Assembly (NCBI GenBank): GCA_036504215.1
Contig: DASXVO010000043.1
Span: 1-64,000, forward strand
Length of the DNA: 64,000 nucleotides
Reading direction: 5' to 3'
Source of the DNA: Vicinamibacterales bacterium
Lineage (GTDB): Bacteria > Acidobacteriota > Vicinamibacteria > Vicinamibacterales > Fen-181
Shown: piece after piece, positions 1 to 64,000 of the stretch
How the letters are laid out: each line of letters begins with the position of its first letter
Numbering within the stretch: position 1 is the stretch's first letter
Notes under the pieces: generated by a model
Databases searched by the model: none
What the model saw: the letters and a program-made list of their open reading frames with translations, nothing else
What the model was told of the DNA's origin: nothing
Translations under genes and position numbers: made by a program

Positions 1-17
1 CCCCCCCCCCCACGCCG

Positions 18-230
18 CTACCGTTGGCCACGCCGCAAGGCCACGCCCGGAAGCTCCGAGACCCGGTCCACGTTCACAATCCACCCGCGGTGGGTGCGGA
101 GGAACCGCTCAGGGTTCAGCCGCGTGTCGGGCGTCGAGAACGCCTCGCGCCGGACGAACCTGTCGCGCCCAGCCAGAAACTGATCTCCATCCCGACGGGC
201 CAGCCTCGGATCATCCAGCCTGGTGAGACG
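18..230 (-). pseudogene. LytTR response-regulator C-terminal fragment
   Basis: The minus-strand reading contains GRDRFVRREAFSTP followed by RLNPERFLRTHRGWIVNVDRVSEL. That is the second half of a LytTR DNA-binding domain, as found at the C-terminus of AlgR/LytR-type response regulators. The conserved front of the domain is not recognisable, the receiver domain is missing, and a stop follows shortly after VSEL. Further upstream the frame only shadows the lyase gene on the other strand. It is best read as a truncated relic, or as a gene broken at a contig edge, because the window begins with 11 C's. I see no gene between about 230 and 474. Confidence 0.45.
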
Positions 231-474
231 TTCTACGGTCGTAGTACCCCTCCGATCTTGTCCTGGCCGTGTCGTCTGGCGTAGGTTGCACCGGTCGGGC
301 TTCGGCCCTGCCGGCCTCCCTCGTCCATCTCGCCGCCTTCTTCGTCTGTGCCGCCCCGGTGAATGCCTGCGAGACCCTCGAGGCTGGCGCGCGCGCAGTG
401 GGCTCGCCCGGTGACGTGCGCCCTCCGCCGCATCGAGGTCGGGAAGGAGACGGGGGGCAAGCCAGCGAGTGTCC

Positions 475-502
475 TTGACGGCGACGTCGTATCGTATACA
501 AT
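475..502 (+). promoter_or_regulatory. Promoter with overlapping GTATAC operator-like palindrome
   Basis: TTGACG (475-480) and TACAAT (497-502) are separated by 16 bp and form a good sigma-70-like promoter pointing at the lyase gene that starts at 655. The -10 is embedded in TCGTATACAA (492-501), one base from the palindrome TTGTATACAA. FadR/FCD-type GntR repressors commonly bind palindromes of this kind (family knowledge). Related words occur at 5901-5916 and 6389-6402. A repressor bound here would cover the -10 box. The regulator itself is not in the window. Confidence 0.5.
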
Positions 503-654
503 ATTCTTCGCGCAGCACTCCATGCTCCGGGTTCTCGAGCCGTCCCGTTCCTGGCTCCGGAGCACCTCCCCTGGTGGCTTCGTTCGATCCGCGTGCCCCC
601 TTGGGCTCCGTCGTTGCGGCGGGGAGGAAGATCGGACCACAGGAGAAGGATTCC

Positions 655-2046
655 ATGCCGCCATCCACGTCCGCGCCAACCAGAACCGAACACGACCTGC
701 TCGGCACCGTCGAGGTGCCTGCCGAGGCCCTGTACGGAGCCCAGACCACGCGGGCGCTCCGCAACTTCCCCGTTGACCGCGACCGGCCCCTCGGGAGCTA
801 CCCGACGCTCGTCGAAGGGCTGCTGATGATCAAGCAGGCGACGGCGTTGGCGAACCGCGACGCAGGCCTGCTCGACCGGGTGCGCGCCGACGCGATCATC
901 GCCGCGGCCGGGTCGCTCCTCGAGGCGCGGCGGTTCGACGACTTCCCGATTCACCGGCTCCATGGGGGGGGCGGCACCTCGGCCAACCAGAACACCAACG
1001 AGGTGGTGGCCAATGTCGCCGAGGAACGGCTGGGCGGCACGCGGGGCCAGTACCGGCTCGTGCACCCGAACGATCACGTCAATCTCCACCAGTCGACCAA
1101 CGACGTCGTTCCGACGGCGTGCCACATCGCAGTCGTGCGGGCCTTCCCTGAGGCCGCGCACGCCATCTCCGGGCTGGCCGACGCCTTCCGCGCGAAGGGC
1201 GCGGCGCTCGGCGGGATCCGGCGGATCGGGCGAACCTGCCTGATGGACGCCGTGGACATCACCTTCGCCGACTTGTTCGGCGGCTACGGGGCGTTCCTGG
1301 ACCGCGCCCTGCGGCGGGTGTCGGACGCGGTGGACGCCCTGCACGCGGTCAATCTCGGCGGGACGATCGTCGGCCGAACCTGCGATGTCCCGGCGTCGTA
1401 CTTCGACGGCATCATGCCCGCACTCCGCGCCGTCACGGGCGACGACCGGTACGTCCAGGCGGCCAATCTGTTCGATGCCACCCAGAACCTCGACGACATG
1501 GTCGCCGTGTCCGGCGCCCTGGATCTGCTCGCGCGGGGCCTCGTCAAGATCGCCCAGGACCTGCGGCTCATGAACACCGGGCCGGAAGCGGGGCTGGGAG
1601 AGATCCGGCTGCCGGCCGTGCAGCCCGGCTCCACGTGCATGCCGGGCAAGGTCAACCCGGTCATCCCGGAGTTCGTCATTCAGCTAGCGTTGCAGGTGGC
1701 GGGCTGTCACGCCGCATGCCAGGCGGCGGTGGACCACGGCGAACTGGATCTCAACGTCTGGGAGAGCCTGGTCGTGTCGAACGTGCTCGATGCCATGGCT
1801 CTACTCGCGAACGCGTCCGCGACGCTTCAGGAGCGGAGTATCGCGGGCCTCGAAGCCGATGCCGCCCGCAACGAGCGGCACGCCGACACGATCATCCCGC
1901 TCCTCACCCGGCAGAAGGCGCGGCACTCGTACTCGGTCATTAGCGACATCGCCGCCCGGGCCGGCGGCGACCTCACGAAGCTCCGGAAGCTCCTGAAGGA
2001 ACACGACGAGGCCGCCCAGCGCCAGGATCCCGATCCGGCGTCGTAG
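655..2046 (+). CDS. Aspartase/fumarase-superfamily lyase (AspA-like paralogue)
   Basis: This 463-residue protein belongs to the aspartase/fumarase/argininosuccinate lyase superfamily. These enzymes eliminate ammonia, or another leaving group, from a substrate to give fumarate. It has an N-terminal YGAQTTRALRNFP segment, the substrate-site HPNDHVNLHQSTND segment and the signature GSTCMPGKVNPVIPE, with the flexible-loop serine and lysine retained. It is shorter on conserved context and more diverged than the second copy at 54593; for instance TCMPGKVNPVIPEFVIQLA replaces the usual SIMPGKVNPSVPEMVNQVC. I chose the ATG at 655 because AGGAGAAGG lies just upstream and the upstream extension lacks family similarity. 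It has its own promoter with an operator-like palindrome and sits beside a TonB receptor and catabolic relics. It may therefore act on a substrate other than aspartate; that is inference. Confidence 0.85.
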   Translation: MPPSTSAPTRTEHDLLGTVEVPAEALYGAQTTRALRNFPVDRDRPLGSYPTLVEGLLMIKQATALANRDAGLLDRVRADAIIAAAGSLLEARRFDDFPIHRLHGGGGTSANQNTNEVVANVAEERLGGTRGQYRLVHPNDHVNLHQSTNDVVPTACHIAVVRAFPEAAHAISGLADAFRAKGAALGGIRRIGRTCLMDAVDITFADLFGGYGAFLDRALRRVSDAVDALHAVNLGGTIVGRTCDVPASYFDGIMPALRAVTGDDRYVQAANLFDATQNLDDMVAVSGALDLLARGLVKIAQDLRLMNTGPEAGLGEIRLPAVQPGSTCMPGKVNPVIPEFVIQLALQVAGCHAACQAAVDHGELDLNVWESLVVSNVLDAMALLANASATLQERSIAGLEADAARNERHADTIIPLLTRQKARHSYSVISDIAARAGGDLTKLRKLLKEHDEAAQRQDPDPAS

Positions 2047-2577
2047 GCAGGAACGGCGGGGCGCGGGCAGACTGTCTTCGAACGCCGCCATTTCGGCGAG
2101 GGCCGTCTCCGGCTCGAGCGTCATGCGCGTTCCGGTCTGCGCCATCTCGATCAAGAGATCGGGCGGGTCCACATTCGGCGAGCCTCGGTTGACGACGTTG
2201 CGCAGCACCTTTACCCGCGCCAGCCGGCCCGCCCAGCCGCTGAAGTGAGCGGCTTGCTCGATCGACAGCGGCGCCGCGCCCGCGGTGACGACTGTCATCT
2301 GGTTGGTCGGAGTACGCGGCACGACGATGGTCGCCGTCAACGGATCGCCGCCGTACATCCAGCCGCCGTCGTCGCCGGGGCCCTTCCGTGAGACAGTCCG
2401 GCCGTCCGCGTCCCACTCGAGCCGCACCATTCGAGAGGTCAGCACCGTGAAGCGCGCGGATCCGGCCACCACCATCGCCCTCGGATCCGCTACAGGATCC
2501 GAGGGCGACGCGAGCACCGGCAAAGCCGGCAGGAGCCAGGCGACCACGAGTCCAAAGAGCGTCGCGTGTCTTTTCAT
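2047..2577 (-). pseudogene. Glycoside hydrolase family 31 relic with catalytic core deleted
   Basis: The reading starts at MKRHATLFGLVVAW, a signal peptide ending ALPVLAS. It is followed by RFTVLTSRMVRLEWDADGR, the hallmark of the GH31 N-terminal beta-sandwich. It then passes directly into a GWMYGGDPLTATIVVPRTP segment and a tail (LLIEMAQTGTRMTLEPETA) that look like the far C-terminal part of such enzymes. The (beta/alpha)8 barrel that should lie between, several hundred residues, is absent. The frame has no stop before it runs into the 3' end of the lyase gene. I infer an internal deletion plus loss of the natural end. The GH31 assignment rests on the N-terminal motif and is moderately secure; the C-terminal match is weaker. 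Confidence 0.5.
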
Positions 2578-2677
2578 GGATGCACCCGTCTGGATGGGGA
2601 ATCCCGAGTCGTCGTGACGCAACTTCTCTGGCAGGCGTCGAGAAGGCGTCGTGCAGGCGGGGACTCGACAGGAAGGA

Positions 2678-2697
2678 GGACGGCCCGAAGGCCGTCC
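2678..2697 (-). terminator. Hairpin terminator candidate after the TonB receptor
   Basis: A perfect stem GGACGGCC, loop CGAA, GGCCGTCC lies 24 nt beyond the receptor stop codon at 2722 on the minus strand. There is no clear U-tract, so it could be a processing or pausing hairpin rather than a classical intrinsic terminator. Confidence 0.5.
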
Positions 2698-2721
2698 ACC
2701 AGGGCTGAGGCGTGCCCGTGC

Positions 2722-5468
2722 TCAGAACGCGACGCGGACGCCGACCTGGAAACTCCGCCCCGGCGCCCACCCGGCCGGGATGCCGTATTGGGTGCCCGCA
2801 TTCTCGGTAATCGCCGTCGCGTAGCCCGCGTTCGGGAGGTTGAACACGTCGACGTAGACACCGGCCGTCCGGCGCGCCGAGCCGATCGGGAACGTCTTCT
2901 CGAAGCGCATGTCGAACTGATTCAGCACGGGGCACCGGTACGTGCTGCGGCTCTCGACACGCACGCTCTGGTTGCCCTGCGCCAACCCTCGGATCGTCAC
3001 GAGGCGGCCGTAGGGAGCGCCACTCGCGACGCGGTAGTTCGCGCTGATGGTCGCCCCGCCGACGTACTTGACACTCGGCAGGCGATAGGTGCCGCTGAAG
3101 AGGAAGTTCTCGGGCTGGGCAAAGGAGCCGACCCCGTACGCATTGAGCCTGGCGTTCGGGTTCGCCCATTCGCCGGTCTGGGCCGTATCGCCGAAGGTGC
3201 CGATGTTGGTCCCGGTGTAGTCGTCCACCTGTCCCATCGATTTCGAGTGGGTGTAGGACACCTGCATCTGCCAGTTGTGCGAGAAGCGCTTCTTGGCGAT
3301 CAGCATGAACGCGTCGTAGTTGCGCGTCGCGTCGCCGGGGTTCGTCAAGGTGAAGAAGATCTTGCCGGGGTTGAGCAGGCTGTAGACCGTCAGCATCTGC
3401 CCGTCGTCGGCCGTGCCGAGCACGTTGTCCTGCCCCGGGTCCTGCTTCTGCACCGCCTGCCACTGCGATCCGGAATCGACCACCGCCAGGATGTCCTGGT
3501 AGTTCCGGTGCACGTACTGGACCGTGACGCCGAAATCGGGGAAGATCTCGCGCTCGAAGGCGATGGTGAACTGCCGCGCGCTCGGCTGCTTCACGTTCGG
3601 GTCGATGACGATGTTGCCCGGCTGCACCGTCTGGCTCTTGTAGGTCAGCGACCCGTTCGCGTTGATCCCGTAGGTGATCCTCGGCGACCAGTTGCTGAAG
3701 TCGAGGTAGCCGTACTGGCCGGTCCCGAACTGGTCGTGGGACCACCCATAGTGCACGCGCAGCAGCGTCTTATGATCCCCGAGGATGTCCCAGGCGGCGC
3801 CGATCCGCGGGTCGATCATGTTCGTGCTGAACACGTCGCTCTGCATGGGAATCGACCCGCGGTACTGGCTGTACCGGATGCCCGGTTCGACCGTGAGATT
3901 TCTGACGACGGTCCAGGTGTCCTGCACGAAGAACGTGTTTCGTCGCGACGTGGCATTCGTCGTCTGGCCGTTGAAGTAGACCACCTGGCTCGCTTTGCCA
4001 TTGGCGTCCTGATACAGCCGCCCGCCCGGAATACCCGACCAGGTCGTCCCGCTTCCCCGCTCGATCTCCATGCCGGCCTTGAGCGCGTGGCTGATGCCCA
4101 CGCGATCGTTCACCCACCGGGTCACATTGGTGACGAACGTGTCGCGCCGGTTGCAGTTTGTGTTCGGGCCGGCGTAGTTGCCGGACGAGAGCCCCGTCAC
4201 CGTGTCCTGGTGGGGGTACGGACCATCGAGGGTGTTCGGCGCGCGGGGGGCAGGAAGTCCTGCTCGGTGCGCAGGCCGCCGATGCGCGCCTCGTACAACG
4301 TCTTGTCGTTGATGGTCCAGGTCAACCGCGTGTTGTACAACGTCTTCGGGATCCAACTGGTGTTCGACACGCTGCTGGTCATCGAGGTCGCCGTCGGGTT
4401 GATGTCGTCGGCGTCCCGCTCGATGAACCCTTCGATTCTGACCGCGGTGGCCGGCGACCAGTTCACCTTGCCCAGGTAGCGCTTCCAGTGCTCGTTGGCG
4501 GCCACCGGATTGCCGTCGGGCCCCGGGAGCGCGCCCATGTTGACGTACTCGTTCCGGTAGACATCGGCGCCGGCGAAGAAGAACAACTTGTCCTTCACGA
4601 TGGGGCCGCCGCCCTGGAAGGTCGCTTCCCAGCGCGACAGGACCTTCTGCGTTGACGCGAACTTGGCCTGGAGCGCCGGGCTGAGCGAGCCGAAGTTCTT
4701 GGCCACCCAGCTCTCGCGCGTGGTGAAGTAGTCGAACAGGCCGGAGAAGATGTTGCTGCCCGACTTCATGATCATGTTCGAGACCGTGCCGGTGAACTCG
4801 CCGTACTCGGCGTTCGCCCCGAGCGACACCACCTGCACTTCCTGCATCCAGCTGTAGTTGAGGGACGAGCTCTGGATGTTGCCCACGATCGCCGACGGAA
4901 CGCCGTCGACCATCATGTTGTTGGCGTCGCGGAAGCCGCCGTGAGCCGTGCGGGTGGTCGTGATGCCTGGCGCCATGGCGAAGATTTCTTGGGGCCGGGT
5001 GGTGCGGTTGCCGAACGGAAGGTTCTGAAGGAACGTCTCGTCAACCTTCATCGTCGAGGCCGCCGTCTTCACGTCGACGACCGGTGTGGCGCCGGTGACG
5101 GTGACCGTTTCGGTCATGCTGCCGACGGCCACTGCGAGGTCGACGGTGACGGTGGTGCTCGCCGCCACCTGCAGGCCGGTCCGCTTGATGGTCTGGAAGC
5201 CCTGGAGCGCGGCTTCCACCGTGTAGACCCCGGGCGGCAGGTTGGAGAAGCGATAGGTGCCGTCGGCGCTCGTCACGGCGGTCTGCGCGCCGCCGACCAT
5301 GTTGGGGCTCGTGAGCGTCAACGTGACGCCGGGCAGCACGCCGCCGCTGCTGTCCTTGATCGTGCCGATGATCTGCGACCGTGTCTGACCGGAGGCCGCT
5401 GGCGGGTTGATCGCACCAATCAGAATCACGCCCACGACCAGGATCATCCAACGTCTGCGCACGTGCAT
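2722..5468 (-). pseudogene. TonB-dependent receptor, Oar-like, with single-base frameshift
   Basis: The two halves of one outer-membrane receptor lie in different frames. The first half starts at 5468 (MHVRRRWMILVVGVIL, RBS GGGAGAAG) and has a signal peptide, a carboxypeptidase-regulatory beta-sandwich (IIGTIKDSSGGVLPGVTLTL) and a plug region (EFTGTVSNMIMKSGSN). It runs on to GGLRTEQDFLPP. The barrel half continues in the other frame from PNTLDGPYPHQDTVTG to the terminal FQVGVRVAF, giving about 915 residues in all. The switch falls in a run of six G on the plus strand (4245-4250). Adding one C to the coding strand restores LPPRAPNTLDGP. This could be a real mutation, a phase-variable tract or a sequencing error. 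The neighbouring lyase and glycosidase relic suggest import of a glycan or glycoconjugate. Confidence 0.85.
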
Positions 5469-5900
5469 GCCACTTCTCCCTCTCGATGGGAACGACCGGC
5501 GCGCCCGCAGGATTGCGGGCGACGCGAGCACCAAAGCGGGCCGCCGGAGCCCTTCCCCGGACGACTCTTGCCGACACGACGCTGCTTCTACGACGTCACC
5601 GTCTTCATCGCGATCCCGCGAACGTGCGCATCGAATTACTCGCACTGGCGCGTCAACCGATCGAGCAGTTGGAAGGTCCCGCGAGTCCTTCCTGCCGCCG
5701 GGCGCGGACTGCCATTGATGCAAGACGAAGAGCACCGCGGTGCTGTCGGGGGAAATCACTGGCGACATCCTGTTGGCCGCCAGGTGGCCCGACGCGCTCG
5801 AGACGGGCATGGCGATCACGTCGTCGACGATCCTCTGCATGCTTGGTCCCCAGCGGTGGCGGCGAGCGGGTGTGCCGTGTGAATGCACGAAGATCGCGAG
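5469..5900 (-). other. Receptor upstream region without a convincing gene
   Basis: About 430 bp lie between the receptor start and the promoter-like site at 5901-5916. One minus-strand frame stays open through it, giving RIVDDVIAMPVSSASGHLAA and beyond, but I recognise no family and see no RBS. If transcription starts near 5895, most of this would be a long untranslated leader. It may equally contain further gene debris. Confidence 0.4.
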
Positions 5901-5916
5901 TATTATATACAATATT
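5901..5916 (-). promoter_or_regulatory. AT-rich operator/promoter element, copy 2
   Basis: The element reads TATTATATACAATATT on the plus strand. It contains TTATATACAA, one mismatch from TTGTATACAA, and shares ATACAATATT with the site at 475-502. On the minus strand the complement carries a TATAAT hexamer oriented toward the TonB receptor. Such an AT-rich island is exceptional in this GC-rich sequence. Confidence 0.45.
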
Positions 5917-5925
5917 GCAGTGACA

Positions 5926-6332
5926 TCAGGCGGCGCCGAGTGCTCGCGCACACTCCGGGCCGGGCGCATCGCGCGAGTAGTGCTGCTCGAGTCGCGCGGT
6001 CATACCCTCGAGCGTCGTTGGTGCGCCAGGGTAATCGGACGCAACGACCGGGTCTGTGGCGTACAGAATCCTGTTCTGGTACTTCAGGAGGAACGCGCGC
6101 GCCTTGTCGGGCGGCGGGATGACGACCGAGCCACGCCGCGAGGAGGTCGAGGGCGTACTCGAGGCTCGAATCGCTGGTCGTCGATCATGACGAAGCGGCC
6201 GTCCGGGTCTTCGAGCCTCATGCCGATATCTTTGGCGACCTTCACCGCGACGGCTTTGCGCGACAAGTCCGCCGCCACGGCGTCCAGCGTGGTCCGCTCC
6301 CAGTCAGGGCTGGCCCAGTTGGTCAGGTTGAA
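5926..6332 (-). pseudogene. Amidohydrolase (metal-dependent TIM-barrel) relic with deletions
   Basis: The pieces are in family order but in different frames. The first is FNLTNWASPDWERT followed by DIGMRLEDPDGRFVMIDDQRFEP. A shifted LEYALDLLAAWLGRHPAA remnant comes next, and then PPDKARAFLLKYQNRILYATDPVV to a stop at 5926-5928. These are typical of COG2159 amidohydrolases (KDLGMR, IDDPRF, LKYQDRILYGTD). The start and the barrel segments between the pieces, including the His metal ligands, are gone. It lies between two related operator-like sites and probably belonged to the same regulon as the receptor and the lyase. Confidence 0.65.
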
Positions 6333-6388
6333 AGAAGTGGTTCAGTCGAACCGGCCGGGAAAGACCCGCCACGCCGGTCGACTGTGCA

Positions 6389-6402
6389 GTATATAATACA
6401 TG
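6389..6402. promoter_or_regulatory. AT-rich operator/promoter element, copy 3
   Basis: GTATATAATACATG contains TATAAT on the plus strand. On the complement it contains TATTATATAC, identical to the first ten bases of the element at 5901. It lies just upstream of the amidohydrolase relic on the minus strand and of the sulfatase relic on the plus strand, so its original target is ambiguous. Confidence 0.4.
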
Positions 6403-6688
6403 ATATCCCTGTTCCGGACGACCCCCCGATCCGGCCGCACGTCACCCGGCTCAGATCGTCGCCCCTGGAGGCACGGCTCATGCTCACGCGCGCGCTGTCT
6501 TCTCGCGGTCGCCGACGCCGCAGTCCTGGCCGCTGCTCATCTCCACAGCCAAACCACCCCCGCCGCCGGGGCACGCACCGACGACCGTCGTCGCCAGCAC
6601 CGCGCCCTGCACCTGCATGAAGGACGGGCCCTGTGCCCGCGAACCGCGCGAACACCGCACGGCTGTCTGAAACAGCGCGGGTGCCCGT

Positions 6689-6892
6689 ATGGCGATCCGA
6701 ACAGGCATGAGACGTCGCGACTTCCTCAGCCTCGTCGGCGCCGGCACGGCCGGTGTCTGCTCACCCGCGTGGCGTGCCGCGTTCGGCGCACCGACTGCGC
6801 CGAGGACCCGCAAGCCGAACATCGTCTTCTTCCTCATGGACGGCCAGGACGGAAACGGCCATCGCTCAACCGGCTCGCGGCGAGCCGGTTGA
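6689..6892 (+). pseudogene. N-terminal stub of a Tat-exported sulfatase
   Basis: The 67-residue reading has a twin-arginine signal (MRRRDFLSLVGAGTAG) followed by KPNIVFFLMDGQDGNGH. That is the opening beta-strand and first metal-site aspartates of formylglycine sulfatases (consensus RPNIVFIxxDD). The protein stops after another dozen residues; the CxPSR active-site region and about 400 residues are missing. The flanking 6403-6688 has only short open frames without recognisable domains. Confidence 0.6.
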
Positions 6893-6927
6893 ACGTGACT
6901 CACAGCTAATCCGGGGAGTGGCTTCTG

Positions 6928-9051
6928 ATGCGTGGTCGTTTCTCCAGGAACATTGTGTGGACCGCATGCGCGGTCGTGGCTGGCCTTTCCACGTCGGTGT
7001 CCGCGGCAGCGGCGGGCCCGCCGCCCGCCCCCCTTCTCAGGCCACCGGCCGTGCCGCTCGTCGTCCATGACCCGTACTTCTCGATCTGGTCCCCGGCCGA
7101 TCGACTCACCGATGATGCGACGATGCACTGGACGGGAAAGCCCCAGCCGCTGACGTCGCTGATCCGGGTTGACGGCGTGCCGTATCGGCTGATGGGCGTC
7201 AGTCAAGGTGCCAGGACCACCGCGGCGCTGCTCCAGAAGTCGGTGATCGTCCATCCGACGCGCACGGTCTACACGTTCGCCAACGCGCAGATCCAGGTCA
7301 CGCTGACGTTTCTCACGCCCTCGCTGCCGTCGAACCTGGATCTGCTCTCGAGGCCGGTCACGTATCTGATGTGGCAAGTCGCCTCGGCGGACGGCGCCAG
7401 CCATCGCGTCCAGGTGTACGTCGATTGCGGGGCCGAGATCGCAGTCGACACGCCCGAGCAGGCCGTCGGTCTCGACTATCCAGTGATCAGTGGCCTGCAG
7501 GTGGCCAGGATCGGTACACCCGATCAACCGGTGCTGCAACGCGCCGGAGACGATCTGCGAATCGACTGGGGCTATGGGTACCTGGCGGCGCCGGCTCGGC
7601 CAGGCGTGCGCGTGGTCGGCGGCCAGGGAAGCCAACTGCGCCGGAGTTTCCTCGGTGACGGGACCGTTCAGGCACCGGCGGGTCCGCTGGCCGCGACGCC
7701 CGTGGCCAAGTCGCGGCTCGCGATGGCGGCAGTCTGGGATCTGGGCTCGGTGCAGCGCGGGTCCGCCGCGTCGTGCTGGGGCATGCTGGCTTACGACGAT
7801 GTTTTCTCGATCCGGTACTTCTCGCAGGACCTGCGGGCGTACTGGCGCCGCAACGGGGCGACCATGGACACGGTGCTCGTCGCGGCTGCGCGCGAACGGG
7901 ACGAGCTCGATGCCGAGTCGGAGGCCTTCGACCGGGAGCTGATGCAGGATCTCGAGCGCGCGGGCGGACCGAGGTACGCCGCCATCGGAGCGCTCGCATT
8001 CCGGCAGACGTTCGCCTCGACGAAACTCGCGGCTGACACGAACGGCCAGCCGCTGCTCTTTCCGAAGGAGCATTTCAGCGGCGGGTTCATCGCCACCGTC
8101 GATGTCATCTATCCGATGGCGCCGCAGTATCTGCTTTTCGGACCCGCCCTGACGAAGGCGATGCTCGTCCCGATTCTCGACTACGCCAAATCCCCTCGGT
8201 GGACGTTCCCCTTCGCTCCGCACGACCTCGGCAAGTACCCGCAGGCGACCGGGCCGGTGTACGGCGGCGGGGAGAAGACCGAGACGAACCAGATGCCGGT
8301 CGAGGAGTCCGGCAACATGCTGATCCTGGTCGCGGCGGTCGCCCAGGCGGAAGGGCACGCCGGCTTCGCGGAGCGTTACTGGCCCTTGCTCGTGAAATGG
8401 GCGGAGTATCTCAGTGCGAAAGGGTTCGATCCCGAGAATCAGCTGTGCACGGACGATTTCGCGGGCCATCTCGCCCACAACGTGAATCTGTCCGCGAAAA
8501 CGATCATCGCGCTTGGTGCCTTCGCCCGGCTGGCGGAGCTTCACGGTGACGGCGCTCTCGCGAAGGAGTACCGCACGCTGGCGGAGCAGTTCGCTGCCAG
8601 GTGGACCAAAGAGTCCGACGACGGCGACCATTCCCGACTCGCCTTCGATCGGCCCGGCACGTGGAGCCAGAAGTACAACCTGGTGTGGGATCGGCTGCTT
8701 GGTCTGAACCTCTTTCCATCGGCGGTCGCGAAGAAGGAAATGGCGTTCTACCTTCGCACGCAACACCAGTTCGGGCTCCCGCTCGACAACCGGAGCCTCT
8801 ACACGAAGCTCGACTGGACGTTGTGGTCCGCCACGTTGACCGGGGTGCAGGCCGACTTCGAGGCGTTGACCGATCGGGTCTTCACCTTCCTGAACAAAAC
8901 GCCGCAGCGTGTGCCGATGACGGACTGGTTCTGGACCCACGATGCGACGAAGGTGAATTTCCAGGCGAGGCCGGTGGTTGGCGGCATCTTTCTGCGCTTG
9001 CTCTACGACCGCCCGGTGTGGCGGAAGTGGGCCGATCGCGGTGGACGGTGA
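6928..9051 (+). CDS. Secreted DUF4965/DUF5127/DUF1793 glutaminase-A-like protein
   Basis: The 707-residue protein has a signal peptide (ending VSAAAAG). The mature part opens with VPLVVHDPYFSIWSPADRLTDD, the hallmark of the DUF5127/DUF4964 module. The central and C-terminal regions form an (alpha/alpha)-toroid typical of DUF4965 and DUF1793, with GGGEKTETNQMPVEESGNML and a C-terminal YTKLDWTLWSATLT. Fungal relatives include glutaminase A (GtaA), and many bacterial members sit in glycan-use loci. The substrate here is therefore uncertain. The start is supported by GGGGAG about 9 nt before the ATG. Length and motifs look complete, so this gene survived the decay seen upstream. Confidence 0.85.
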   Translation: MRGRFSRNIVWTACAVVAGLSTSVSAAAAGPPPAPLLRPPAVPLVVHDPYFSIWSPADRLTDDATMHWTGKPQPLTSLIRVDGVPYRLMGVSQGARTTAALLQKSVIVHPTRTVYTFANAQIQVTLTFLTPSLPSNLDLLSRPVTYLMWQVASADGASHRVQVYVDCGAEIAVDTPEQAVGLDYPVISGLQVARIGTPDQPVLQRAGDDLRIDWGYGYLAAPARPGVRVVGGQGSQLRRSFLGDGTVQAPAGPLAATPVAKSRLAMAAVWDLGSVQRGSAASCWGMLAYDDVFSIRYFSQDLRAYWRRNGATMDTVLVAAARERDELDAESEAFDRELMQDLERAGGPRYAAIGALAFRQTFASTKLAADTNGQPLLFPKEHFSGGFIATVDVIYPMAPQYLLFGPALTKAMLVPILDYAKSPRWTFPFAPHDLGKYPQATGPVYGGGEKTETNQMPVEESGNMLILVAAVAQAEGHAGFAERYWPLLVKWAEYLSAKGFDPENQLCTDDFAGHLAHNVNLSAKTIIALGAFARLAELHGDGALAKEYRTLAEQFAARWTKESDDGDHSRLAFDRPGTWSQKYNLVWDRLLGLNLFPSAVAKKEMAFYLRTQHQFGLPLDNRSLYTKLDWTLWSATLTGVQADFEALTDRVFTFLNKTPQRVPMTDWFWTHDATKVNFQARPVVGGIFLRLLYDRPVWRKWADRGGR

Positions 9052-9063
9052 CGACCGTCGACC
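9040..9063 (+). terminator. Hairpin overlapping the DUF4965 gene stop
   Basis: GGTGGACGGT (9040-9049), a GACG loop and ACCGTCGACC (9054-9063) pair at nine of ten positions. The stop codon lies inside the hairpin. No U-tract follows. Confidence 0.3.
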
Positions 9064-9278
9064 AGGAGCCGAGCGTGGTCTCTCGGGGTCGTCCGGCTCC
9101 CGCCGATACGCAGGCGACCGGTCGAAACGCGGTGTCTGGGGCCGCAAGTAGCACAGTCGTCGGCATATCGCCTGCGGTTTTGCGGTGGCACGTGTGAGAT
9201 CAACTGCATCCAAGCGTTGATGACAGGCTGACGGTGGATTCGGCCGGCAGCCACATTCCAATCGAGGAGGTTCGTTCC

Positions 9279-10826
9279 ATGGGTCCGAAACGCGAGAACG
9301 TGACGAGGTTGGCGCTGCTCTTCGCCTGGTGTCTGTTGTTGCCGGTCGGAGCAGCGAGCGCGCAGACGGTCGTGCGGTCGTTCGACGGTGACAAGGGCTT
9401 GCCGCTCGATGCGTGCAAGGCGAACGACAGCTGGTGTGGGAGGCAGCCGGAACTGAACGTGGCGGCCAACGGCAAGCAGGTCGTGCAGGTGACGCGGCAG
9501 AATGTCCGTACGTACGACTACACCGGCAAGCTGCTACAGTCCACGCCGCTCGCCATCCTCATCCGCAACGCCGGCCTAAACCCAATGACGAACGGGGGCA
9601 AAGGTCCGTTCGAGCCTCACGTGGTCTTCGACGAGTTCATCGGACGGTGGCTGATCAGCGCGTCATGCGCGAACGACTGCCTGCTCGTGAGCGCCTCCGC
9701 GGACTCGCTGGGCAAGTGGGGAGGCATCTATCCGTCCTGTCTGGAAGGCGGTCCCTGTCTTCCGAACAATCCCAGCATCAAGCTCGGCTACGACAAGAAC
9801 GGCGTGTACTACTGCGACGGCCACCCGGGCGACACCAACCCGCTCACCGGTGGAGGCGTCGCCTGGGACTGTTTCGCGCTGCCGTCCGAAGAAGTGAAGA
9901 CCATCGCCGACGGCCAGGCACCCGCCCATCTCAATCGCGGCCACAACATGCCGCTCGATGTCGTCCCGGCGATCGACCAAAACCCCGACAAGGCGCCCAA
10001 CGCGCCGGCGTTCTTCATGAACAAGAGCTGCAAGGGCGCCTCTTGCCAGAGGGTCGGCAACGACGCGTTCACCTGGGTGGTGAACACGTTCACGTGGAAC
10101 GGGCGAACCGGCACCTACAACGCCATCGGGCCCCAGCAGTCGGTGAAGACCGACGTTGGTTCCACGGCCAACACGTGGCTGTACAACACGCCGTGTTGCG
10201 GAACCGACATGTCCATCGCGCAGGCGGGAAGCCCCGTCACGCTTCGCGCCGCCGGCAGCCACCGCGTGATGAACGTGTTGCAGGCCGGCTCGCACCTCCA
10301 CGGCGTCCTCGGCTCCGGCCCGTGCACCAAGGACTGCGGACCACAGGGGACCGACACGAACAACCTGATGTTCTACGTGGACCTCGATTGTTCGAAGCCG
10401 ACCGCCTGCGTGGTCGCGCAAACGGCAAAGATCTCCGGCGCGGACTTCAACGCCGAGTTCGGCACGGTGGGTGTCGATGCGGCCGGCAACGTGGGCATCG
10501 TCGCGTCGTCATCGACGGCGACGACCAACCTCGGCGTGTTCCTCTGGTCGCGCAAGAAGACGGATCCGCCGAACACGTTCAGCGGGCCGATGACCATCGT
10601 CGCCGGCACGAAACCATACGCCTGCATCGGCGACAAGAACCTCGAGCCCATGGGCAATACCGTCGGCATTCTCACGACGCGCGATCCGCTCGACGCCACC
10701 AAGTTGTGGACGACCGCGCAGTGGCAGGGCGACGCGACGCCGTGTGGGTTCAACACGCGGATCCTCCAGTACCAGATCGCGCCGGCGCCGGCGAAGCCGG
10801 CCGCCTCGTCGAAGGGCATCAAGTAG
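9279..10826 (+). CDS. Secreted protein of unknown function, Cys-rich, probably beta-propeller-like
   Basis: I do not recognise the family. The 515-residue protein has a signal peptide (LALLFAWCLLLPVGAASAQ). It has many paired cysteines (CKANDSWCG, CANDC, CLEGGPCLP, CCGTD, CTKDCG), consistent with disulfides in an exported protein. Repeating motifs such as HVVFDEFIGRWLISAS and VDAAGNVGIVASSS resemble blades of a propeller that binds or displays a ligand. The ATG at 9279 follows GAGGAGG by 8 nt. No catalytic motif is evident. It ends in a low-complexity APAPAKPAASSKG tail. Confidence 0.75.
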   Translation: MGPKRENVTRLALLFAWCLLLPVGAASAQTVVRSFDGDKGLPLDACKANDSWCGRQPELNVAANGKQVVQVTRQNVRTYDYTGKLLQSTPLAILIRNAGLNPMTNGGKGPFEPHVVFDEFIGRWLISASCANDCLLVSASADSLGKWGGIYPSCLEGGPCLPNNPSIKLGYDKNGVYYCDGHPGDTNPLTGGGVAWDCFALPSEEVKTIADGQAPAHLNRGHNMPLDVVPAIDQNPDKAPNAPAFFMNKSCKGASCQRVGNDAFTWVVNTFTWNGRTGTYNAIGPQQSVKTDVGSTANTWLYNTPCCGTDMSIAQAGSPVTLRAAGSHRVMNVLQAGSHLHGVLGSGPCTKDCGPQGTDTNNLMFYVDLDCSKPTACVVAQTAKISGADFNAEFGTVGVDAAGNVGIVASSSTATTNLGVFLWSRKKTDPPNTFSGPMTIVAGTKPYACIGDKNLEPMGNTVGILTTRDPLDATKLWTTAQWQGDATPCGFNTRILQYQIAPAPAKPAASSKGIK

Positions 10827-10987
10827 GTCTGTGCCGGGACCGAGAGGCGCGAGGTTGGACCGTCGAAGATCGGCGCACACCCGGAACCGGCGGGCATACA
10901 ACGAATGGACCTGGGAAACGGCTGGACGGGTGAACCGTCGGCAGACAGTGGAAGAACGTGAGCGCGTGTGCGCAATTCGCGGCTTGA

Positions 10988-11350
10988 TGCCTGATCGTCG
11001 ATGTCTACGACCACAACGGCACGCTGCTGAAGGCGACATCGATGCAGACCGTCGAGTACGAACCGCATCGCTTCACATGGCGCTTGAGCGACTTCCGGTT
11101 GACGCTGGCCGACGGGAAGAAGATCGACGCGCTGCGCAAGCGGTACAAGGCATAGCTGTGGGACGGGGAGTACCGCGACACGGTCGGAGCAACGCTCGAG
11201 GCAGACGGGTCGTGCAAGCCGGTCATTGCGAAGGCTGGCTTGCCCAATCCCGGTTCCCTGGTGATGGCGACACCCGAGAATCCCGAGGCGGTGCCGACCT
11301 CCGGGGTCGTGACGGTTCCGCCACGATCGGTCGCTGTCGTGATGGAGTAG
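10988..11350 (+). pseudogene. Coding remnant with an internal amber stop
   Basis: One frame reads CLIVDVYDHNGTLLKATSMQ and continues to DALRKRYKA, then TAG (11153-11155). It goes on in the same frame through LWDGEYRDTVGATLEADGS to VPPRSVAVVME and a second TAG at 11348. In-frame TGA codons also lie just upstream at 10985 and 10931. The last segment resembles the end of a carbohydrate-active enzyme, but I cannot name the family. There is no start codon or RBS. The rest of 10827-10987 has nothing recognisable. Confidence 0.45.
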
Positions 11351-11905
11351 TGAACGCGCTTTGAATTGATTTCGAGAGGTCCGGTCATGATGAACCGGGT
11401 GGAGACGGCGCAAGACTTCTCGCGGCGGCGCTCGTGGTTTGCGCGCTCAACACAGCGACGGCACGAGCCCCCACGCATCTGGGGCATCGAGCCTCGCGAC
11501 CGCCGACCACGAGGGCCGTCCACGTCGCGTCGGCCGAGGCGGGCTGGTCGCAATCTCTTGGTCCGGCCGAGTGGAACCCGTTGGCTCCATCGTCGCGAGA
11601 ATGTGAGCGCCTGAGGCGGTACCGTCCGGCTCGCGCGGCCGATCGACGCCCACACCAACGCGTCGTCTGACGGCCGAGCCGGCCGGCCTCTCCAGTCGGT
11701 CTTTTCCCCGATTTTTTCCCCTATTGCGACAGTTGCCCGCGCGGGGCTACGCTGATCGGGTTTGGGAACCAGCCATCGCCGAACCAGTTTCGCTTGAACG
11801 ACGTTCATCGAACCGCTGGGTTCGGTTTCAGCTCCTGATGACGGTGGCGACGGCCAGGGTGGCTCCGTCGCCTCTGCACGGGGCAGGACGCGGGGAGGAG
11901 GCTGC
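11351..11905 (+). other. 555 bp without a supported gene, leading to the TonB receptor
   Basis: There are scattered open frames, including a signal-peptide-like piece (LLAAALVVCALNTATARA) near 11420, but nothing with a start, RBS and family. An AT-richer stretch around 11702-11725 (CCCCGATTTTTTCCCC) and a TTGCGA...TACGCT pair near 11725-11755 may hold the promoter of the receptor gene. Confidence 0.4.
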
Positions 11906-14900
11906 ATGCGCAAGCTGAAGTGGGTCTTCGGAGCGCTCTTGTTGACCGCCGTGCCCTCGACGTGGGCCGCCGCACAGTCGCAGATCACAACCGGCGTGAT
12001 TCAGGGGATCGTCGTCGACACGTCGGGAGCCGTCGTCCCTGGTGCGGACGTCGAGGCTCGCAATGCCGACACGAACCTGACACGCAACACCGTCACGGAC
12101 ACGGCCGGCCGGTTCGTCCTGCTGCAGTTGCCGTCGGGTCGGTACCGGGTGACCTTCAAGTTGTCGGGGTTCGCGACGCTGGTCCAGCAGAATGTCGCGG
12201 TGACAGTCGGCCAATCGGTCACGCTGAATTCCACGATGAAGGTCTCAGGCGTCGCAGAAACGGTGACGGTCACGACCGAAGCGCCAACCGTCGAAACCAC
12301 CAGATCGGCCGCCGCATCCACCCTGAATCAGACGACGGTCGAGACGACACCGATTCTCGGACGCAAGTTCGAGGACCTGCTGACGCTGACACCCGGCGTC
12401 AGCGTCGTCCAGGGGCCGGACGGCGACGAGATCACGTTCGCCGGGCAGCGCGGCGTGTTCAACAACATCAACCTCGACGGCGGTGACTACAACAACGGCT
12501 TCTTCGGCGAGCAGATGGGCGGCCAGCGCGCGGCCATCGACATCACACTCGAGGCGGTCAAGGAGTTCCAGGTGGTGGCGACCGGCGCGAACGCCGAGTT
12601 CGGCCGGACCGGCGGCGGCGTGGTGAACGTCATCACCAAGTCGGGTACGAATGACATCCGCGGCGGCCTGTTCGGCTACCAGCGGCTCGAGGCGCTGACG
12701 TCGGCGACCTCCGACGGCCAGCCGCTGAAAGACTTCAACCGAAAGCAGTTCGGCGGGACGGTGGGGGGACCGCTCGTCAAGGACCGGATGTTCTACTTCC
12801 TGGCCTTCGAGGGAATCCGCGAAAAGCTGCAGCGGCCGAATCTGTCGCAGGCCATCGGCACGCCGTGCAGCGTCCTCGCGCCGACGATCGCGGCCAACGA
12901 GGCGGCGATCAGCTCGAGCCCGGACTGCCAGCGCCTGGCGCTGGTCAACTTCTTCAAGGCGTCGCGCAACCAGGACGAGGGGCAGCCGGTCGATCACGAG
13001 ATCAACAACAACGCGATCCTGGCGAAATACGATTGGACGCTGAGCGCGCGGCACACGCTGTCGGCGTCGTACAACTTCAACTACTCGAAGAACAGGAATC
13101 AGACGTTCGACGTGGCCACCTACGGCAACTCGGCGAATGGCATTGAGGGGCCGTCGAAGATCCACGTCCTCAACGTGAACCTGTTCAGCACGGTGACGTC
13201 CACCACGGTGAACGAGTTCCATGTCACCTACTCGGCCGAAGATCGTCCGCGATCGGCCGTGTCGTCGAACGTGCCGGCGGACACCGGCATGGGGTTCGGG
13301 CCGTCGTTCCGCTTCGGCAACCCGTTCTTTCTGGGGCCGAACGTGGATGAACTCGTCAAGCGGTTCCAGGTGAAGGACAACTACTCGATGATCATGGGGA
13401 GCCACACGTTCAAGCTGGGCGGCGAGTGGCTGCACACCAACAACTACCAGGTGTTCCGCGGGTTCTTCGAGGGCCGGTATCTGTTCGACAGCGTCCCCGG
13501 CTTCCTGCGCTACGCCTCGCCCGCCAAGACCGGCGGATTCGGCCCCTACACCGTCGGGTGCTCGAACGGGACCTACGTCACGGCGCCCGCCTCGTGCCCG
13601 GCGGGGACGACGACGACCGGCGGCCCGTTGCTGTTCTACCTGCAGTCGAGCAGCCCGGACGGGATCGCGCGGGATGGAGCGGGCGAGTCGGACATCAACA
13701 ACGACGAGCTCGCGCTGTTCATCCAGGACAAGTGGCAGGCGACCCCGCACGTCACGGTCAACTACGGCCTGCGGTGGGATGCGCAGCTCATGCCGAAGAC
13801 CGTGGATCCGAAGACGACGGCGTACGCGAGGTTCCTCAACGACCCGCGGTTCCCGTCAGACGGCACGATTCCGAGCCAGTGGAATCAGGTGCAGCCGCGC
13901 GTCGGCGTCGCGTGGGATGTCCGCGGCGACGGCAAGACCGTGGCGCGCGCGAGCGCCGGCATCTTCTACGCAAGGCAGAACATGCTGAGCCAGGTCGGCT
14001 CGGTGACCACCAACGGCATCCAGCAGAAGAGCGACTTCGTGAACTCCGGGTTCACGTCGTTTGCGACGATGCCGGTCTGGCCGAACCTGTTGCCGCCAAG
14101 CGCAGCGCCGACAGGAACCTTCCCGCTGTTCACCGGGATCCGGGTGTTCGATCGCAACTACCAGAACCCGCGCATCTATGGTGTCAACGTGGCGGTCGAG
14201 CACGAGGTCGCGCCCGACTGGGCCGCCTACGTGGACTTCACCTACAACAAGGGTGTGCACCTCACCCGGTTCCTCAACTACAACGTGCACGGCACCGCCG
14301 CTGCCGCCAATCAGCCACCGACCCGAGACGCCACCACCTATGTCGGCGGCAACCCGTTCGAACCGCAACTGGGCGACGTGTTCGTGACCAACTCGCAGGG
14401 GCGGGGACTGTATCGGGGGCTCACGCTGGGCGTGCGCAAGCGGTTCTCGAAGAAGTACCAACTCGAGGCCAACTACGTGCTGTCGAAGGACGAAGACGAC
14501 GATTCGAATGAGCGCGACCCGTTCACGGATCGGTCGTTCAACTTCTACGATCTGAGCCTGGACTACGGGCCGTCGGACCGCGACATCCGGCACAAGTTCA
14601 ACTTCTTCACCTATGCCCAGATCCCTTGGGGCGTGATGGCGAATGTTCGGATCCAGGCGCGGAGCGCCCAGCCGATCACGACATCGCCCCGCGTGTTCAA
14701 CGGGGTGGACCGAGGTCGAAACTGGGATCGGAAGGACAACGCCTACTTCTCGCTCGACTGGCGGCTGCAGCGGCCGTTCCGCGTCGGCGGGCGGGGCGAG
14801 GTCATCCCGATCATCGAGATGTTCAACACGTTCAACAACGCCAACAACGTCAATCCGCTGAGCACCGTGGCGTTGTTCAACTTCGACGGCTTCCTGCGTC

Positions 14901-14953
14901 AGGGCGTCGGTGACCCGCGCCAGTTGCAGGTGGCGGTGAAGTTCACGTTCTAA
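11906..14953 (+). CDS. TonB-dependent receptor, Oar-like
   Basis: This 1,015-residue outer-membrane transporter or adhesin has a signal peptide (to TWAAAQ). A carboxypeptidase-regulatory domain (GVIQGIVVDTSGAVVPGADV) lies at about residues 30-115. A plug contains TPILGRKFEDLLTLTPGV and NAEFGRTGGGVVNVITKSGT, and a 22-strand-type barrel ends in the aromatic VAVKFTF. GGGGAGGAGG precedes the ATG. Acidobacteria carry many paralogues of this type, usually for glycans, siderophores or peptides; no TonB box or linked degradative enzyme reveals the substrate here. Unlike the receptor at 2722-5468 the frame is intact. It appears monocistronic, bounded by the terminator hairpins that follow. Confidence 0.93.
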   Translation: MRKLKWVFGALLLTAVPSTWAAAQSQITTGVIQGIVVDTSGAVVPGADVEARNADTNLTRNTVTDTAGRFVLLQLPSGRYRVTFKLSGFATLVQQNVAVTVGQSVTLNSTMKVSGVAETVTVTTEAPTVETTRSAAASTLNQTTVETTPILGRKFEDLLTLTPGVSVVQGPDGDEITFAGQRGVFNNINLDGGDYNNGFFGEQMGGQRAAIDITLEAVKEFQVVATGANAEFGRTGGGVVNVITKSGTNDIRGGLFGYQRLEALTSATSDGQPLKDFNRKQFGGTVGGPLVKDRMFYFLAFEGIREKLQRPNLSQAIGTPCSVLAPTIAANEAAISSSPDCQRLALVNFFKASRNQDEGQPVDHEINNNAILAKYDWTLSARHTLSASYNFNYSKNRNQTFDVATYGNSANGIEGPSKIHVLNVNLFSTVTSTTVNEFHVTYSAEDRPRSAVSSNVPADTGMGFGPSFRFGNPFFLGPNVDELVKRFQVKDNYSMIMGSHTFKLGGEWLHTNNYQVFRGFFEGRYLFDSVPGFLRYASPAKTGGFGPYTVGCSNGTYVTAPASCPAGTTTTGGPLLFYLQSSSPDGIARDGAGESDINNDELALFIQDKWQATPHVTVNYGLRWDAQLMPKTVDPKTTAYARFLNDPRFPSDGTIPSQWNQVQPRVGVAWDVRGDGKTVARASAGIFYARQNMLSQVGSVTTNGIQQKSDFVNSGFTSFATMPVWPNLLPPSAAPTGTFPLFTGIRVFDRNYQNPRIYGVNVAVEHEVAPDWAAYVDFTYNKGVHLTRFLNYNVHGTAAAANQPPTRDATTYVGGNPFEPQLGDVFVTNSQGRGLYRGLTLGVRKRFSKKYQLEANYVLSKDEDDDSNERDPFTDRSFNFYDLSLDYGPSDRDIRHKFNFFTYAQIPWGVMANVRIQARSAQPITTSPRVFNGVDRGRNWDRKDNAYFSLDWRLQRPFRVGGRGEVIPIIEMFNTFNNANNVNPLSTVALFNFDGFLRQGVGDPRQLQVAVKFTF

Positions 14954-14972
14954 CGGCGCCGGCCATCGGCTC

Positions 14973-14997
14973 GTGGCTCCGGGTCGCTCGGAGCCAC
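14973..14997 (+). terminator. Hairpin terminator after the TonB receptor
   Basis: GTGGCTCCG, a 7-nt loop and CGGAGCCAC form a perfect 9-bp stem 19 nt after the receptor stop. No U-tract follows. Confidence 0.5.
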
Positions 14998-15009
14998 AGG
15001 CCCGGTAAC

Positions 15010-15044
15010 CTGGGGTCCGGTCAGCCGCGCTGGCCGGACCCCAG
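15010..15044. terminator. Bidirectional hairpin overlapping the HAD gene stop
   Basis: CTGGGGTCCGG (15010-15020) and CCGGACCCCAG (15034-15044) are perfect 11-bp inverted arms around a 13-nt loop. The right arm encodes the last residues of the HAD protein on the minus strand, so a strong terminator is embedded in the coding end. It can serve both convergent genes. Confidence 0.55.
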
Positions 15045-15752
15045 CGCACGTACGGCCTCCGCCAGGTCCAATAGGGTCTTCAGTTCCCGATACCGGCTCG
15101 TGGCGTGCTCCGGCACCTCATCGTGCTCGTGCGCCCAGCTCAGGGCGGCGGGGACGTGGATCGCCCAGCCGCCGACGTCGAGCACCGGCAGGATGTCCGA
15201 CCGCGGAGAGTTGCCCACCATCAGAAACCGGGAGGGATCGACTCGGTAGCGCCCCAGGATTTCGGCATACATGCCCGGCGTCTTGTGGCTGACGACCTCG
15301 ACGTCGCGAAAGTAGGGGGCGAGCCCGGACCGGTCGAGCTTGTTTCGCTGGTGGAGCAGGTCGCCCTTGGTAATCAGCAGCAGCGGATAGACTGGCGACA
15401 GGGCCTCCAGCGCCTCCCGCGCGCCTTCGAAGAGTTCCACCTCCGACGTCAGCATCGACTTGGCGAGGGCGAGCAGTTCGGAAATTTCCCGGCCCGTGAT
15501 ACGTCCATCCGTGATCTGGATGGCGGTCTCGATGAGGGACAACACGAAACTGCTGACGCCGTAGCCGTAGAACCGCAGGTTCTGCACTTCCGTACGGTTC
15601 ACGCGCTGCTCGACGTCATCTTCCGAGAGGGGGATGCCGATCCGACCGAGGATCGCCCGGAAGCGCTCGCGCCCGTGCCGGTAGTCGCGCTCGTTGTGCC
15701 AGAGGGTGTCGTCGCCGTCGAACGCAATGAGATCGAACCGCCGTTCGCACAT
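15021..15752 (-). CDS. HAD-superfamily hydrolase
   Basis: This 243-residue protein has HAD motif I FDGDDTLW, motif II LLLITKGD, the lysine of motif III in SHKTPGM and motif IV MVGNSPRSDILP. Between them lies a helical cap, as in phosphoglycolate-phosphatase/haloacid-dehalogenase type enzymes. It should be a cytoplasmic phosphatase of small molecules; the substrate cannot be told. The ATG at 15752 (MCERRFDLIAFDGDD) places motif I at the usual distance from the N-terminus. It converges with the TonB receptor gene. Confidence 0.85.
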   Translation of the reverse strand: MCERRFDLIAFDGDDTLWHNERDYRHGRERFRAILGRIGIPLSEDDVEQRVNRTEVQNLRFYGYGVSSFVLSLIETAIQITDGRITGREISELLALAKSMLTSEVELFEGAREALEALSPVYPLLLITKGDLLHQRNKLDRSGLAPYFRDVEVVSHKTPGMYAEILGRYRVDPSRFLMVGNSPRSDILPVLDVGGWAIHVPAALSWAHEHDEVPEHATSRYRELKTLLDLAEAVRALGSGQRG

Positions 15753-15992
15753 GGGTGCTGGCAGCCCGTGGTGAAAGCCCCGCCGGCATTCGGCCGACGC
15801 TGCATCCCACCCGGCTGCGTTGCTCCTCCCTCGAATATGGCCCGATATTCTCAGTCGTCGCGCCTTGCCGGCTGGGCGCATCGTCGCCCTCGGTGCTGCG
15901 CCGCGACTTCCACCACGGGCTGATAGTGTACAACGACGGGTCCGATTCGAGCCCATCTGGTGGGCGGGATGCGTGGTGCCCCGCGCGCACCC

Positions 15993-16301
15993 TCACTCGC
16001 GGCGAAGCGTCGAGGCCGGGGCCGCGTGCGCCGCCAGGAAGGCAACCGGATCCAGCGGCCGCACTCCGTAGAGCAGCGACTCGAGCGAACGTGTGAAGAC
16101 CACGGCCGCCACGAGACCCACGACGACCCCGGCGGCGGCCTTCGCCCGCGAGCTGGCGTCGTCGACGACGAAGGTGCGGCCGGCGATCGGCTGCACGCCC
16201 AGCAACTCGAAGAACGAGACGCTCACCGCCTGGCCCGGGACCCTCTCCGGCCCCTCGCCAGTGCCGGTCAGCGTTCGTGAACCGGCCGCCACGGCGGCCA
16301 T
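15993..16301 (-). pseudogene. MacB/FtsX-type permease relic, ends joined and middle lost
   Basis: The 102-residue reading joins VSVSFFELLGVQPIAGRTFVVDD to AGVVVGLVAAVVFTRSLESLLYGVRPLDPVAFLAA. The first is typical of the periplasmic MacB-PCD domain of acidobacterial ADOP-type ABC permeases. The second is the final transmembrane region of the same proteins. Several hundred residues that should separate them are missing, and the start is not obvious. The intergenic DNA on both sides (15753-15992 and 16302-16460) shows no other gene. A TATCCT hexamer near 16367 could be the -10 for the next plus-strand gene. Confidence 0.65.
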
Positions 16302-16460
16302 CGAACGGATTTCCCGGGTCCCGCTGCCGGGCGGTTGGGGTGGCGCCGGCTCGGCTCGGAAGTGCTATCCTACCCCCGCGGCCACAGTTCGTTCCGCGTG
16401 TGGCCCGCCTCGTAGCCGGGTGCTGCGGTTGGCGACTGCCGACCGTATTGGAGAAGCCGC

Positions 16461-17495
16461 ATGACGAGCATCTTCTCCGCCATTTCCGGTCACTTCACGC
16501 GCCTGCTCGTGCTGGGCACGTTGCTGCCCACGGTGGCGTTCGGCCTGCTCGCCGTGCTGGTGCTCGGCCCCCTGGTCACGACTGACCCAATCCTCCTCGC
16601 GCAACTGCTGTCGATGGCCACCGACTGGCATGGACTCGCCTGGACCGCGGGCATCGTGTTCCTCACCGGCATCCTCTACAACGCGAACGTCCCGCTGATT
16701 CGCCTGTACGAAGGCTACCCGTGGGCGAAGACGTTCGTCGGTCGCCGATTGAGCGCTCGACATCGTCGCCGGGTCGAAGAGGCCGCCAGGATTTACCCGC
16801 GCCTCGCGTGTGCCCGTGCGCGTCTGGCTCGGTCGGAAGCGACGCTGCGCCCGCTGGTCCAGACTCGGCTGAACGAGCTCGGACATCTCCTCAACGAACG
16901 ATTCCCCGGTTCGAGCCTCGTCCTCCCCACCCGCCTCGGCAATGTCATTCGCAGTTTCGAGGAGTACCCGCGCCACCAGTACAGCATGTCATCGATCCCG
17001 CTCTGGCCCCGCCTCCTCGCCACCATCGACAAGGACTACGGGACCGCCATCGACGATGCCAAGACGTCGCTCGACTTCATGTTGAACTGTTCGTTCCTTG
17101 CGGCACTGCTCTCGGCCGCCACCGTGGTGGCCGGCCTCGTCGGACGGCGCCCCTTCGTGACCGTCGAGGTGACGCTTGCCTGGATGGTCGTCGCGTCGTG
17201 CCTCGCGGTGTTCAGCTACGCCCTCTACCGCGGCGCCGTGTCGCGAGCCATCGCATGGGGCGGACAGGTGAAGGGCGCGTTCGACCTGTACCGCTGGGAA
17301 CTGCTCGCCAAGCTCGGGTATCAGCAGAAGCCGCGGACACGACGGGAGGAACGCGATCTCTGGAAGGCCATCTGCCGCCAGATCGTGTACGGAGACCCGT
17401 TCGAAGGAACGCCGCCGGACTACGCCCCACCGCCACCCGAGGGCTTGCTGAAGCGGCTCGGGCACCTGGCCTTGCGCCAGCCGCCGAGGGGTTGA
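16461..17495 (+). CDS. Integral membrane protein of unknown function
   Basis: I do not recognise the family. The 344-residue protein has two N-terminal transmembrane helices (FTRLLVLGTLLPTVAFGLLA and GLAWTAGIVFLTGILY). A basic cytoplasmic region of about 120 residues follows (RRLSARHRRRVEEAARIY). It then has a second helix pair (FLAALLSAATVVAGLVG and LAWMVVASCLAVFSYALY) and a proline-rich tail. GGAG lies 8 nt before the ATG. It heads a compact three-gene cluster: the next start is 3 nt after its stop, so the products probably work together at the membrane. Confidence 0.75.
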   Translation: MTSIFSAISGHFTRLLVLGTLLPTVAFGLLAVLVLGPLVTTDPILLAQLLSMATDWHGLAWTAGIVFLTGILYNANVPLIRLYEGYPWAKTFVGRRLSARHRRRVEEAARIYPRLACARARLARSEATLRPLVQTRLNELGHLLNERFPGSSLVLPTRLGNVIRSFEEYPRHQYSMSSIPLWPRLLATIDKDYGTAIDDAKTSLDFMLNCSFLAALLSAATVVAGLVGRRPFVTVEVTLAWMVVASCLAVFSYALYRGAVSRAIAWGGQVKGAFDLYRWELLAKLGYQQKPRTRREERDLWKAICRQIVYGDPFEGTPPDYAPPPPEGLLKRLGHLALRQPPRG

Positions 17496-17497
17496 CG

Positions 17498-18394
17498 ATG
17501 CGACACCTCATTCCCATCGCGGCAGGAGACCAGAAGGGTGGCCCCGGCGCAGATCGAGGAGGCCCGATCGTGGCACCTGTCGAACACCTCACCAGCGTGT
17601 CGGCCGACGAGGCGCAGCGCTTGCGCCGCGCCGGCATCGACTCGGCGGAGGAACTGTGGCGCCGCGCGGCCCTCGTTCCTCTGCCTCCGGCGAGCGATCC
17701 CCTCGAGCCGCTCGCGGACGCGACGACGATCAGTCGGGACCGCCTCGCCGAACTGCTCGCCCGCGAGGCTCTCGCCGAGGCCGACGCGTGCAACGACTCA
17801 CCCTGGCTGGCGGCCGGAGGTCTTGCCCTGCACCTGGGCTGGTGCCTGCTGCTGACGGCAACGCTCGCGCTCTTGTATGTCGTGCTCGTCTGGCCGTCGC
17901 GGATCATCGCGCGGACGACGGACCAGAGTGAAGCGGTCGTGGTCGTCAGTCCTGCCGGGCTGCCCGCGTACCACCGGATAGCGGCCGGCGACGTCGCCCG
18001 CCGCCGGGTCACCCGCCGCGCCGGAACGATCGCCTCTCCCGACGAGATCGTGGGCCACCTGACGCTCGCGCCGCTTCCGGCAGGATCGGCCATTGCCCGC
18101 ATTCAGATCACGCCAGGCAGAGTGGACGCCGGGCTCCTGGCCGCGCGAACCGTGCTGACCCTGCCCGTTTCCGGGATACCCCCCCTCGCGCTTCGGCCCA
18201 CGCGAGTGTTGTTGCTGCTCTCACGCGCTGGCGCCGCCGGCGAGCCCGTGGTGCTCGACGACGTGGTGCTGCTCGAGACGACGGAGTCCGGCGGCCGAAT
18301 CACCGCGACCGTCGCGGTGAAGCAGGCCGACCTGCCGTCGGTGGCGACGGTGCTCGCCGCCGCCGAGGTCTTCATCGCCGCTCATCTGCAGTAG
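17498..18394 (+). CDS. Membrane protein with helix-hairpin-helix-like segment and SAF-like domain
   Basis: The 298-residue protein starts with VSADEAQRLRRAGIDSAEELWRRA, which resembles DUF4332/helix-hairpin-helix folds. A transmembrane helix follows (GWCLLLTATLALLYVVLVWP). A region with YHRIAAGDVARRRVTR and HLTLAPLPAGSAIARIQI resembles an SAF domain, the small beta-clip of flagellar CpaB/FlgA proteins and antifreeze folds. I infer an anchored extracytoplasmic beta-clip. No catalytic residues are seen. The ATG at 17498 is 3 nt after the preceding stop, so the two are almost certainly co-transcribed. Confidence 0.7.
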   Translation: MRHLIPIAAGDQKGGPGADRGGPIVAPVEHLTSVSADEAQRLRRAGIDSAEELWRRAALVPLPPASDPLEPLADATTISRDRLAELLAREALAEADACNDSPWLAAGGLALHLGWCLLLTATLALLYVVLVWPSRIIARTTDQSEAVVVVSPAGLPAYHRIAAGDVARRRVTRRAGTIASPDEIVGHLTLAPLPAGSAIARIQITPGRVDAGLLAARTVLTLPVSGIPPLALRPTRVLLLLSRAGAAGEPVVLDDVVLLETTESGGRITATVAVKQADLPSVATVLAAAEVFIAAHLQ

Positions 18395-18408
18395 CAAGGA
18401 GAAATGGT

Positions 18409-18855
18409 ATGGCTGACACGCCCCCAGCTGCCGATGAAGTACGCGCCCTGCTCGCAAGGGTCCGCAAACGGCTCGAGCAGGCGCGTCGCCAAACCGAAGT
18501 GCGCATCGTCGAACCGTTCGAGCCCGACGCACTGGTGCAATTCAAGGACCCAATCGCCCGCGTTGGCCGCACGGCGTCCTGGTTGCGCCGCCACGACAAG
18601 GACGGATGGCCGTCGAGTGCGACCGGCGAGCTGGCTCGGATCGCCCCGACGCTCAGACAGGCGGACGACATCCTCTCCAAGTGGACCGCGCACGGATCCC
18701 AGCGGATCGATATCGACTATTTCGGATCGAAGCCCGGCGAGGCTGGAGAGATGGAGCGGCGTTCCGCACCGGGCGTGCGAATCAGGCTCGACGATTTCAA
18801 ACGCCTGACGAAACTCCTGGGTGACTTGCCTGGAGATGACCCCACGGATGCCTGA
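18409..18855 (+). CDS. Small soluble protein of unknown function
   Basis: This is a 148-residue charged protein with no signal peptide or membrane helix. It opens with a helical region rich in Arg and Ala (ALLARVRKRLEQARRQTEVR). The middle has DPIARVGRTASWLRRHDKDGWP and the end is acidic. I recognise no domain. AAGGAGAAATGGT precedes the ATG, a strong RBS. It is the third gene of the membrane-protein cluster, 14 nt after the previous stop, and may be its cytoplasmic partner. Confidence 0.7.
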   Translation: MADTPPAADEVRALLARVRKRLEQARRQTEVRIVEPFEPDALVQFKDPIARVGRTASWLRRHDKDGWPSSATGELARIAPTLRQADDILSKWTAHGSQRIDIDYFGSKPGEAGEMERRSAPGVRIRLDDFKRLTKLLGDLPGDDPTDA

Positions 18856-18936
18856 TACGGAAGGCGTGAGGCGCGGGCGCTGAGACCCACGCCTCCCACT
18901 CCGTCGTTCGTCGAGGATGCGTTTCCCTGCGTCCGG

Positions 18937-19431
18937 CTACGCGGGTTCGTCCGCGCTCGGACCGTAGATGGACGGCACCGGGACGTCGTTGAGGCGCAGA
19001 TAGACGCTCATCTGACCCCGGTGGTGCACGTTGTGGTTGAACACCCACGCGCGCACGACCGCCACCTTTGGCATGGTAAAGAGGTCCTGGCCCTTGTTCT
19101 TCAGGGTCCAGGGTGACATGAACTGGGCGTCGGTTGCGGCGTCGATCAGCGGTCGCGCCACGGCCACCATCTTGTCGAACTTGGCCAGCACGGCCTCGCG
19201 CGTCGCGGGAATGTCGGACGTGTGATCGCCGCCCATGTCGAGGCTGTCGAGCGTGAGCGTCTCCTTCACCCAGCCGGGAATCTCGGCGAGGTGTCCGGCC
19301 AGCCGGCCGAGCGTCATCGACTTGTCGTGCGGTTTCCAGCCGAACTTGCCGTCGGGCACGCGCGCGAGCACCTTGCGGGTCAGCGCCATCTCGTGATCGA
19401 ACTCCGGCAACAGTGCATCCTTGATCGCCAT
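18937..19431 (-). CDS. DinB-family protein (DinB/YfiT-like four-helix bundle)
   Basis: The 164-residue protein matches DinB/YfiT-like putative metalloenzymes. It starts with a helix containing FDHEMALTRKVLARVPDGKFGWKPHDKSMTLGRLAGHLAEIPGW. It ends with the conserved VFNHNVHHRGQMSVYLRLNDVPVPSIYG. The three metal-binding histidines fit GHL in the first part and HNVHHRGQ. Relatives use bacillithiol, mycothiol or other thiols, or have no known function. The ATG at 19431 follows AAGGAG by a normal spacing. It is monocistronic, with about 250 bp of unassigned DNA upstream. Confidence 0.88.
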   Translation of the reverse strand: MAIKDALLPEFDHEMALTRKVLARVPDGKFGWKPHDKSMTLGRLAGHLAEIPGWVKETLTLDSLDMGGDHTSDIPATREAVLAKFDKMVAVARPLIDAATDAQFMSPWTLKNKGQDLFTMPKVAVVRAWVFNHNVHHRGQMSVYLRLNDVPVPSIYGPSADEPA

Positions 19432-19684
19432 GGGGGATCTCCTTGTGTGTGCTGAGTGTCCTCCTATGTTACGCCGGTCCGCGCCAAAGTGACCAGGCGC
19501 CGAGCGGCACGGGCACGGAGGCCAGCCACCGCTCAATTCCTCGTAACCTCGTGGGGTCCTTGCGTCATGGACTTGCAGGTGATCGGCCGGCGCGTTCGAC
19601 CGGTCGCTTGCCGATCGCGCCGCCAGACGGTACATTCCGTCGTGCTGCCCCGGCGCGGATCGCCCGGGAACTCGTCACACGGGA

Positions 19685-22426
19685 GTGATTGTGCCAACCA
19701 TCATCGCGATTGTGGTCGGTGGCGTGATCGGCGCGGTCTGGGGCGGGAGTTTTGGCGCAGTCGCCGGCGCGGCCCTGGCGTGGCTGTTGATGAGATCGTT
19801 CCGGCTCGAGAAGCAACTCGCCAGCCTGCGGCAGGCGCTCGATGCTGCCGAGAAACGGTGGTCGATCAGCCAACGTGTTCCTGTCGCCCCGCCGCCGATC
19901 GCGACATCGGCTGTCACTTCTGTCCCACCGCCGGTCACAGTCACGCCGCGGTCGACTCCGCCAGAGCCACCGACCGATACATCTCCCGTCGTGCGGCCGG
20001 TTCCGCCGTCGGCACCGCGCCGTGTAGAGGCGCCCGCACGTCTTTTCCCGGACGCGGCAGGTGCCGAGGACTCGGACGAACTGTCGCGCCTCATGGGCTG
20101 GCTGCTGGGCGGCAACACCATCGTCAAGGTCGGCATCGGCATCCTGTTCATCGGTCTCGCCTTCCTGGCCAAGTACGCCTCCGAACACGTTCAGGTCCCG
20201 GTGGAAGTGCGGCTGAGCTCCATTGGGGGCGCCGCGCTGGTCCTGTTGGCCATCGGGTGGCGGCTGCGAGAGCGACGGCCCGGATATGCCCAGACACTCC
20301 AGGGCGGCGCTGTGGCCGTTCTGTACCTGACGCTGTTCGTGGCGTTCCGTTTCTACGGCGTGCTGGCGGTCGGGCCTGTCTTCGGTTTGATGGTGATGGT
20401 GGCGGTTCTCGCCGCCGCGCTGGCCGTGCTGCAGGACGCCCCCTCGCTTGCGGTGATCGGCGCGCTCGGCGGTTTCGCGACTCCCCTGCTGGTCTCAACC
20501 GGCACCGGCAACTATGTCGCGCTGTTCAGCTACTACCTGGTGCTCGACCTCGGCATCGCCGCCGTGGCCTGGTACAGAACGTGGCGAGCCCTCAACCTGA
20601 TTGGCTTCCTGTTCACGTTCCTCGTGGGCACGGCATGGGGCGTCCTGCAGTACCAGCAGTCCCACTACCAGGCCAGCCAGACATTCCTCGCGACTTTCTT
20701 CCTGGTGTTCGTTGCGATCACGCTGATGCCGGCGCGCCAGCAACCTGCCGCGGTTCCGGCCGGGCGTGCTGACGGGTGGGTCAACGGCACGTTGCTCTTC
20801 GGCGTTCCCACCGTCACGTTTGCGCTGCAATACGGTCTCGTGCGGAACACCGCCTCTGGTGTGGCGTTGTCAGCATTGGCCCTGGCGGCTTTCTACGTGC
20901 TGCTGGCGGCGTGGATGCGCGCGCGTCCGCATCTGGCGGTGGTGTTCGAGGGCAGCCTCGCAATCGGCACGGTGTTCCTCACGCTCACGATTCCGTTTGC
21001 GCTCGACGCGCGGAGCACGGCCGGGGCCTGGGCCCTCGAGGGCGCAGGACTCGTATGGCTGGGGTTCCGGCAGACGCGCCCGCTCGGGCGAGTGTTCGGG
21101 TACGGGCTGCTGCTGCTTGCCGGCGGTGTGCTGCTGGTCACGGCTGCAGTCGGCGCGGCCCCAACTCGAATGCTCGATGCGACGCTGCTGAACGCCCTGC
21201 TCGTGGCTGCGTCGTCGATCGCGGGCGCATGGTTCGTGCAGAGGTCCGCTGATCGGACCACGACGTCCTCATGGTTCGACGCGGACGTCGAACGAGCGGC
21301 CGAGCCGGTGCTGATTGGGTGGGCCACGCTGTGGCTCGCCTTTGCCGCCTACGTCGAGATCGGAACCTTCGTGAAGCCGGAGTTCCAGCTGGCCGCCTCG
21401 CTCGCATGTCTGAGCGCGGTGGCACTCGTATACGCCGGCCTGTCGGTATGGCTGCAGTGGAGACTGATCGCGACGCCAGTCATTGGCCACGCGCCGCTGC
21501 TCGTGCTGGGCGTCGTGGCCAGCGCCTTCCTGAAGGCGAGTCCAATCGAGGCGGGCGGATGGTGGGCATGGCCCCTTGCACTGGCGACTCATCTCGTCGT
21601 GCTCGGTCGCGCCGCGCCGCAGTGGTCCGCGGGCACGCGAGAATCCGTGCACCTGCTGGGCGTCGTGGTGCTGGCCGCGCTCGGCGCGCTGCAGGGTCGT
21701 TCGATCACGTCGGATTGGGGCGAGTCCACCAGCGCATGGGCCTGGCTCGGCTGGCTCGCCTTTCCTGCTGGCCTCTTGCTCGTGCTGCCGCGCCCGGCGA
21801 CTGCGCGGGTGTGGCCGGTGAGCGCGGCGCCGCGAGCCTACCAGACCGACGCGGCTGGTGCCTTGACGTTCGGCCTGTTGCTCTGGGCATTCGTCGCCAA
21901 CGCGGCGTCCAACGGGTCGGCTGCGCCGCTGCCGCACGTGCCCCTGCTGAACCCGCTCGACCTGGGCGTGGGCGTCGCGCTGTTCGCGGCGTGGCGCTGG
22001 AGGGAGAGCGACGCGGCGCGCATCGCGTCCGCGTGGGTACCCAGGCTGGCCTTCGCGTGCATGGCCGGCGACGGGTTCATCTGGCTGAACGCGATCCTGA
22101 TCCGCGCGTTCCACCACTATCGCGGCGTGCCGTTCCACGTGGATGCGTGGATGGCGTCGCTGGCTGTGCAGACGGGTATTTCGCTGCTGTGGACGGTCAC
22201 CGCGCTCGTGTTGATGTGGCTCGCGGCCCGGTATGTCCTCCGCGCGCCATGGATGGCGGGTGCCGCGCTATTGGGCGCAGTCGTGCTGAAGCTGCTGATC
22301 GTGGATCTGTCCGGCTCGGGCACGGTGACCCGCATCGTGTCGTTCATCGGCGTCGGCGTATTGATGCTCGTCATCGGGTACGTGGCCCCGCTGCCCGGGA
22401 AGGGGGAGCGCCATGAGGTTTTGTAG
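19685..22426 (+). CDS. DUF2339 polytopic membrane protein
   Basis: This protein of about 913 residues has an N-terminal helix, a proline-rich linker (residues about 65-120) and the DUF2339 start NTIVKVGIGILFIGLAFLAKYASE. More than twenty hydrophobic helices follow up to the C-terminus. Family function is unknown; a role in envelope or polymer biology has been suggested by context only. A GTG at 19685 or 19691 serves as start, and the weak RBS does not decide between them. Its end overlaps the DUF3999 gene by 14 bp. That pairing recurs across bacteria and argues for a DUF2339-DUF3999 complex in the inner membrane. Confidence 0.88.
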   Translation: MIVPTIIAIVVGGVIGAVWGGSFGAVAGAALAWLLMRSFRLEKQLASLRQALDAAEKRWSISQRVPVAPPPIATSAVTSVPPPVTVTPRSTPPEPPTDTSPVVRPVPPSAPRRVEAPARLFPDAAGAEDSDELSRLMGWLLGGNTIVKVGIGILFIGLAFLAKYASEHVQVPVEVRLSSIGGAALVLLAIGWRLRERRPGYAQTLQGGAVAVLYLTLFVAFRFYGVLAVGPVFGLMVMVAVLAAALAVLQDAPSLAVIGALGGFATPLLVSTGTGNYVALFSYYLVLDLGIAAVAWYRTWRALNLIGFLFTFLVGTAWGVLQYQQSHYQASQTFLATFFLVFVAITLMPARQQPAAVPAGRADGWVNGTLLFGVPTVTFALQYGLVRNTASGVALSALALAAFYVLLAAWMRARPHLAVVFEGSLAIGTVFLTLTIPFALDARSTAGAWALEGAGLVWLGFRQTRPLGRVFGYGLLLLAGGVLLVTAAVGAAPTRMLDATLLNALLVAASSIAGAWFVQRSADRTTTSSWFDADVERAAEPVLIGWATLWLAFAAYVEIGTFVKPEFQLAASLACLSAVALVYAGLSVWLQWRLIATPVIGHAPLLVLGVVASAFLKASPIEAGGWWAWPLALATHLVVLGRAAPQWSAGTRESVHLLGVVVLAALGALQGRSITSDWGESTSAWAWLGWLAFPAGLLLVLPRPATARVWPVSAAPRAYQTDAAGALTFGLLLWAFVANAASNGSAAPLPHVPLLNPLDLGVGVALFAAWRWRESDAARIASAWVPRLAFACMAGDGFIWLNAILIRAFHHYRGVPFHVDAWMASLAVQTGISLLWTVTALVLMWLAARYVLRAPWMAGAALLGAVVLKLLIVDLSGSGTVTRIVSFIGVGVLMLVIGYVAPLPGKGERHEVL

Positions 22427-23828
22427 CCTGACCTGGCCGATCGCCCTGGCGGTGGCTTGCGGCGCAGCCGTGCAAGGCGCGGAGGAGACGACGTTCCGCT
22501 ACCAGGCGCCGATAGTCGTGAGCCAGCCCGGGGCCTTCGTGCTGGTACCGTTGTCCGTCGAGGTCTACGCCCACAGCCAGCAGACCGGATTGAACGACCT
22601 GCGCGTCATCGACGCCCACGGCGAGCGGGTGCCGTTCGCTCTTCTCGACCCTCGCGGCAGCCAGGTCGAGATCACCGACCAGACTCGCGAGGCGACGATC
22701 TACCCGTTGCCCCCGAGGCCCGCTGCCGACGGAACCTGGGCGGCGCCAGTCGAACTCACCGTCGAGGGCGATCGCATCAACGTGAAGCGGCGACCCGGAG
22801 TGAGCACTGCCGGCACCGCTGGACAGCGCTCGGGCGGGTGGCTCGTGGACTTGGGCGAACGCAGGCCGTCGGACCCACCACCGCGGGCGCTGCGCTTCGA
22901 TTGGACTGGCCCGGCCGAGTTCACCGCAGCCTACCAGTTCGAGACGAGCGACGACCTCCGCCGCTGGCATCCGGGCGGTGCCGGCCAGTTGATGGCGCTG
23001 GTGTCGGCAGCGGGGACACTCTCGCAACAAAGCGTCGTGCTGCCGCTCGCCGCGGGCCGGTTCGTCAGGCTCGTGTGGGTCGATGACGCGACGCCACCGG
23101 CAATCGTCAGGGCACAGGTGCTGAGTCCGGAGCAGCGGACCATCGCGCTCGATCCACCGGCTGAACTCGTCTTCTCCCCCGGCGCGAAGCCGACCGGGAA
23201 GCCGGCGGCAGCGGATACCGACACGCACGCACTGTTCTTCGATCTCGGCGGCGCGCTGCCGATCGGGCAGGTGGAGTTGCGGTGGACCGGCGGCACGCAT
23301 GTCGCGCCTGTGCGCATCGAGGGTCGAACCCAGGTTGGCAACTCCTGGTCATCGCTCCTGGCGGGCGTCTTCTACCGGCTCGATAGAGACGGCGTCGTCA
23401 GCACATCCGGCCCGGTCACGGTCGGAGCCCTCGCACGCTACGTGCGGGTCTCCCCCGATCCGCGCGCCGGCGTCCTGGACCCGATGCGAACGCGGCTCGT
23501 CGTGAGGGCGCACCTCGCCAGCCTGGTGTTCGCGGCACAGGGCCAGGCGCCGTACACGCTGCTCGCGGGTTCGGCCACGGCCCCCGCAGGTCCGTTGCCT
23601 GTGGGCACTCTGGTGCCAGCCCTCGACGATGAGCGCGCACGATTCGGCCGAGCGGCGCTGGGCACGTGGATTGAGGTCGCTGCCGCCGCGCGGCAAGCCG
23701 GGGCGGAGCGCCGACAGGCGATCTTCAGGCTGGTGCTGCTGTGGAGCGTGCTCGTCGGCGGCGTGACCGGCCTGGCGTTCATGGTCTGGCGCCTCGCGCG
23801 CGGAACGACACCAGGGACACGCGGCTGA
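22413..23828 (+). CDS. DUF3999 exported, membrane-anchored protein
   Basis: The 471-residue protein begins with a signal peptide (MRFCSLTWPIALAVACGAAVQGAE). Beta-rich periplasmic modules follow, containing FRYQAPI and PLPPRPAADG. It ends with one C-terminal helix (LVLLWSVLVGGVTGLAFMVW) and a short cytoplasmic tail. This is the DUF3999 layout. The start codon overlaps the end of the DUF2339 gene, so translation is probably coupled. I infer that it is the periplasmic arm of a complex with the DUF2339 protein. No enzymatic motif is seen. Confidence 0.87.
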   Translation: MRFCSLTWPIALAVACGAAVQGAEETTFRYQAPIVVSQPGAFVLVPLSVEVYAHSQQTGLNDLRVIDAHGERVPFALLDPRGSQVEITDQTREATIYPLPPRPAADGTWAAPVELTVEGDRINVKRRPGVSTAGTAGQRSGGWLVDLGERRPSDPPPRALRFDWTGPAEFTAAYQFETSDDLRRWHPGGAGQLMALVSAAGTLSQQSVVLPLAAGRFVRLVWVDDATPPAIVRAQVLSPEQRTIALDPPAELVFSPGAKPTGKPAAADTDTHALFFDLGGALPIGQVELRWTGGTHVAPVRIEGRTQVGNSWSSLLAGVFYRLDRDGVVSTSGPVTVGALARYVRVSPDPRAGVLDPMRTRLVVRAHLASLVFAAQGQAPYTLLAGSATAPAGPLPVGTLVPALDDERARFGRAALGTWIEVAAAARQAGAERRQAIFRLVLLWSVLVGGVTGLAFMVWRLARGTTPGTRG

Positions 23829-23899
23829 CCGACTTGCGGCCGTTCGGATCGCCCGCATCCTCGACTCGAGTCTGCGCCACTGCATTCGCGTCACTTGTC

Positions 23900-24198
23900 C
23901 TACGCGCAGGCCGGCGGCGGATACTTCCGCATCGTGTAGGTCACGCCTTCCTTCTCCTTCCACCGCGGCGCGTTCCTGGTTGTCGGGGCCCGGTCACGAT
24001 CACGTGAAGACCGTGGCTCGGGGCGTTGGACGGCATTTGGACGACGCACATGCGGTTTCGGCCGGGCTCTTCATCGCGCCGCGCCTGGTGCGATTCTGAG
24101 AGGACGGCTCCGGCCTCGAACTGGGACAGCTCATCCTTGGCGTGATCGGACCGGCTCTGCGGATCCCTCGAGATGTCGGACGTTCCGGCCCCATCCAC
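23900..24198 (-). pseudogene. Possible degraded small gene
   Basis: A minus-strand frame reads DELSQFEAGAVLSESHQARR and continues to MCVVQMPSNAPSHGLHVIVT. A shifted frame then gives NAPRWKEKEGVTYTMRKYPPPACA and a stop at 23900-23902. The two parts look like one protein broken by a frameshift, but I cannot name a family and see no RBS. Apart from this, 23829-24276 holds nothing I can support. Confidence 0.3.
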
Positions 24199-24276
24199 CC
24201 GGCGGCGCGCGCCAGGCCGCTGGTCCGTGTTTTGCTGGCCGAGTCAGCGGGCTATCACCATCTTGGAGCACATCGA

Positions 24277-24768
24277 ATGGGTTGCCGTTCGCAGGGAATC
24301 ACTGTGCCAGTTCGCCGTTTGTCCGTCGAACGCGTCGCGGTCTCGGTTCGCATGCAGGCACTCGCAACGGCCGCGGCGCTCGTCGTGGCCGTCACCGGTG
24401 GAAGCACGGCCGCCTGCGTCGCGACGCAGCCCGCCACTGATACGAGCACTCCGGTCTCACCCAGCGGTTCGTCATCTCCTCCGTCTGGTACGTCAGCTGG
24501 ACCGCTCGCCTACAACCCGGACATGGTACCGATCTTCGCGTCCGACTGTGTCCCGTGCCACACGGGCTCGCGGCCACTCGGCGGCTACTCGATGGCCAAC
24601 TACACGGCGGTCATGCGGGACGTGACGCCGGGCAGCGCCCGGTCGGTGCTCGTCACCAAGACGCAGTCGGGCGGAAGCATGTATCGCTACTTCAGCGTGG
24701 ACCGCGCGGGCCGCGCCGACATGGTGAGGCGCTGGGTTGTGGACGACCAGGCCGCGGCGACGCGGTGA
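24277..24768 (+). CDS. Small monohaem c-type cytochrome-like exported protein
   Basis: The 163-residue protein has an internal hydrophobic export segment (LATAAALVVAVTGGSTAAC, possibly a lipobox Cys). A Ser/Pro/Thr-rich linker follows. A haem c motif CVPCH lies in NPDMVPIFASDCVPCHTGSRP. It ends with SGGSMYRYFSVDRAGRADMVRRWV, typical of short class I cytochrome domains in which a distal Met ligates the haem; here the Met of SGGSMYRY is the candidate. TTGGAG lies about 9 nt before the ATG at 24277. The N-terminus is long before the hydrophobic part, so the true start may be the ATG at about 24352. It leads the redox operon that follows. Confidence 0.7.
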   Translation: MGCRSQGITVPVRRLSVERVAVSVRMQALATAAALVVAVTGGSTAACVATQPATDTSTPVSPSGSSSPPSGTSAGPLAYNPDMVPIFASDCVPCHTGSRPLGGYSMANYTAVMRDVTPGSARSVLVTKTQSGGSMYRYFSVDRAGRADMVRRWVVDDQAAATR

Positions 24769-24782
24769 CCGGAGGTCTCAGG

Positions 24783-25331
24783 ATGAAACGACTGGTGGGT
24801 GGCCGCGCGATCGCGGCCATGACAATCACAATCGCTTTCCTCGCGTCGCCGGGTCGGGTCGCCGCCGCGGCGCCACAATCCGGGGCCCCAGGGCAGCCGG
24901 CGCCGGCTGTTCGCCTGTCCTCGGCAGACGGCTCGGTCCTTTCGCTGGCCGACCTGAAGGGGCGGGTCGTGCTCGTGGACTTCTGGGCGAGCTGGTGCGC
25001 CCCATGCCGCCGCTCGTTTCCCGCGCTCGATCGCCTCTACGTGAACCTCAAGTCACGCGGCTTCGAGGTGATTGCGGTGAACCTCGACGAGCGGCGACAG
25101 GACGCGGTCGACTTCCTCGTCGCGCGGCCTCACGAGACCACCGTCGTCTTCGATCCCGAGGGGGCAAGCGCGCGGGCGTTCGGTCTCGCCGGCATGCCGA
25201 CATCATTCCTGATCGATCGAGAAGGACGCATCCGGTTCGTACACGTCGGATACACGGACAAGGTGCTCGACGCCTACCGGCGCGAGATCGAGCAGTTGCT
25301 GACCGAACCGTCGGCGGAGGGGAACAGATGA
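24783..25331 (+). CDS. TlpA/ResA-like periplasmic thioredoxin
   Basis: The 182-residue protein has a signal peptide (MTITIAFLASPGRVAAAA) and a thioredoxin-fold domain with FWASWCAPCRRSFPALDRLY as the redox centre. It also has the cis-proline loop GLAGMPTSFLIDREG. TlpA/ResA proteins keep cysteines reduced outside the cytoplasm, for example for haem attachment to CxxCH proteins. Two neighbours carry CxxCH motifs, so such a role fits. GGAGG precedes the ATG. The stop overlaps the next start as ATGA, which indicates translational coupling. Confidence 0.92.
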   Translation: MKRLVGGRAIAAMTITIAFLASPGRVAAAAPQSGAPGQPAPAVRLSSADGSVLSLADLKGRVVLVDFWASWCAPCRRSFPALDRLYVNLKSRGFEVIAVNLDERRQDAVDFLVARPHETTVVFDPEGASARAFGLAGMPTSFLIDREGRIRFVHVGYTDKVLDAYRREIEQLLTEPSAEGNR

Positions 25332-25558
25332 CCGGGAAGCCGCGTGTTGGACTGCTCATCGCCGGAGCGCTGCTGCTTGCGGCGCTGACGGGCGGTTGCG
25401 CGACCGTCCAGCCATGGCAGCGCGGAAGACTCGCGGACCCCTGCATGGTGTTCGATTACGACGGGGGCCAGGCCGACTTTGCCAGCCACTGGCAGACCGC
25501 GCGCGAAGGCTCCGCCGGCGGATTTGGGGTCCAGGGAGGAGGCTGCGGGTGCAAGTAG
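25328..25558 (+). CDS. DUF4266 small lipoprotein with Cys-rich tail
   Basis: The 76-residue protein has a lipoprotein signal (LLLAALTGGC, lipobox LTGGC). The DUF4266 core is VQPWQRGRLADPCMVFD, and a C-terminal tail ends GGGCGCK. The family is uncharacterised but is regularly next to DUF3570 barrels and ApbE. The terminal Gly/Cys motif could bind metal, form disulfides with the TlpA partner, or be a modification site; this is inference. It overlaps the TlpA gene by 4 bp and the DUF3570 gene by 10 bp. Confidence 0.85.
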   Translation: MTGKPRVGLLIAGALLLAALTGGCATVQPWQRGRLADPCMVFDYDGGQADFASHWQTAREGSAGGFGVQGGGCGCK

Positions 25559-26622
25559 GCTGGTCCTCGAGGGCGGCGGCCGTCGTAGCCGGTGGCCTGG
25601 CGGCGAGCGTGGTCCTCGCGTCGGCGGCGATCCGCGCCGAGAGCGTGCTCAACCTGCAGTTCCACACGTTCCAGGACAGCCGCGGGGTGACCGTGCTCGA
25701 GCCGATTGTCGATCTCGACAAGGACTTCACCGATCGCTCGGGTCTCAAGGTGAAGTTCGGGGTCGACGCGATCACGGCGGCGTCCGACTCCTGCGCCCGG
25801 TGCCACCCGGACGGCCACAGCAGCGGCAGGACGTTCGTCAACTTCGACTACCGGCGCAAGTTCGGCGCGTTCAAGGTGGATGTGGGTGGCGAGATCAGCC
25901 GGGAGAACTTCTACGCGGCCGACACCGCCCTGGTGTCGGTTTCGCGCGATCTGAACAAGGGCAATACGACGATCGCCGGTGGCTATTCCTTCTCGTTGAA
26001 CCGGCCGCAACTGCATCCGACGCAGACCGTCGAGAACCAGTACGCCCATGACCTGTTCGCATCTCTCACCCAGACGCTGACACGGGGAACGATCGTACAG
26101 CTCGCCTATGACTACAACCGGATCAGCGGGTTCCAGAGCAACCCCTTCCTGCGGACGAGCGTGGACAACCTGATGGTCGTCGGCAACGCCCCAGACCTCC
26201 GGACCCGCCAGGCGATCGTGGTGCGGTTGCGGCAGGCGTTGCCGGCGGCGACGTACCTCGAGACCGACTACCGGCGGTACACCGACAGTTGGTCGGTGCA
26301 CTCGAACACGGTCTCAGTCGGACTCGAACACTACTTCAGACCGACGCTGCTCGTCGGCTTCACCTACCGGTGGTACGACCAGACGGCAGCCTTCTTCTAC
26401 CAGCCCTTCTACCTCGGCAGCCCTGAGTTCTACACCGGAGACTTCCGGCTGGCGCCGTTCAACGCGGGTACCTACAGCGGGCACGTGCTCTACACCCCGG
26501 CGAACCGGCTGTTCGATCTCCTGCCCGACAAGACCGCGCTGGACCTGCGGTACGACCGGTACCTCGCGAGCACAGGGTTCCAGGCAGCCATGTTCTCGTT
26601 CGGCCTGCGCGTGCCGTTCTGA
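25549..26622 (+). CDS. DUF3570 outer-membrane beta-barrel with a CxxCH motif
   Basis: The protein is 357 residues with a GTG start at 25549, chosen because GGGAGGAGG lies just upstream; an ATG start would lose the signal peptide (AAVVAGGLAASVVLASAAIRAES). Alternating strands such as TYLETDYRRYTDSW, and a terminal aromatic GLRVPF, indicate an outer-membrane barrel of the DUF3570 family. Early in the barrel, ASDSCARCHPDGHSSGRT contains CARCH, a possible covalent haem c site. That is unusual for a barrel and matches the cytochrome and thioredoxin encoded just upstream. Translation overlaps the DUF4266 gene. Confidence 0.85.
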   Translation: MQVGWSSRAAAVVAGGLAASVVLASAAIRAESVLNLQFHTFQDSRGVTVLEPIVDLDKDFTDRSGLKVKFGVDAITAASDSCARCHPDGHSSGRTFVNFDYRRKFGAFKVDVGGEISRENFYAADTALVSVSRDLNKGNTTIAGGYSFSLNRPQLHPTQTVENQYAHDLFASLTQTLTRGTIVQLAYDYNRISGFQSNPFLRTSVDNLMVVGNAPDLRTRQAIVVRLRQALPAATYLETDYRRYTDSWSVHSNTVSVGLEHYFRPTLLVGFTYRWYDQTAAFFYQPFYLGSPEFYTGDFRLAPFNAGTYSGHVLYTPANRLFDLLPDKTALDLRYDRYLASTGFQAAMFSFGLRVPF

Positions 26623-26629
26623 GGGGGAA

Positions 26630-27697
26630 GTGGAGTCGGACCCTGTGTCGAAGCTGCAGCACGTGAAGCATCGCCTGGCCGTTGTCCTGGTCCTGTTGTG
26701 CCTGGGCGGGTTCGTTGGCCTCTCCGCTCAGCCCGCCTGGCAGGGCAGCGACATCTCGCGCGACTTCCGGTACCTGATGGGCACGTCGGTCGAAGTCCGT
26801 GTCTTCGGCGGCGACGCCTCGTCGCGCCAATCCGCCGCCGCCGAGGCGTTCGGAGCGATGGCCGAGGTCGATCGGCTGATGAGCAACTGGCGCGCCGACA
26901 GCGAGATCACCGCCGCCAACCGCGACGCGCGCGACTTCGCGGTGCGGTTGAGCGATCCGCTCTTCACCGTCATCCAGGCAGGTCAGATGGTGGCCGATCG
27001 GAGCGGCGGCGCCTTCGACATGACCGTCGGGCCGCTGATGAAACTATGGGGCTTCCGGCCGCGAAACCCGCACCTGCCAACGGCCGAGGAACTCGCGCCG
27101 GTTCGCGGGCTGGTGAACTTCCGGAATGTCCAACTCGACGAGGCGTCGCACACGATGCGCTTCGTGAGGCCCGACGTCGAGGTCGATCTTGGCGGGATTG
27201 CCAAGGGATTTGCCGTCGAAGTCGCGGCTGGCGCCCTGCGCCGGCGCGGCCTGGGAGGCTTCATCGACGCGGGGGGCAACCAGTACATGCTCGGCAAGCC
27301 GCCCGGCAAGCCGGCGTGGACGGTTGGGATCCGTGACCCGGACCACGCCGACGGCCTGCTCGGCACGCTCGTCCTGCCCGAGGGTTCCGTCTCGACGTCC
27401 GCACAATACGCGAACTTCCTGACCATCGCGGGCCGGCGCTACGGCCACATCCTCGACCCGAGGACGATGATGCCAAGCGATGCGTCGCTGGCGGTGACCC
27501 TCTACTCTCCAGATGGGACGCTCGCGGACGCGGTGTCGAAGGCGGCGTTCAACCTCGGCCCGTCGCGGGGCGTCGCCCTGATTGAGTCGTTCCCCCAGAT
27601 GCTCGGCGCGATCGCGTACCGTCGGTCCGACGGGGCGGTTGGCCTGGCGATGACCAGCCGGACCAGGGCGGTGTTCCACCCGGTTGCCCCACGGTAG
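26630..27697 (+). CDS. apbE: FAD:protein FMN transferase (ApbE family)
   Basis: The protein is about 350 residues with a signal peptide (LAVVLVLLCLGGFVGLSAQ). It has ApbE landmarks in order: YLMGTSVEVRVFG, AMAEVDRLMSNWRADSEI, GGAFDMTVGPLMKLWGF, VDLGGIAKGFAVE, GGFIDAGGNQYMLG, SVSTSAQYANF and the metal-binding GHILDPRTMMPSD. ApbE uses FAD and Mg2+ to attach FMN to Thr/Ser of exported proteins. None of the operon neighbours shows a canonical D-x-x-G-A-[ST] acceptor, so its target is unknown. A GTG at 26645 with GGAG about 9 nt upstream is an alternative, perhaps better, start. It is the last gene of the redox operon. Confidence 0.92.
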   Translation: MESDPVSKLQHVKHRLAVVLVLLCLGGFVGLSAQPAWQGSDISRDFRYLMGTSVEVRVFGGDASSRQSAAAEAFGAMAEVDRLMSNWRADSEITAANRDARDFAVRLSDPLFTVIQAGQMVADRSGGAFDMTVGPLMKLWGFRPRNPHLPTAEELAPVRGLVNFRNVQLDEASHTMRFVRPDVEVDLGGIAKGFAVEVAAGALRRRGLGGFIDAGGNQYMLGKPPGKPAWTVGIRDPDHADGLLGTLVLPEGSVSTSAQYANFLTIAGRRYGHILDPRTMMPSDASLAVTLYSPDGTLADAVSKAAFNLGPSRGVALIESFPQMLGAIAYRRSDGAVGLAMTSRTRAVFHPVAPR

Positions 27698-27725
27698 GGG
27701 TACAGGGTGGACGACAGGCAGCACC

Positions 27726-28445
27726 TCACTTCGTGTTGAAGACGAACGTCATCCGCTGGCCCTTCCGCAGGACGGTCACCTTCGCCTGAGGCATGTTCTG
27801 GATCTGTCCGAGGATCCGCATGACAGTCGCCATGCCGTCCAGCGGTTGGCCATTCACCTCCAGGACGACATCGCCGTCTCGGAGTCCCATCTGTTCGACC
27901 GCACCGCCTTGCCTGACCTGGCCGATTTCGTACCCGTCGATCGATCGACGCCCGTTCGCTGTTTCTCGATAGCGGGGCACCGCCACCGCCGAAGCCAGGA
28001 GATCGGGGAGATTCGCCAGGTAGAGATCGACCGAGGCTTTCGGAAGCTCGATGGCTACGATGTCCGACGCTGCGGCAGGCGCAGGGACGGCAGGTGGTGG
28101 TGGCAGCGCGCCAGTCGAAGGCTTCGCCGGCGAGAAGGTCAGGACTTCCACACGCTTCGTCAGGAGATTGGTGATGATGACGCCGTCGTCGCGAATCTCC
28201 TGGATTGCCGCGAGATCGCAGACGTTCTGTCCGGCGAAGAACATCCCTCGCCTCTCCACGGGCCCAGTGCAGAGGATGAGGCACGCGGACTTGGACGGTG
28301 TCTCCTTGTCCACCATCAAACCGGTCAGATGGAGCGGGAGTGCCGAGGGAGGATTGGCCTGTCGAGGTGGCTCTGAGAGGCCGGCCATCAGCAGCCCGAC
28401 CGTCCACACGACGAGAACCCCCCCGAGGCCCGTCGTCATGCTCAT
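27726..28445 (-). CDS. GspC-like type II secretion protein with PDZ domain
   Basis: The 239-residue protein has one N-terminal membrane helix (GGVLVVWTVGLLMAGL). It then has a homology-region-like beta domain (LTGLMVDKETPSKSACL, FAGQNVCDLAAIQEIRDDGVIITN). A Pro/Ala linker follows, and a C-terminal PDZ domain (GYEIGQVRQGGAVEQMGLRDGDVVLEVNGQPL). This is the layout of GspC, the inner-membrane link between the type II secretion platform and the secretin. No other gsp gene is in the window, so it may be an orphan or serve a locus elsewhere. Its ATG at 28445 is 33 nt after the stop of the membrane-protein gene upstream. Confidence 0.8.
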   Translation of the reverse strand: MSMTTGLGGVLVVWTVGLLMAGLSEPPRQANPPSALPLHLTGLMVDKETPSKSACLILCTGPVERRGMFFAGQNVCDLAAIQEIRDDGVIITNLLTKRVEVLTFSPAKPSTGALPPPPAVPAPAAASDIVAIELPKASVDLYLANLPDLLASAVAVPRYRETANGRRSIDGYEIGQVRQGGAVEQMGLRDGDVVLEVNGQPLDGMATVMRILGQIQNMPQAKVTVLRKGQRMTFVFNTK

Positions 28446-28478
28446 TGATCATCCCCCTCGTCAGCCGCCTTCGCCTCG

Positions 28479-30152
28479 CTACTGCGCCGGCACGATCCGA
28501 TAAACGCCGTAGCTGTCGTCGACGAAGACCGGCGCCAACCCGGCGCACACGGTCTGGCTGACGCGCCGGTCGAGAACGACGTGCGAGATCCGGTAGTGCG
28601 CGGTGATGAACTCGAGCGCGGTACAGTCGTTCTGGCCCGCGTAGAACCGTTGGGCAAGATGCAATCGGCGATCCCACTCGATCACCTCGACATCTTTGTA
28701 CGGGTGCGACTTGTAGTCGACGAAGGCCGGAGCGCCTCCATACGTTCGGAATCGTTGGAGATCTGGCGGAATCAGGTAGAGGTCGCCCTTCGCCCTCGTC
28801 CGTTCGACATATCTCAGGACGGGAACGCTGTCGGGCCTGAGTTCCTGGACGAAGTCCGCGTAGATCGGCGCCGGTGCCACCCAGCGCACGACTCGTTCGA
28901 GCGGACCGTAGTCGTAGTGCAGGGCGAACTCGGAGGTCATGCGAACGATTCCAGTCGTGACGCCAAGAAAGACGTTGACGACTGCCACCGCCACGACCAC
29001 CTTGCGTGCGGCACCGCGATCGAGTGACCAGCGTTCGAACAACCAACCGACGCCGCGCGAGGCGATGATGGCCGTCGAAACAGGAACCACGAGCACCGAG
29101 GTCCGCCACGGGAAGATCAGCCCGAGTGTCTGGTTCCCGGTGAGCACCTGAACGGCGGTGAGCAGCACACCAACTGCCGTGGGAACGGCCAGAACCACCA
29201 GCAGCGCCGTGCGGCGAGCGAGAATCATCGCCACGATGACCAAGCCGAGCTGCGCGACGCATGTCGCGCCAAGCCAGCGGCTCGGAACGGCCTCGAACGG
29301 CAGATGGTCCGAGAGGATTCGAAACGCCTGCACGGACGCCTCGGGCGATGTGGGGCCGAAGTTGCGCAGGGTGTACCACAGCATCGGCGTCACGATGGCT
29401 GCCGCCAGAACCGACATGATCACGGCGCGCCGCCATTGCCGCGATTGCCAGGCTGTCAGGGCGACAAAAGCGGCCACCAGCGATCCCGATGTCAGAGCGT
29501 AGCTGAAGTGCACGTCGGCGACGACGGCTGCGAGCACGGCCGCGGCGATGGGCCGGCCCCGAATGAACAGCAGTACCGCGAGCGGCAACAGCATACCGAA
29601 CGAGCTGGCCTGGAATGCTCCGTGACCGAAGATCTCCTGCCCGGCAACACCCCAGTGGGTCATCTGCCACCAGCCGATGTGTGCCTTGTCGAAGAGGACG
29701 AGATAGGCGAAGACCTCGTTGTGCAGCAACGTCAAGAGCGAGAACACTACGACCTGCTCGGTTCGCGAACGGCCGTCGCGCATGCCGGTGGCGCCCACGC
29801 GCAGCACGGCCAGGATGTACGCACCGAACAGGAGGTAGTAGCAGAGGTAGAAGAGGTTGTCCGAGAGATACCGGTGCGTGAAGGCGACGACCGCGCTGAA
29901 GACCGGGAAGGGATCGGCGGTCGTCACCTGCCAGTCGTCGCTCAGGAATCCGACACCAGCGTCGGCGAGCCCCTTGAGAAAGTGATGATTCTGGTTCGAG
30001 CTGTAGAGGGGGCGCATCGTGTAGGCGGTGCCGAAGATCGCCGACACCACCAGAAACCACGCCACGGTTCGGACGTGCCGCCGAAACGCGGAACCGCCGG
30101 ACGCGGGCTCACCGGAGTGCAGGAGAGGCGACGCGGGTGGGTTCATTCCCAT
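28479..30152 (-). CDS. Polytopic membrane protein, DUF6798-like
   Basis: The 557-residue protein has about ten transmembrane helices. An N-terminal motif YSSNQNHHFLKGLADAGVGFLSDDW is typical of a group of bacterial integral membrane proteins that resemble glycosyltransferase-C-type scaffolds. A soluble C-terminal part of about 110 residues follows (DLYLIPPDLQRFRTYGGAPAFVDYKSHPY). The family assignment to DUF6798 is from memory of the motif and is tentative. A role in lipid-linked sugar or envelope metabolism is possible but unproven. The stop of the upstream secreted-protein gene is 18 nt before this start, so they form an operon with the GspC-like gene. Confidence 0.7.
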   Translation of the reverse strand: MGMNPPASPLLHSGEPASGGSAFRRHVRTVAWFLVVSAIFGTAYTMRPLYSSNQNHHFLKGLADAGVGFLSDDWQVTTADPFPVFSAVVAFTHRYLSDNLFYLCYYLLFGAYILAVLRVGATGMRDGRSRTEQVVVFSLLTLLHNEVFAYLVLFDKAHIGWWQMTHWGVAGQEIFGHGAFQASSFGMLLPLAVLLFIRGRPIAAAVLAAVVADVHFSYALTSGSLVAAFVALTAWQSRQWRRAVIMSVLAAAIVTPMLWYTLRNFGPTSPEASVQAFRILSDHLPFEAVPSRWLGATCVAQLGLVIVAMILARRTALLVVLAVPTAVGVLLTAVQVLTGNQTLGLIFPWRTSVLVVPVSTAIIASRGVGWLFERWSLDRGAARKVVVAVAVVNVFLGVTTGIVRMTSEFALHYDYGPLERVVRWVAPAPIYADFVQELRPDSVPVLRYVERTRAKGDLYLIPPDLQRFRTYGGAPAFVDYKSHPYKDVEVIEWDRRLHLAQRFYAGQNDCTALEFITAHYRISHVVLDRRVSQTVCAGLAPVFVDDSYGVYRIVPAQ

Positions 30153-30170
30153 ACGAGGCTGCGCACTCGG

Positions 30171-31235
30171 CTAGCTGGTTCTCTCGAACACGAGCTTCAA
30201 GTACGATCGGAGTTCCATCTCCCAACCGAGCGGGACAATCGGCGGCGTCTGAGGGTCGTCGCGAACGTTGCCGGGAAGCTCGGCCCACAGGAGGAATTCG
30301 CCGTCGTCGGCGCCGGGGTTGATGATCCTGAAACGGAGTTCGAACACGTCCGACACGTTGCGGACCAGGCTGGAGATCGCGGCCCCGCGAGCCCGGCCGG
30401 GTTTGCGCGAGCACGATGCCAGTTCGAGGTACCGAACGCTCCCGTTGTGGCTGAATGTCAAACGGGTCGCAGGGGCCGGCAACGGTCGGTCACGATGGAT
30501 GGCGGCCGACCGCAGACTCGCCTGCACGGCGCCGAGGAACGCGAGAGATGGCAGCGGCTTCTGCAAGCTGCCCGTCTTGCCCTCAACGTAGCGGGGCGAC
30601 GTCGATTCCAGCTGCCGAAGGACAGCCTCCCAGAATTCTCCGGGATTGGCGAGAGGCCTGTCGGTGGAGACCTGGAAGACGGCGGCCTTCATCTCGAGCG
30701 CGGACGAGAAGCCATCGATCGCTTCGTAGACGTGTGACGGCGGTTGCTCGGCGGACCTGCGCGCCTCGGCCAGGGTCTTCTCGGGCCAGGTCGTCATCGC
30801 GCCGAAATAGGCCGTCCAGGCGGTGCCGGCCGGCGTCAGGCGGACGGCTTCGCGGAAAAACCCGCGACGATCGATCCCGCGGGCGCGTTCTGGGCGCGAC
30901 GTCGAAAAGAACTCGAACGCGCGCACGAGGTCTCCGCCCTCTCCCCCACAGTCACGATAGGAAGCTACGGCCATCCCGACATCGGTCCGTGACAAGAGGT
31001 CGAGCGAGGTGAACCCCAACGGAAGGAGAATGTGCGCGTCCACGCGATACCCGACCCGGAGTCCTCGCACGTGTGGCGTGGCCGGATCGAACACGCCGGA
31101 TGCGCGCGACTCGATCCAGGTCGATGGGGCCTTGGCACCATCGGTTGCCGGATGATGCCCGGCCGCCGAAAGGCCGGCGGCAATGGCGACGAGGTGTGCC
31201 AGGACGATCGCAACAGGGGCTCGGCGGAGTGTCAT
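30171..31235 (-). CDS. Exported protein of unknown function
   Basis: I do not recognise the family. The 354-residue protein has a signal peptide (APVAIVLAHLVAIAAGLSAAG). The mature part has mixed alpha/beta character with motifs such as WIESRASGVFDPATPHVRGLRVGYRVD and LRSYLKLVFE at the end. It lacks an obvious catalytic motif. I chose the ATG at 31235; a GTG at 31250 is also possible. It is the first gene of a three-gene minus-strand operon and divergent from the polyketide synthase operon, separated by about 200 bp. Confidence 0.65.
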   Translation of the reverse strand: MTLRRAPVAIVLAHLVAIAAGLSAAGHHPATDGAKAPSTWIESRASGVFDPATPHVRGLRVGYRVDAHILLPLGFTSLDLLSRTDVGMAVASYRDCGGEGGDLVRAFEFFSTSRPERARGIDRRGFFREAVRLTPAGTAWTAYFGAMTTWPEKTLAEARRSAEQPPSHVYEAIDGFSSALEMKAAVFQVSTDRPLANPGEFWEAVLRQLESTSPRYVEGKTGSLQKPLPSLAFLGAVQASLRSAAIHRDRPLPAPATRLTFSHNGSVRYLELASCSRKPGRARGAAISSLVRNVSDVFELRFRIINPGADDGEFLLWAELPGNVRDDPQTPPIVPLGWEMELRSYLKLVFERTS

Positions 31236-31389
31236 GCGCGGGAATAGCACTTCTTTTCGGCAGTCGAGTCATCGTAGCACAGCACCGATCCGAGCCCGTG
31301 CCCGGAGCCGGCAAATTTCCGCATCGGAACGCGGGCCGAGGGAGCGATTCGAGCAGCGTAAAGCGGCCAGCGGGTGCAGCGGGGCGTGG

Positions 31390-31395
31390 TATAGT
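31390..31395 (+). promoter_or_regulatory. -10 box of the polyketide synthase operon
   Basis: TATAGT stands out in GC-rich DNA 41 nt upstream of the synthase ATG. No good -35 is visible. GAGGGG about 10 nt before the ATG is the likely ribosome binding site, so this operon has a normal leader. Confidence 0.4.
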
Positions 31396-31436
31396 AACCG
31401 GCCTCGCCGCACGTCACTCACGAGGGGTGTCACCCG

Positions 31437-34400
31437 ATGAGCTCGTCGATTGCGGACCTGTCATTCGTCTGGCCAGCGTCACGTCTCGGCGGCGTCGCGG
31501 GCCTCGCTGCGGCCTCCGGTTGCGGCACGATTCTCGACTGCCGGACCGACGACCTCCACGCGCTCGCGCCGGCCCTACGGGGCGCCGGCATCTCCGATGT
31601 GCTCCTGGATCTGCGCCAGTGGACCGCTTCCGCGGCCGCATCCACCCTGCACGACGCGGGCGTCCGGAACGCGTGGGTCGACTGCGGCCCGTTGACGAGT
31701 GCCGACGATCGCAGCCGTGTGGCCGCGCAATTCACCGACTCCGGGAGCGACGTGGCTGTCGTGCCGGTTGTCTGCGATCTCGCCCTGCTCGATTGTCTGT
31801 TCGCCGAGCGAGCCTGGCCCGTTCTGGCGCTGAAAGGAAATGAGGCGTCCGGATTCGTCAGCGGCGAGGCGGCTCACGTCCTGCTCGCGATCGCCGGGCG
31901 CGCGCGGCGGATCAACCAGCGCGACACGCGTCTGGTGATTTGGGGCGGCCTCGCCACCCCGGACGCAACGGCGGCCTTTCTCTCCACAGGGGCCCAGGGC
32001 GTCGTGTTCGAGAGCGTCCACTGGCTGACCGATGCCATGGAACTCGAGCCGCGGCTCCAACACTCACTGAGGAGCCTTCGCGCCGACTCCACGCGCGTCG
32101 TCGGTGCGAACGTCGGACTCCATTGCCGGCTCTTCGACAAAGGGAACTCCCGGGCCGTGCGTGCCCTGGTCCAGTCGATCGAGGGCGGCGCAGACGCGGC
32201 GCCGAACGACGCTCGGACCGCGCTGATCCAGCGGATCACCAGCGCCTCGATCTCTCCGCTCGTCTCGACGCTCGGAGCCGACGAACTCGTCCCGCTGGGC
32301 CCCGAGGCCGCGTTCGCAGGAGCGTTCGTGGAACGCTTCGGAAGTGCCGCGGGCGATGCCCTCACGCGGTTCCGCGATCAGGTGATGGCGCTCTGTTCGA
32401 CGGCCAGCGGGCGAATCATCGCCCTGTCGGACGGTCCCGTCACCCGCGAGTGGGGCACGACGTATCCGATCGTCCAGGGCGCGATGTCGTGGATCACGGA
32501 CCAGCCGGATTTCGCGCGACAGCTGGCCGACGCGGGCGCGCTGCCCACGATCGCGTTGGGGATGCGTTCGCGAAGCGACCTCGAACGCGACTTTGCGCAG
32601 TTGGCGGCGACGCTGGGCGATCGGCCCTATGCGGTGAACCTGATCGTCCTTCCCGAGAATCCCGTCCGCGACGAGCAGTTCGCCTGGATCGAGGCCACGC
32701 GTCCGCCGTTTGTCGTCATCGCCGCCGGCGACCCGTCGTTCGCGAGGCGGCTCGGAGAGAAGGGACTGAAGGTCCTGTACGTGGCGTCGGACGAAGGCCT
32801 CCTGCGCGTCGCGCTCGAGGCGGGTGTTCGGTACGTGATCCTCGAAGGCAACGAGGCGGGCGGCCACGTCGGCCCGCAGTCACTGACCACCGTCGCCCAG
32901 ACGATGCACGAGTTGAAGCGCCGCCAGCCGGCGCTGTTCGATGGCGCGCGACTGGTGATGGCCGGGGGCATCTTCGACGGCCCGAGCGCGCACCGCGCGA
33001 TCCTGCTCGGAGCCGACGCGCTGCAACTCGGCACGGCCTACCTGGCGACGGAAGAGATCGTTGCCACTGGGGCGTTGTCGTACCTGTATCAGCAGCAGGT
33101 GTGCGAGGCGCGGCCGGGCGACACGATGGTGCTGGGCGAGCCGCTGGGCCTGCGCATCAGGTCGCTGCGCTCCCCGAAGACCGAGCGCCTTGCGCACCTC
33201 GAACGCCACATGGGCGAGTCGGCGGCCGACGAGCGCGAGTTGCGCCGCGGCGTCGAAGCCGAGGCGACCGGCACGCTTCTGATCGCCGCACGGGGCGTCC
33301 GCTCGCCCGGTGGGCAGAAACTCGACGAACAGGTGTGCCGCGACGAAGGCCAGTTCATGAGCGGGGCCGCCGCCGGCTGCATCGACGAGGTTCGGAGCCT
33401 CGCCGCCCTGCACCGCGACATCATGGCCGCCCCACCGGAGAACCGCCAGGCGCTGGCGGCGCCTCCAGTTGCTCACGTTGGCCGGGACCGCAGCGTCGCG
33501 ACCGCGCCACGGCGTGGCGAACGAATCGCTATTACCGCCATGGCGATGGCCAACTCGCTCGGCAACAGCCTCGACGACATCTGGGCCGGCGTCGTCGAGG
33601 GCCGCAGCGGCGTGTCCTCGATCCCGACCTGCAAGTGGGATCACGGATCGATCTACGACCCGCGTCCGGGCACGCCAGGCAAGACCTACAGCAATGTCGC
33701 GGCGTTTCTCGACTTGAACATCGACCGAAAGGACATCGGCATCCCGCCGCAGGATTTCCGGACGATGGCGAAGTCCACGCGGCTGACGCTGTGGCTCGCC
33801 CGCCAGGTGGTGACGCGGGCGGCGCTGCTCGAGTCTGGCATCCCGCCGGAGCGGATCGGCGTGATGATTGCCCAGAACTCGGGCGAGGCCGCCAGCACGC
33901 TTGCGGATCTCACGATCACCATGTCCGCCCCGCTGCTGGCGCGAACGGTGGCGGAGACGCTGGGCCTGACGGCAGAGCAGACGGCGGAGGTGGAGAGGCG
34001 GCTGTGCGCCGACCGTCTGTCGGTTGACGACACGACGCTGCTTGGCCGCCTCAACTGCACGGCGGGTGGCTTCGTCTGCAACCAGTACGGCTTCATGGGG
34101 CCGAGCTACGCGGTCACGGCGGCGTGCTCGACGAGCCTCGTGGCGCTCTACAACGCCGTGCACCTGATCCGCGCGGGCGCCATCGACGCCGCGCTGGTTG
34201 GCGGTGGGGAGGAGTGGCTCCTCCCGGCGCACTTCATCGAGTTCGCGGCCGTCGGCGCGCTGGCCGGCATCTCCGGGCGGGAGCGGCCCATCTCGAAGGC
34301 CAGCCGGCCGTTCGATCTCGAGCGCGACGGGATGGTCCTCGGCGAGGGCGGCGTGATGATCGTGGTGGAGCGCGAGTCCGTGGCGCGCCGCCGCGGGGCA

Positions 34401-37400
34401 CGGATCCACGCATTCGTCACTGGAGTGGGCGCCAGCAACAACAACCACGGCATGGTGGAATCGTCGGCGGCCACCCAGCAGATCGCGATCCGCAACGCCT
34501 ACGCCGACGCGGCCTACGCTCCCGACACCGTCGACCTCGTCGAGTGTCACGCCACCAGCACGGCACAAGGCGACGTGGAGGAGGTCCGCGCGCTCAAGTC
34601 GTTCTTCCCGTCCGGCCGACGGACGGCGCTGGCGTCGTTCAAGTCACAGATTGGCCATACCCTTGGCGCGTCCGGCTTGACCAGCCTGGTCCGCGGCGTG
34701 CTCGCGATGGAGCGGCGCACACTGCCGCCGTCGTTGAACTACGAGACGCCCGACCCGGCGATCGATCTCGAGGGCTGGGGGTTCGACGTGTCGGGCGAGG
34801 CGCGGGCCTGGCCCGAGTCGACGGATCGTCCGCGCCGATTCGAGGTGAACGCCTTCGGGTTCGGCGGCAGCAACTACGTCACCTTGCTCGAGGAGAGCGC
34901 GGAGGACCGCGGAGTCGTGTTCGTGTCGGGGCACGACGACGAGGGACAGGCGCTGCTGCCGGCGGACGTGAGTCGTCACGACCTTTGCGGCGTCCTCCTC
35001 GTCAACGCCGAGTCCCCGGACATCACACTGCGGGCCGCGATCGCGGATCCGGATCCAGCGGCGCGCGAACAGGCGCTCTCACGGCTGCGGCGTCCGGTCG
35101 AGCCTGCGCCTCCAGAGAGGCTGTTCGTCATCGCGCGCCAGGGGCTGTACGCGGCGGACGCGGCGGCGGCGCACGCGCCCCTCGCGTTCATCTACCCCGG
35201 TCAGGGTTGTCAGTACGTCGGCATGGGCCGCGAACTGGCCTCGACATTCCCCGTCGTCCGCGAGGCACTCGAGCGAATGGCGGCCGTGGCCGACTTCGAC
35301 CTGCTCGACCTGCTCTACAACGCCGGCGACGAGATGCTCCGCAACACGCGGTGGCAGCAGCCCGCGCTCTTCGCGCTCCAATTCGCCTTGACGGAGTTCT
35401 TCCGCTCGTGCGGCGTCGAGCCGGCGGCCGTGGCTGGCCACAGCCTCGGCGAGACCACGGCTCTGGCGATGGGAGGGGCCATTTCCTGGGAGGATGGCTT
35501 CCGCCTGGTCAACAAGCGCGGCGAGTGCATGGAGAGGCTCTCGAATTCGGGCATCGACGGCGGGAGCATGATCGCCACCGACGTACCGCTGGCGAAGCTC
35601 CAGGAGAAGCTGGCCGCCCGGCGAAGCGTTGTCGTCAGCAACGACAACTCCCCGCGGCAGATCGTGCTCGGAGGCGACACGGACGAGATCGCCGACCTTC
35701 AGCAGGAACTCGAGCGCGAGGGGTCATGGGTCCGGCGGCTGCGTGTGAGCATGGCGTTCCACACGCCCCGGTCAAGGGTGCTCGTCGACGAGATCGAGCC
35801 GTTCCTGAACACCCTCGAGATTCGGCCGCCCCGCCTGCCCGTGCTCGTCAACTCCACGAACGGGGTGTATCCGGACGACCCCGCGCAGATCCGCGCCATC
35901 ATCAGCGCACATCTGGTCTCCGGCGTCCGGTGGCGCGAGAACGTCGAGCGCCTGGGCAGCGAGTTCGGCATTCGGGTGTTCCTCGAACTCGGTCCCAAGG
36001 ACGTGCTGTCGAACCTGGTGGGCGACACGCTGCCGCACGCGCTCACGATTCCGACCGCCCTTCCCAACGCCGAAGTCGCGACGTGCCGATCCGCGCTGGC
36101 GCGCGTGGCGGCCCTCGGGCACGTTCGGTCGGCGGTGACACCGCTCCGCCTCGTGGTCCGGCACGATGCGGCACCGGCCGCGGGAACGGCTGGCGACGGC
36201 GAGAGGGAACGCGGTGGTGGCGACGGGAGAGGGCGGAGTGGTGGCGACGGGAAAGGGCGCGGTGGTGGCGACGGAAGAGGGCAGAGTGGCGGCGACGGGA
36301 GAGGGCAGAGTGGCGCGGGCGTCCCGCCCGCGGTGTCGGCACGAACTGGCGGCTCGCACGCTGCTGAGGATCGGCCCATCGTTCCTCCCGAGTCGCCGTT
36401 TGTCGAGGATGTGATCGGCCTCATCATGGAGGCCACCGGTTACGAACGGCACGAGATCTCGCCGGACATGGATATCCGGCAGGACCTGTCGATCAGGTCC
36501 AGCCGGCTTCCGGTCATCATGGATGCCGCCGAGCGCAGGTTCGGTATCAGGATTCGCCTCGAAGAACTCATCGAGGTCCGCACGGTCGGCGACCTGGCCG
36601 CCAGTCTCCAGAAGATGGTGGATCGGGGCGGCGAACCGGGAGCGGCCCCGTCAGAGCCGCTGGTGATTGACCCGCTGCGCGGCAAGCAGGGACGGCCGAC
36701 CGATGAGGACGCGGCGTTCCCGCCGCGGCTGCCGCTTCGACGGTATGTCTGGGCAGACACACCGCTGACACTCGCGACGCCTTCGCCGGTCACGCTGGCG
36801 AAGGGCGCCCGCGTCGTGATTCTCAGCTGGAACGCCCCGTCGGCGCTGGCGCCGCAGATCGGCGCGTGGTTCTCCAAGCGGTACCGCGCGCAGACCGACG
36901 AGGTGGTGCTGGCATCCGGCTCGCTCCTCTCCCTCTCGCCCGAAGATGTCGAAGCCGAGGTCGCCCGCAGGATCCCGGCTCTTGGATCCGCCGCGGGGCT
37001 CGTGGTCCTGCTCGACGGGCTGGCCACGCTTGCGGCCGACGGTTCGGACGTCGCACCAGTTCTCACCGCGACCTTCGCGGCGCTCAAGGCACTGCTCCGC
37101 TCGGCCGACCGGGAGTTCTGCATCGTGATCGACGGGGGCCAGTTGGGCGCGGGCGCGGCCGCCAGTGAGGGCACGCTCGGTGTCCTGTTGTCCGCCGCCC
37201 ACGAATACTCGTCGGCCGTGTTCCGGCACGCGACCGTCGAACCAACGGCAGACATTCCCGCTGTCCTCGAACGGTGTCTGGACACGAGCCTTCCGCTCGT
37301 TCAGCTCCGATTTCGACGCGATGAGGTGCTGACACAGGAGGCTCGGCCGGAGCCGCTGCACGCTGGCTCGGCGGAACGATTCCCAATCCGCCGTGGTGAC

Positions 37401-39227
37401 GTCGTTCTCGTGACCGGCGGCGCTCGGGGCATTACCGGTCACCTCGCTGCGGCACTGGCGCCGTTCGGACCACGCCTGGTCCTGCTGGGCCGGACGCCAC
37501 TCGATCCTTCGGTCGACCACCGGACGTTGCTTGGCGGTGGCGGCGCGCCAGAGGAAGTTGCCAGGCGCCACGTCGACCGCATCCGGCCAGACGCGGCGGA
37601 GGAGCAACGGGCGCGAGCCGCGGCGCAACTGGTCACGGAATTCGACATTGTCCGGACGCTGGACACGCTGGCCAATGCCGGACTCGTTGCGGAGTATTGG
37701 TCGTGCGATGTGAGCCGCCCTGCTGACGTTGAGGCCGTCGTTGGACGAGCCGTTCAACGCTTTGGGCGCATCGACGGGATCGTGCACGGGGCCGGTGTCC
37801 TCCGCGACGCGCTGTTGGACTACATGACCGTCGCGGACTTCGCCGCGGTTGTGGCCGTCAAGGTCGGCGGCCTCGCGCGTCTGTTCCAGGCGGCGCAGCC
37901 ACACGGACTGCGGTTCGTCGTTGGCCTGTCGTCGCTGGCGGCCGTTACCGGCAACGCGGGACAGGCGAACTACGCCGCCGCGAGCCGGGCCATGGCCGGG
38001 CTAATCCGCGCGTGGTCTGGCGATGGCAGCCACCTTCGCGGCCAGACGCTCTGGTTGCCCCCAATCAAGGGACTGGGAATGGCGTCGGGTCGCGAGATCC
38101 GCGAACTGCTCGAGCGGAGGGGACTGGGAGACGCCTACGCCGGCGTCGACGAGGTGGGAACGGCGTTCGCGCACGAACTCGTCCTCGCCCAGGGAGCCCA
38201 CAGCGACGCCATCCTGGTGCGGATGCACCCGCCGGTTCGGACCGTGCGGTTCCAGGCCGACGCGCCGGCGGCCGATTCGGCCGCGACCGCCCCGGCGCCC
38301 GTCGAGTTCGATTCCGGGGAGTTCCCGCTCCTCGACCGCGTCGAGGTGCTCGACCGGACCCACGGCCTCCTGGTGGCCCGACGAACCTTCACGGCCGAGC
38401 GCGACGTGTGGCTCCAGGATCACCGACCGTTCAAGGAACTCGAGCAGCCGATCGTGTCGGCCATCATGCTCGTCGAGGCGGCGCTCGAGGCGGCACGCCT
38501 CCTCTACCCCCACCTGGACGTACTCGACGCAAGTGACGTGGACTTCCTCGAGATGCTGGCGTGTCGCCCGGGAGTTCCACTTGCTGCCGACCTGGTGTGC
38601 CGAAGCTCGCGCGGCGACCAGGGCAGCGTCGTGTGCGACGTGGCCCTGACGGCAGTCGACGACCCGACGCAGCCACCCCGGGCGGACCACGCCTTCAGGA
38701 GCTTTGGCTGCCGCGTTCGACTCGGGGCCGGCACCTGGCGAGCGCGCGCAGAGGCGCCATGGCTGGCACCGGGAACTTGCGACACGGAAGCCAAGGACCG
38801 CCGCGCGCTGCTGGGCAAGTACGAGACCAAGACCGGTCTCACGGGTCGGTACCGGGTCCTTCACGGATTCGATGGCACCGCTCCCGGTCTCACGGCCGGC
38901 CACACGCTCTATGCCGAGGAGGCGGACTTCGCCGGGCGGCGTGACAACCGCTACCAGTATTCGCCCTACCTGCTCGAGGCGATGCTGCAGGCCGCGCACT
39001 TCTACCCGCACATGCGCGACGAGAGCGACGAGCGCAAGGCCCTTCCCATGCGCATCGGACGGCTGAGGATCGGGCGCCGCGCGGTCGCTGGCGAGAATAT
39101 CCGCGTCGAAGGCCGCTGCACCGCCGACACCGAGGCCGGGATGCTCTGGGACCTGCGTGCCGTGGACCGGTCCGGCGAGGTGGTGCTCGAGGTGTCCGAG
39201 TTCCTCGCCAGGTGGTACACGTCGTGA
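31437..39227 (+). CDS. Single-module type I polyketide/fatty-acid synthase with tandem N-terminal NMO-like domains
   Basis: The protein is 2,596 residues. The domains in order are as follows. A diverged nitronate-monooxygenase-like barrel lies at about 1-330. A second, canonical NMO/PfaD-like flavin barrel lies at about 335-620, with GGHVG (His477), VMAGGIFDG and GADALQLGTAY. A ketosynthase lies at about 680-1130, with AACSTSL (Cys897), HATSTAQGD and GHTLGASG. An acyltransferase lies at about 1245-1560, with GHSLGE (Ser1336). A Gly-rich repeat linker lies at 1594-1625. An acyl carrier protein follows, with DLSIRSS (probable phosphopantetheine Ser1688). A ketoreductase lies at about 1985-2240, with VLVTGGARGITG. 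A C-terminal hot-dog dehydratase has DHRPF (His2329). With the NMO barrel acting as enoyl reductase, the set can fully reduce an acyl chain, as in Pfa-type polyunsaturated or glycolipid fatty-acid synthases. There is no thioesterase, so release needs another enzyme. It leads an operon with its own PPTase. Confidence 0.9.
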   Translation: MSSSIADLSFVWPASRLGGVAGLAAASGCGTILDCRTDDLHALAPALRGAGISDVLLDLRQWTASAAASTLHDAGVRNAWVDCGPLTSADDRSRVAAQFTDSGSDVAVVPVVCDLALLDCLFAERAWPVLALKGNEASGFVSGEAAHVLLAIAGRARRINQRDTRLVIWGGLATPDATAAFLSTGAQGVVFESVHWLTDAMELEPRLQHSLRSLRADSTRVVGANVGLHCRLFDKGNSRAVRALVQSIEGGADAAPNDARTALIQRITSASISPLVSTLGADELVPLGPEAAFAGAFVERFGSAAGDALTRFRDQVMALCSTASGRIIALSDGPVTREWGTTYPIVQGAMSWITDQPDFARQLADAGALPTIALGMRSRSDLERDFAQLAATLGDRPYAVNLIVLPENPVRDEQFAWIEATRPPFVVIAAGDPSFARRLGEKGLKVLYVASDEGLLRVALEAGVRYVILEGNEAGGHVGPQSLTTVAQTMHELKRRQPALFDGARLVMAGGIFDGPSAHRAILLGADALQLGTAYLATEEIVATGALSYLYQQQVCEARPGDTMVLGEPLGLRIRSLRSPKTERLAHLERHMGESAADERELRRGVEAEATGTLLIAARGVRSPGGQKLDEQVCRDEGQFMSGAAAGCIDEVRSLAALHRDIMAAPPENRQALAAPPVAHVGRDRSVATAPRRGERIAITAMAMANSLGNSLDDIWAGVVEGRSGVSSIPTCKWDHGSIYDPRPGTPGKTYSNVAAFLDLNIDRKDIGIPPQDFRTMAKSTRLTLWLARQVVTRAALLESGIPPERIGVMIAQNSGEAASTLADLTITMSAPLLARTVAETLGLTAEQTAEVERRLCADRLSVDDTTLLGRLNCTAGGFVCNQYGFMGPSYAVTAACSTSLVALYNAVHLIRAGAIDAALVGGGEEWLLPAHFIEFAAVGALAGISGRERPISKASRPFDLERDGMVLGEGGVMIVVERESVARRRGARIHAFVTGVGASNNNHGMVESSAATQQIAIRNAYADAAYAPDTVDLVECHATSTAQGDVEEVRALKSFFPSGRRTALASFKSQIGHTLGASGLTSLVRGVLAMERRTLPPSLNYETPDPAIDLEGWGFDVSGEARAWPESTDRPRRFEVNAFGFGGSNYVTLLEESAEDRGVVFVSGHDDEGQALLPADVSRHDLCGVLLVNAESPDITLRAAIADPDPAAREQALSRLRRPVEPAPPERLFVIARQGLYAADAAAAHAPLAFIYPGQGCQYVGMGRELASTFPVVREALERMAAVADFDLLDLLYNAGDEMLRNTRWQQPALFALQFALTEFFRSCGVEPAAVAGHSLGETTALAMGGAISWEDGFRLVNKRGECMERLSNSGIDGGSMIATDVPLAKLQEKLAARRSVVVSNDNSPRQIVLGGDTDEIADLQQELEREGSWVRRLRVSMAFHTPRSRVLVDEIEPFLNTLEIRPPRLPVLVNSTNGVYPDDPAQIRAIISAHLVSGVRWRENVERLGSEFGIRVFLELGPKDVLSNLVGDTLPHALTIPTALPNAEVATCRSALARVAALGHVRSAVTPLRLVVRHDAAPAAGTAGDGERERGGGDGRGRSGGDGKGRGGGDGRGQSGGDGRGQSGAGVPPAVSARTGGSHAAEDRPIVPPESPFVEDVIGLIMEATGYERHEISPDMDIRQDLSIRSSRLPVIMDAAERRFGIRIRLEELIEVRTVGDLAASLQKMVDRGGEPGAAPSEPLVIDPLRGKQGRPTDEDAAFPPRLPLRRYVWADTPLTLATPSPVTLAKGARVVILSWNAPSALAPQIGAWFSKRYRAQTDEVVLASGSLLSLSPEDVEAEVARRIPALGSAAGLVVLLDGLATLAADGSDVAPVLTATFAALKALLRSADREFCIVIDGGQLGAGAAASEGTLGVLLSAAHEYSSAVFRHATVEPTADIPAVLERCLDTSLPLVQLRFRRDEVLTQEARPEPLHAGSAERFPIRRGDVVLVTGGARGITGHLAAALAPFGPRLVLLGRTPLDPSVDHRTLLGGGGAPEEVARRHVDRIRPDAAEEQRARAAAQLVTEFDIVRTLDTLANAGLVAEYWSCDVSRPADVEAVVGRAVQRFGRIDGIVHGAGVLRDALLDYMTVADFAAVVAVKVGGLARLFQAAQPHGLRFVVGLSSLAAVTGNAGQANYAAASRAMAGLIRAWSGDGSHLRGQTLWLPPIKGLGMASGREIRELLERRGLGDAYAGVDEVGTAFAHELVLAQGAHSDAILVRMHPPVRTVRFQADAPAADSAATAPAPVEFDSGEFPLLDRVEVLDRTHGLLVARRTFTAERDVWLQDHRPFKELEQPIVSAIMLVEAALEAARLLYPHLDVLDASDVDFLEMLACRPGVPLAADLVCRSSRGDQGSVVCDVALTAVDDPTQPPRADHAFRSFGCRVRLGAGTWRARAEAPWLAPGTCDTEAKDRRALLGKYETKTGLTGRYRVLHGFDGTAPGLTAGHTLYAEEADFAGRRDNRYQYSPYLLEAMLQAAHFYPHMRDESDERKALPMRIGRLRIGRRAVAGENIRVEGRCTADTEAGMLWDLRAVDRSGEVVLEVSEFLARWYTS
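36216..36311 (+). repeat. Four tandem 24-bp repeats in the synthase linker
   Basis: Units start at 36216, 36240, 36264 and 36288 and encode eight-residue repeats close to GGDGRGQS, between the acyltransferase and the ACP. They keep frame, so unit gain or loss would only change linker length. A partial repeat (GGDGER) precedes them. Confidence 0.85.
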
Positions 39228-39234
39228 GTGGCGC

Positions 39235-39894
39235 GTGCCCGCCGTGACGGCCGGAGAACCCGTCGGAACGGTCGAGGAAGTTCGGCTGGACGGGGTTCGC
39301 GTGCTCGTCACGTCGGAGCCCCGAGGCGCACACGTTCACCAGGTCTTGCTCGCGCGCCTTCTGCAAGGTCTGCTCGGCGACGATTCGACGGCCGCAGACG
39401 AGGATGGGCTCACGGGACTGACGCTCGATCACGACCGATTGGGCCGGCCGACGCTGGTTCAGCGGCGAACTGGCGCGGAAGCGAATGTTGGCATCTCGTT
39501 CAGCCATGGCCTGCCGCGCTCCTGGGCGGCGGCGGCGCGCGGATACCGGGTCGGCATCGACGCGGCGGAGGAGGTTGACTTCACCGAGGCCTACCCGTAT
39601 CGTCGTGTCTTCACCGACCTGGAGTTGGAGAGGGTGTTGTCGCTCCACGGCGGCCGGTTGCCGTCGGCCGCGGCGTACCTGTGGGCCACCAAGGAGGCGG
39701 CGGTGAAGGCGCTCGGGCACGGCTTCCACTCGCTCGACTACAGGGAGGTCGAGGTCATCGCGCGCATCCCGGGCGGCGCCCTGCTGTCGGCCGTCTCGGT
39801 GCGGGGGCTGCTTGTCACCGCGTGGGCGCGCCGCGAACGATCGACCTGGCTTGCGGTCGCGGTTGCCGGCCCGGTGGTTCCGCAGAGCATCTGA
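39235..39894 (+). CDS. 4'-phosphopantetheinyl transferase
   Basis: The 219-residue protein has the PPTase hallmarks GIDAAEEVDF (Mg2+ site) and YLWATKEAAVKALGHGF (the W-x-x-K-E-A-x-x-K motif). Before these lies GANVGISFSH, which binds the coenzyme A moiety. It should activate the ACP of the adjacent synthase by moving phosphopantetheine from CoA to a serine, probably Ser1688. The GTG at 39235, 7 nt after the synthase stop, was chosen as start; a GTG at 39244 is possible. Its stop is 2 nt before the next gene. The tight linkage supports a dedicated role. Confidence 0.92.
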   Translation: MPAVTAGEPVGTVEEVRLDGVRVLVTSEPRGAHVHQVLLARLLQGLLGDDSTAADEDGLTGLTLDHDRLGRPTLVQRRTGAEANVGISFSHGLPRSWAAAARGYRVGIDAAEEVDFTEAYPYRRVFTDLELERVLSLHGGRLPSAAAYLWATKEAAVKALGHGFHSLDYREVEVIARIPGGALLSAVSVRGLLVTAWARRERSTWLAVAVAGPVVPQSI

Positions 39895-39896
39895 CG

Positions 39897-41024
39897 ATGC
39901 CACGTACCGAAATCAGGCCCGTTGGCACGGCCGCCGAGCTGAAGGCCTTCATCAACCTCGCCTGGGATCTGTACGCCGGCGACCCACTCTGGGTGCCGCC
40001 GATCAAGTCGGAGATCGCGGCGCTGCTCACGCCCGGGCGGCATCCCTTCTGGCGCTTCTCGCGGCGCGAACTCTTCCTGGCGTGGCGAGGCGGGCGGCCC
40101 ATCGGTCGCATCGCCGCCATCGTGGACGAGAACCATAATCGTCAGCACAACGAGCGGATGGGAATCTGGGGCTTCTTCGAGTGTCCGAACGACCTCGAGA
40201 CGGCCGCCGCGCTCTTCAGGGCCGCCGAGCAGTGGCTCACCGCCGAGGGCGCGGCCTTCGCACGCGGTCCGCTCAACCCGTCGATGAACTACGAGATTGG
40301 CGCGCTGATCCAGGGCTTCGACTCGCCGCCCGCGCTGATGATGACCTACAACCCGCCCTTCTACGCGGACCTCGCGCACCTGTGCGGCTATCGCAAGGAG
40401 AAGGACCTGGTCTCGTACGTGGTCGGGCGCGACGTGCCGATGCCGCCGTGGGCCGTCGATCTCGCGAAGCGGATCGCCGACCGGGGAGAGTTCGCGATCA
40501 TCACGGCGGACCGCCGCCATTTCACGTCGCAGTTGCACCTGCTGAACCAGATCTACAACGAGTGCTGGAGCAAGAACTGGGGCTTCGTGCCGATGACCGA
40601 CGAGGAGATCGACGAGTCCGCGAAGCTCGCCAAGCACTTTGCGGACCTCGACCTTGCGTTCGGTGTCCGCCACGGTGACACCCCAGTCGGCGTGTGCCTG
40701 CTGCTGCCCGACCTCAATCCGCTGCTGCGGCGGTTCAACGGCAAGCTGGGCATTCGGGCGCTGGCCCAGTACTTCCGCTACCGTTCGGAAGTGACGGGGC
40801 TGCGCGGCCTCATCTTCGGGGTGAAGGAAGAGTACCGCCAGATGGGGCTCCCATTCTTCGTCCTGAACCACCTGCTCCACGTGCTCGAAGGCAAGCCTCA
40901 GTACCGCACGATCGAGCTGGGCTGGGATCTCGAGGACAACGACGCCATCAACTTCCTCTACGAGGAGGGAGGGCTTCGCGTTCAGAAGCGCTGGCGTCTC
41001 TTCCGCAAGGACTTGCGCGCGTAG
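39897..41024 (+). CDS. GNAT-like acyltransferase family protein
   Basis: The 375-residue protein has the pattern of a bacterial family of paired GNAT-fold domains. The N-terminal part has LYAGDPLWVPPIKSEIAALLTP and GRIAAIVDENHN. The middle has FARGPLNPSMNYEIGALIQGFDSPP. The C-terminal GNAT fold has LIFGVKEEYRQMGLPFFVLNHLL and IELGWDLEDNDAINFLYEEGGLR. The last motifs match the CoA-binding and C-terminal strands of N-acyltransferases. In this operon it may transfer or release the chain made by the synthase onto an amine or hydroxyl acceptor, replacing the missing thioesterase. That is inference. It starts 2 nt after the PPTase stop. Confidence 0.8.
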   Translation: MPRTEIRPVGTAAELKAFINLAWDLYAGDPLWVPPIKSEIAALLTPGRHPFWRFSRRELFLAWRGGRPIGRIAAIVDENHNRQHNERMGIWGFFECPNDLETAAALFRAAEQWLTAEGAAFARGPLNPSMNYEIGALIQGFDSPPALMMTYNPPFYADLAHLCGYRKEKDLVSYVVGRDVPMPPWAVDLAKRIADRGEFAIITADRRHFTSQLHLLNQIYNECWSKNWGFVPMTDEEIDESAKLAKHFADLDLAFGVRHGDTPVGVCLLLPDLNPLLRRFNGKLGIRALAQYFRYRSEVTGLRGLIFGVKEEYRQMGLPFFVLNHLLHVLEGKPQYRTIELGWDLEDNDAINFLYEEGGLRVQKRWRLFRKDLRA

Positions 41025-41054
41025 GGTGCGCGAGCCAGGCGAGGCCACGACCCG

Positions 41055-42602
41055 ATGAAGATCCTCCTGCTGAACCCCAGATGTCCGCAGACCTACTGGA
41101 CGTTCGATCGTGTGCTGCGGATGACCGGCCGGAAGGCCACCGAGGCGCCCCTGAGCCTGATCACGGTGGCCGCGATCCTTCCGCAGACCTGGGATTACAC
41201 CCTGGTCGACCTCGCGATCCGCACGGTCTCTGCCGAGGAATGGGCCGCGGCCGACGTCGTCATGATTTCGGGGATGGCTGTGCAGTCAACGGGGATGCTG
41301 ACGGCCGTCGCTGAGGCGAAGACCCGCGGCAAACTCGTCGTCGTCGGCGGCCCCCTTGCGTTCCATGCGCCGGAAGAGTTCCTCCGCGCCGGCGCCGACA
41401 TCGTCGTGAAGGGCGAACTGGAGCCGGTCGCGGCCGACCTGGTGGCGGCGATCGAGCGCCGAGATTCCGGCGTCGTCCTGCAGACTGTTGGCAGGGCCGA
41501 CATGTGTACGTCACCGGTTCCCCGATTCGACCTGCTGCAGTTCGACGACTATCTGGACGTGGGTGTCCAGTTCTCGCGCGGATGTCCGTTCAGGTGCGAA
41601 TTCTGCGACGTGACGACGATGTTCGGGCACGACTTCCGGACCAAGCCGCCGGCGCACATCCTCGAAGAACTGCAGGTCCTCTACGACATGGGGTGGCGTC
41701 GGCACGTGTTCTTCGTGGACGACAACCTGATCGGTCTGCCCGGGAGAGCGAAGGACCTGCTGCGTGCCCTGATTCCGTGGATGGAGCAACGCGGGTACCC
41801 GTTCGACTTCACCACACAGGTATCGGTCAACCTGGCCCGCGACGAGGAACTGCTGGACCTGATGGTCAGGGCGGGATTCACGCGCGTCTTCGTCGGAATC
41901 GAGAGCACCGACATCGAGTCGCTCAAGATGAGCGGGAAGCACCAGAACGTGATGATCGACCTCGACCATGCCTGTGATGTCATCACCAGGGCCGGCCTGC
42001 AGATCATCGCCGGATGCATCGTGGGATTCGATCACGAGAAGGCGGGAGCCGACGATCGGCTCATCGACTTCGCCATCCGAAACCAGATTCCGGAGATGTT
42101 CGTGACGCAGCTCCAGGTCGGGCCCGGCACGGACTTGTGGAAACGCCTGGAGAAGGAAGGGCGTCTGCTGCCGATGGCGTTCAGCGACGACATCGGGAGC
42201 CAGACCGGCGCCGTCAACTTCGTGCCCACGCGTCCCCCGGAGGAGATCGCGCGCGAGTTCGTGCGGATCTACGATGTGCTGTACGAACCGCGTGCCTTCA
42301 TCGAGCGGACCTACCATCACTTCGCGAAGATGCGCCCCAGGCCCATCAAGAAGGGCTTCTTCATGCCCACCGTGGGCGAAGTGCGGGCCGTGGCCATCGC
42401 CGGGTTCAGGCAGCTCGTCCTGAGCCCCTGCCGCTGGACGTTCCTCAAGATGTTCGTGAAGGCGGTCGTAACGTTCCCGGGTCGCCTGCCGTACTACCTG
42501 ACGTCCTGCGTGACGGCCGAACACTACTTCGAATACCGTCGGACGATCCGCCGACAGCAGAACGCCGTGGTGGGCCGGCACGGCGAGGCGGCACCGGACT
42601 GA
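41055..42602 (+). CDS. B12-binding radical SAM enzyme with DUF4070-like C-terminus
   Basis: The 515-residue protein starts with a cobalamin-binding Rossmann domain (MKILLLNPRCPQTYWTFDRV, VVVGGPLAFHAPEEFL, GELEP). A radical SAM barrel follows with cluster motif SRGCPFRCEFCDV, DDNLIG and GFDHEK. A C-terminal domain of about 130 residues resembles DUF4070 (YHHFAKMRPRPIKKGFF). Close families include hopanoid C-2 methylase HpnP, and acidobacterial lipid enzymes that build membrane-spanning fatty acids are also radical SAM proteins. As the last gene of the synthase operon, it probably methylates or cross-links the acyl product at an unactivated carbon; the exact reaction is not known. Confidence 0.9.
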   Translation: MKILLLNPRCPQTYWTFDRVLRMTGRKATEAPLSLITVAAILPQTWDYTLVDLAIRTVSAEEWAAADVVMISGMAVQSTGMLTAVAEAKTRGKLVVVGGPLAFHAPEEFLRAGADIVVKGELEPVAADLVAAIERRDSGVVLQTVGRADMCTSPVPRFDLLQFDDYLDVGVQFSRGCPFRCEFCDVTTMFGHDFRTKPPAHILEELQVLYDMGWRRHVFFVDDNLIGLPGRAKDLLRALIPWMEQRGYPFDFTTQVSVNLARDEELLDLMVRAGFTRVFVGIESTDIESLKMSGKHQNVMIDLDHACDVITRAGLQIIAGCIVGFDHEKAGADDRLIDFAIRNQIPEMFVTQLQVGPGTDLWKRLEKEGRLLPMAFSDDIGSQTGAVNFVPTRPPEEIAREFVRIYDVLYEPRAFIERTYHHFAKMRPRPIKKGFFMPTVGEVRAVAIAGFRQLVLSPCRWTFLKMFVKAVVTFPGRLPYYLTSCVTAEHYFEYRRTIRRQQNAVVGRHGEAAPD

Positions 42603-42605
42603 GGT

Positions 42606-43385
42606 TCAGGGCCGAGGGTGCCCGATGAGATAGGTGAGATGGTGACCGACGCCGGTGCGCACCTTCCCGATGTCCCACGCGTAGTCCGGCGCGTCCACGC
42701 GGCTGACCAGCAGGCGAAGCGCATCGGGATCGTAGGTCCTGAGGCCCGACACGATACCGTCCCAGGGGATCAGGAGGACGGGGATCGGGAGGAGATAGAC
42801 CCAGAAAAAGACCTTCAGGGTGAACGGGCGGATCGCCCACGGCGCCGTGAGCCAGCAGAACAGCGGCGAGAGCAGCGCAGAGACGTACCACACCACGCTG
42901 CGGTCCGTGTACTCGAAGGCACCGATACCCACGCGGTTGGTCGCGGCGTCCTGCAGGATCCGGCATGCCGCGTCTGGCTCGAAATGGTGGAACGCCGTGA
43001 AGATGGTCCGAAATGCGCCGTCAGCCGACGGCGCCGAGGCCGCGTCCACCGGTTCCTCGATGAACCGCACGTCACCATCCGAACTCCGGGCGGCGTTCCT
43101 GAAGACGTCGAGGTCCGGGTACTTGTCGCTCAGGACGACCCTCACTGGATACTGATGGTGCTCGGCGAGCAGGCGCTGGAGCCGGACGAGTTGACCGGCA
43201 CCGCCGGAACACAGATCGAGAATCACCCTTGCGTCCGAGGCGCGAAGCGCATCGGCAAGTTGGGGGAGTATCGGCCGGAAGACGTCGAACACAACGGCGA
43301 AGAACCCGGTGCAGGCCGTGAGGATCTGCCGCCAGGTCTGCGGATACCACTCGAGGTCGTTGAACTCGAATCCCTGTCTCCGCAT
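42606..43385 (-). CDS. Class I SAM methyltransferase-like membrane-associated protein
   Basis: The 259-residue protein has a Rossmann methyltransferase motif I ARVILDLCSGGAGQLVRLQ. Motif II is RVVLSDKYPDLDVFR, and the motif IV region is IFTAFHHFEPDAACRILQDA. A hydrophobic stretch follows (ALLSPLFCWLTAPWAIRPFTLKVFFWVYLLPIPVLLIPW) that could dip into the membrane. Substrates are probably lipids or quinone-like compounds. The ATG at 43385 was chosen because AGGGAC precedes it and the upstream extension lacks family similarity. It converges with the radical SAM gene, only 3 nt apart, and is a possible tailoring partner of that operon. Confidence 0.75.
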   Translation of the reverse strand: MRRQGFEFNDLEWYPQTWRQILTACTGFFAVVFDVFRPILPQLADALRASDARVILDLCSGGAGQLVRLQRLLAEHHQYPVRVVLSDKYPDLDVFRNAARSSDGDVRFIEEPVDAASAPSADGAFRTIFTAFHHFEPDAACRILQDAATNRVGIGAFEYTDRSVVWYVSALLSPLFCWLTAPWAIRPFTLKVFFWVYLLPIPVLLIPWDGIVSGLRTYDPDALRLLVSRVDAPDYAWDIGKVRTGVGHHLTYLIGHPRP

Positions 43386-43422
43386 GAAGTCCCTCTGCCC
43401 TGTCCGTGCTCGGTGACCCTGT

Positions 43423-44310
43423 CTACTCGAAGACGTCCTCGAGCCGGCGCGGCCAATCGTCGTGCAGCAGGCGGGACAGCGCCCGGTCGGCAAGCCGGCG
43501 GCCGCCCGTCTGGCATCGGGCGCAGTAGTTCGCCTCGTTCTCGGCGTAGACAATCCGCTGCACCGGCGCGCCGCACGCGGGACACGGCCTGCCGAATCGC
43601 CCGTGCACGGCCATGGCATCGCGGAATGCGGTCACCTTCTCGGGGAAGCCGTCCTTCGTCTCGTCGCGAAGGCGCTGGATCCACTCCCGCAGCACGCGCC
43701 GGACCGCGAGATGGAGGCGCTCGACATCGCCGTCGGCGAGGTTGCGCGTCAACTGCATCGGCGACAGGCGGGCGGCGTGGAGGATCTCGTCCGAGTAGGC
43801 ATTGCCGATCCCGCTGAACAGGCGCGGGTCGGTCAGCGCGCGCTTCAGCGTGTGGTTCTCCGCGCGAAGAGCCGTGCGAAAGCTGTCGAGCGACGTCTCG
43901 AACACGTCGAGGCCGCCCCGGTCCAATCCGCGCAAGGCGTCAGCGCCCCGGACGACGAACAGCGATGCCCGTCGCTTGCTGCCGGCCTCGGTCAGCGTCA
44001 GCGTCCCGGTGCTGAACTGGAACGCCACCAGACCCTTTCGTCCGCCCGCTCTCGTCCCCACTGGCTTCCAGTGGAGGCGCCCCGCAATCATCAGGTGGAG
44101 CACGAGGTGGAGGTCCGCCTCGAGCGAGATCACAATTCGCTTGCCCAGCAGCCTGATGCCGGTCACCGTGCGCCCATCGACCTGTTCGAGCGGTGGATCG
44201 ACCGAGCGAAGGAGAAAGGGCGTATGGAGGCGGACGCTCTCCAGCCGGGCGCCGACGACGCGGCGTTCGAGCGCCTCGACATAAACGACGAGGTCAGGAA
44301 GCTCCGGCAC
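43423..44310 (-). CDS. Formamidopyrimidine/endonuclease VIII-family DNA glycosylase
   Basis: The 295-residue protein starts MPELPDLVVYVEAL; the PE(L)P N-terminus is the catalytic proline and glutamate of Fpg/Nei enzymes. It then has the H2TH region (RLFSGIGNAYSDEILHAARLSP) and a C-terminal zinc finger with CPACG and CARCQTGGR. Such enzymes excise oxidised bases in base-excision repair. PELPD rather than PEGP favours Fpg-like or the small actinobacterial-type Nei2 group; I leave the symbol open. The GTG at 44310 is placed 6 nt after TAGGAT (44317-44322), and no ribosome binding site is evident. Confidence 0.9.
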   Translation of the reverse strand: MPELPDLVVYVEALERRVVGARLESVRLHTPFLLRSVDPPLEQVDGRTVTGIRLLGKRIVISLEADLHLVLHLMIAGRLHWKPVGTRAGGRKGLVAFQFSTGTLTLTEAGSKRRASLFVVRGADALRGLDRGGLDVFETSLDSFRTALRAENHTLKRALTDPRLFSGIGNAYSDEILHAARLSPMQLTRNLADGDVERLHLAVRRVLREWIQRLRDETKDGFPEKVTAFRDAMAVHGRFGRPCPACGAPVQRIVYAENEANYCARCQTGGRRLADRALSRLLHDDWPRRLEDVFE

Positions 44311-44316
44311 GGCTCG

Positions 44317-44322
44317 ATCCTA
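44317..44322 (-). promoter_or_regulatory. TANNNT -10 six bases before the glycosylase start
   Basis: On the minus strand, TAGGAT is followed by six bases and then the GTG start. A transcript would begin at or next to the start codon, that is, leaderless. Confidence 0.45.
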
Positions 44323-44360
44323 CATCCATCGCGCAATCTGCGGCATACGACAGGCCCGCC

Positions 44361-44960
44361 CTACGCTCTCGATCCGACGATCCGTTGGTAGTCCTCGGGC
44401 GTGTCGATGTCGTCGAACGCGCCGGGGTCGTCGCACTCCACGTCAGCCGCCGCGTCGGCGTGGCGCGCGATGACGGGACGTGCGCCGAGTTCGAGGTCGG
44501 CCGCCAGCAGTTCAGGAAACAACATCGAACTGAACAGCACCGGGTGCCCGTGTCGACCCGCCCGCGCCGGCCGAACGATCGGCGATTGGATCTCGCGCCA
44601 CACCTCCATGATCCGGCGCACGGTCTCGGCGCGGACGAGCGGTTGGTCCACCGGCATCACCAGCACAGCATCTGCACCGCGTGGCTCGAGCCACCGCAAG
44701 GCCGTGACGAGCGATGACAGCTGCCCGCGCGATGGGTCCTGGTTCTGGACGAGGTGGAGGCGCAAGCCGTCGGCTATTGCCGCGCCGCGAATCATGTCGG
44801 CGTGGTGTCCGATAACGGCCACTACCTCGTCCGTGCCGGCCGCATCGAACGTCGCGACGAGGCGCGCCAAGGCTGTCGTGCCATCAGGCATCGGCAGGAG
44901 CGCCTTCGCTCGTCCCATTCGCGACGACGCGCCCGCAGCGAGGATAACCGCGGCAATCAC
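44361..44960 (-). CDS. MobA/MocA-like nucleotidyltransferase
   Basis: The 199-residue protein has LAAGASSRMGRAKALLPM, the nucleotide-binding signature of molybdenum-cofactor cytidylyl/guanylyltransferases. It also has VMPVDQPLV (metal-binding aspartate), HPVLFSSMLFPELL and DIDTPEDYQ. These features best fit MocA-type CTP:molybdopterin cytidylyltransferases, which prepare the cofactor of xanthine-oxidase-like enzymes. MobA or a sugar-nucleotide role cannot be ruled out. moaE and moaD are in the same window but 13 kb away. The GTG at 44960 lies 6 nt after TAGAAT (44967-44972). Confidence 0.85.
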   Translation of the reverse strand: MIAAVILAAGASSRMGRAKALLPMPDGTTALARLVATFDAAGTDEVVAVIGHHADMIRGAAIADGLRLHLVQNQDPSRGQLSSLVTALRWLEPRGADAVLVMPVDQPLVRAETVRRIMEVWREIQSPIVRPARAGRHGHPVLFSSMLFPELLAADLELGARPVIARHADAAADVECDDPGAFDDIDTPEDYQRIVGSRA

Positions 44961-44966
44961 GGCTCC

Positions 44967-44972
44967 ATTCTA
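44967..44972 (-). promoter_or_regulatory. TANNNT -10 six bases before the nucleotidyltransferase start
   Basis: On the minus strand TAGAAT is followed by GGAGCC and GTG. GGAG could act as a weak Shine-Dalgarno but is too close to the -10 to be in the transcript as a normal leader. Confidence 0.45.
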
Positions 44973-44980
44973 CCGTCCAT

Positions 44981-45053
44981 TTCTTTCATCCTTCCTCGCT
45001 TTCCTCCTTCCTCCTTCCTCCTTCATCCTTCCTCCTTCATCCTTCATCCTTCA
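44981..45053. repeat. Heptanucleotide tract (CCTTCAT/CCTTCCT)n in a divergent promoter
   Basis: About ten imperfect 7-bp units of the type TCCTTCC or TCCTTCA fill the space between the divergent -10 boxes at 44967-44972 and 45058-45063. They therefore occupy both -35 regions. Slipped-strand mutation would change promoter spacing. Confidence 0.8.
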
Positions 45054-45057
45054 ATGA

Positions 45058-45063
45058 TAGAAT
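45058..45063 (+). promoter_or_regulatory. TANNNT -10 six bases before the zinc-ribbon gene
   Basis: TAGAAT is followed by six C residues and the ATG at 45070. No Shine-Dalgarno fits between them. Confidence 0.5.
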
Positions 45064-45069
45064 CCCCCC

Positions 45070-45297
45070 ATGCCTACTCTCGAGTTGAAGATTCCCTGCC
45101 AGCGGTGTGGGGAACAGATGGTATTGAGGGATCCGGCGCCTGGCGCGGCGTGGCGACCCGATCAGTTCTGGGTTTGTCCGAAATGCTCACGCCATTTCTG
45201 GACCACGTACGCGGCGCCGCCGGCCCCGGCCGTCGGAGCCGCGGATGCCGCGTCCGCAACTCCTCCCGCTCCGGCGTCAACACCGGTCACGACGTAA
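45070..45297 (+). CDS. Small zinc-ribbon protein
   Basis: The 75-residue protein has two CxxC-type knuckles, IPCQRCGEQMVL and WVCPKCSRHFW, spaced as in rubredoxin-like zinc ribbons. An unstructured Ala/Pro/Thr tail follows. It probably binds one zinc ion; whether it binds nucleic acid or protein cannot be told. The start follows a TAGAAT box by 6 nt with no RBS, and it lies 43 nt upstream of the acidic microprotein. Confidence 0.75.
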   Translation: MPTLELKIPCQRCGEQMVLRDPAPGAAWRPDQFWVCPKCSRHFWTTYAAPPAPAVGAADAASATPPAPASTPVTT

Positions 45298-45340
45298 CGT
45301 CTTGGACTGCCCCGGCACCGCTCGAAGGAATGGCACGCAT

Positions 45341-45493
45341 ATGAATCTGCAACCGTACCCTCCCGACCTGGGCGACCCCGACGAGGACGACGACGAGGAC
45401 CTGGACGACGAAGAAGACGACGAGGATGAGGAGGACGAAGAGGACGAGGAGGAGGAGGACGGCTGGAAGGTCGGCTCCGCCGCCTGCGCGTAA
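45341..45493 (+). CDS. Highly acidic microprotein
   Basis: A 50-residue protein with MNLQPYPPDLGDPD, then about 25 consecutive Asp/Glu residues and the end DGWKVGSAACA. GAAGGAA precedes the ATG by 11 nt, and the clean Asp/Glu run is encoded by mixed codons (GAC, GAT, GAG, GAA), so it is not just a DNA triplet repeat. I recognise no family. It may be a DNA mimic or a metal-binding or solubility tag-like protein, or the C-terminal part of an unread protein. Confidence 0.5.
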   Translation: MNLQPYPPDLGDPDEDDDEDLDDEEDDEDEEDEEDEEEEDGWKVGSAACA

Positions 45494-45841
45494 CGTTCGG
45501 CCTCCGCTTGACTTCCCACCCGGAACTGCCTACACTTGGCCCGATTTCAAGCTCAGCGTGGCGTCCCCTGCCAGCAGGCGGGGGTTTGCCTGTGGAATTG
45601 GTTGTACTCGTACCTGGTCGCCCCGTCTTTCGGTGTGGCCAACCGGTTGCTCTCAGGTCCATACGTCGAGTGTTCGCGATCGGGACGACGCCGCGCGTCC
45701 TGGTCGTTTCTCCGTTCAGAAGACGCGGCCTGTTATTTTCACTGACCGTCCGTGGCACGCATCCTCTGCTGCTCGTGGATGGGTCAGCTGCTTGTAGGCC
45801 TTGGGATGTTCCCAGGGATTCGTTGATCGGAGGACACGGGT
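45494..45841 (+). other. 348 bp without a supported gene
   Basis: There is one 69-codon open frame with no RBS or family. The last part may be the untranslated leader of the cold-shock gene, since such leaders are often long and structured. A slightly AT-richer GTTATTTTCACTGACC lies near 45732. Confidence 0.4.
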
Positions 45842-46048
45842 ATGCCGACCGGGACCATCGCGCGTCTGCTCATCGACAAGGGGTTTGGATTCATCCGCGA
45901 CGAGGGGGGCATCGAGCACTTCTTCCACCGTAGTGCGGTTCGTGGTGCAGTGTTCGAGCTGCTCCGCGAGGGACAACGCGTCGAGTTCACGCCGGAGGAT
46001 TCCGCCAAGGGACCTCGGGCCGGTGAAGTTCGGCTGATCGAAGGCTAG
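45842..46048 (+). CDS. Cold-shock domain protein
   Basis: The 68-residue protein is a single cold-shock domain. It has GTIARLLIDKGFGFIRDEGG (RNP-1 like GFGFI), HFFHRSAVRGAVF (RNP-2 like FFHRS) and REGQRVEFTPEDSAKGPRAGEVRL. It should be an RNA/single-strand DNA chaperone. CGGAGG precedes the ATG. It is 42% shared in layout with the paralogue at 48193, about 2.3 kb away on the opposite strand; both end with SxKGPRAxxxxL. Confidence 0.93.
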   Translation: MPTGTIARLLIDKGFGFIRDEGGIEHFFHRSAVRGAVFELLREGQRVEFTPEDSAKGPRAGEVRLIEG

Positions 46049-46217
46049 GAGTCGCACCGTCTCTCGCACTCCCGGCTCCCCGTCTGTGGGGGCCGGGTCC
46101 ATTCCGACCCTGCTTGCCGATTCCCGCCCTCTCGGCGGCGGTGGCGTCGACGGCTCGCATTCCACACACATGGAAGCGCGGCTCGCCATCCCCGCTTTCA
46201 GTGTGTACAGTCGGTGC

Positions 46218-46223
46218 TAAGAT
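46218..46223 (+). promoter_or_regulatory. -10 box of tRNA-Sec
   Basis: TAAGAT lies exactly 6 nt before the first base of the tRNA. TTTCAG at 46196-46201 is a weak -35 candidate (16 bp spacing). If real, the tRNA would start at or near its mature 5' end. Confidence 0.4.
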
Positions 46224-46229
46224 GAGCGT

Positions 46230-46325
46230 GGAAGCGAACGGGGCCCGGTGGCCCTCCCGGTCTTCAAAACCGGTCGCTCCCCGCTTTGCGGGGGGGCTGG
46301 GTTCGACTCCCAGGCGCTTCCGCCA
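46230..46325 (+). tRNA. selC: tRNA-Sec (anticodon UCA)
   Basis: The 96-nt gene folds as a selenocysteine tRNA. The acceptor GGAAGCG pairs with CGCTTCC. The long D-arm and the anticodon stem CCGGT/ACCGG enclose CTTCAAA with anticodon TCA at 46264-46266. The extra arm is long (GCTCCCCGCTTTGCGGGGGGGC), and the T-arm contains GGTTCGACTCC. The CCA is encoded. It implies that the organism reads some UGA codons as selenocysteine. selA, selB and selD are not in the window. Confidence 0.95.
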
Positions 46326-46340
46326 CTCGACTCGCGAGCG

Positions 46341-46410
46341 GGAACTGACGATGGCCGGAGCGCTCGCTCGTGGCAAGCCACTCGACTCGGCTTGCCGAAT
46401 CGAGCGATCC
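46341..46410 (+). repeat. REP-like palindromic element, copy 1
   Basis: GGAACTGACGATGGCCGGAG and the following 31 bases match 47268-47318 at 44 of 51 positions. The element forms a long hairpin: GGAGCGCTCG...GGCAAGCC (46357-46379) pairs with GGCTTGCC...CGAGCGATCC (46389-46410) with one bulge. It begins 16 nt after tRNA-Sec and could also act as its terminator. Confidence 0.6.
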
Positions 46411-46486
46411 GGACTTCCCTCCAGCCGCGCCCATGGAGAGTGGTCCTGAGCGAGCACAAGGATACAGGCGAGTCGAAGGGCCAGAC

Positions 46487-46786
46487 ATGGCGCCTGTCAC
46501 CACTCCCTGCTTCGTCTACGTCCTCCTCTGCTCCGACGGCACCTACTACACCGGGTGCACTGCCGACCTGCGCGACCGCGAACGGGTCCATAACGAAGGA
46601 CATGGCGCGGTTTACACAGCGTCGCGTCGGCCAGTTCGCCTGGTCTACTCGGAACGCCACGAATCATGGCCCACCGCTCGAGAGCGTGAAGCCCAACTCA
46701 AAAGATGGTCGCGGGCCAAGAAGCAGGCACTGGTCGATGGAGACAGTCGGACACTCCACGTGCTCGCCAGACGACAACGGCGTTGA
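46487..46786 (+). CDS. GIY-YIG (UPF0213-type) small nuclease
   Basis: The 99-residue protein is a single GIY-YIG domain. It starts CFVYVLLCSDGTYYTGCTADLRDRERVHNEGHGAVYT (the Y-V-L...Y-Y-T-G form) and ends with conserved RLVYSERHESWPTAREREAQLKRWSRAKKQALV. Members with this short layout are putative endonucleases of unclear role, UPF0213 or COG2827. GAAGG precedes the ATG at 46487. It is oriented as tRNA-Sec but separated by the REP-like hairpin. Confidence 0.9.
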   Translation: MAPVTTPCFVYVLLCSDGTYYTGCTADLRDRERVHNEGHGAVYTASRRPVRLVYSERHESWPTAREREAQLKRWSRAKKQALVDGDSRTLHVLARRQRR

Positions 46787-47443
46787 TCCGATCTCTCCCT
46801 TCATCATCGCGCAAGATCAGAGACAGTTCGCGTCTCCATGTGCTTGCCAAGCGCCGACGCCGTTGATGTGACCTTTGCTTCATCAGACCACATCCGCAGA
46901 ATCCTGCAAGGGCGAGCTGTCCCCGGGACCACCTACTGCGAGTATCCGTGGAGGTCCAGGCTAGTAGCCGGCGACCGCCGAGAGGACTTGGTCGACCGAC
47001 ACGTCGAGCACCATCTCAAGTCCTCGTTTCGGTGGCGCGTGGCCCTTCAGTGAGCAACAATCGCACGTGACATTCCAAGCAACGTGATGCCTCGACGAAG
47101 GAGATCCGCTCCGAGTAGGAGAGGTCGCGACACGACTGCAGGTCTCACCTTGGCTGTCTCCGCCGTTTCCGGCTTCGTGCCACTTGAGGATTTGCGCCGA
47201 CCTCGGTCCGGTGGTGGAGGCATTTCGGACCCGGCTGCTGACGGGGCGAGCATCCGTATGTCTGGTTGGAACTGACGCTGGCCGGAGAGGTCGCTCATGG
47301 CAGGCCTTTCGACTCGGCCCGTGCGAGGGTCGGCGAACAATCGGGCCGAGGCGAATGGCCCTGAGCGACCTCGGTGCGCGAGTTCACGCGTCCTCGCGAG
47401 CCGAGGGGGGGGCGAAGGACGTCTGAGCGTTGGGCTCTGGGCC
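46787..47443 (+). other. 657 bp without a supported gene; carries the second REP-like copy
   Basis: Only short open frames without a family or RBS are present. A second REP-like element occupies 47268-47373. A run of heptamer-like units (GGGCTCT, GGGCCCT, AACCTCT) lies near 47429-47450, close to the 3' end of the HAD gene. Confidence 0.45.
47268..47373 (+). repeat. REP-like palindromic element, copy 2
   Basis: The first 51 bases match 46341-46391 at 44 positions. GAGGTCGCTCATGGC (from 47286) pairs with GGCCCTGAGCGACCTC (47358-47373) across a larger loop than in copy 1. Confidence 0.55.
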
Positions 47444-48178
47444 CTAACCTCTGGCCGAGGCGCTCTCACGCGCCCAGCGGTCGAAGCACGCCAGCACCGA
47501 CCCGGTGTCCGACAAATCCTGCAGCGCGGCGTCCGGCCCGGCGGCCTCGAGCGTCGCGACGTCATAGCCACCCGTCGCGACCGCCAGCGTCCGCGTTCCG
47601 TTCACCCGACCGCAGGCCACGTCGAGCGGCGTGTCCCCAACGACGACGACGGCTGACGGTGGGAGGTCGGGCATGCCGCGCTCCCGCGCCCGCGCAAGAG
47701 CTACCGCGACGAGGCCGTTCCGATCGGGCGCGTCGTCGCCAAAGGCTCCCGTGCCGAACCAGCCCCACAATCGAGAATGGTCGAGCTTGAGCTTCGCCGT
47801 AGCCGGGTAGTTGCCGGTCAGGAGGGCCGTCGTCGTGCGCGGGCGTCGGGCCAGGGCGCCGAGCAACTCGACCACACCGGGCAGGACGCACGATGACACC
47901 GGCAATCGGGCAAGCTCTTCGGAGAGACGCTGGATGTAGGTCGACCTGAAGCGGTCGATGAGCTCGCGACTCTGCTCAATTCCACTCTTCGCCAGCGCGT
48001 CGGCCAGGATGACCGCGTCGGTCCGGCCGCGGAGCGGTATCCCGTCGAAGCCGTTCTCGACGTGGCAGACGTCGGTGAACGCGCGGGAAAACGCCCGTCC
48101 CCCCGCGCCGCCGGTGAAAATCAGCGTGCCGTCGATGTCGAACAGCACGAGCTGGTGCTGCCTGCTGTCGTCCGCCAT
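47444..48178 (-). CDS. HAD-superfamily hydrolase (phosphoglycolate-phosphatase-like)
   Basis: The 244-residue protein has motif I LVLFDIDGTLIFTGGAGGRAF. A helical cap is followed by motif II TTALLTGNYPATAKLKLD, a cap-region lysine, and motif IV VVVVGDTPLDVACGRVNGTRTLAVATGGYD. This layout fits phosphoglycolate phosphatase or pyrophosphatase relatives. The exact substrate is not clear, and LTGN instead of LTNS/VTNK is a common variant. Starts at 48178 (MADDSRQ); upstream is the stop of the cold-shock gene, 14 nt away on the same strand. Confidence 0.88.
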   Translation of the reverse strand: MADDSRQHQLVLFDIDGTLIFTGGAGGRAFSRAFTDVCHVENGFDGIPLRGRTDAVILADALAKSGIEQSRELIDRFRSTYIQRLSEELARLPVSSCVLPGVVELLGALARRPRTTTALLTGNYPATAKLKLDHSRLWGWFGTGAFGDDAPDRNGLVAVALARARERGMPDLPPSAVVVVGDTPLDVACGRVNGTRTLAVATGGYDVATLEAAGPDAALQDLSDTGSVLACFDRWARESASARG

Positions 48179-48192
48179 GCAGAGACAGAGTA

Positions 48193-48396
48193 CTACGACT
48201 CCAGGCTGATGTTGTTCGCGCGTGGCCCCTTGCTCGAGGGCTCCTCGTCGAAACTCACCTTCTGGCCCTCGTTCAGTTGGTCGAATACACCCTGCGCCAC
48301 GGCGCTGCGATGGAAGAACCACTCCTGGCCGCCATCGTCGCGAATGAACCCAAACCCACGGTCACGGACGAGTCGCTTGATCGTTCCGTTCGGCAT
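48193..48396 (-). CDS. Cold-shock domain protein, second copy
   Basis: The 67-residue protein has MPNGTIKRLVRDRGFGFIRDDGG, EWFFHRSAV and NEGQKVSFDEEPSSKGPRANNISL. These are the nucleic-acid-binding RNP-1 and RNP-2 patches of a single cold-shock domain. It resembles the product at 45842 strongly in order and length, so the two probably arose by duplication. GGAGGAAATCGGG precedes the ATG at 48396. The 200 bp upstream has no gene and may be a structured leader. Confidence 0.92.
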   Translation of the reverse strand: MPNGTIKRLVRDRGFGFIRDDGGQEWFFHRSAVAQGVFDQLNEGQKVSFDEEPSSKGPRANNISLES

Positions 48397-48600
48397 CCCG
48401 ATTTCCTCCGGTCGGCGCCCTCGCATCGAGGCTCGATGTGATGTATCAAGTTCCGTTCCAGGAGCCCGCTCAGCCCTGGGTGCGTCGGTGCTCGCGCGAA
48501 TTCGTCTGGTGGCCATCACCTGCGGTGCCGACCGCTCGTCAACTGTGTATTGTTCTCTACGTACACTGCAGCGAAGCTGTGCAGCCGGCAGGAAGCACCC

Positions 48601-49302
48601 TCAACGGCGCCAGAACCGCCAGCCGCCAGCGGCACGAAGGTCGCCCGTCGCGGCGCGCCACGCGAGCGCGCGCGTGGCGACCAGGGAAGGAAGGTTGGCG
48701 TCGGTCGTGACCACCAGGACGGCCAGGCGGCGGTCCGTCGCCACGTGACGAAGCCCCGCCGCAAACTTCACGAGCTCCGCGTGTTCCAGGCCGGCGCTCG
48801 GATGTTCGACGATGAGGATGTGCGGGCCGAGGGCGAGGGCGCGTCCGAGCCGGACTGCAAGGCGCTGGCCGGACGTCGAGTGAGAGAGCGGCAGATCGAG
48901 GGACGAAGGATCGAGACCGACCTCGGCAGCGAGAGCCTCCACCGCGCGCCGAGTGTCCGGGCCGAGGGGGTCGAGATCGAGTGTGAGCGGCACGGCGAGA
49001 TTCTGGGCGACGGAGAGTGCGTCGAGCAGCACGACCCGTTGGTTGACGATCCCGAAGCGCTCGAGGAATGCGAGCCACTCGTCGTGGCCCGACAACTCGC
49101 TGGTGGCGCGGCCATCGATTCGTACCTCGCCCTCGTCGGGCAGGATCGTCCCGGTCAGCAGATCCGTCAGGACGGCGGCTGCCACGTGATCGGGACCGGC
49201 GATCGTCACGATCTCGCCCCGATCGATCGCCAGCGCACGCACGCGAAGCGGACGGAGGCCGCCGTAGGCTTTGACGACGCCGGTGATGGAGATGGCGGAC
49301 AT
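48601..49302 (-). CDS. ABC-transporter ATPase-like protein lacking Walker A
   Basis: The 233-residue protein follows the fold of an ABC ATPase. It has ISITGVVKAYGGLRPLRVRALAIDRGEIVTIAG, a Q-loop-like FGIVNQRVVLLDALSVAQNLAVPLT and a signature-like LSHSTSGQRLAVRLGRALALGPHILIVEHPSAGLEHAELV. The P-loop is GPDHVAAAVLTD instead of GxxGxGK[ST]. The Walker B aspartate is a valine (LIVEHP), and the signature LSGGQ is LSHSTSG. It is therefore unlikely to hydrolyse ATP and may be a regulatory or structural subunit or a decaying gene. The ATG at 49302 is probable; 49368 would add a repeat-encoded N-terminus. Confidence 0.7.
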   Translation of the reverse strand: MSAISITGVVKAYGGLRPLRVRALAIDRGEIVTIAGPDHVAAAVLTDLLTGTILPDEGEVRIDGRATSELSGHDEWLAFLERFGIVNQRVVLLDALSVAQNLAVPLTLDLDPLGPDTRRAVEALAAEVGLDPSSLDLPLSHSTSGQRLAVRLGRALALGPHILIVEHPSAGLEHAELVKFAAGLRHVATDRRLAVLVVTTDANLPSLVATRALAWRAATGDLRAAGGWRFWRR

Positions 49303-49307
49303 TTCTT

Positions 49308-49356
49308 CGGCTCTCGGCTCGCGGCCTTCGGCTCTCAGCTCTGGGCTCTGGGCGAC
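49308..49356. repeat. Heptanucleotide tract (CGGCTCT)7 upstream of the ATPase-like gene
   Basis: Seven consecutive 7-bp units, CGGCTCT CGGCTCG then CGGCCTT CGGCTCT CAGCTCT GGGCTCT GGGCGAC, lie between two possible starts. Similar heptamers occur at about 47429-47450. Confidence 0.75.
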
Positions 49357-49525
49357 AGTCTCGATCATATAGAATCTGCACCGGGCGGTTCAGCCCCTCG
49401 ATGCACAGACCCGGCAACGCGTCCGTGCCCGCAGGACCTTGCGCGGAGCGAGCACGATGGCCGCGGCGCGGATAGCACGATGCGGCCGAACTGCGGGTCG
49501 AAGCGCTCAGCAGGAGAACATCGTC

Positions 49526-50587
49526 ATGGCAACGTCAGCAGATCTCCGGGTGGCCGTGATCGGCTACAGCCTCGCGGGAGAGGTCTTCCATGCGCCACTG
49601 GTCGCGACGACGCCAGGGATGCGACTGGTCGGGGTCGTCACCGGGAACGCGGAGCGCGCGCAGCGGGTGCGTGATCGCTACGGTGACGTCCACGTGTTCC
49701 CGACAGCCGCTCGCCTCTGGGAACGTGCGCGCGATCTCGACCTGGTGGTCGTTGCCTCGCCGAACTCGACGCACGTGCCGCTCGCGCTGGACGCGCTCGC
49801 CGCGGGGCTGTCGGTCGTGGTGGACAAGCCGTTCGCCGCGTCGGCAGCCGATGCCCGCCGGGTGGTGGACGAAGCGGGCCGTCGCGGCCTGCTGCTCACC
49901 GTTTTCCAGAACCGGCGATGGGATGGCGATTTCCTGACCGTGCGGCGGCTCGTCGAGGATGGCCGTCTCGGCACCATCACGCGGTTCGAATCGCGTTTCG
50001 AGCGGTGGCGGCCGACGCCGAGGATCGGCTGGCGCGAGAGCAGCGAACCCGCCGATGCCGGCGGCGTGCTCTTCGATCTCGGGCCGCACCTGATCGACCA
50101 GGCCCTGCAGTTGTTCGGACCTGCCACGGCGGTCTACGCCGAGCTGGATCGGCGCCGGCCGCACGTCGTCGTGGACGATGACGTGTTTGTCGCCCTGGTG
50201 CACGAGTGCGGCGTCCGGTCGCACCTGTGGATGAGCGCCGTCGCGCCGCAGGCCGGTCCGCGTTTTCGCCTGCTCGGATCGCAGGCTGGCTACACGAAGT
50301 TCGGCCTCGATCCGCAGGAGGCCATGTTGAAGGACGGCGCGCGGCCCGGTGACCCGGGGTACGGTGAAGATCCGGAGAACGTCTGGGGAGTTGTGGTGGA
50401 CGGCGAGGGCCGGACGGCCCGCGTGCGGACGATCCCTGGCTCGTATCGAACGTTCTACGAGGGCGTGGCTGCCGCGCTCCGCACCGGCACGGCGCCGCCG
50501 GTGGACCCACTCGATGCCGTGGCCGGCCTGGAGATCATCGAGTCGTGCCGGCGGATGACCGCCCGCACGGAGCACCTGTCGTCGTGA
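49526..50587 (+). CDS. Gfo/Idh/MocA-family NAD(P)-dependent oxidoreductase
   Basis: The 353-residue protein has an N-terminal Rossmann domain (LRVAVIGYSLAGEVFHAPLV) and the active-site DKPFA, here VVVDKPFAASAADARR. The C-terminal substrate domain has GGVLFDLGPHLIDQALQLFG (the catalytic-His motif G-x-x-x-D-x-G-x-H) and YRTFYEGVAAALR. Relatives oxidise sugars or sugar-like alcohols. GGAG lies before the ATG at 49526. The following PHP-domain gene is convergent and only 3 nt away. Confidence 0.9.
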   Translation: MATSADLRVAVIGYSLAGEVFHAPLVATTPGMRLVGVVTGNAERAQRVRDRYGDVHVFPTAARLWERARDLDLVVVASPNSTHVPLALDALAAGLSVVVDKPFAASAADARRVVDEAGRRGLLLTVFQNRRWDGDFLTVRRLVEDGRLGTITRFESRFERWRPTPRIGWRESSEPADAGGVLFDLGPHLIDQALQLFGPATAVYAELDRRRPHVVVDDDVFVALVHECGVRSHLWMSAVAPQAGPRFRLLGSQAGYTKFGLDPQEAMLKDGARPGDPGYGEDPENVWGVVVDGEGRTARVRTIPGSYRTFYEGVAAALRTGTAPPVDPLDAVAGLEIIESCRRMTARTEHLSS

Positions 50588-50590
50588 TCG

Positions 50591-51430
50591 TCATCGGAGA
50601 CTCGCTGCCAGCTCGGCACGCTGCCTCAGTTCGTCGAACGCCTCGACTGGCAGCGTGACGGACCCCGGGCGTTCGGGCCCGTGCGACGGGTCGCCGTGAT
50701 AGTCCGAGCCGCCGGACATGGCCAGCCCCAGCGTTCGCGCCACGTCGCGATAGTGCGCGGTCATCTCCGGCGTGTGCTCGCTGTAGTACACCTCGAGGGC
50801 GTCGAGGCCGGCCGCGGCCAGCTCGTCGATCCACTCGTCGTGACCCACCAGTCCTGGATGCGCGAGCGACGCCAGCCCCTTCACGTCGTGGATCAGTGAG
50901 ATGACCTCGAGAGGCGACGGCGCGCGGCGCGGCACCCACGCGGCGCCGCCCTCGGTCAGATACAGGTCGAACGCCTCCCGCATGCTGCGGACGTGGCCCG
51001 CGCGAACGAGCGCCCGGGCGAGCAGTGGACGGCCGATCCAGCGGGCGTCGCTTTCCGCGTGGCTGCGCAGCACCTCGTCGGCGTCGAGGACCAGGCCAAG
51101 GTCCGCGAGACGCGCAATCATCTCGCCCACGCGCCGGTGTCGGTCCTCGAGCTGCGTCTCGAGAAAGCCGGTGAGACGCGGCGATCGGTGATCGAAGAAG
51201 TAGCCGAGGACGTGGAGATCCGAACCGTGATGGAGGGAGGTGATCTCGATGCCCGGCACGCACATCAGGCCTTCGGCCGCGCACGCCGCTTTCATCCGGT
51301 CCAGTGCAGCCACGGTGTCGTGGTCTGTCACGGCCACAACCGTGAGCCGCGCGCGCCTGGCCGCAACGGCGAGATCCTCCGGGGTGGCACGGCCGTCGGA
51401 CGCCGTCGTGTGCAGGTGGAGGTCGATCAC
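50591..51430 (-). CDS. PHP-domain phosphoesterase (RNase AM-like)
   Basis: The 279-residue protein begins MIDLHLHTTASDG, the first PHP metal motif. It then has VTDHDTVAALDRM, PGIEITSLHHGSDLHVLGYFFD, SLAHPGLVGH and GGSDYHGDPS. This pattern matches 3',5'-nucleoside bisphosphate phosphatases and 5'-3' exoribonuclease AM (YciV/TrpH). It overlaps the preceding Fur-fusion gene by 4 bp (start GTG at 51430), so translation is coupled. Confidence 0.9.
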   Translation of the reverse strand: MIDLHLHTTASDGRATPEDLAVAARRARLTVVAVTDHDTVAALDRMKAACAAEGLMCVPGIEITSLHHGSDLHVLGYFFDHRSPRLTGFLETQLEDRHRRVGEMIARLADLGLVLDADEVLRSHAESDARWIGRPLLARALVRAGHVRSMREAFDLYLTEGGAAWVPRRAPSPLEVISLIHDVKGLASLAHPGLVGHDEWIDELAAAGLDALEVYYSEHTPEMTAHYRDVARTLGLAMSGGSDYHGDPSHGPERPGSVTLPVEAFDELRQRAELAASLR

Positions 51431-52404
51431 GCGCGGGCGCGAACCGTCTTCGCGGGTCGTCGGCGGCGTTTTGCCTGGCCCTGCCGGCGTTCCAGGGCGC
51501 GATACTCGCGGATGAGGAGTTCGAGATGATCGCGCTCCTCGTCGGCGAACTCGAGGAAGATCTGCTTGCCCTCCGAGTCCTCGAATCGCTCGCCGTAGCG
51601 CTTGAAGAACCGATGCGACGTGCGCTCGCAGCGGATGCCAATCATCAGGGCCTGGAGATCATCGACGCCGCGAGCAATCTGCTCGGCGCCCGCCGCAAAC
51701 AGACCGTTGGCCGCACCCTTGAAGAACAGGAACGTCGGCCTCGACTCGAGCCGGGGATCCTGCGCCAGCAATCGCTGGTAGCGATGCTCGAGCTTGCCCA
51801 GGTGTTCGCGCTCCTCCTCGGCCAGCCGGCGGAGCACGGTGCGTCCCCGCGCGTCGCGCGTCGCCCGGGCGGCGCGCGTGTAGAACTCGAAGCCGCTGCG
51901 CTCGGTGGCGATGGCAATCCGCAGAGCGTCGCGGGCGAACAGCAGTTCGGTGGTAATCGCGTCGGCCGGCGCGGTGCGCCCGGTCCGGCACTCCTCGCAC
52001 GTCCCGTAGATCTGCAGCACGCTCTGCCTGGCCGCGAAGTTGCGCGCCGAGGCAATTTCCTCGATCAGCGCCTCGATGTCGGAGCTGAGGAATTCCGACG
52101 ACCGGTTGCAGGTCTTGCAGATGAGGTGGAAGTGACGCGGGTGCCTGTAGGAGTGCTCGAAGCGGAACCGGCCCTCGCCGAAGTCGACCTTGCGCGCGAT
52201 GCCCGCCTCGACCATCCACTGGAGCGCACGGTAGACGGTCGCCCGACTGATTCGCTGATCCTCGCGGTGAATCAGATCGTACAGATCGTCCGCGCTGAGG
52301 TGACCCTCGTGGCGGAGGAACACGTTGAGGATGAACTCGCGCTTGCTCGAGCGTTTGCTGCCCGCCGGGCGCAGACCATCGACATCAGCGAGAGTATGAG
52401 TCAT
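51427..52404 (-). CDS. Fur-family regulator fused to a rubrerythrin/ferritin-like domain
   Basis: The 325-residue protein has a Fur/PerR-type winged helix (SKREFILNVFLRHEGHLSADDLYDLI, RATVYRALQWMVEAGIARKVDFGEGRFRFEH). Its zinc-binding cysteines are CKTC and CEEC. About residues 150-310 form a ferritin-like diiron four-helix bundle with ERSGFEFYTRAA, EEEREHLGKLEHRY, ERTSHRFFKRYGERF and FADEERDHLELL, the E-x-x-H pairs being EREH and ERDH. Fur/PerR proteins repress iron or peroxide genes, and rubrerythrins reduce peroxide. Fusing sensor and scavenger suggests direct coupling of peroxide or iron status to DNA binding. The ATG at 52404 has GAGGA upstream. It sits downstream of erpA on the same strand. 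Confidence 0.92.
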   Translation of the reverse strand: MTHTLADVDGLRPAGSKRSSKREFILNVFLRHEGHLSADDLYDLIHREDQRISRATVYRALQWMVEAGIARKVDFGEGRFRFEHSYRHPRHFHLICKTCNRSSEFLSSDIEALIEEIASARNFAARQSVLQIYGTCEECRTGRTAPADAITTELLFARDALRIAIATERSGFEFYTRAARATRDARGRTVLRRLAEEEREHLGKLEHRYQRLLAQDPRLESRPTFLFFKGAANGLFAAGAEQIARGVDDLQALMIGIRCERTSHRFFKRYGERFEDSEGKQIFLEFADEERDHLELLIREYRALERRQGQAKRRRRPAKTVRARA

Positions 52405-52476
52405 GGCAGTTGCGGTCCTCGAATCGGCGGACGCGCGGACCCGCAGCCACGGTTTCCAACCGGAACCGCAACTGCC
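52405..52476. repeat. Inverted repeat immediately upstream of the Fur-rubrerythrin start
   Basis: GGCAGTTGCGGTCC (52405-52418) and GGAACCGCAACTGCC (52462-52476) are near-perfect inverted arms about 43 bp apart. The left arm abuts the start codon. Possible roles are autoregulatory operator, terminator of erpA or an attenuator. Confidence 0.5.
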
Positions 52477-52485
52477 CGATCGGAA

Positions 52486-52857
52486 TCAGTGGCCGCCGTC
52501 TTCGTCCGTGGTGAACGACTGGCCGCACCCGCAGGTGGACACGGCGTTCGGGTTCCGGATCGTAAAGCCTCCGCCCGAGATATTGTCCACGAAATCGACC
52601 TCGGCGCCCTTCAGGTACCGAACGCTGATCGGATCGACGTAGAGTTTCACGCCGTTCGATTCGTACACCTGATCGGTGGTGCCTGGCTCCTCTTCGATCA
52701 TCAGGCCGTACTGAAAGCCCGAGCAGCCGCCGCCCTGGACGAAGACGCGCAGACCCGAGTTCAGCTTGTTCTCCTCGGCCAGCAGTTCGGCGATCTTGGA
52801 GGCCGCCGTGGACGACACGTTGATGATCGATATCGTTTCGTTGGTGGTGGTGGTCAT
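52486..52857 (-). CDS. erpA: Iron-sulfur cluster insertion protein ErpA (A-type carrier)
   Basis: The 123-residue protein has ISIINVSSTAASKIAELLAEE and the three carrier cysteines in CSGFQYGL and CGCGQSF. LYVDPISVRYLKGAEVDFV lies between. ErpA/IscA proteins deliver Fe-S clusters to apo-enzymes, in this window for example the class I fumarase. Upstream is a TATAAT at 52884-52889 and AAAGGAG before the start, so this gene has a leader. Together with the Fur fusion it forms an iron/oxidative-stress pair. Confidence 0.93.
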   Translation of the reverse strand: MTTTTNETISIINVSSTAASKIAELLAEENKLNSGLRVFVQGGGCSGFQYGLMIEEEPGTTDQVYESNGVKLYVDPISVRYLKGAEVDFVDNISGGGFTIRNPNAVSTCGCGQSFTTDEDGGH

Positions 52858-52883
52858 GGTTGTTGGGGGGTCTCCTTTCCGCG

Positions 52884-52889
52884 ATTATA
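52884..52889 (-). promoter_or_regulatory. -10 box of erpA
   Basis: ATTATA on the plus strand is TATAAT on the minus strand, about 27 nt upstream of the ATG. No good -35 is visible. Confidence 0.45.
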
Positions 52890-53021
52890 GCGGCATCTTT
52901 GGGGCCAGACAAGCCGCGCGCCAGGACAACCACGGAGCATGACGAGACACTAAACCATTACAACACATGGTGTTAGGAGAAATACGGACAAGTTTGGACG
53001 GGTTGAAAATGAGGGCGCGAA

Positions 53022-53043
53022 GGGGCGGGCCGAAACCCGCCCC
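53022..53043 (-). terminator. Hairpin terminator after the fumarase gene
   Basis: GGGGCGGG, loop CCGAAA, CCCGCCCC form a perfect 8-bp stem 7 nt beyond the fumarase stop. Between it and erpA, 52890-53021 holds an AT-rich stretch with ACCATTACAACACATGGT and no gene. Confidence 0.55.
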
Positions 53044-53050
53044 ACCGCGG

Positions 53051-54565
53051 CTACGCCAGCGTGGCCAGCTGCTGCCCGGACGCCGTTTCCACGTCCTTGT
53101 GCAGGCTGTGCCCGTGGCTGTCCATCGTGACGATGACCGGGAAGTCACGGACCTGCAGGTGCCACATCGCTTCGGGCACGCCGAATTCGAGAAGCGACAC
53201 GTCGGTCACCTTCTCGACGCACTTCGCATAGAACTGCGCCGCGCCGCCGATGGCGCTGACATACACCGCGCCGTGATCCTTCAACGCCGACAGCGTCTTG
53301 GCGCCCATGCCGCCCTTCCCGATGACGACCCGGATGCCGAACTTGCGGATGACTTCGCCCTGATACGGTTCCTCGCGCGCGCTCGTCGTCGGGCCGGCGG
53401 CCATCATCTTCCAGCCGTCGCCGTCCTTGAGGACGACCGGGCCGCAGTGGTAGAGGACGCCGCCGTTCAGGTTGACCGGTGGATCGTGCTTCATCAGGTG
53501 CGAGTGCACCGAGTCGCGTCCGGTGTACATCATCCCGTTCAACAGCACGACGTCGCCGACCTCGAGGGCGCGGATCTGATCCTCCGAGATCGGTGAGGTG
53601 AGCACCACTTCCTTCCCGGTGCGTGTGAAGCCGGCTTGATCGAGCATCGGCACCACCGGGTGTGACGGGTCGCGGTAGATCCACCGACGGATGGAGCCGT
53701 CCTTCGCGTCGAGCACGATGCCCAGTCGGCGGAACGCCCAGCAATCGTAGGCAACCGAGACGAAGAAGCAGGCGGGCAGGCGGTTGAGCATGCCCACCTT
53801 GCAGCCGATGAGCGATGTCTTGCCGCCGAAGCCCATGGTGCCGACTCCGAGGACGTTGACCGTCTTCATGATCGTCGCCTCGAGCTCGGCCAGCTTCGGG
53901 TCGGGGTTCACGTCGTCGAGCGTTCGAAAGAGCTGCCGCTTCGCGTGGAGGTAGCCGCTCGCACGGTCGCCGCCGATGCAGACGCCGACCGCGCCCGGGC
54001 TGCAGCCCTTGCCCTGCGCCTGCCAGACCGCGTGCAGGATGCACTTGCGGACCCCCTCGAGGTCGCGATCGGCGCGGCCGAGGTGGGCCAGTTCGCACGG
54101 CACCGAATACTGGATGTTGGTGTTCTCGCAGCCGCCCCCCTTGAGGAGCAGCTTCACTTCGATCTCGTCCTGCTCTCCCTGTTCGAAGTGAATGACAGGC
54201 GAGCCCGGACCGAGGTTGTTGCCGGAATTCTTCCCGGTGACCGAGTCCACGGAGTTCGGGCGCAGTTTGCCCCGGCGCGTGGCTTCGGCAATCGCGTCGC
54301 GGATCTGTTGGGCCATCCACGTCTGGTTGGCGCCAACGGGCACCTTGATCTCGAAGGTGGGCATGCCAGTGTCCTGGCAGATTGCGCCCTCACCTTCGGC
54401 CGCCTGATCGATGTTCTCGGCGATGATCGTCAGTGCCTGGGCCGATTGCGTGCCTGCGGGTTCGCCATCGAGGGCGGCTGCGACCGCGGCCCTCACATCG
54501 GGCGCGAGATCGGTGGACGTCTTGATGATGAGCTCGAGGATGCTGCCGAAGAAGGCTGGTAACAT
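53051..54565 (-). CDS. Fumarate hydratase, class I (iron-sulfur, fused alpha-beta)
   Basis: The 504-residue protein catalyses reversible hydration of fumarate to malate in the TCA cycle. The alpha part has ICQDTGMPTFEIKVP, GKNSGNNLGPGSP, GGGCENTNIQY and ASGYLHAKRQL. The beta part has VYVSAIGGAAQFYAKCVEKV, LHKDVETASG and AGPTTSAREEPY. The cysteines for the [4Fe-4S] cluster lie in ICQDTG, GGGCEN and GVCIGGD. It is oxygen-sensitive, which fits the Fe-S carrier ErpA next door. It is divergently transcribed from aspA across 27 bp, so aspartate-derived fumarate feeds straight into it. The ATG at 54565 has no RBS and follows TATACT by 6 nt. Confidence 0.93.
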   Translation of the reverse strand: MLPAFFGSILELIIKTSTDLAPDVRAAVAAALDGEPAGTQSAQALTIIAENIDQAAEGEGAICQDTGMPTFEIKVPVGANQTWMAQQIRDAIAEATRRGKLRPNSVDSVTGKNSGNNLGPGSPVIHFEQGEQDEIEVKLLLKGGGCENTNIQYSVPCELAHLGRADRDLEGVRKCILHAVWQAQGKGCSPGAVGVCIGGDRASGYLHAKRQLFRTLDDVNPDPKLAELEATIMKTVNVLGVGTMGFGGKTSLIGCKVGMLNRLPACFFVSVAYDCWAFRRLGIVLDAKDGSIRRWIYRDPSHPVVPMLDQAGFTRTGKEVVLTSPISEDQIRALEVGDVVLLNGMMYTGRDSVHSHLMKHDPPVNLNGGVLYHCGPVVLKDGDGWKMMAAGPTTSAREEPYQGEVIRKFGIRVVIGKGGMGAKTLSALKDHGAVYVSAIGGAAQFYAKCVEKVTDVSLLEFGVPEAMWHLQVRDFPVIVTMDSHGHSLHKDVETASGQQLATLA

Positions 54566-54571
54566 GGCGAG

Positions 54572-54580
54572 AGTATAATA
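54572..54580. promoter_or_regulatory. Shared bidirectional -10 between fumarase and aspA
   Basis: AGTATAATA reads TATAAT (54574-54579) toward aspA and TATACT/TATTAT toward the fumarase gene. The intergenic space between the two ATGs is only 27 bp. The fumarase ATG lies 6 nt from TATACT and the aspA ATG 13 nt from TATAAT, so both mRNAs would have no, or very short, leaders and the promoters compete for one site. Confidence 0.55.
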
Positions 54581-54592
54581 CCGACAGGCTCC

Positions 54593-55996
54593 ATGTCGTA
54601 CCGGATTGAACGCGATCCACTTGGCGAGCGACCGGTGCCGGCCGGCGCCTACTACGGCATCCAGACCCAGCGTGCCGTCGAGAACTTCCCCATCAGCGGC
54701 CTTCGCCTTCCGAACGACTTCATCACGGCGACGATCCTGATCAAGCGTGCCGCCGCGCGCGCAAATATCGAGGTGGGCCGGCTCCCCGCGCGGATCGGCG
54801 AGGCGATCGTGCGAGCGGCGGACGAGATTCTCGCGGGACAACTGCGAGACCAGTTCGTCGTGGACGTGTACCAGGCGGGCGCCGGCACGTCGCACAACAT
54901 GAATGCGAACGAAGTGCTGGCCAATCGTGCCGCAGAGCTGCTCGGAGGCGCGCGAGGGACGTACGATCTCGTGCACCCGAACGACCACGTCAATATGGGC
55001 CAGTCCACCAACGACGTCTTCCCGACCGCCACGCGGCTGGCGCTGCTCCTCGGTCTGACGCCTCTCGTCGCCGCCGCCCGCGGCCTGGCCGCGGCATTCG
55101 GCCGCAAGGCGGAGACGTTCGAAGACATCCTTAAAGTCGGCCGCACGCACCTGCAGGACGCGGTGCCGATGACGCTCGGCCAGGAGTTCAGTGGGTACCA
55201 CGGGTGTCTCACCATTGCCGCGGACGAAGTCGAACGCGCGGCGGCCGGACTGCGCGAGTTGAATCTCGGGGCCACGGCCGTCGGGACCGGACTCAATGCG
55301 GGTCCGGAATTCGTGGACCGCGCCATGTCGCACCTGCGCGGGGTCACCGGACTCGATGTCGTGCCCGCGACCAACCGCTTCCGTGTCACGCAGAGCATGG
55401 GCGACGTGCTGTCCTACTCGGGAGCGGTGCGCCGGCTGGCCGTCGAACTTGGAAAGATCGCGAGCGATCTGCGGCTGCTCAGCATGGGGCCGCGCGCCGG
55501 TCTTGGGGAGATCACCCTGCCCGCCGCCCAGCCCGGCTCGTCGATCATGCCAGGGAAGGTCAATCCATCCGTCCCGGAGATGGTGAACCAGGTCTGCTTC
55601 CAGGTGCTCGGGTGCGACGCCACCGTCGCCGCGGCGTGTGAAGCCGGCCAGCTCGAGCTGAACGTGATGATGCCGGTCATCGCCTGGAACCTGCTCCATG
55701 CGACCACCATCCTGCGCGCGGCGATGCAGGCGCTGCGCGAGCGGACGGTGGAGGGAATCGAAGCAAACCCCGTGCGTTGCCGTGAACTGCTCGATCGGAG
55801 CACGGCCATCGCCACGGCCCTGAGCCCGTACATCGGCTATGCCGCGACTGCGGAAATCGCCAAGGCGTCGGTCGCGTCCGGCAGACCCATACGCGACCTC
55901 GTGCTCGAACGAGGCTTGCTCGACGCGGACGCGCTCGATAGGATCCTCTCGCCGGCGGCTATGACCCGGCCCGGTGTCGCCGGCACATCGCTCTGA
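54593..55996 (+). CDS. aspA: Aspartate ammonia-lyase
   Basis: The 467-residue protein has YYGIQTQRAVENFPISGLR and HPNDHVNMGQSTNDVFPTATR. GRTHLQDAVPMTLGQEFSGY and the signature GSSIMPGKVNPSVPEMVNQV also fit. The VPEMVNQVCFQV form after the signature is aspartase-like rather than FumC-like (NPTQCEAMTM). It converts L-aspartate to fumarate plus ammonia. It is transcribed away from the class I fumarase, which would hydrate the product. There is a second, diverged copy at 655. I see no RBS before the ATG; see the shared -10. Confidence 0.92.
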   Translation: MSYRIERDPLGERPVPAGAYYGIQTQRAVENFPISGLRLPNDFITATILIKRAAARANIEVGRLPARIGEAIVRAADEILAGQLRDQFVVDVYQAGAGTSHNMNANEVLANRAAELLGGARGTYDLVHPNDHVNMGQSTNDVFPTATRLALLLGLTPLVAAARGLAAAFGRKAETFEDILKVGRTHLQDAVPMTLGQEFSGYHGCLTIAADEVERAAAGLRELNLGATAVGTGLNAGPEFVDRAMSHLRGVTGLDVVPATNRFRVTQSMGDVLSYSGAVRRLAVELGKIASDLRLLSMGPRAGLGEITLPAAQPGSSIMPGKVNPSVPEMVNQVCFQVLGCDATVAAACEAGQLELNVMMPVIAWNLLHATTILRAAMQALRERTVEGIEANPVRCRELLDRSTAIATALSPYIGYAATAEIAKASVASGRPIRDLVLERGLLDADALDRILSPAAMTRPGVAGTSL

Positions 55997-56002
55997 TCGA
56001 CC

Positions 56003-56662
56003 ATGTTGTCCTTTTCTCGATGCGCTCGTGCGGCGCTCGTCCTCGCGGTCGTGGCAACGGCTGTTGCGTCGGCCCAGAACCGCCACGGCGTGGGACTGTT
56101 CAATCCCACCGATCTCGGCCTGCTCGAGAGCCCCGACCGCGACAACTGGCAGAAGCCCGACCAGATTATGGACTCGCTCGGAATTGCCGACGGCGCCAAG
56201 GTCGCAGACGTCGGCGCGGGCGGCGGCTACTTCACGGTGCGGCTCGCTCGCCGGGTCGGTCCGAACGGCACGGTCTGGGCGGAGGACGTGCAGGCGGCCA
56301 TGCTCGAGGCGATCAAGCGCCGCGTGGCCAAGGAGAACCTGCGTAACGTACGCTACGGGCAGGGCACCGGCGTCGATCCCCTGCTGCCGGCTGGCACGCT
56401 CGATGCCGTCCTCATCGTCGAGACCTACCGGGAGATTCAGTACGGCAATCCGCTGCTCTTCCTGCGAAACGTGCGCGCGGCACTCCGCGAGGGCGGACGC
56501 CTGGGCATCGTGGACTACAAGAAGGGCGATGGCGGCCCTGGCCCGGACGGCGCGCGGCCGGATCCGGACACCATCATCGCCGTGGCCGAACGCGCCGGGT
56601 TGCGCCTCGCGAAGCGCGAGAGCTTCCTGCCGTTCCAGTTCTTCCTGGTCTTCGTGAAGTGA
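56003..56662 (+). CDS. Exported class I SAM-dependent methyltransferase-like protein
   Basis: The 219-residue protein has a signal peptide (ALVLAVVATAVASAQ). A Rossmann methyltransferase core follows, with motif I AKVADVGAGGGYFTVRLARRVG, WAEDVQAAMLEAIKRRV and VETYREIQYGNPLLFLRNVRAALREGG. A periplasmic SAM enzyme is odd, since SAM is cytoplasmic. It may be a non-enzymatic relative or use another ligand. Its ATG lies 6 nt after the aspA stop; operon membership is probable. Confidence 0.8.
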   Translation: MLSFSRCARAALVLAVVATAVASAQNRHGVGLFNPTDLGLLESPDRDNWQKPDQIMDSLGIADGAKVADVGAGGGYFTVRLARRVGPNGTVWAEDVQAAMLEAIKRRVAKENLRNVRYGQGTGVDPLLPAGTLDAVLIVETYREIQYGNPLLFLRNVRAALREGGRLGIVDYKKGDGGPGPDGARPDPDTIIAVAERAGLRLAKRESFLPFQFFLVFVK

Positions 56663-56685
56663 CGGGGCGCGGCCGCCTCTCCGCC

Positions 56686-56691
56686 TACAAT
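56686..56691 (+). promoter_or_regulatory. TANNNT -10 six bases before thiD
   Basis: TACAAT is followed by GTCCCC and ATG. No Shine-Dalgarno is present. Confidence 0.45.
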
Positions 56692-56697
56692 GTCCCC

Positions 56698-57492
56698 ATG
56701 AAGGTGGCACTCACGATCGCAGGCAGCGATTCCGGCGGCGGCGCCGGTATCCAGGCCGACATGAAGACGTTCGCTGCGCACGGCGTCTACGGCACGAGTG
56801 CCATTGCCGCCGTGACCGCACAGAACACGCTGGGCGTGACGGGCTTCATCGCGCTCCCGGCCGACATGGTCATCGCGCAGATGGAGGCCGTGGCGTCCGA
56901 CATCGGCGTCGATGCCGTCAAGACGGGCATGCTGGCCAACGCGGCCATCGTCGAGGCCGTGTCTGCGGCGATCGACGAACTCGAACTGCCGTTCGTCGTG
57001 GTCGATCCGGTGATGATTGCGAAGAGCGGCGACCGATTGCTCGAGCAGGAAGCGGTCGCGGCAATCAAGACCGAACTGCTCCGGCGGGCGTTCGTGGTGA
57101 CACCCAACGCGCCGGAGGCGGGGGAACTGGCCGGGATGACCGTCCATTCCGCTGCCGACGCTCGTGAAGCGGCCCGACGAATCCACGCGCTTGGACCGAA
57201 TGCCGTCATCATCAAGGGCGGCCACCTGGACGGCGCCGAAGTGGTCGATTTGCTCTTCGACGGCCGGGAGTTCACCGAGTTCAGGGGGCCGCGGGTCGAG
57301 AGCCGCAACTCGCACGGCACGGGCTGCACCTTCTCCGCGGCGCTTGCGGCCAATCTCGCCCTCGGCCACTCCCTGGCCGACGCGACCCGCCGGGCGAAGG
57401 ATTACGTGGTCGGCGCCATCCGGCACGGCCTGCCGATCGGGCACGGGCACGGTCCGATGGATCACTTCTGGAGGGGCCTGCCGGCTCGGTAG
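56698..57492 (+). CDS. thiD: Hydroxymethylpyrimidine (phosphate) kinase ThiD
   Basis: The 264-residue ribokinase-fold protein has [21 protein letters not shown] at the N-terminus. [40 protein letters not shown] and the catalytic [18 protein letters not shown] follow. It phosphorylates 4-amino-5-hydroxymethyl-2-methylpyrimidine and its phosphate for thiamine synthesis. Other thi genes are not in the window. The ATG at 56698 (MKVALTIAG) is the family's usual start and follows a TACAAT box by 6 nt; the longer GTG start at 56659 lacks similarity. Confidence 0.93.
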
Positions 57493-57533
57493 GCACTTTG
57501 TGGTTGTATCCGGGGCCGTATCCCGCCGCAGGC

Positions 57534-57539
57534 TATACT
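57534..57539 (+). promoter_or_regulatory. TANNNT -10 six bases before moaE
   Basis: TATACT is followed by TGTGGG and the GTG at 57546. Confidence 0.45.
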
Positions 57540-57545
57540 TGTGGG

Positions 57546-58043
57546 GTGGCTGACCGCGTCGTCGCTATCGGATCTGAGCCGCTGGATCCCGCCGAGGTGG
57601 TGCGCCTCGTGTCGGAGGCTGAGCCGGGCGGGCCATCGGCTGCCAACGGCGCGATCGTCACCTTCATCGGCACGGTCCGCGGTGACAACCAGGGACACCG
57701 CGTCCTGCGGCTGGAGTACGAAGCGTACGAGCCGCTCGCGCTCCGCGCGTTCCGCCTGATTGTGGGCGAGACGAGCGGGCGCTGGCCGGGCGCGCGCGTG
57801 GCGTTCCACCACCGCACGGGCCGAGTCGAGCTTGGCGAGGCGAGCGTGGTGATTGCGGCCTCGTCGCCGCATCGCGCCGAGGCGTTCGCCGCGTGCCGCT
57901 ACGTGATCGAGCGCATCAAGCAGATCGCGCCGGTCTGGAAGCGCGAGTACTTCGAGGGCGGCGACGTGTGGATCGAAGGCGCCACCGCTGACCCGGACGA
58001 TGAGCGGGCGCGCGAGGAGGCATACCGGCGATCATGCGCGTGA
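57546..58043 (+). CDS. moaE: Molybdopterin synthase catalytic subunit MoaE
   Basis: The 165-residue protein has GAIVTFIGTVRGDNQGHRVLRLEYEAY. It then has VAFHHRTGRVELGEASVVIAASSPHRAEAF and the active-site lysines in APVWKREYFEGGDVWIEG. MoaE binds thiocarboxylated MoaD and converts precursor Z (cPMP) to molybdopterin. The GTG at 57546 lies 6 nt after TATACT. It overlaps moaD by 10 bp. Confidence 0.92.
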   Translation: MADRVVAIGSEPLDPAEVVRLVSEAEPGGPSAANGAIVTFIGTVRGDNQGHRVLRLEYEAYEPLALRAFRLIVGETSGRWPGARVAFHHRTGRVELGEASVVIAASSPHRAEAFAACRYVIERIKQIAPVWKREYFEGGDVWIEGATADPDDERAREEAYRRSCA

Positions 58044-58285
58044 GGATCAGGCTGTTCGGCCGTCTCCACGATCTCGCCGGAGCCAGCGAGCTGGACCGGG
58101 ATGTTCCCGGCGAGGCGACCGTCGGCGAGGTGTGGGCCTTGCTGGTGGCCGACGCGCCGGCGATTGCGCCGTATGCTCGCGCCGTGTCAGCGGCGGTGAA
58201 CGCCGATTTCGCACGAATGACGACCAGGCTGGCCGACGGTGACGAGGTGGCGTTCCTGCCGCCGGTCTCCGGCGGTCGCGCATAG
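58034..58285 (+). CDS. moaD: Molybdopterin synthase sulfur-carrier subunit MoaD
   Basis: The 83-residue ubiquitin-fold protein has [26 protein letters not shown] and ends with [12 protein letters not shown]. In MoaD the C-terminus should be free Gly-Gly, which is adenylated and thiocarboxylated by MoeB. Here two extra residues (RA) follow GG, so trimming or an alternative activity is implied. It overlaps moaE and lies 8 nt upstream of prfA. Confidence 0.9.
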
Positions 58286-58293
58286 ACAGCATC

Positions 58294-59367
<1,074 letters not shown>

Positions 59368-59376
59368 CGCCGTGCC

Positions 59377-60270
59377 ATGACACTCAACGAACTCGTATTG
59401 ACGGCGCGCAAGCGCCTCACCGATGCGGACATCGGCTTGGACCAGGCCGCGATGGATGCGTCGCTGCTCGCGCGCGAGGTGCTTGGTTGGGATCTCGCGA
59501 AGTTCCTGGCGCACCAGACCGACACCGCGCCCGCGGGATTCGCCGACCGGTTCGACACGCTCGTGGCCCGCCGCGCCGCGCGCGAACCCATCTCCGAGAT
59601 CATCGGCCGCCGGGAGTTCTGGGGCCTCGACTTCGAGGTGGGCCGCGACGTCCTCACGCCGCGACCCGAAACCGAGTTCATCGTCGAGGAAGCGATCGCG
59701 TGCCTGGCCGAAGGCCCAGCGGGCCACACGTCCGGCGCCGCGACGGCCGTCCGGGCCGGTGAGGGCGTGACCATCGTGGATGTCGGCACCGGCTGCGGAT
59801 GCCTGGCCGTGTGTCTCGCCCGCGAATTCCCCGCTGCCCGGATCGTGGCCACGGACATCTCGGCAGCGGCGCTGGCCGTGGCGGTCCGGAACGCGAGACG
59901 ACATGGCGTGGCCGACCGCATCCAGTTCCACCAGGCTTCACTGCTCGACGGCGTGGACGGCCCGGTGTCTCTCATTGTCTCGAATCCGCCGTACGTGCCG
60001 GGGCGGTTCATCGGCGGCCTCCCGCCCGAGGTCCGCGACCACGAGCCCCACGTGGCGCTCGATGGCGGCAGTGACGGACTGCAGCTCATCGCGGCGATCG
60101 TCGACACCGCACCGCCGCGCCTGATGCCGCGCGGGTGGCTGGTCATGGAGTTCGGCTACGGACAAGACGATGACGTCCGCCGAATCGTCGGGCCGTCACA
60201 ACTGGAACTCGTGAGAATCAGGGACGACCTGCAGGGCATTCCCCGGACCGCCGTCTGCCGCAGGCTGTAG
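59377..60270 (+). CDS. prmC: Release factor glutamine methyltransferase PrmC
   Basis: The 297-residue protein has an N-terminal helical domain for RF binding. Then come REPISEIIGRREFWGLDFEVGRDVLTPRPETE, motif I GVTIVDVGTGCGCLAVCLARE and the N-methyltransferase motif IVSNPPYVPG. It methylates the GGQ glutamine of RF1 and RF2. A stretch of about 17 residues (GPAGHTSGAATAVRAGEG) before motif I looks like a lineage insertion. Confidence 0.93.
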   Translation: MTLNELVLTARKRLTDADIGLDQAAMDASLLAREVLGWDLAKFLAHQTDTAPAGFADRFDTLVARRAAREPISEIIGRREFWGLDFEVGRDVLTPRPETEFIVEEAIACLAEGPAGHTSGAATAVRAGEGVTIVDVGTGCGCLAVCLAREFPAARIVATDISAAALAVAVRNARRHGVADRIQFHQASLLDGVDGPVSLIVSNPPYVPGRFIGGLPPEVRDHEPHVALDGGSDGLQLIAAIVDTAPPRLMPRGWLVMEFGYGQDDDVRRIVGPSQLELVRIRDDLQGIPRTAVCRRL

Positions 60271-60355
60271 CGATTCGAGCACGGCTCAGCGGCTTGCCCC
60301 ACGAGGATCGATGCGCCGCCAGCCAGGAGGCGCGCGCGACGAGGATTGACTGACG

Positions 60356-60700
60356 ATGGCATCCTGTCTCTTCTGCCGGCTCATCGACCACGAAGTCCCC
60401 GCGACCATCCTCTACGAGGACGACCGCCTCGTCGTAATCCAGGACATCAATCCGCAGGCGCCGCTGCACGTGCTCGTCATCCCTCGGCAGCACGTCGCGA
60501 CGCTGAACGACCTGACACCGGCCGAGGATGGGCTCGTGGGCGAGATGCTCAGGCGTGCGGCCGCAGTCGCGCGTGAGCGTGGCGTGGCTGACCGAGGCTA
60601 TCGCACGGTCTTCAACTGCAACCGTGAGGCCGGCCAGTCGGTGTTTCACATCCATTTGCACGTGATCGGCGGCCGACCTCTCGCCTGGCCTCCGGGATGA
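60356..60700 (+). CDS. HIT-family hydrolase (Hint-like)
   Basis: The 114-residue protein has CLFCRLIDHEVPATILYEDDRLVVIQDINPQAPLHVLVIPRQHVATLND. The histidine triad is HIHLHVIGG. It should hydrolyse nucleoside phosphoramidates or related AMP-linked compounds. GAGGA lies before the ATG at 60356. It is the last gene of the plus-strand run from thiD. Confidence 0.93.
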   Translation: MASCLFCRLIDHEVPATILYEDDRLVVIQDINPQAPLHVLVIPRQHVATLNDLTPAEDGLVGEMLRRAAAVARERGVADRGYRTVFNCNREAGQSVFHIHLHVIGGRPLAWPPG

Positions 60701-60743
60701 AGATCGACACGGAGCGCGCGAAGGCGGCGGCCTCTGTGTTGAA

Positions 60744-61589
60744 CTAGACCTTCGTCCGTTCAAGGAGGTACGTGCCCCTTCGTCCGGGCCTGTCGAGGAC
60801 GAAGTCCACGACCTCGTAGCCGCGCGGCAGGTAGGTCGTGAAGATCTCCCGGGTCGTCGCGCGCCACTCCTGCGCCAGCGGGAGGTTCTGCTGCTGCATC
60901 TCGGTGAACCCCATCGGGATCGTCACCGCCAACCGGAGCGCGTCCACCGAGAGGTCGGCCTTCCCTGGCGCGATCCATTCCACGCAGGGCAGGTGACTCA
61001 CCAGGTTCACGGCGGCCGCATCGCCGATGTCGCCGGGACGGCCCTCGCCTCGTTCGGCGGCGGCAAGCCGCTGCGCCACGCGTTCCGACTCGAGCCACCA
61101 CTCCGCGATGAACCGGTCGGTTGGTGTCCCGACGTGGAGCGGGCTGCTCGAATCTCCGTAGACGTTCTCGTGGTACTCGCGGGCCACGACGCCGAGCTTC
61201 ACGAAGTTCAGGTGCGCGTTCAACGCCTGCAGCGGATCGTAGGTCCACTTGATGAGATCCAGGCCGGACTCGAGCACCAGGCGGCGCTGCTCGAGCTTCA
61301 GCCGCCAGCCCAGGCCGCTGTTGCGATGGGCTTCTGTCACGCCGAGCATGTGCGACCACTGGAAGGCCTTGCCGTCCTTCACGCCGGGCAGCGCGTACGC
61401 GAAGCCGACCATGCGGTCTGCCGTGGCGTCCGGCTCGAAGGCCCCGAGCAGCAGGCCGCCGATTTCCGCCGAGACGATCATGATCGGCACGGGCACCGAG
61501 TCCTCGGTGGTCGTGTAGCCCCAGATCTCGCGCTCCAGCTCGTAGACCTGGTGGAACTCCTCGACGGTCATCAGGCGACGGATCTGCAT
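60744..61589 (-). CDS. GNAT-superfamily protein (COG3375-like)
   Basis: The 281-residue protein has MQIRRLMTVEEFHQVYELEREIWGYTTTEDSVP. A CoA-binding segment GVTEAHRNSGLGWRLKLEQR then follows, with the conserved IKWTYDPLQALNAHLNFVKLGVVAREY. This is the COG3375 family of putative N-acetyltransferases; substrates are unknown. The ATG at 61589 follows TACAAC (61596-61601 on the plus strand as GTTGTA) by 6 nt and has no RBS. It converges with the HIT gene. Confidence 0.87.
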   Translation of the reverse strand: MQIRRLMTVEEFHQVYELEREIWGYTTTEDSVPVPIMIVSAEIGGLLLGAFEPDATADRMVGFAYALPGVKDGKAFQWSHMLGVTEAHRNSGLGWRLKLEQRRLVLESGLDLIKWTYDPLQALNAHLNFVKLGVVAREYHENVYGDSSSPLHVGTPTDRFIAEWWLESERVAQRLAAAERGEGRPGDIGDAAAVNLVSHLPCVEWIAPGKADLSVDALRLAVTIPMGFTEMQQQNLPLAQEWRATTREIFTTYLPRGYEVVDFVLDRPGRRGTYLLERTKV

Positions 61590-61595
61590 GGGGGT

Positions 61596-61601
61596 GTTGT
61601 A
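61596..61601 (-). promoter_or_regulatory. TANNN(T/C) -10 six bases before the GNAT gene
   Basis: TACAAC on the minus strand is followed by ACCCCC and ATG. The last base deviates from TANNNT. Confidence 0.4.
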
Positions 61602-61791
61602 CCACAGCCCCACACCCTTTGCGGCCGGCGCGTGCGGAGGTCCCGGCTTCGAGCGCCTCAGCATCCTCGGCGTGCCGTGCGTGAGAAGGTCTCGAACCTC
61701 TTCGGGAGCGCGCGTCGTTCATTGCCGGCCAACCCCGCACCTGCTACGCTGAGATTGGGATTCCCCCAACACTCGATCCGGAGGCTGATTC

Positions 61792-63477
61792 ATGTCCCCC
61801 ATCCGCCTGTGGGCCGCCGTTGTGGTGTGTCTGGCCGGCTCGTGGCCCATCTCCGTGATTGCCCAGGGGCAACTACGGCCTGTCGTCGTCGCGCGAGGAT
61901 TCACCCTGCCGCTCGGGTTCCTCCCTGACCCCACCGATCCGCGGATCCAGTTCGTCGTCGAGCAAGGAGGTCGGCTTCGCGTCCTCAGGGACGGCGTGCT
62001 GCTGGCCTCGGACTTTCTGGACCTGTCGGCAGCCATCGCTGCGGGCGGGGAGCAGGGTCTCCTCGGCCTGGCGTTCGCCCCGGACTACGCGACCAGCGGT
62101 CGCTTCTTCGTGGACTTCACCAACAGGTCCGGCGACACCGTGGTGGCGAGGTTCAGGCGATCGACGGCGAACCCCCTCGTTGCCGATCCGTCCTCGCGTT
62201 TCGACCTGAAGTGGTCGACGGGCGAGCGGGTGATCCGCCAGCCGTTCGCAAACCACAACGGCGGCCAACTCGCGTTCGGTCCCGATGGCTTCCTGTACGT
62301 CGGCATGGGTGACGGCGGATCGGGCGACGATCCCGGCAACCGTGCGCAGGATCCCTCGACGCTCCTGGGGAAGATGCTCCGGGTCGACGTGAGTGTTCCG
62401 GACGGCGATACACAGGGCTTCAGGGTGCCTGCAGACAACCCGTTCGGCGGCGGCCGGCCGATCGCTGCTCAGCCTGAGATCTGGGATTTCGGCCTGCGCA
62501 ACCCCTGGCGATTCAGCTTCGACGCCCCTTCTCGCGGCGGCACCGGTGCGCTCGTGATCGGGGACGTTGGGCAGGACCGGTACGAAGAGATCGACTACGA
62601 GCCGCGGGGCCAGGGAGGACGCAACTACGGATGGCGAATCCGCGAGGGTCTTCATGCGAACGTCACCACTCGTCCGCCCGCGTTCACACCGCTGACCGAC
62701 CCAATCTTCGAATACGACCATTCGGCGGGTGTGGCGGTCATCGGCGGATTCGTCTACCGCGGACAAGCGTTGGGGCCTGCGTATGCCGGCCGATACTTCT
62801 ACGCGGACCTCACCGGTCATGTCTGGTCTCTGGGACTGGGTGTCAATCCCGCCACCGGCGAGGCGACCGTGACCGACCAGTCGGACCACACCGCGGATCT
62901 TGGCATCGCGGCCGCGCGGGACGCGATCACATCGTTCGGCCTCGACGCGGCCGGTGAACTCTACATCGTCACCTTCCTCGGCACGATCATCCGCGTGGAG
63001 GCGGCGGACAGCGATGGCGACGGACTGCCCGACTGGTGGGAGCGCCAGTTCGGGCTGAATCCCGACTCAGCGGTCGGCGACGATGGCGCCGCAGGGGACC
63101 CGGACGGTGACGGGGTCACCAACATCGAGGAATTCCGGGCGGGCACGCATCCACGCGGGTTCTACCATCGGTCGTTCGGGAACGATCGCATCGACACCTC
63201 TGCCGGCTTCACCCTGCTGAACCCGAATGGCACGCCGGCGCACATCCTGCTGCGGTACCGCCGGCCGGACGGGAGCGTCTTCCCGCGGTACCTGTCGCTG
63301 CCGCCAGGTGGGCGGCAACGGGTGAACCCGTCGGATACGCCTGGACGAACGGCCGCCGATATCCTGCTGACGCTCGAATCCGATGTCGAAGTGGTCGTCG
63401 AAGGCGCTCGCCTGGATCCGCGATCCGGCCTGCGCGACCGATCCGTCCGTAGTCCCGATCGTCTGCCGGATCGTTGA
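61792..63477 (+). CDS. Secreted PQQ-dependent sugar dehydrogenase-like protein with calcium repeat and C-terminal domain
   Basis: The 561-residue protein has a signal peptide (LWAAVVVCLAGSWPISVIAQG) and a six-bladed glucose/sorbosone-dehydrogenase propeller. The propeller is marked by GEQGLLGLAFAPDY, FANHNGGQLAFGPDGFLYVGMGDGGSGDDPGNRAQ, FGLRNPWRFSFD and GDVGQDRYEEIDY. At about residues 400-455 a thrombospondin-type-3/EF-hand calcium repeat follows (DSDGDGLPDWWERQFG, DPDGDGVTNIEEFRAG). An unassigned beta-rich domain ends it. Substrates are probably sugars outside the cell. GGAGG precedes the ATG; a TACGCT box lies at 61743-61748. Confidence 0.92.
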   Translation: MSPIRLWAAVVVCLAGSWPISVIAQGQLRPVVVARGFTLPLGFLPDPTDPRIQFVVEQGGRLRVLRDGVLLASDFLDLSAAIAAGGEQGLLGLAFAPDYATSGRFFVDFTNRSGDTVVARFRRSTANPLVADPSSRFDLKWSTGERVIRQPFANHNGGQLAFGPDGFLYVGMGDGGSGDDPGNRAQDPSTLLGKMLRVDVSVPDGDTQGFRVPADNPFGGGRPIAAQPEIWDFGLRNPWRFSFDAPSRGGTGALVIGDVGQDRYEEIDYEPRGQGGRNYGWRIREGLHANVTTRPPAFTPLTDPIFEYDHSAGVAVIGGFVYRGQALGPAYAGRYFYADLTGHVWSLGLGVNPATGEATVTDQSDHTADLGIAAARDAITSFGLDAAGELYIVTFLGTIIRVEAADSDGDGLPDWWERQFGLNPDSAVGDDGAAGDPDGDGVTNIEEFRAGTHPRGFYHRSFGNDRIDTSAGFTLLNPNGTPAHILLRYRRPDGSVFPRYLSLPPGGRQRVNPSDTPGRTAADILLTLESDVEVVVEGARLDPRSGLRDRSVRSPDRLPDR

Positions 63478-63597
63478 GGCTGGAGGGCATCGCTCGAGCC
63501 ATCCGGCCGTCCGGCCGACGCGGGCGGTGCCGGCGGTGCCCGTGGTTCTGGTGGGGCCGGGGTCCGAGGGGGGTGGCCCGGAGCGCGCCACGTCGAG

Positions 63598-64000
63598 CTA
63601 GTCCAACAACGCGGGCAACTCCGTCAGGCTCCGGACGACCGGCACGCGATCGCTGCCGGGCGCGGTGCCCGGTTCGGCGATGGTCGACGGCACCAGGCCG
63701 GACGACCGGCGCAGCAGGACGGCGCGCATTCCCACGGCCCGGGCTCCCTCGATGTCGTGCCTGACGCTGTCGCCCACCATCACCGCTTCTTCGGGCCGAA
63801 CCGACAACAGACCGAGCGCGGCGCGGAAGATGCTCGGGTGCGGCTTGTTGTAGCCGTGCTCGCAAGACGAGACCGTGCAGGCAATCAGCGCATCGAGCTC
63901 GAAGTGGCTGCTGAACGACTCGAGCGACCGATGCGTATTGGAAATCAGGCCGAGGCGGATTCCACGCACGTGGAGGGCCCGCAGCGCGGGCAGCACGTCG
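63598..64000 (-). CDS. HAD-superfamily hydrolase, N-terminus beyond the window
   Basis: The visible C-terminal 133 residues contain motif II LGLISNTHRS, the lysine of motif III NKPHPSIFRAALGLL and motif IV VMVGDSVRHDIEGARAVGMRAVLL. The nucleophile motif lies past position 64000. It is a phosphatase-type HAD protein of unknown substrate. It converges with the sugar dehydrogenase gene. Confidence 0.88.
   Translation of the reverse strand, partial: DVLPALRALHVRGIRLGLISNTHRSLESFSSHFELDALIACTVSSCEHGYNKPHPSIFRAALGLLSVRPEEAVMVGDSVRHDIEGARAVGMRAVLLRRSSGLVPSTIAEPGTAPGSDRVPVVRSLTELPALLD

Follow-up and report, generated by a model that had tools for sequence, protein, structure and literature searches.

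Organization of the operon

According to our analysis, the window, that is, the whole stretch of 64,000 nucleotides studied here (contig DASXVO010000043.1 of a Vicinamibacterales bacterium), carries at positions 24277 to 27697 of the forward strand a compact operon of five genes. The first gene (24277..24768) encodes a monohaem c-type cytochrome lipoprotein with the haem motif CVPCH, the second (24783..25331) an exported TlpA/ResA-like thioredoxin with a WCAPC motif, and the third (25328..25558) a DUF4266 lipoprotein (PF14086, E 1.5e-17) whose C-terminal CxC motif lies in the sequence GCGCK. They are followed by a gene for a DUF3570 outer-membrane barrel with a variant, haem-type site (25549..26622; PF12094, E 1.1e-38) and by one for the FAD:protein FMN transferase ApbE (26630..27697; PF02424, E 1.9e-72). 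The first two genes are separated by 14 nt, the TlpA and DUF4266 genes overlap as ATGA, the DUF4266 and barrel genes overlap by 10 nt, and 7 nt lie between the barrel gene and that of ApbE. The operon contains two haem motifs only, one in the cytochrome and one in the barrel. A preliminary description of the locus had reported this five-gene operon, and all of its open reading frames and motifs were found in place.

Most of this arrangement is already known. Passages of Meheust et al. 2021 (PMC8238504) report clusters of ApbE, DUF3570, DUF4266 and a thioredoxin, and describe DUF3570 of Chlorobium luteolum as an experimentally proven ApbE (FMN) substrate with two [S/T]GA[S/T] motifs; according to the same passages, DsbD lies inside 227 of the published clusters and is absent from 316, both being counted as the same system, and the thioredoxin-like member is PF13899. 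Since four of the five genes correspond to this published module, the system is not undescribed, as the preliminary description had held, and its view of DUF3570 as uncharacterized is outdated. The novelty lies in the haem variant of the barrel, the ApbE/DUF3570/DUF4266/thioredoxin module itself having been described; no mention of haem-type DUF3570 was found in passages of PMC8238504.

Distribution of the haem-type barrel

Of 193 genomes from the class to which the window belongs, 14 have the haem-type barrel. These barrels form a single clade in the tree (support 100/100), and none was found outside this class in the phylum sample. We compared the 14 haem-type loci with 27 flavin-type loci, and aligned 40 barrels, 14 haem-type and 26 flavin-type. 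The barrel adjoins ApbE in all 27 flavin-type loci and in every haem-type locus that is not cut by a contig end. The five genes recur together in relatives of the haem-type clade, so that their co-occurrence extends beyond the window genome, and in the neighbourhood comparison they are the only conserved genes around haem-type barrels. Elsewhere, a plasmid collection gave one DUF3570 match, from Hymenobacter, at 25% identity, a phage collection gave none, and a single genome-contig scan returned a same-genus relative as its only match.

Fold and cofactor sites of the barrel

The predicted structure of the barrel has 16 strands (pLDDT 91.2). Its matches in the PDB are porin-like, Foldseek returning generic porins only, and a sequence search found no solved structure of the family. 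Instead of the two acceptor motifs, the window barrel has one relaxed copy, D73-A-I-T-A-A-S79 (25765..25785), retained from the first motif, and a CxxCH (C82-A-R-C85-H86; 25792..25806) in place of the second; we therefore class it as a variant of the ApbE/DUF3570 module. Against the consensus Dxx[ST]GA[ST], a definition taken from PMC12052999, D73 and S79 are invariant in 40/40 barrels. The relaxed motif mostly reads [ST]A[AS]S in the haem-type barrels: most members have Ala for the Gly of [ST]GA[ST], and in three the Ala that follows this position is Ser. In one enzyme, a Gly-to-Ala change of this kind is reported to bring flavinylation down to about 50% (PMC12052999).

All 14 haem-type barrels keep the CxxCH without change, even where their identity drops to about 50%, and the 26 flavin-type ones lack it, which bears out the conservation of the CARCH motif in close homologues. 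The motif sits in the loop that follows strand 3, where flavin-type barrels hold the second flavinylation motif. Haem-type barrels have exactly two Cys residues, both within the CxxCH, whereas flavin-type barrels have none or one. Two His residues, each present in 14/14 haem-type and 0/26 flavin-type barrels, are candidate distal haem ligands, namely, H39 in strand 1 (25663..25665), whose side chain probably faces the lumen, and H156 in the loop after strand 7 (26014..26016).

Cytochrome, accessory proteins and maturation genes

The cytochrome gene is strictly associated with the haem-type barrel: it was found in 14/14 loci with this barrel and in 0/27 loci of the flavin type. Its start is uncertain, at ATG 24277 or ATG 24353, with the codon of the predicted lipid-anchor Cys near 24415; this Cys in the lipobox, the CxxCH and the candidate distal Met (GSMY) are invariant across the 14 aligned cytochromes. 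The predicted structure is unreliable, with a pLDDT of 51.6, and kinship to PccH/PSCyt1 is weak. All 14 cytochromes are matched by NF047812, the Leptospira 'LIC11213' lipoprotein model; LIC11211 of Leptospira is described as a barrel without a domain (PMC5406399), and annotation of that locus in the literature is conflicting.

The thioredoxin-fold protein of the window matches Redoxin (4.1e-27) and AhpC-TSA (3.3e-23), PF13899 not being among its matches, and the nearest NCBIfam models, ResA, TlpA and DsbE, all score under their cut-offs. The CxC tail of DUF4266 is kept in 14/14 haem-type relatives, and in some flavin-type loci TlpA and DUF4266 are fused. Compared with the catalytic residues of FmnB, the window ApbE matches S257, H273, D300, K192 and N217, whereas T305 corresponds to K304; this Mg-proximal active-site Thr is Lys in 8/11 clade members. 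ApbE was found in 12/12 haem-type loci where the contig continues, but in two genomes (L037 and L044) the ApbE of the cluster has lost catalytic residues, while the barrel is intact. No hidden barrel was detected near the distant ApbE loci L111 and L112 or near two such loci of G040.

As to the supporting genes, the proposed co-occurrence with cytochrome c maturation is borne out, since genes of the CcmF/CcmC families are present in 14/14 haem-type genomes, and in the window genome CcmC adjoins CcmA/B-like frames. DsbD is present in 13/14 haem-type genomes; in the window genome it is encoded on a different contig from the cluster. The preliminary description had placed the FMN on an unknown partner. 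Such a partner is not needed, since DUF3570 itself is flavinylated in the work reported in passages of PMC8238504 and its proven status as an ApbE substrate makes the barrel a known candidate, with DAITAAS kept. A partner encoded elsewhere was rejected, as the window genome, though it has a second ApbE, contains no FMN_bind or DUF2271 protein. Of the exported redox module with haem c on the barrel that had been proposed, the core is thus strengthened by the conservation of the motif, the co-gained cytochrome and the Ccm genes, while the labels of an undescribed system and an unknown FMN partner fall away.

Proposed exchange of a flavin site for a haem site

On balance, the sequence comparisons favour a haem variant of the ApbE/DUF3570 module, in which the first acceptor Ser is kept and the second site would have become an attachment site for c-type haem. 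The outcome of this cofactor exchange is probably a barrel with one FMN and one haem. Its most specific form, with a phosphoester-bound FMN at S79 and haem c at C82/C85, which would place the two cofactors three residues from each other at the extracellular end of one barrel, is put forward tentatively, with somewhat less than even confidence. If the loop is extracellular, the haem-loaded loop would have to cross the outer membrane during assembly, a point against the two-cofactor barrel; the relaxed first motif, the degenerate ApbE of L037 and L044 and the Thr-to-Lys change count against it as well.

The last three of these features, together with the loss of the second motif, would be expected if haem c had fully replaced FMN, leaving ApbE as a relict or in the service of another protein, and since some ApbE copies of the clade are degenerate, a haem-only barrel has to be considered. 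We deem it rather unlikely, since S79 and D73 stay invariant in all 40 barrels despite change at the neighbouring position, ApbE persists in every haem-type locus with a continuing contig, the window copy keeps its catalytic Asp, Ser and His, and the window genome offers no other known class of acceptor. The CxxCH might otherwise be a redox-active dithiol, or a Zn or Fe site, exchanging electrons with TlpA and the CxC tail of DUF4266. Both are thiol-redox proteins of the same operon, fused in some flavin-type loci, and barrels of the MtrB type carry CxxC. However, flavin-type loci without a CxxC in the barrel have TlpA and DUF4266 just as regularly, so that neither explains the motif, the His after the CxxC is invariant in all 14 haem-type barrels, and the exchange coincides with the gain of a c-type cytochrome; a dithiol or metal site seems improbable. 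Nothing was found in favour of a CxxCH that arose by chance or as a neutral trait of an ordinary flavinylated barrel; this explanation is scarcely credible, and we discarded it. When the mature barrel was shuffled 20,000 times, only 3 of the shuffled sequences contained any CxxCH. The motif is clade-specific, does not vary even at about 50% identity, and changed together with other clade-specific residues.

The cofactor exchange would have started from a 16-strand outer-membrane barrel bearing two FMN on two motifs of one loop, the monohaem cytochrome lipoprotein being acquired together with the change of site. In the mechanism that we infer, from cofactor attachment and topology to partners, direction of electrons and substrate, the Ccm system would load haem and ApbE would load FMN onto the barrel in the periplasm, the haem being held by C82-x-x-C85-H86, its sixth ligand possibly being H39 or H156. 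TlpA, reduced by DsbD, together with the CxC tail of DUF4266, and/or the cytochrome, would then exchange electrons with the barrel cofactors. Through these, electrons may cross the outer membrane in either direction, with an external partner, perhaps iron, as acceptor or donor.

Flavinylated and haem-based electron carriers of the envelope have been proposed to be interchangeable as whole domains or proteins, according to passages of PMC8238504. Here, in some Acidobacteriota, the alignments suggest that haem took the place of flavin at a single site in a single family of proteins. Related flavin-type and haem-type barrels make the function of DUF3570 and the role of its cofactors directly testable. 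If the reading is correct, the barrel would represent a natural flavin-plus-haem electron conduit in one outer-membrane protein, and a second route, besides Cyc2, to a single haem, facing outward, in a small outer-membrane barrel.

Comparison with known systems

The operon shares with the ApbE/DUF3570 module the four genes, their order in many loci, the barrel family, the CxC tail of DUF4266 and the first flavinylation motif. It differs in having a CxxCH for the second motif, an additional cytochrome c lipoprotein gene, a DsbD encoded outside the cluster and an ApbE active site with clade-specific changes. Like the proposed haem-type barrel, Cyc2 (PMC8406198) bears a single c-haem on an outer-membrane barrel predicted to have 16 strands, and it has been proposed to transfer electrons at the surface as one protein. 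However, the cytochrome domain of Cyc2 is N-terminal and has the motifs AxPxFAR[QK][TY] and PxL, whereas here the CxxCH follows strand 3, with a flavinylation motif alongside and ApbE in the operon. The AxPxFAR[QK][TY] motif is absent upstream of the CxxCH in 14/14 haem-type barrels, which rules out membership of Cyc2, the two being similar solutions in different families. The MtrAB, PioAB and Pcc conduits also combine an outer-membrane barrel with c-type cytochromes that carry electrons across the membrane, but their barrels are large, with 26 strands in the case of MtrAB, and enclose multihaem cytochromes, whereas the present operon encodes a barrel modelled with 16 strands and one monohaem cytochrome.

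Composition and distribution of the operon

The five genes at 24277 to 27697 (+) encode a cytochrome c lipoprotein, a TlpA-type thioredoxin, a DUF4266 protein, a DUF3570 barrel, and ApbE. They share one strand: 14 nt separate the first two, the second and third overlap as ATGA, the third and fourth overlap by 10 nt, and 7 nt lie before the last. Every motif listed for them in the preliminary description was found in the window sequence. Strong Pfam matches identify the TlpA-like Redoxin, DUF4266, DUF3570, and ApbE, and the cytochrome has no Pfam match at an E value of 0.01.

A DUF3570 search was positive for 18 of the 193 Vicinamibacteria genomes (17 above the family cut-off) and for 34 of the 396 genomes sampled across the phylum. 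The fetched loci fall into two clean sets, namely, those with a CxxCH barrel (haem-type, n = 14: the window, L032 to L034, L037, and L039 to L047) and those with a flavin-type barrel (n = 27: L035, L036, L038, and L073 to L096; 26 were intact enough for alignment). In the barrel tree, the CxxCH proteins form one side of a branch with 100/100 support, and a search with their profile gave no additional members in the class or phylum sample.

Beyond the five genes, no neighbours are conserved around haem-type barrels. Upstream in the window, at 19685 to 23828 (+), the gene for a DUF2339 membrane protein (19685 to 22426) overlaps that for a DUF3999 protein (22413 to 23828), a pair not conserved near other haem-type barrels, while convergent genes downstream encode a PDZ-domain protein (27726 to 28445, −) and a DUF6798 membrane protein (28479 to 30152, −). 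Farther on, a 2596-aa multidomain synthase (31437 to 39227, +), with nitronate-monooxygenase-like, ketosynthase, acyltransferase, acyl carrier, ketoreductase, and dehydratase domains, resembles polyunsaturated-fatty-acid or polyketide synthase enzymes. The window also holds a selenocysteine tRNA gene (46230 to 46325, +; ARAGORN; Rfam RF01852, 66 bits), so selenoproteins are expected in this genome.

Motif exchange in the DUF3570 barrel

The loop that follows strand 3 contains Dxx[ST][GS][AS]S in the flavin-type barrels, and beyond a spacer comes a second motif (TSAS, SSAS, SGAS, and similar). This second motif fits [ST]xA[ST] in most of them but not in L074, L075, L077, and L080. The same loop in the CxxCH clade reads DA[IV][ST][AG][AS]S-D-S-C-x-R-C-H-x-x-G. 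By the definition in PMC12052999, the motif recognised by ApbE runs from D73 to S79, and these two residues are invariant in 40/40 barrels, whereas C82, R84, C85, H86, H39, and H156 are found in 14/14 haem-type and 0/26 flavin-type proteins. The conservation of CARCH (82 to 86) in close homologues, on which the preliminary proposal of a haem-bearing barrel hinged, is borne out for C82, R84, C85, and H86. Every haem-type barrel has exactly two Cys residues, and flavin-type barrels have zero or one.

An AlphaFold2 model built from a 40-row alignment predicts 16 strands (mean pLDDT, 91.2) and matches generic porins in the PDB; the CxxCH loop (77 to 90) is less confident, with a pLDDT of about 67 to 78 in its blocks. 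In the model, this loop comes directly after strand 3 and H156 after strand 7; H39 is predicted to lie on strand 1, close to its outer end, at a position of polar, lumen-facing parity. With both barrel ends periplasmic, turns after odd strands would be outside, placing the CxxCH loop and H156 on the outer side of the membrane.

Cytochrome, maturation, and electron supply

The cytochrome gene is present in 14/14 haem-type versus 0/27 flavin-type loci. In the aligned copies, its product is a lipoprotein with an invariant lipobox Cys, CxxCH, and an invariant Met, a candidate sixth ligand. It shows weak likenesses to PccH (13/14) and PSCyt1 (11/14), and NCBIfam NF047812 (Leptospira LIC11213 lipoprotein) matches all 14, the window copy (24277 to 24768) far below the cut-off. 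LIC11211, a predicted domain-less barrel, is near LIC11213 by locus number; taken with the NF047812 matches, it is possible that Leptospira harbours a haem-type module. In L034 (5885 to 7021), a single in-frame stop separates the CxxCH half of the cytochrome gene from the distal-Met half, reflecting either an assembly error or a pseudogene.

CcmF/CcmC-family genes occur in all 14 haem-type genomes, the co-occurrence with cytochrome c maturation that the preliminary description had proposed to check; in the window's genome, ABC-transporter and CcmB-like frames, followed by CcmC, were read by eye. DsbD is encoded in 13 of the 14, away from the cluster. In many flavin-type loci (e.g., L074 and L094), TlpA and DUF4266 form one fused open reading frame ending in GCGCN, a functional tie which suggests that TlpA may pass electrons to the CxC tail of DUF4266.

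ApbE and the site of FMN

Aligned with Listeria FmnB, the window ApbE retains Ser257 (S257), His273 (H273), Asp301 (D300), Lys190 (K192), and Asn216 (N217), whose functions are described in PMC8906456, and has K304 in place of the Mg-proximal Thr305; Lys occupies this position in 8/11 ApbEs of the clade. In L037 (6176 to 7312) and L044, the cluster ApbE has lost its entire His/Ser region and the catalytic motifs LWGF, TSG, and HILD, the barrel and its CxxCH being intact, and both genomes encode other ApbE and FMN_bind proteins. Such loci are a natural experiment on whether FMN has become dispensable. Neither an FMN_bind nor a DUF2271 protein was found in the window's genome. The simplest reading is that S79 of the barrel would carry FMN; given the degenerate ApbEs, this assignment is not secure.

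Comparison with known systems

The operon had been put forward as a candidate for an undescribed system with FMN on an as yet unknown partner. Meheust et al. (eLife, 2021; PMC8238504) had, however, already published gene clusters that combine ApbE and DUF3570 with DUF4266 and a thioredoxin-like protein; the excerpted text counts 227 DUF3570 clusters with DsbD and 316 without, and shows that co-expression with the cognate ApbE flavinylated Chlorobium luteolum DUF3570 at two [S/T]GA[S/T] motifs. Hence this type of module is on record, and the barrel itself is the likely FMN carrier. In those excerpts, flavin/cytochrome exchange is treated at the level of whole domains and not inside DUF3570.

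The operon is best read as a variant of this module: of the two FMN sites, one would have been turned into a haem c site, an exchange coupled to the gain of the cytochrome. The observation behind the preliminary description is confirmed, and its interpretation is supported in part only. The system is not new; it is a clear, apparently undescribed haem-for-flavin form of a published module, in which the bound haem is putative. The module probably functions in electron exchange across the outer membrane. Iron as the electron partner is suggested only by analogy, with the VIT1 neighbours in PMC8238504 and with Cyc2. The defining Cyc2 motif does not occur in the haem-type barrels, which are nevertheless similar to Cyc2 in outline.
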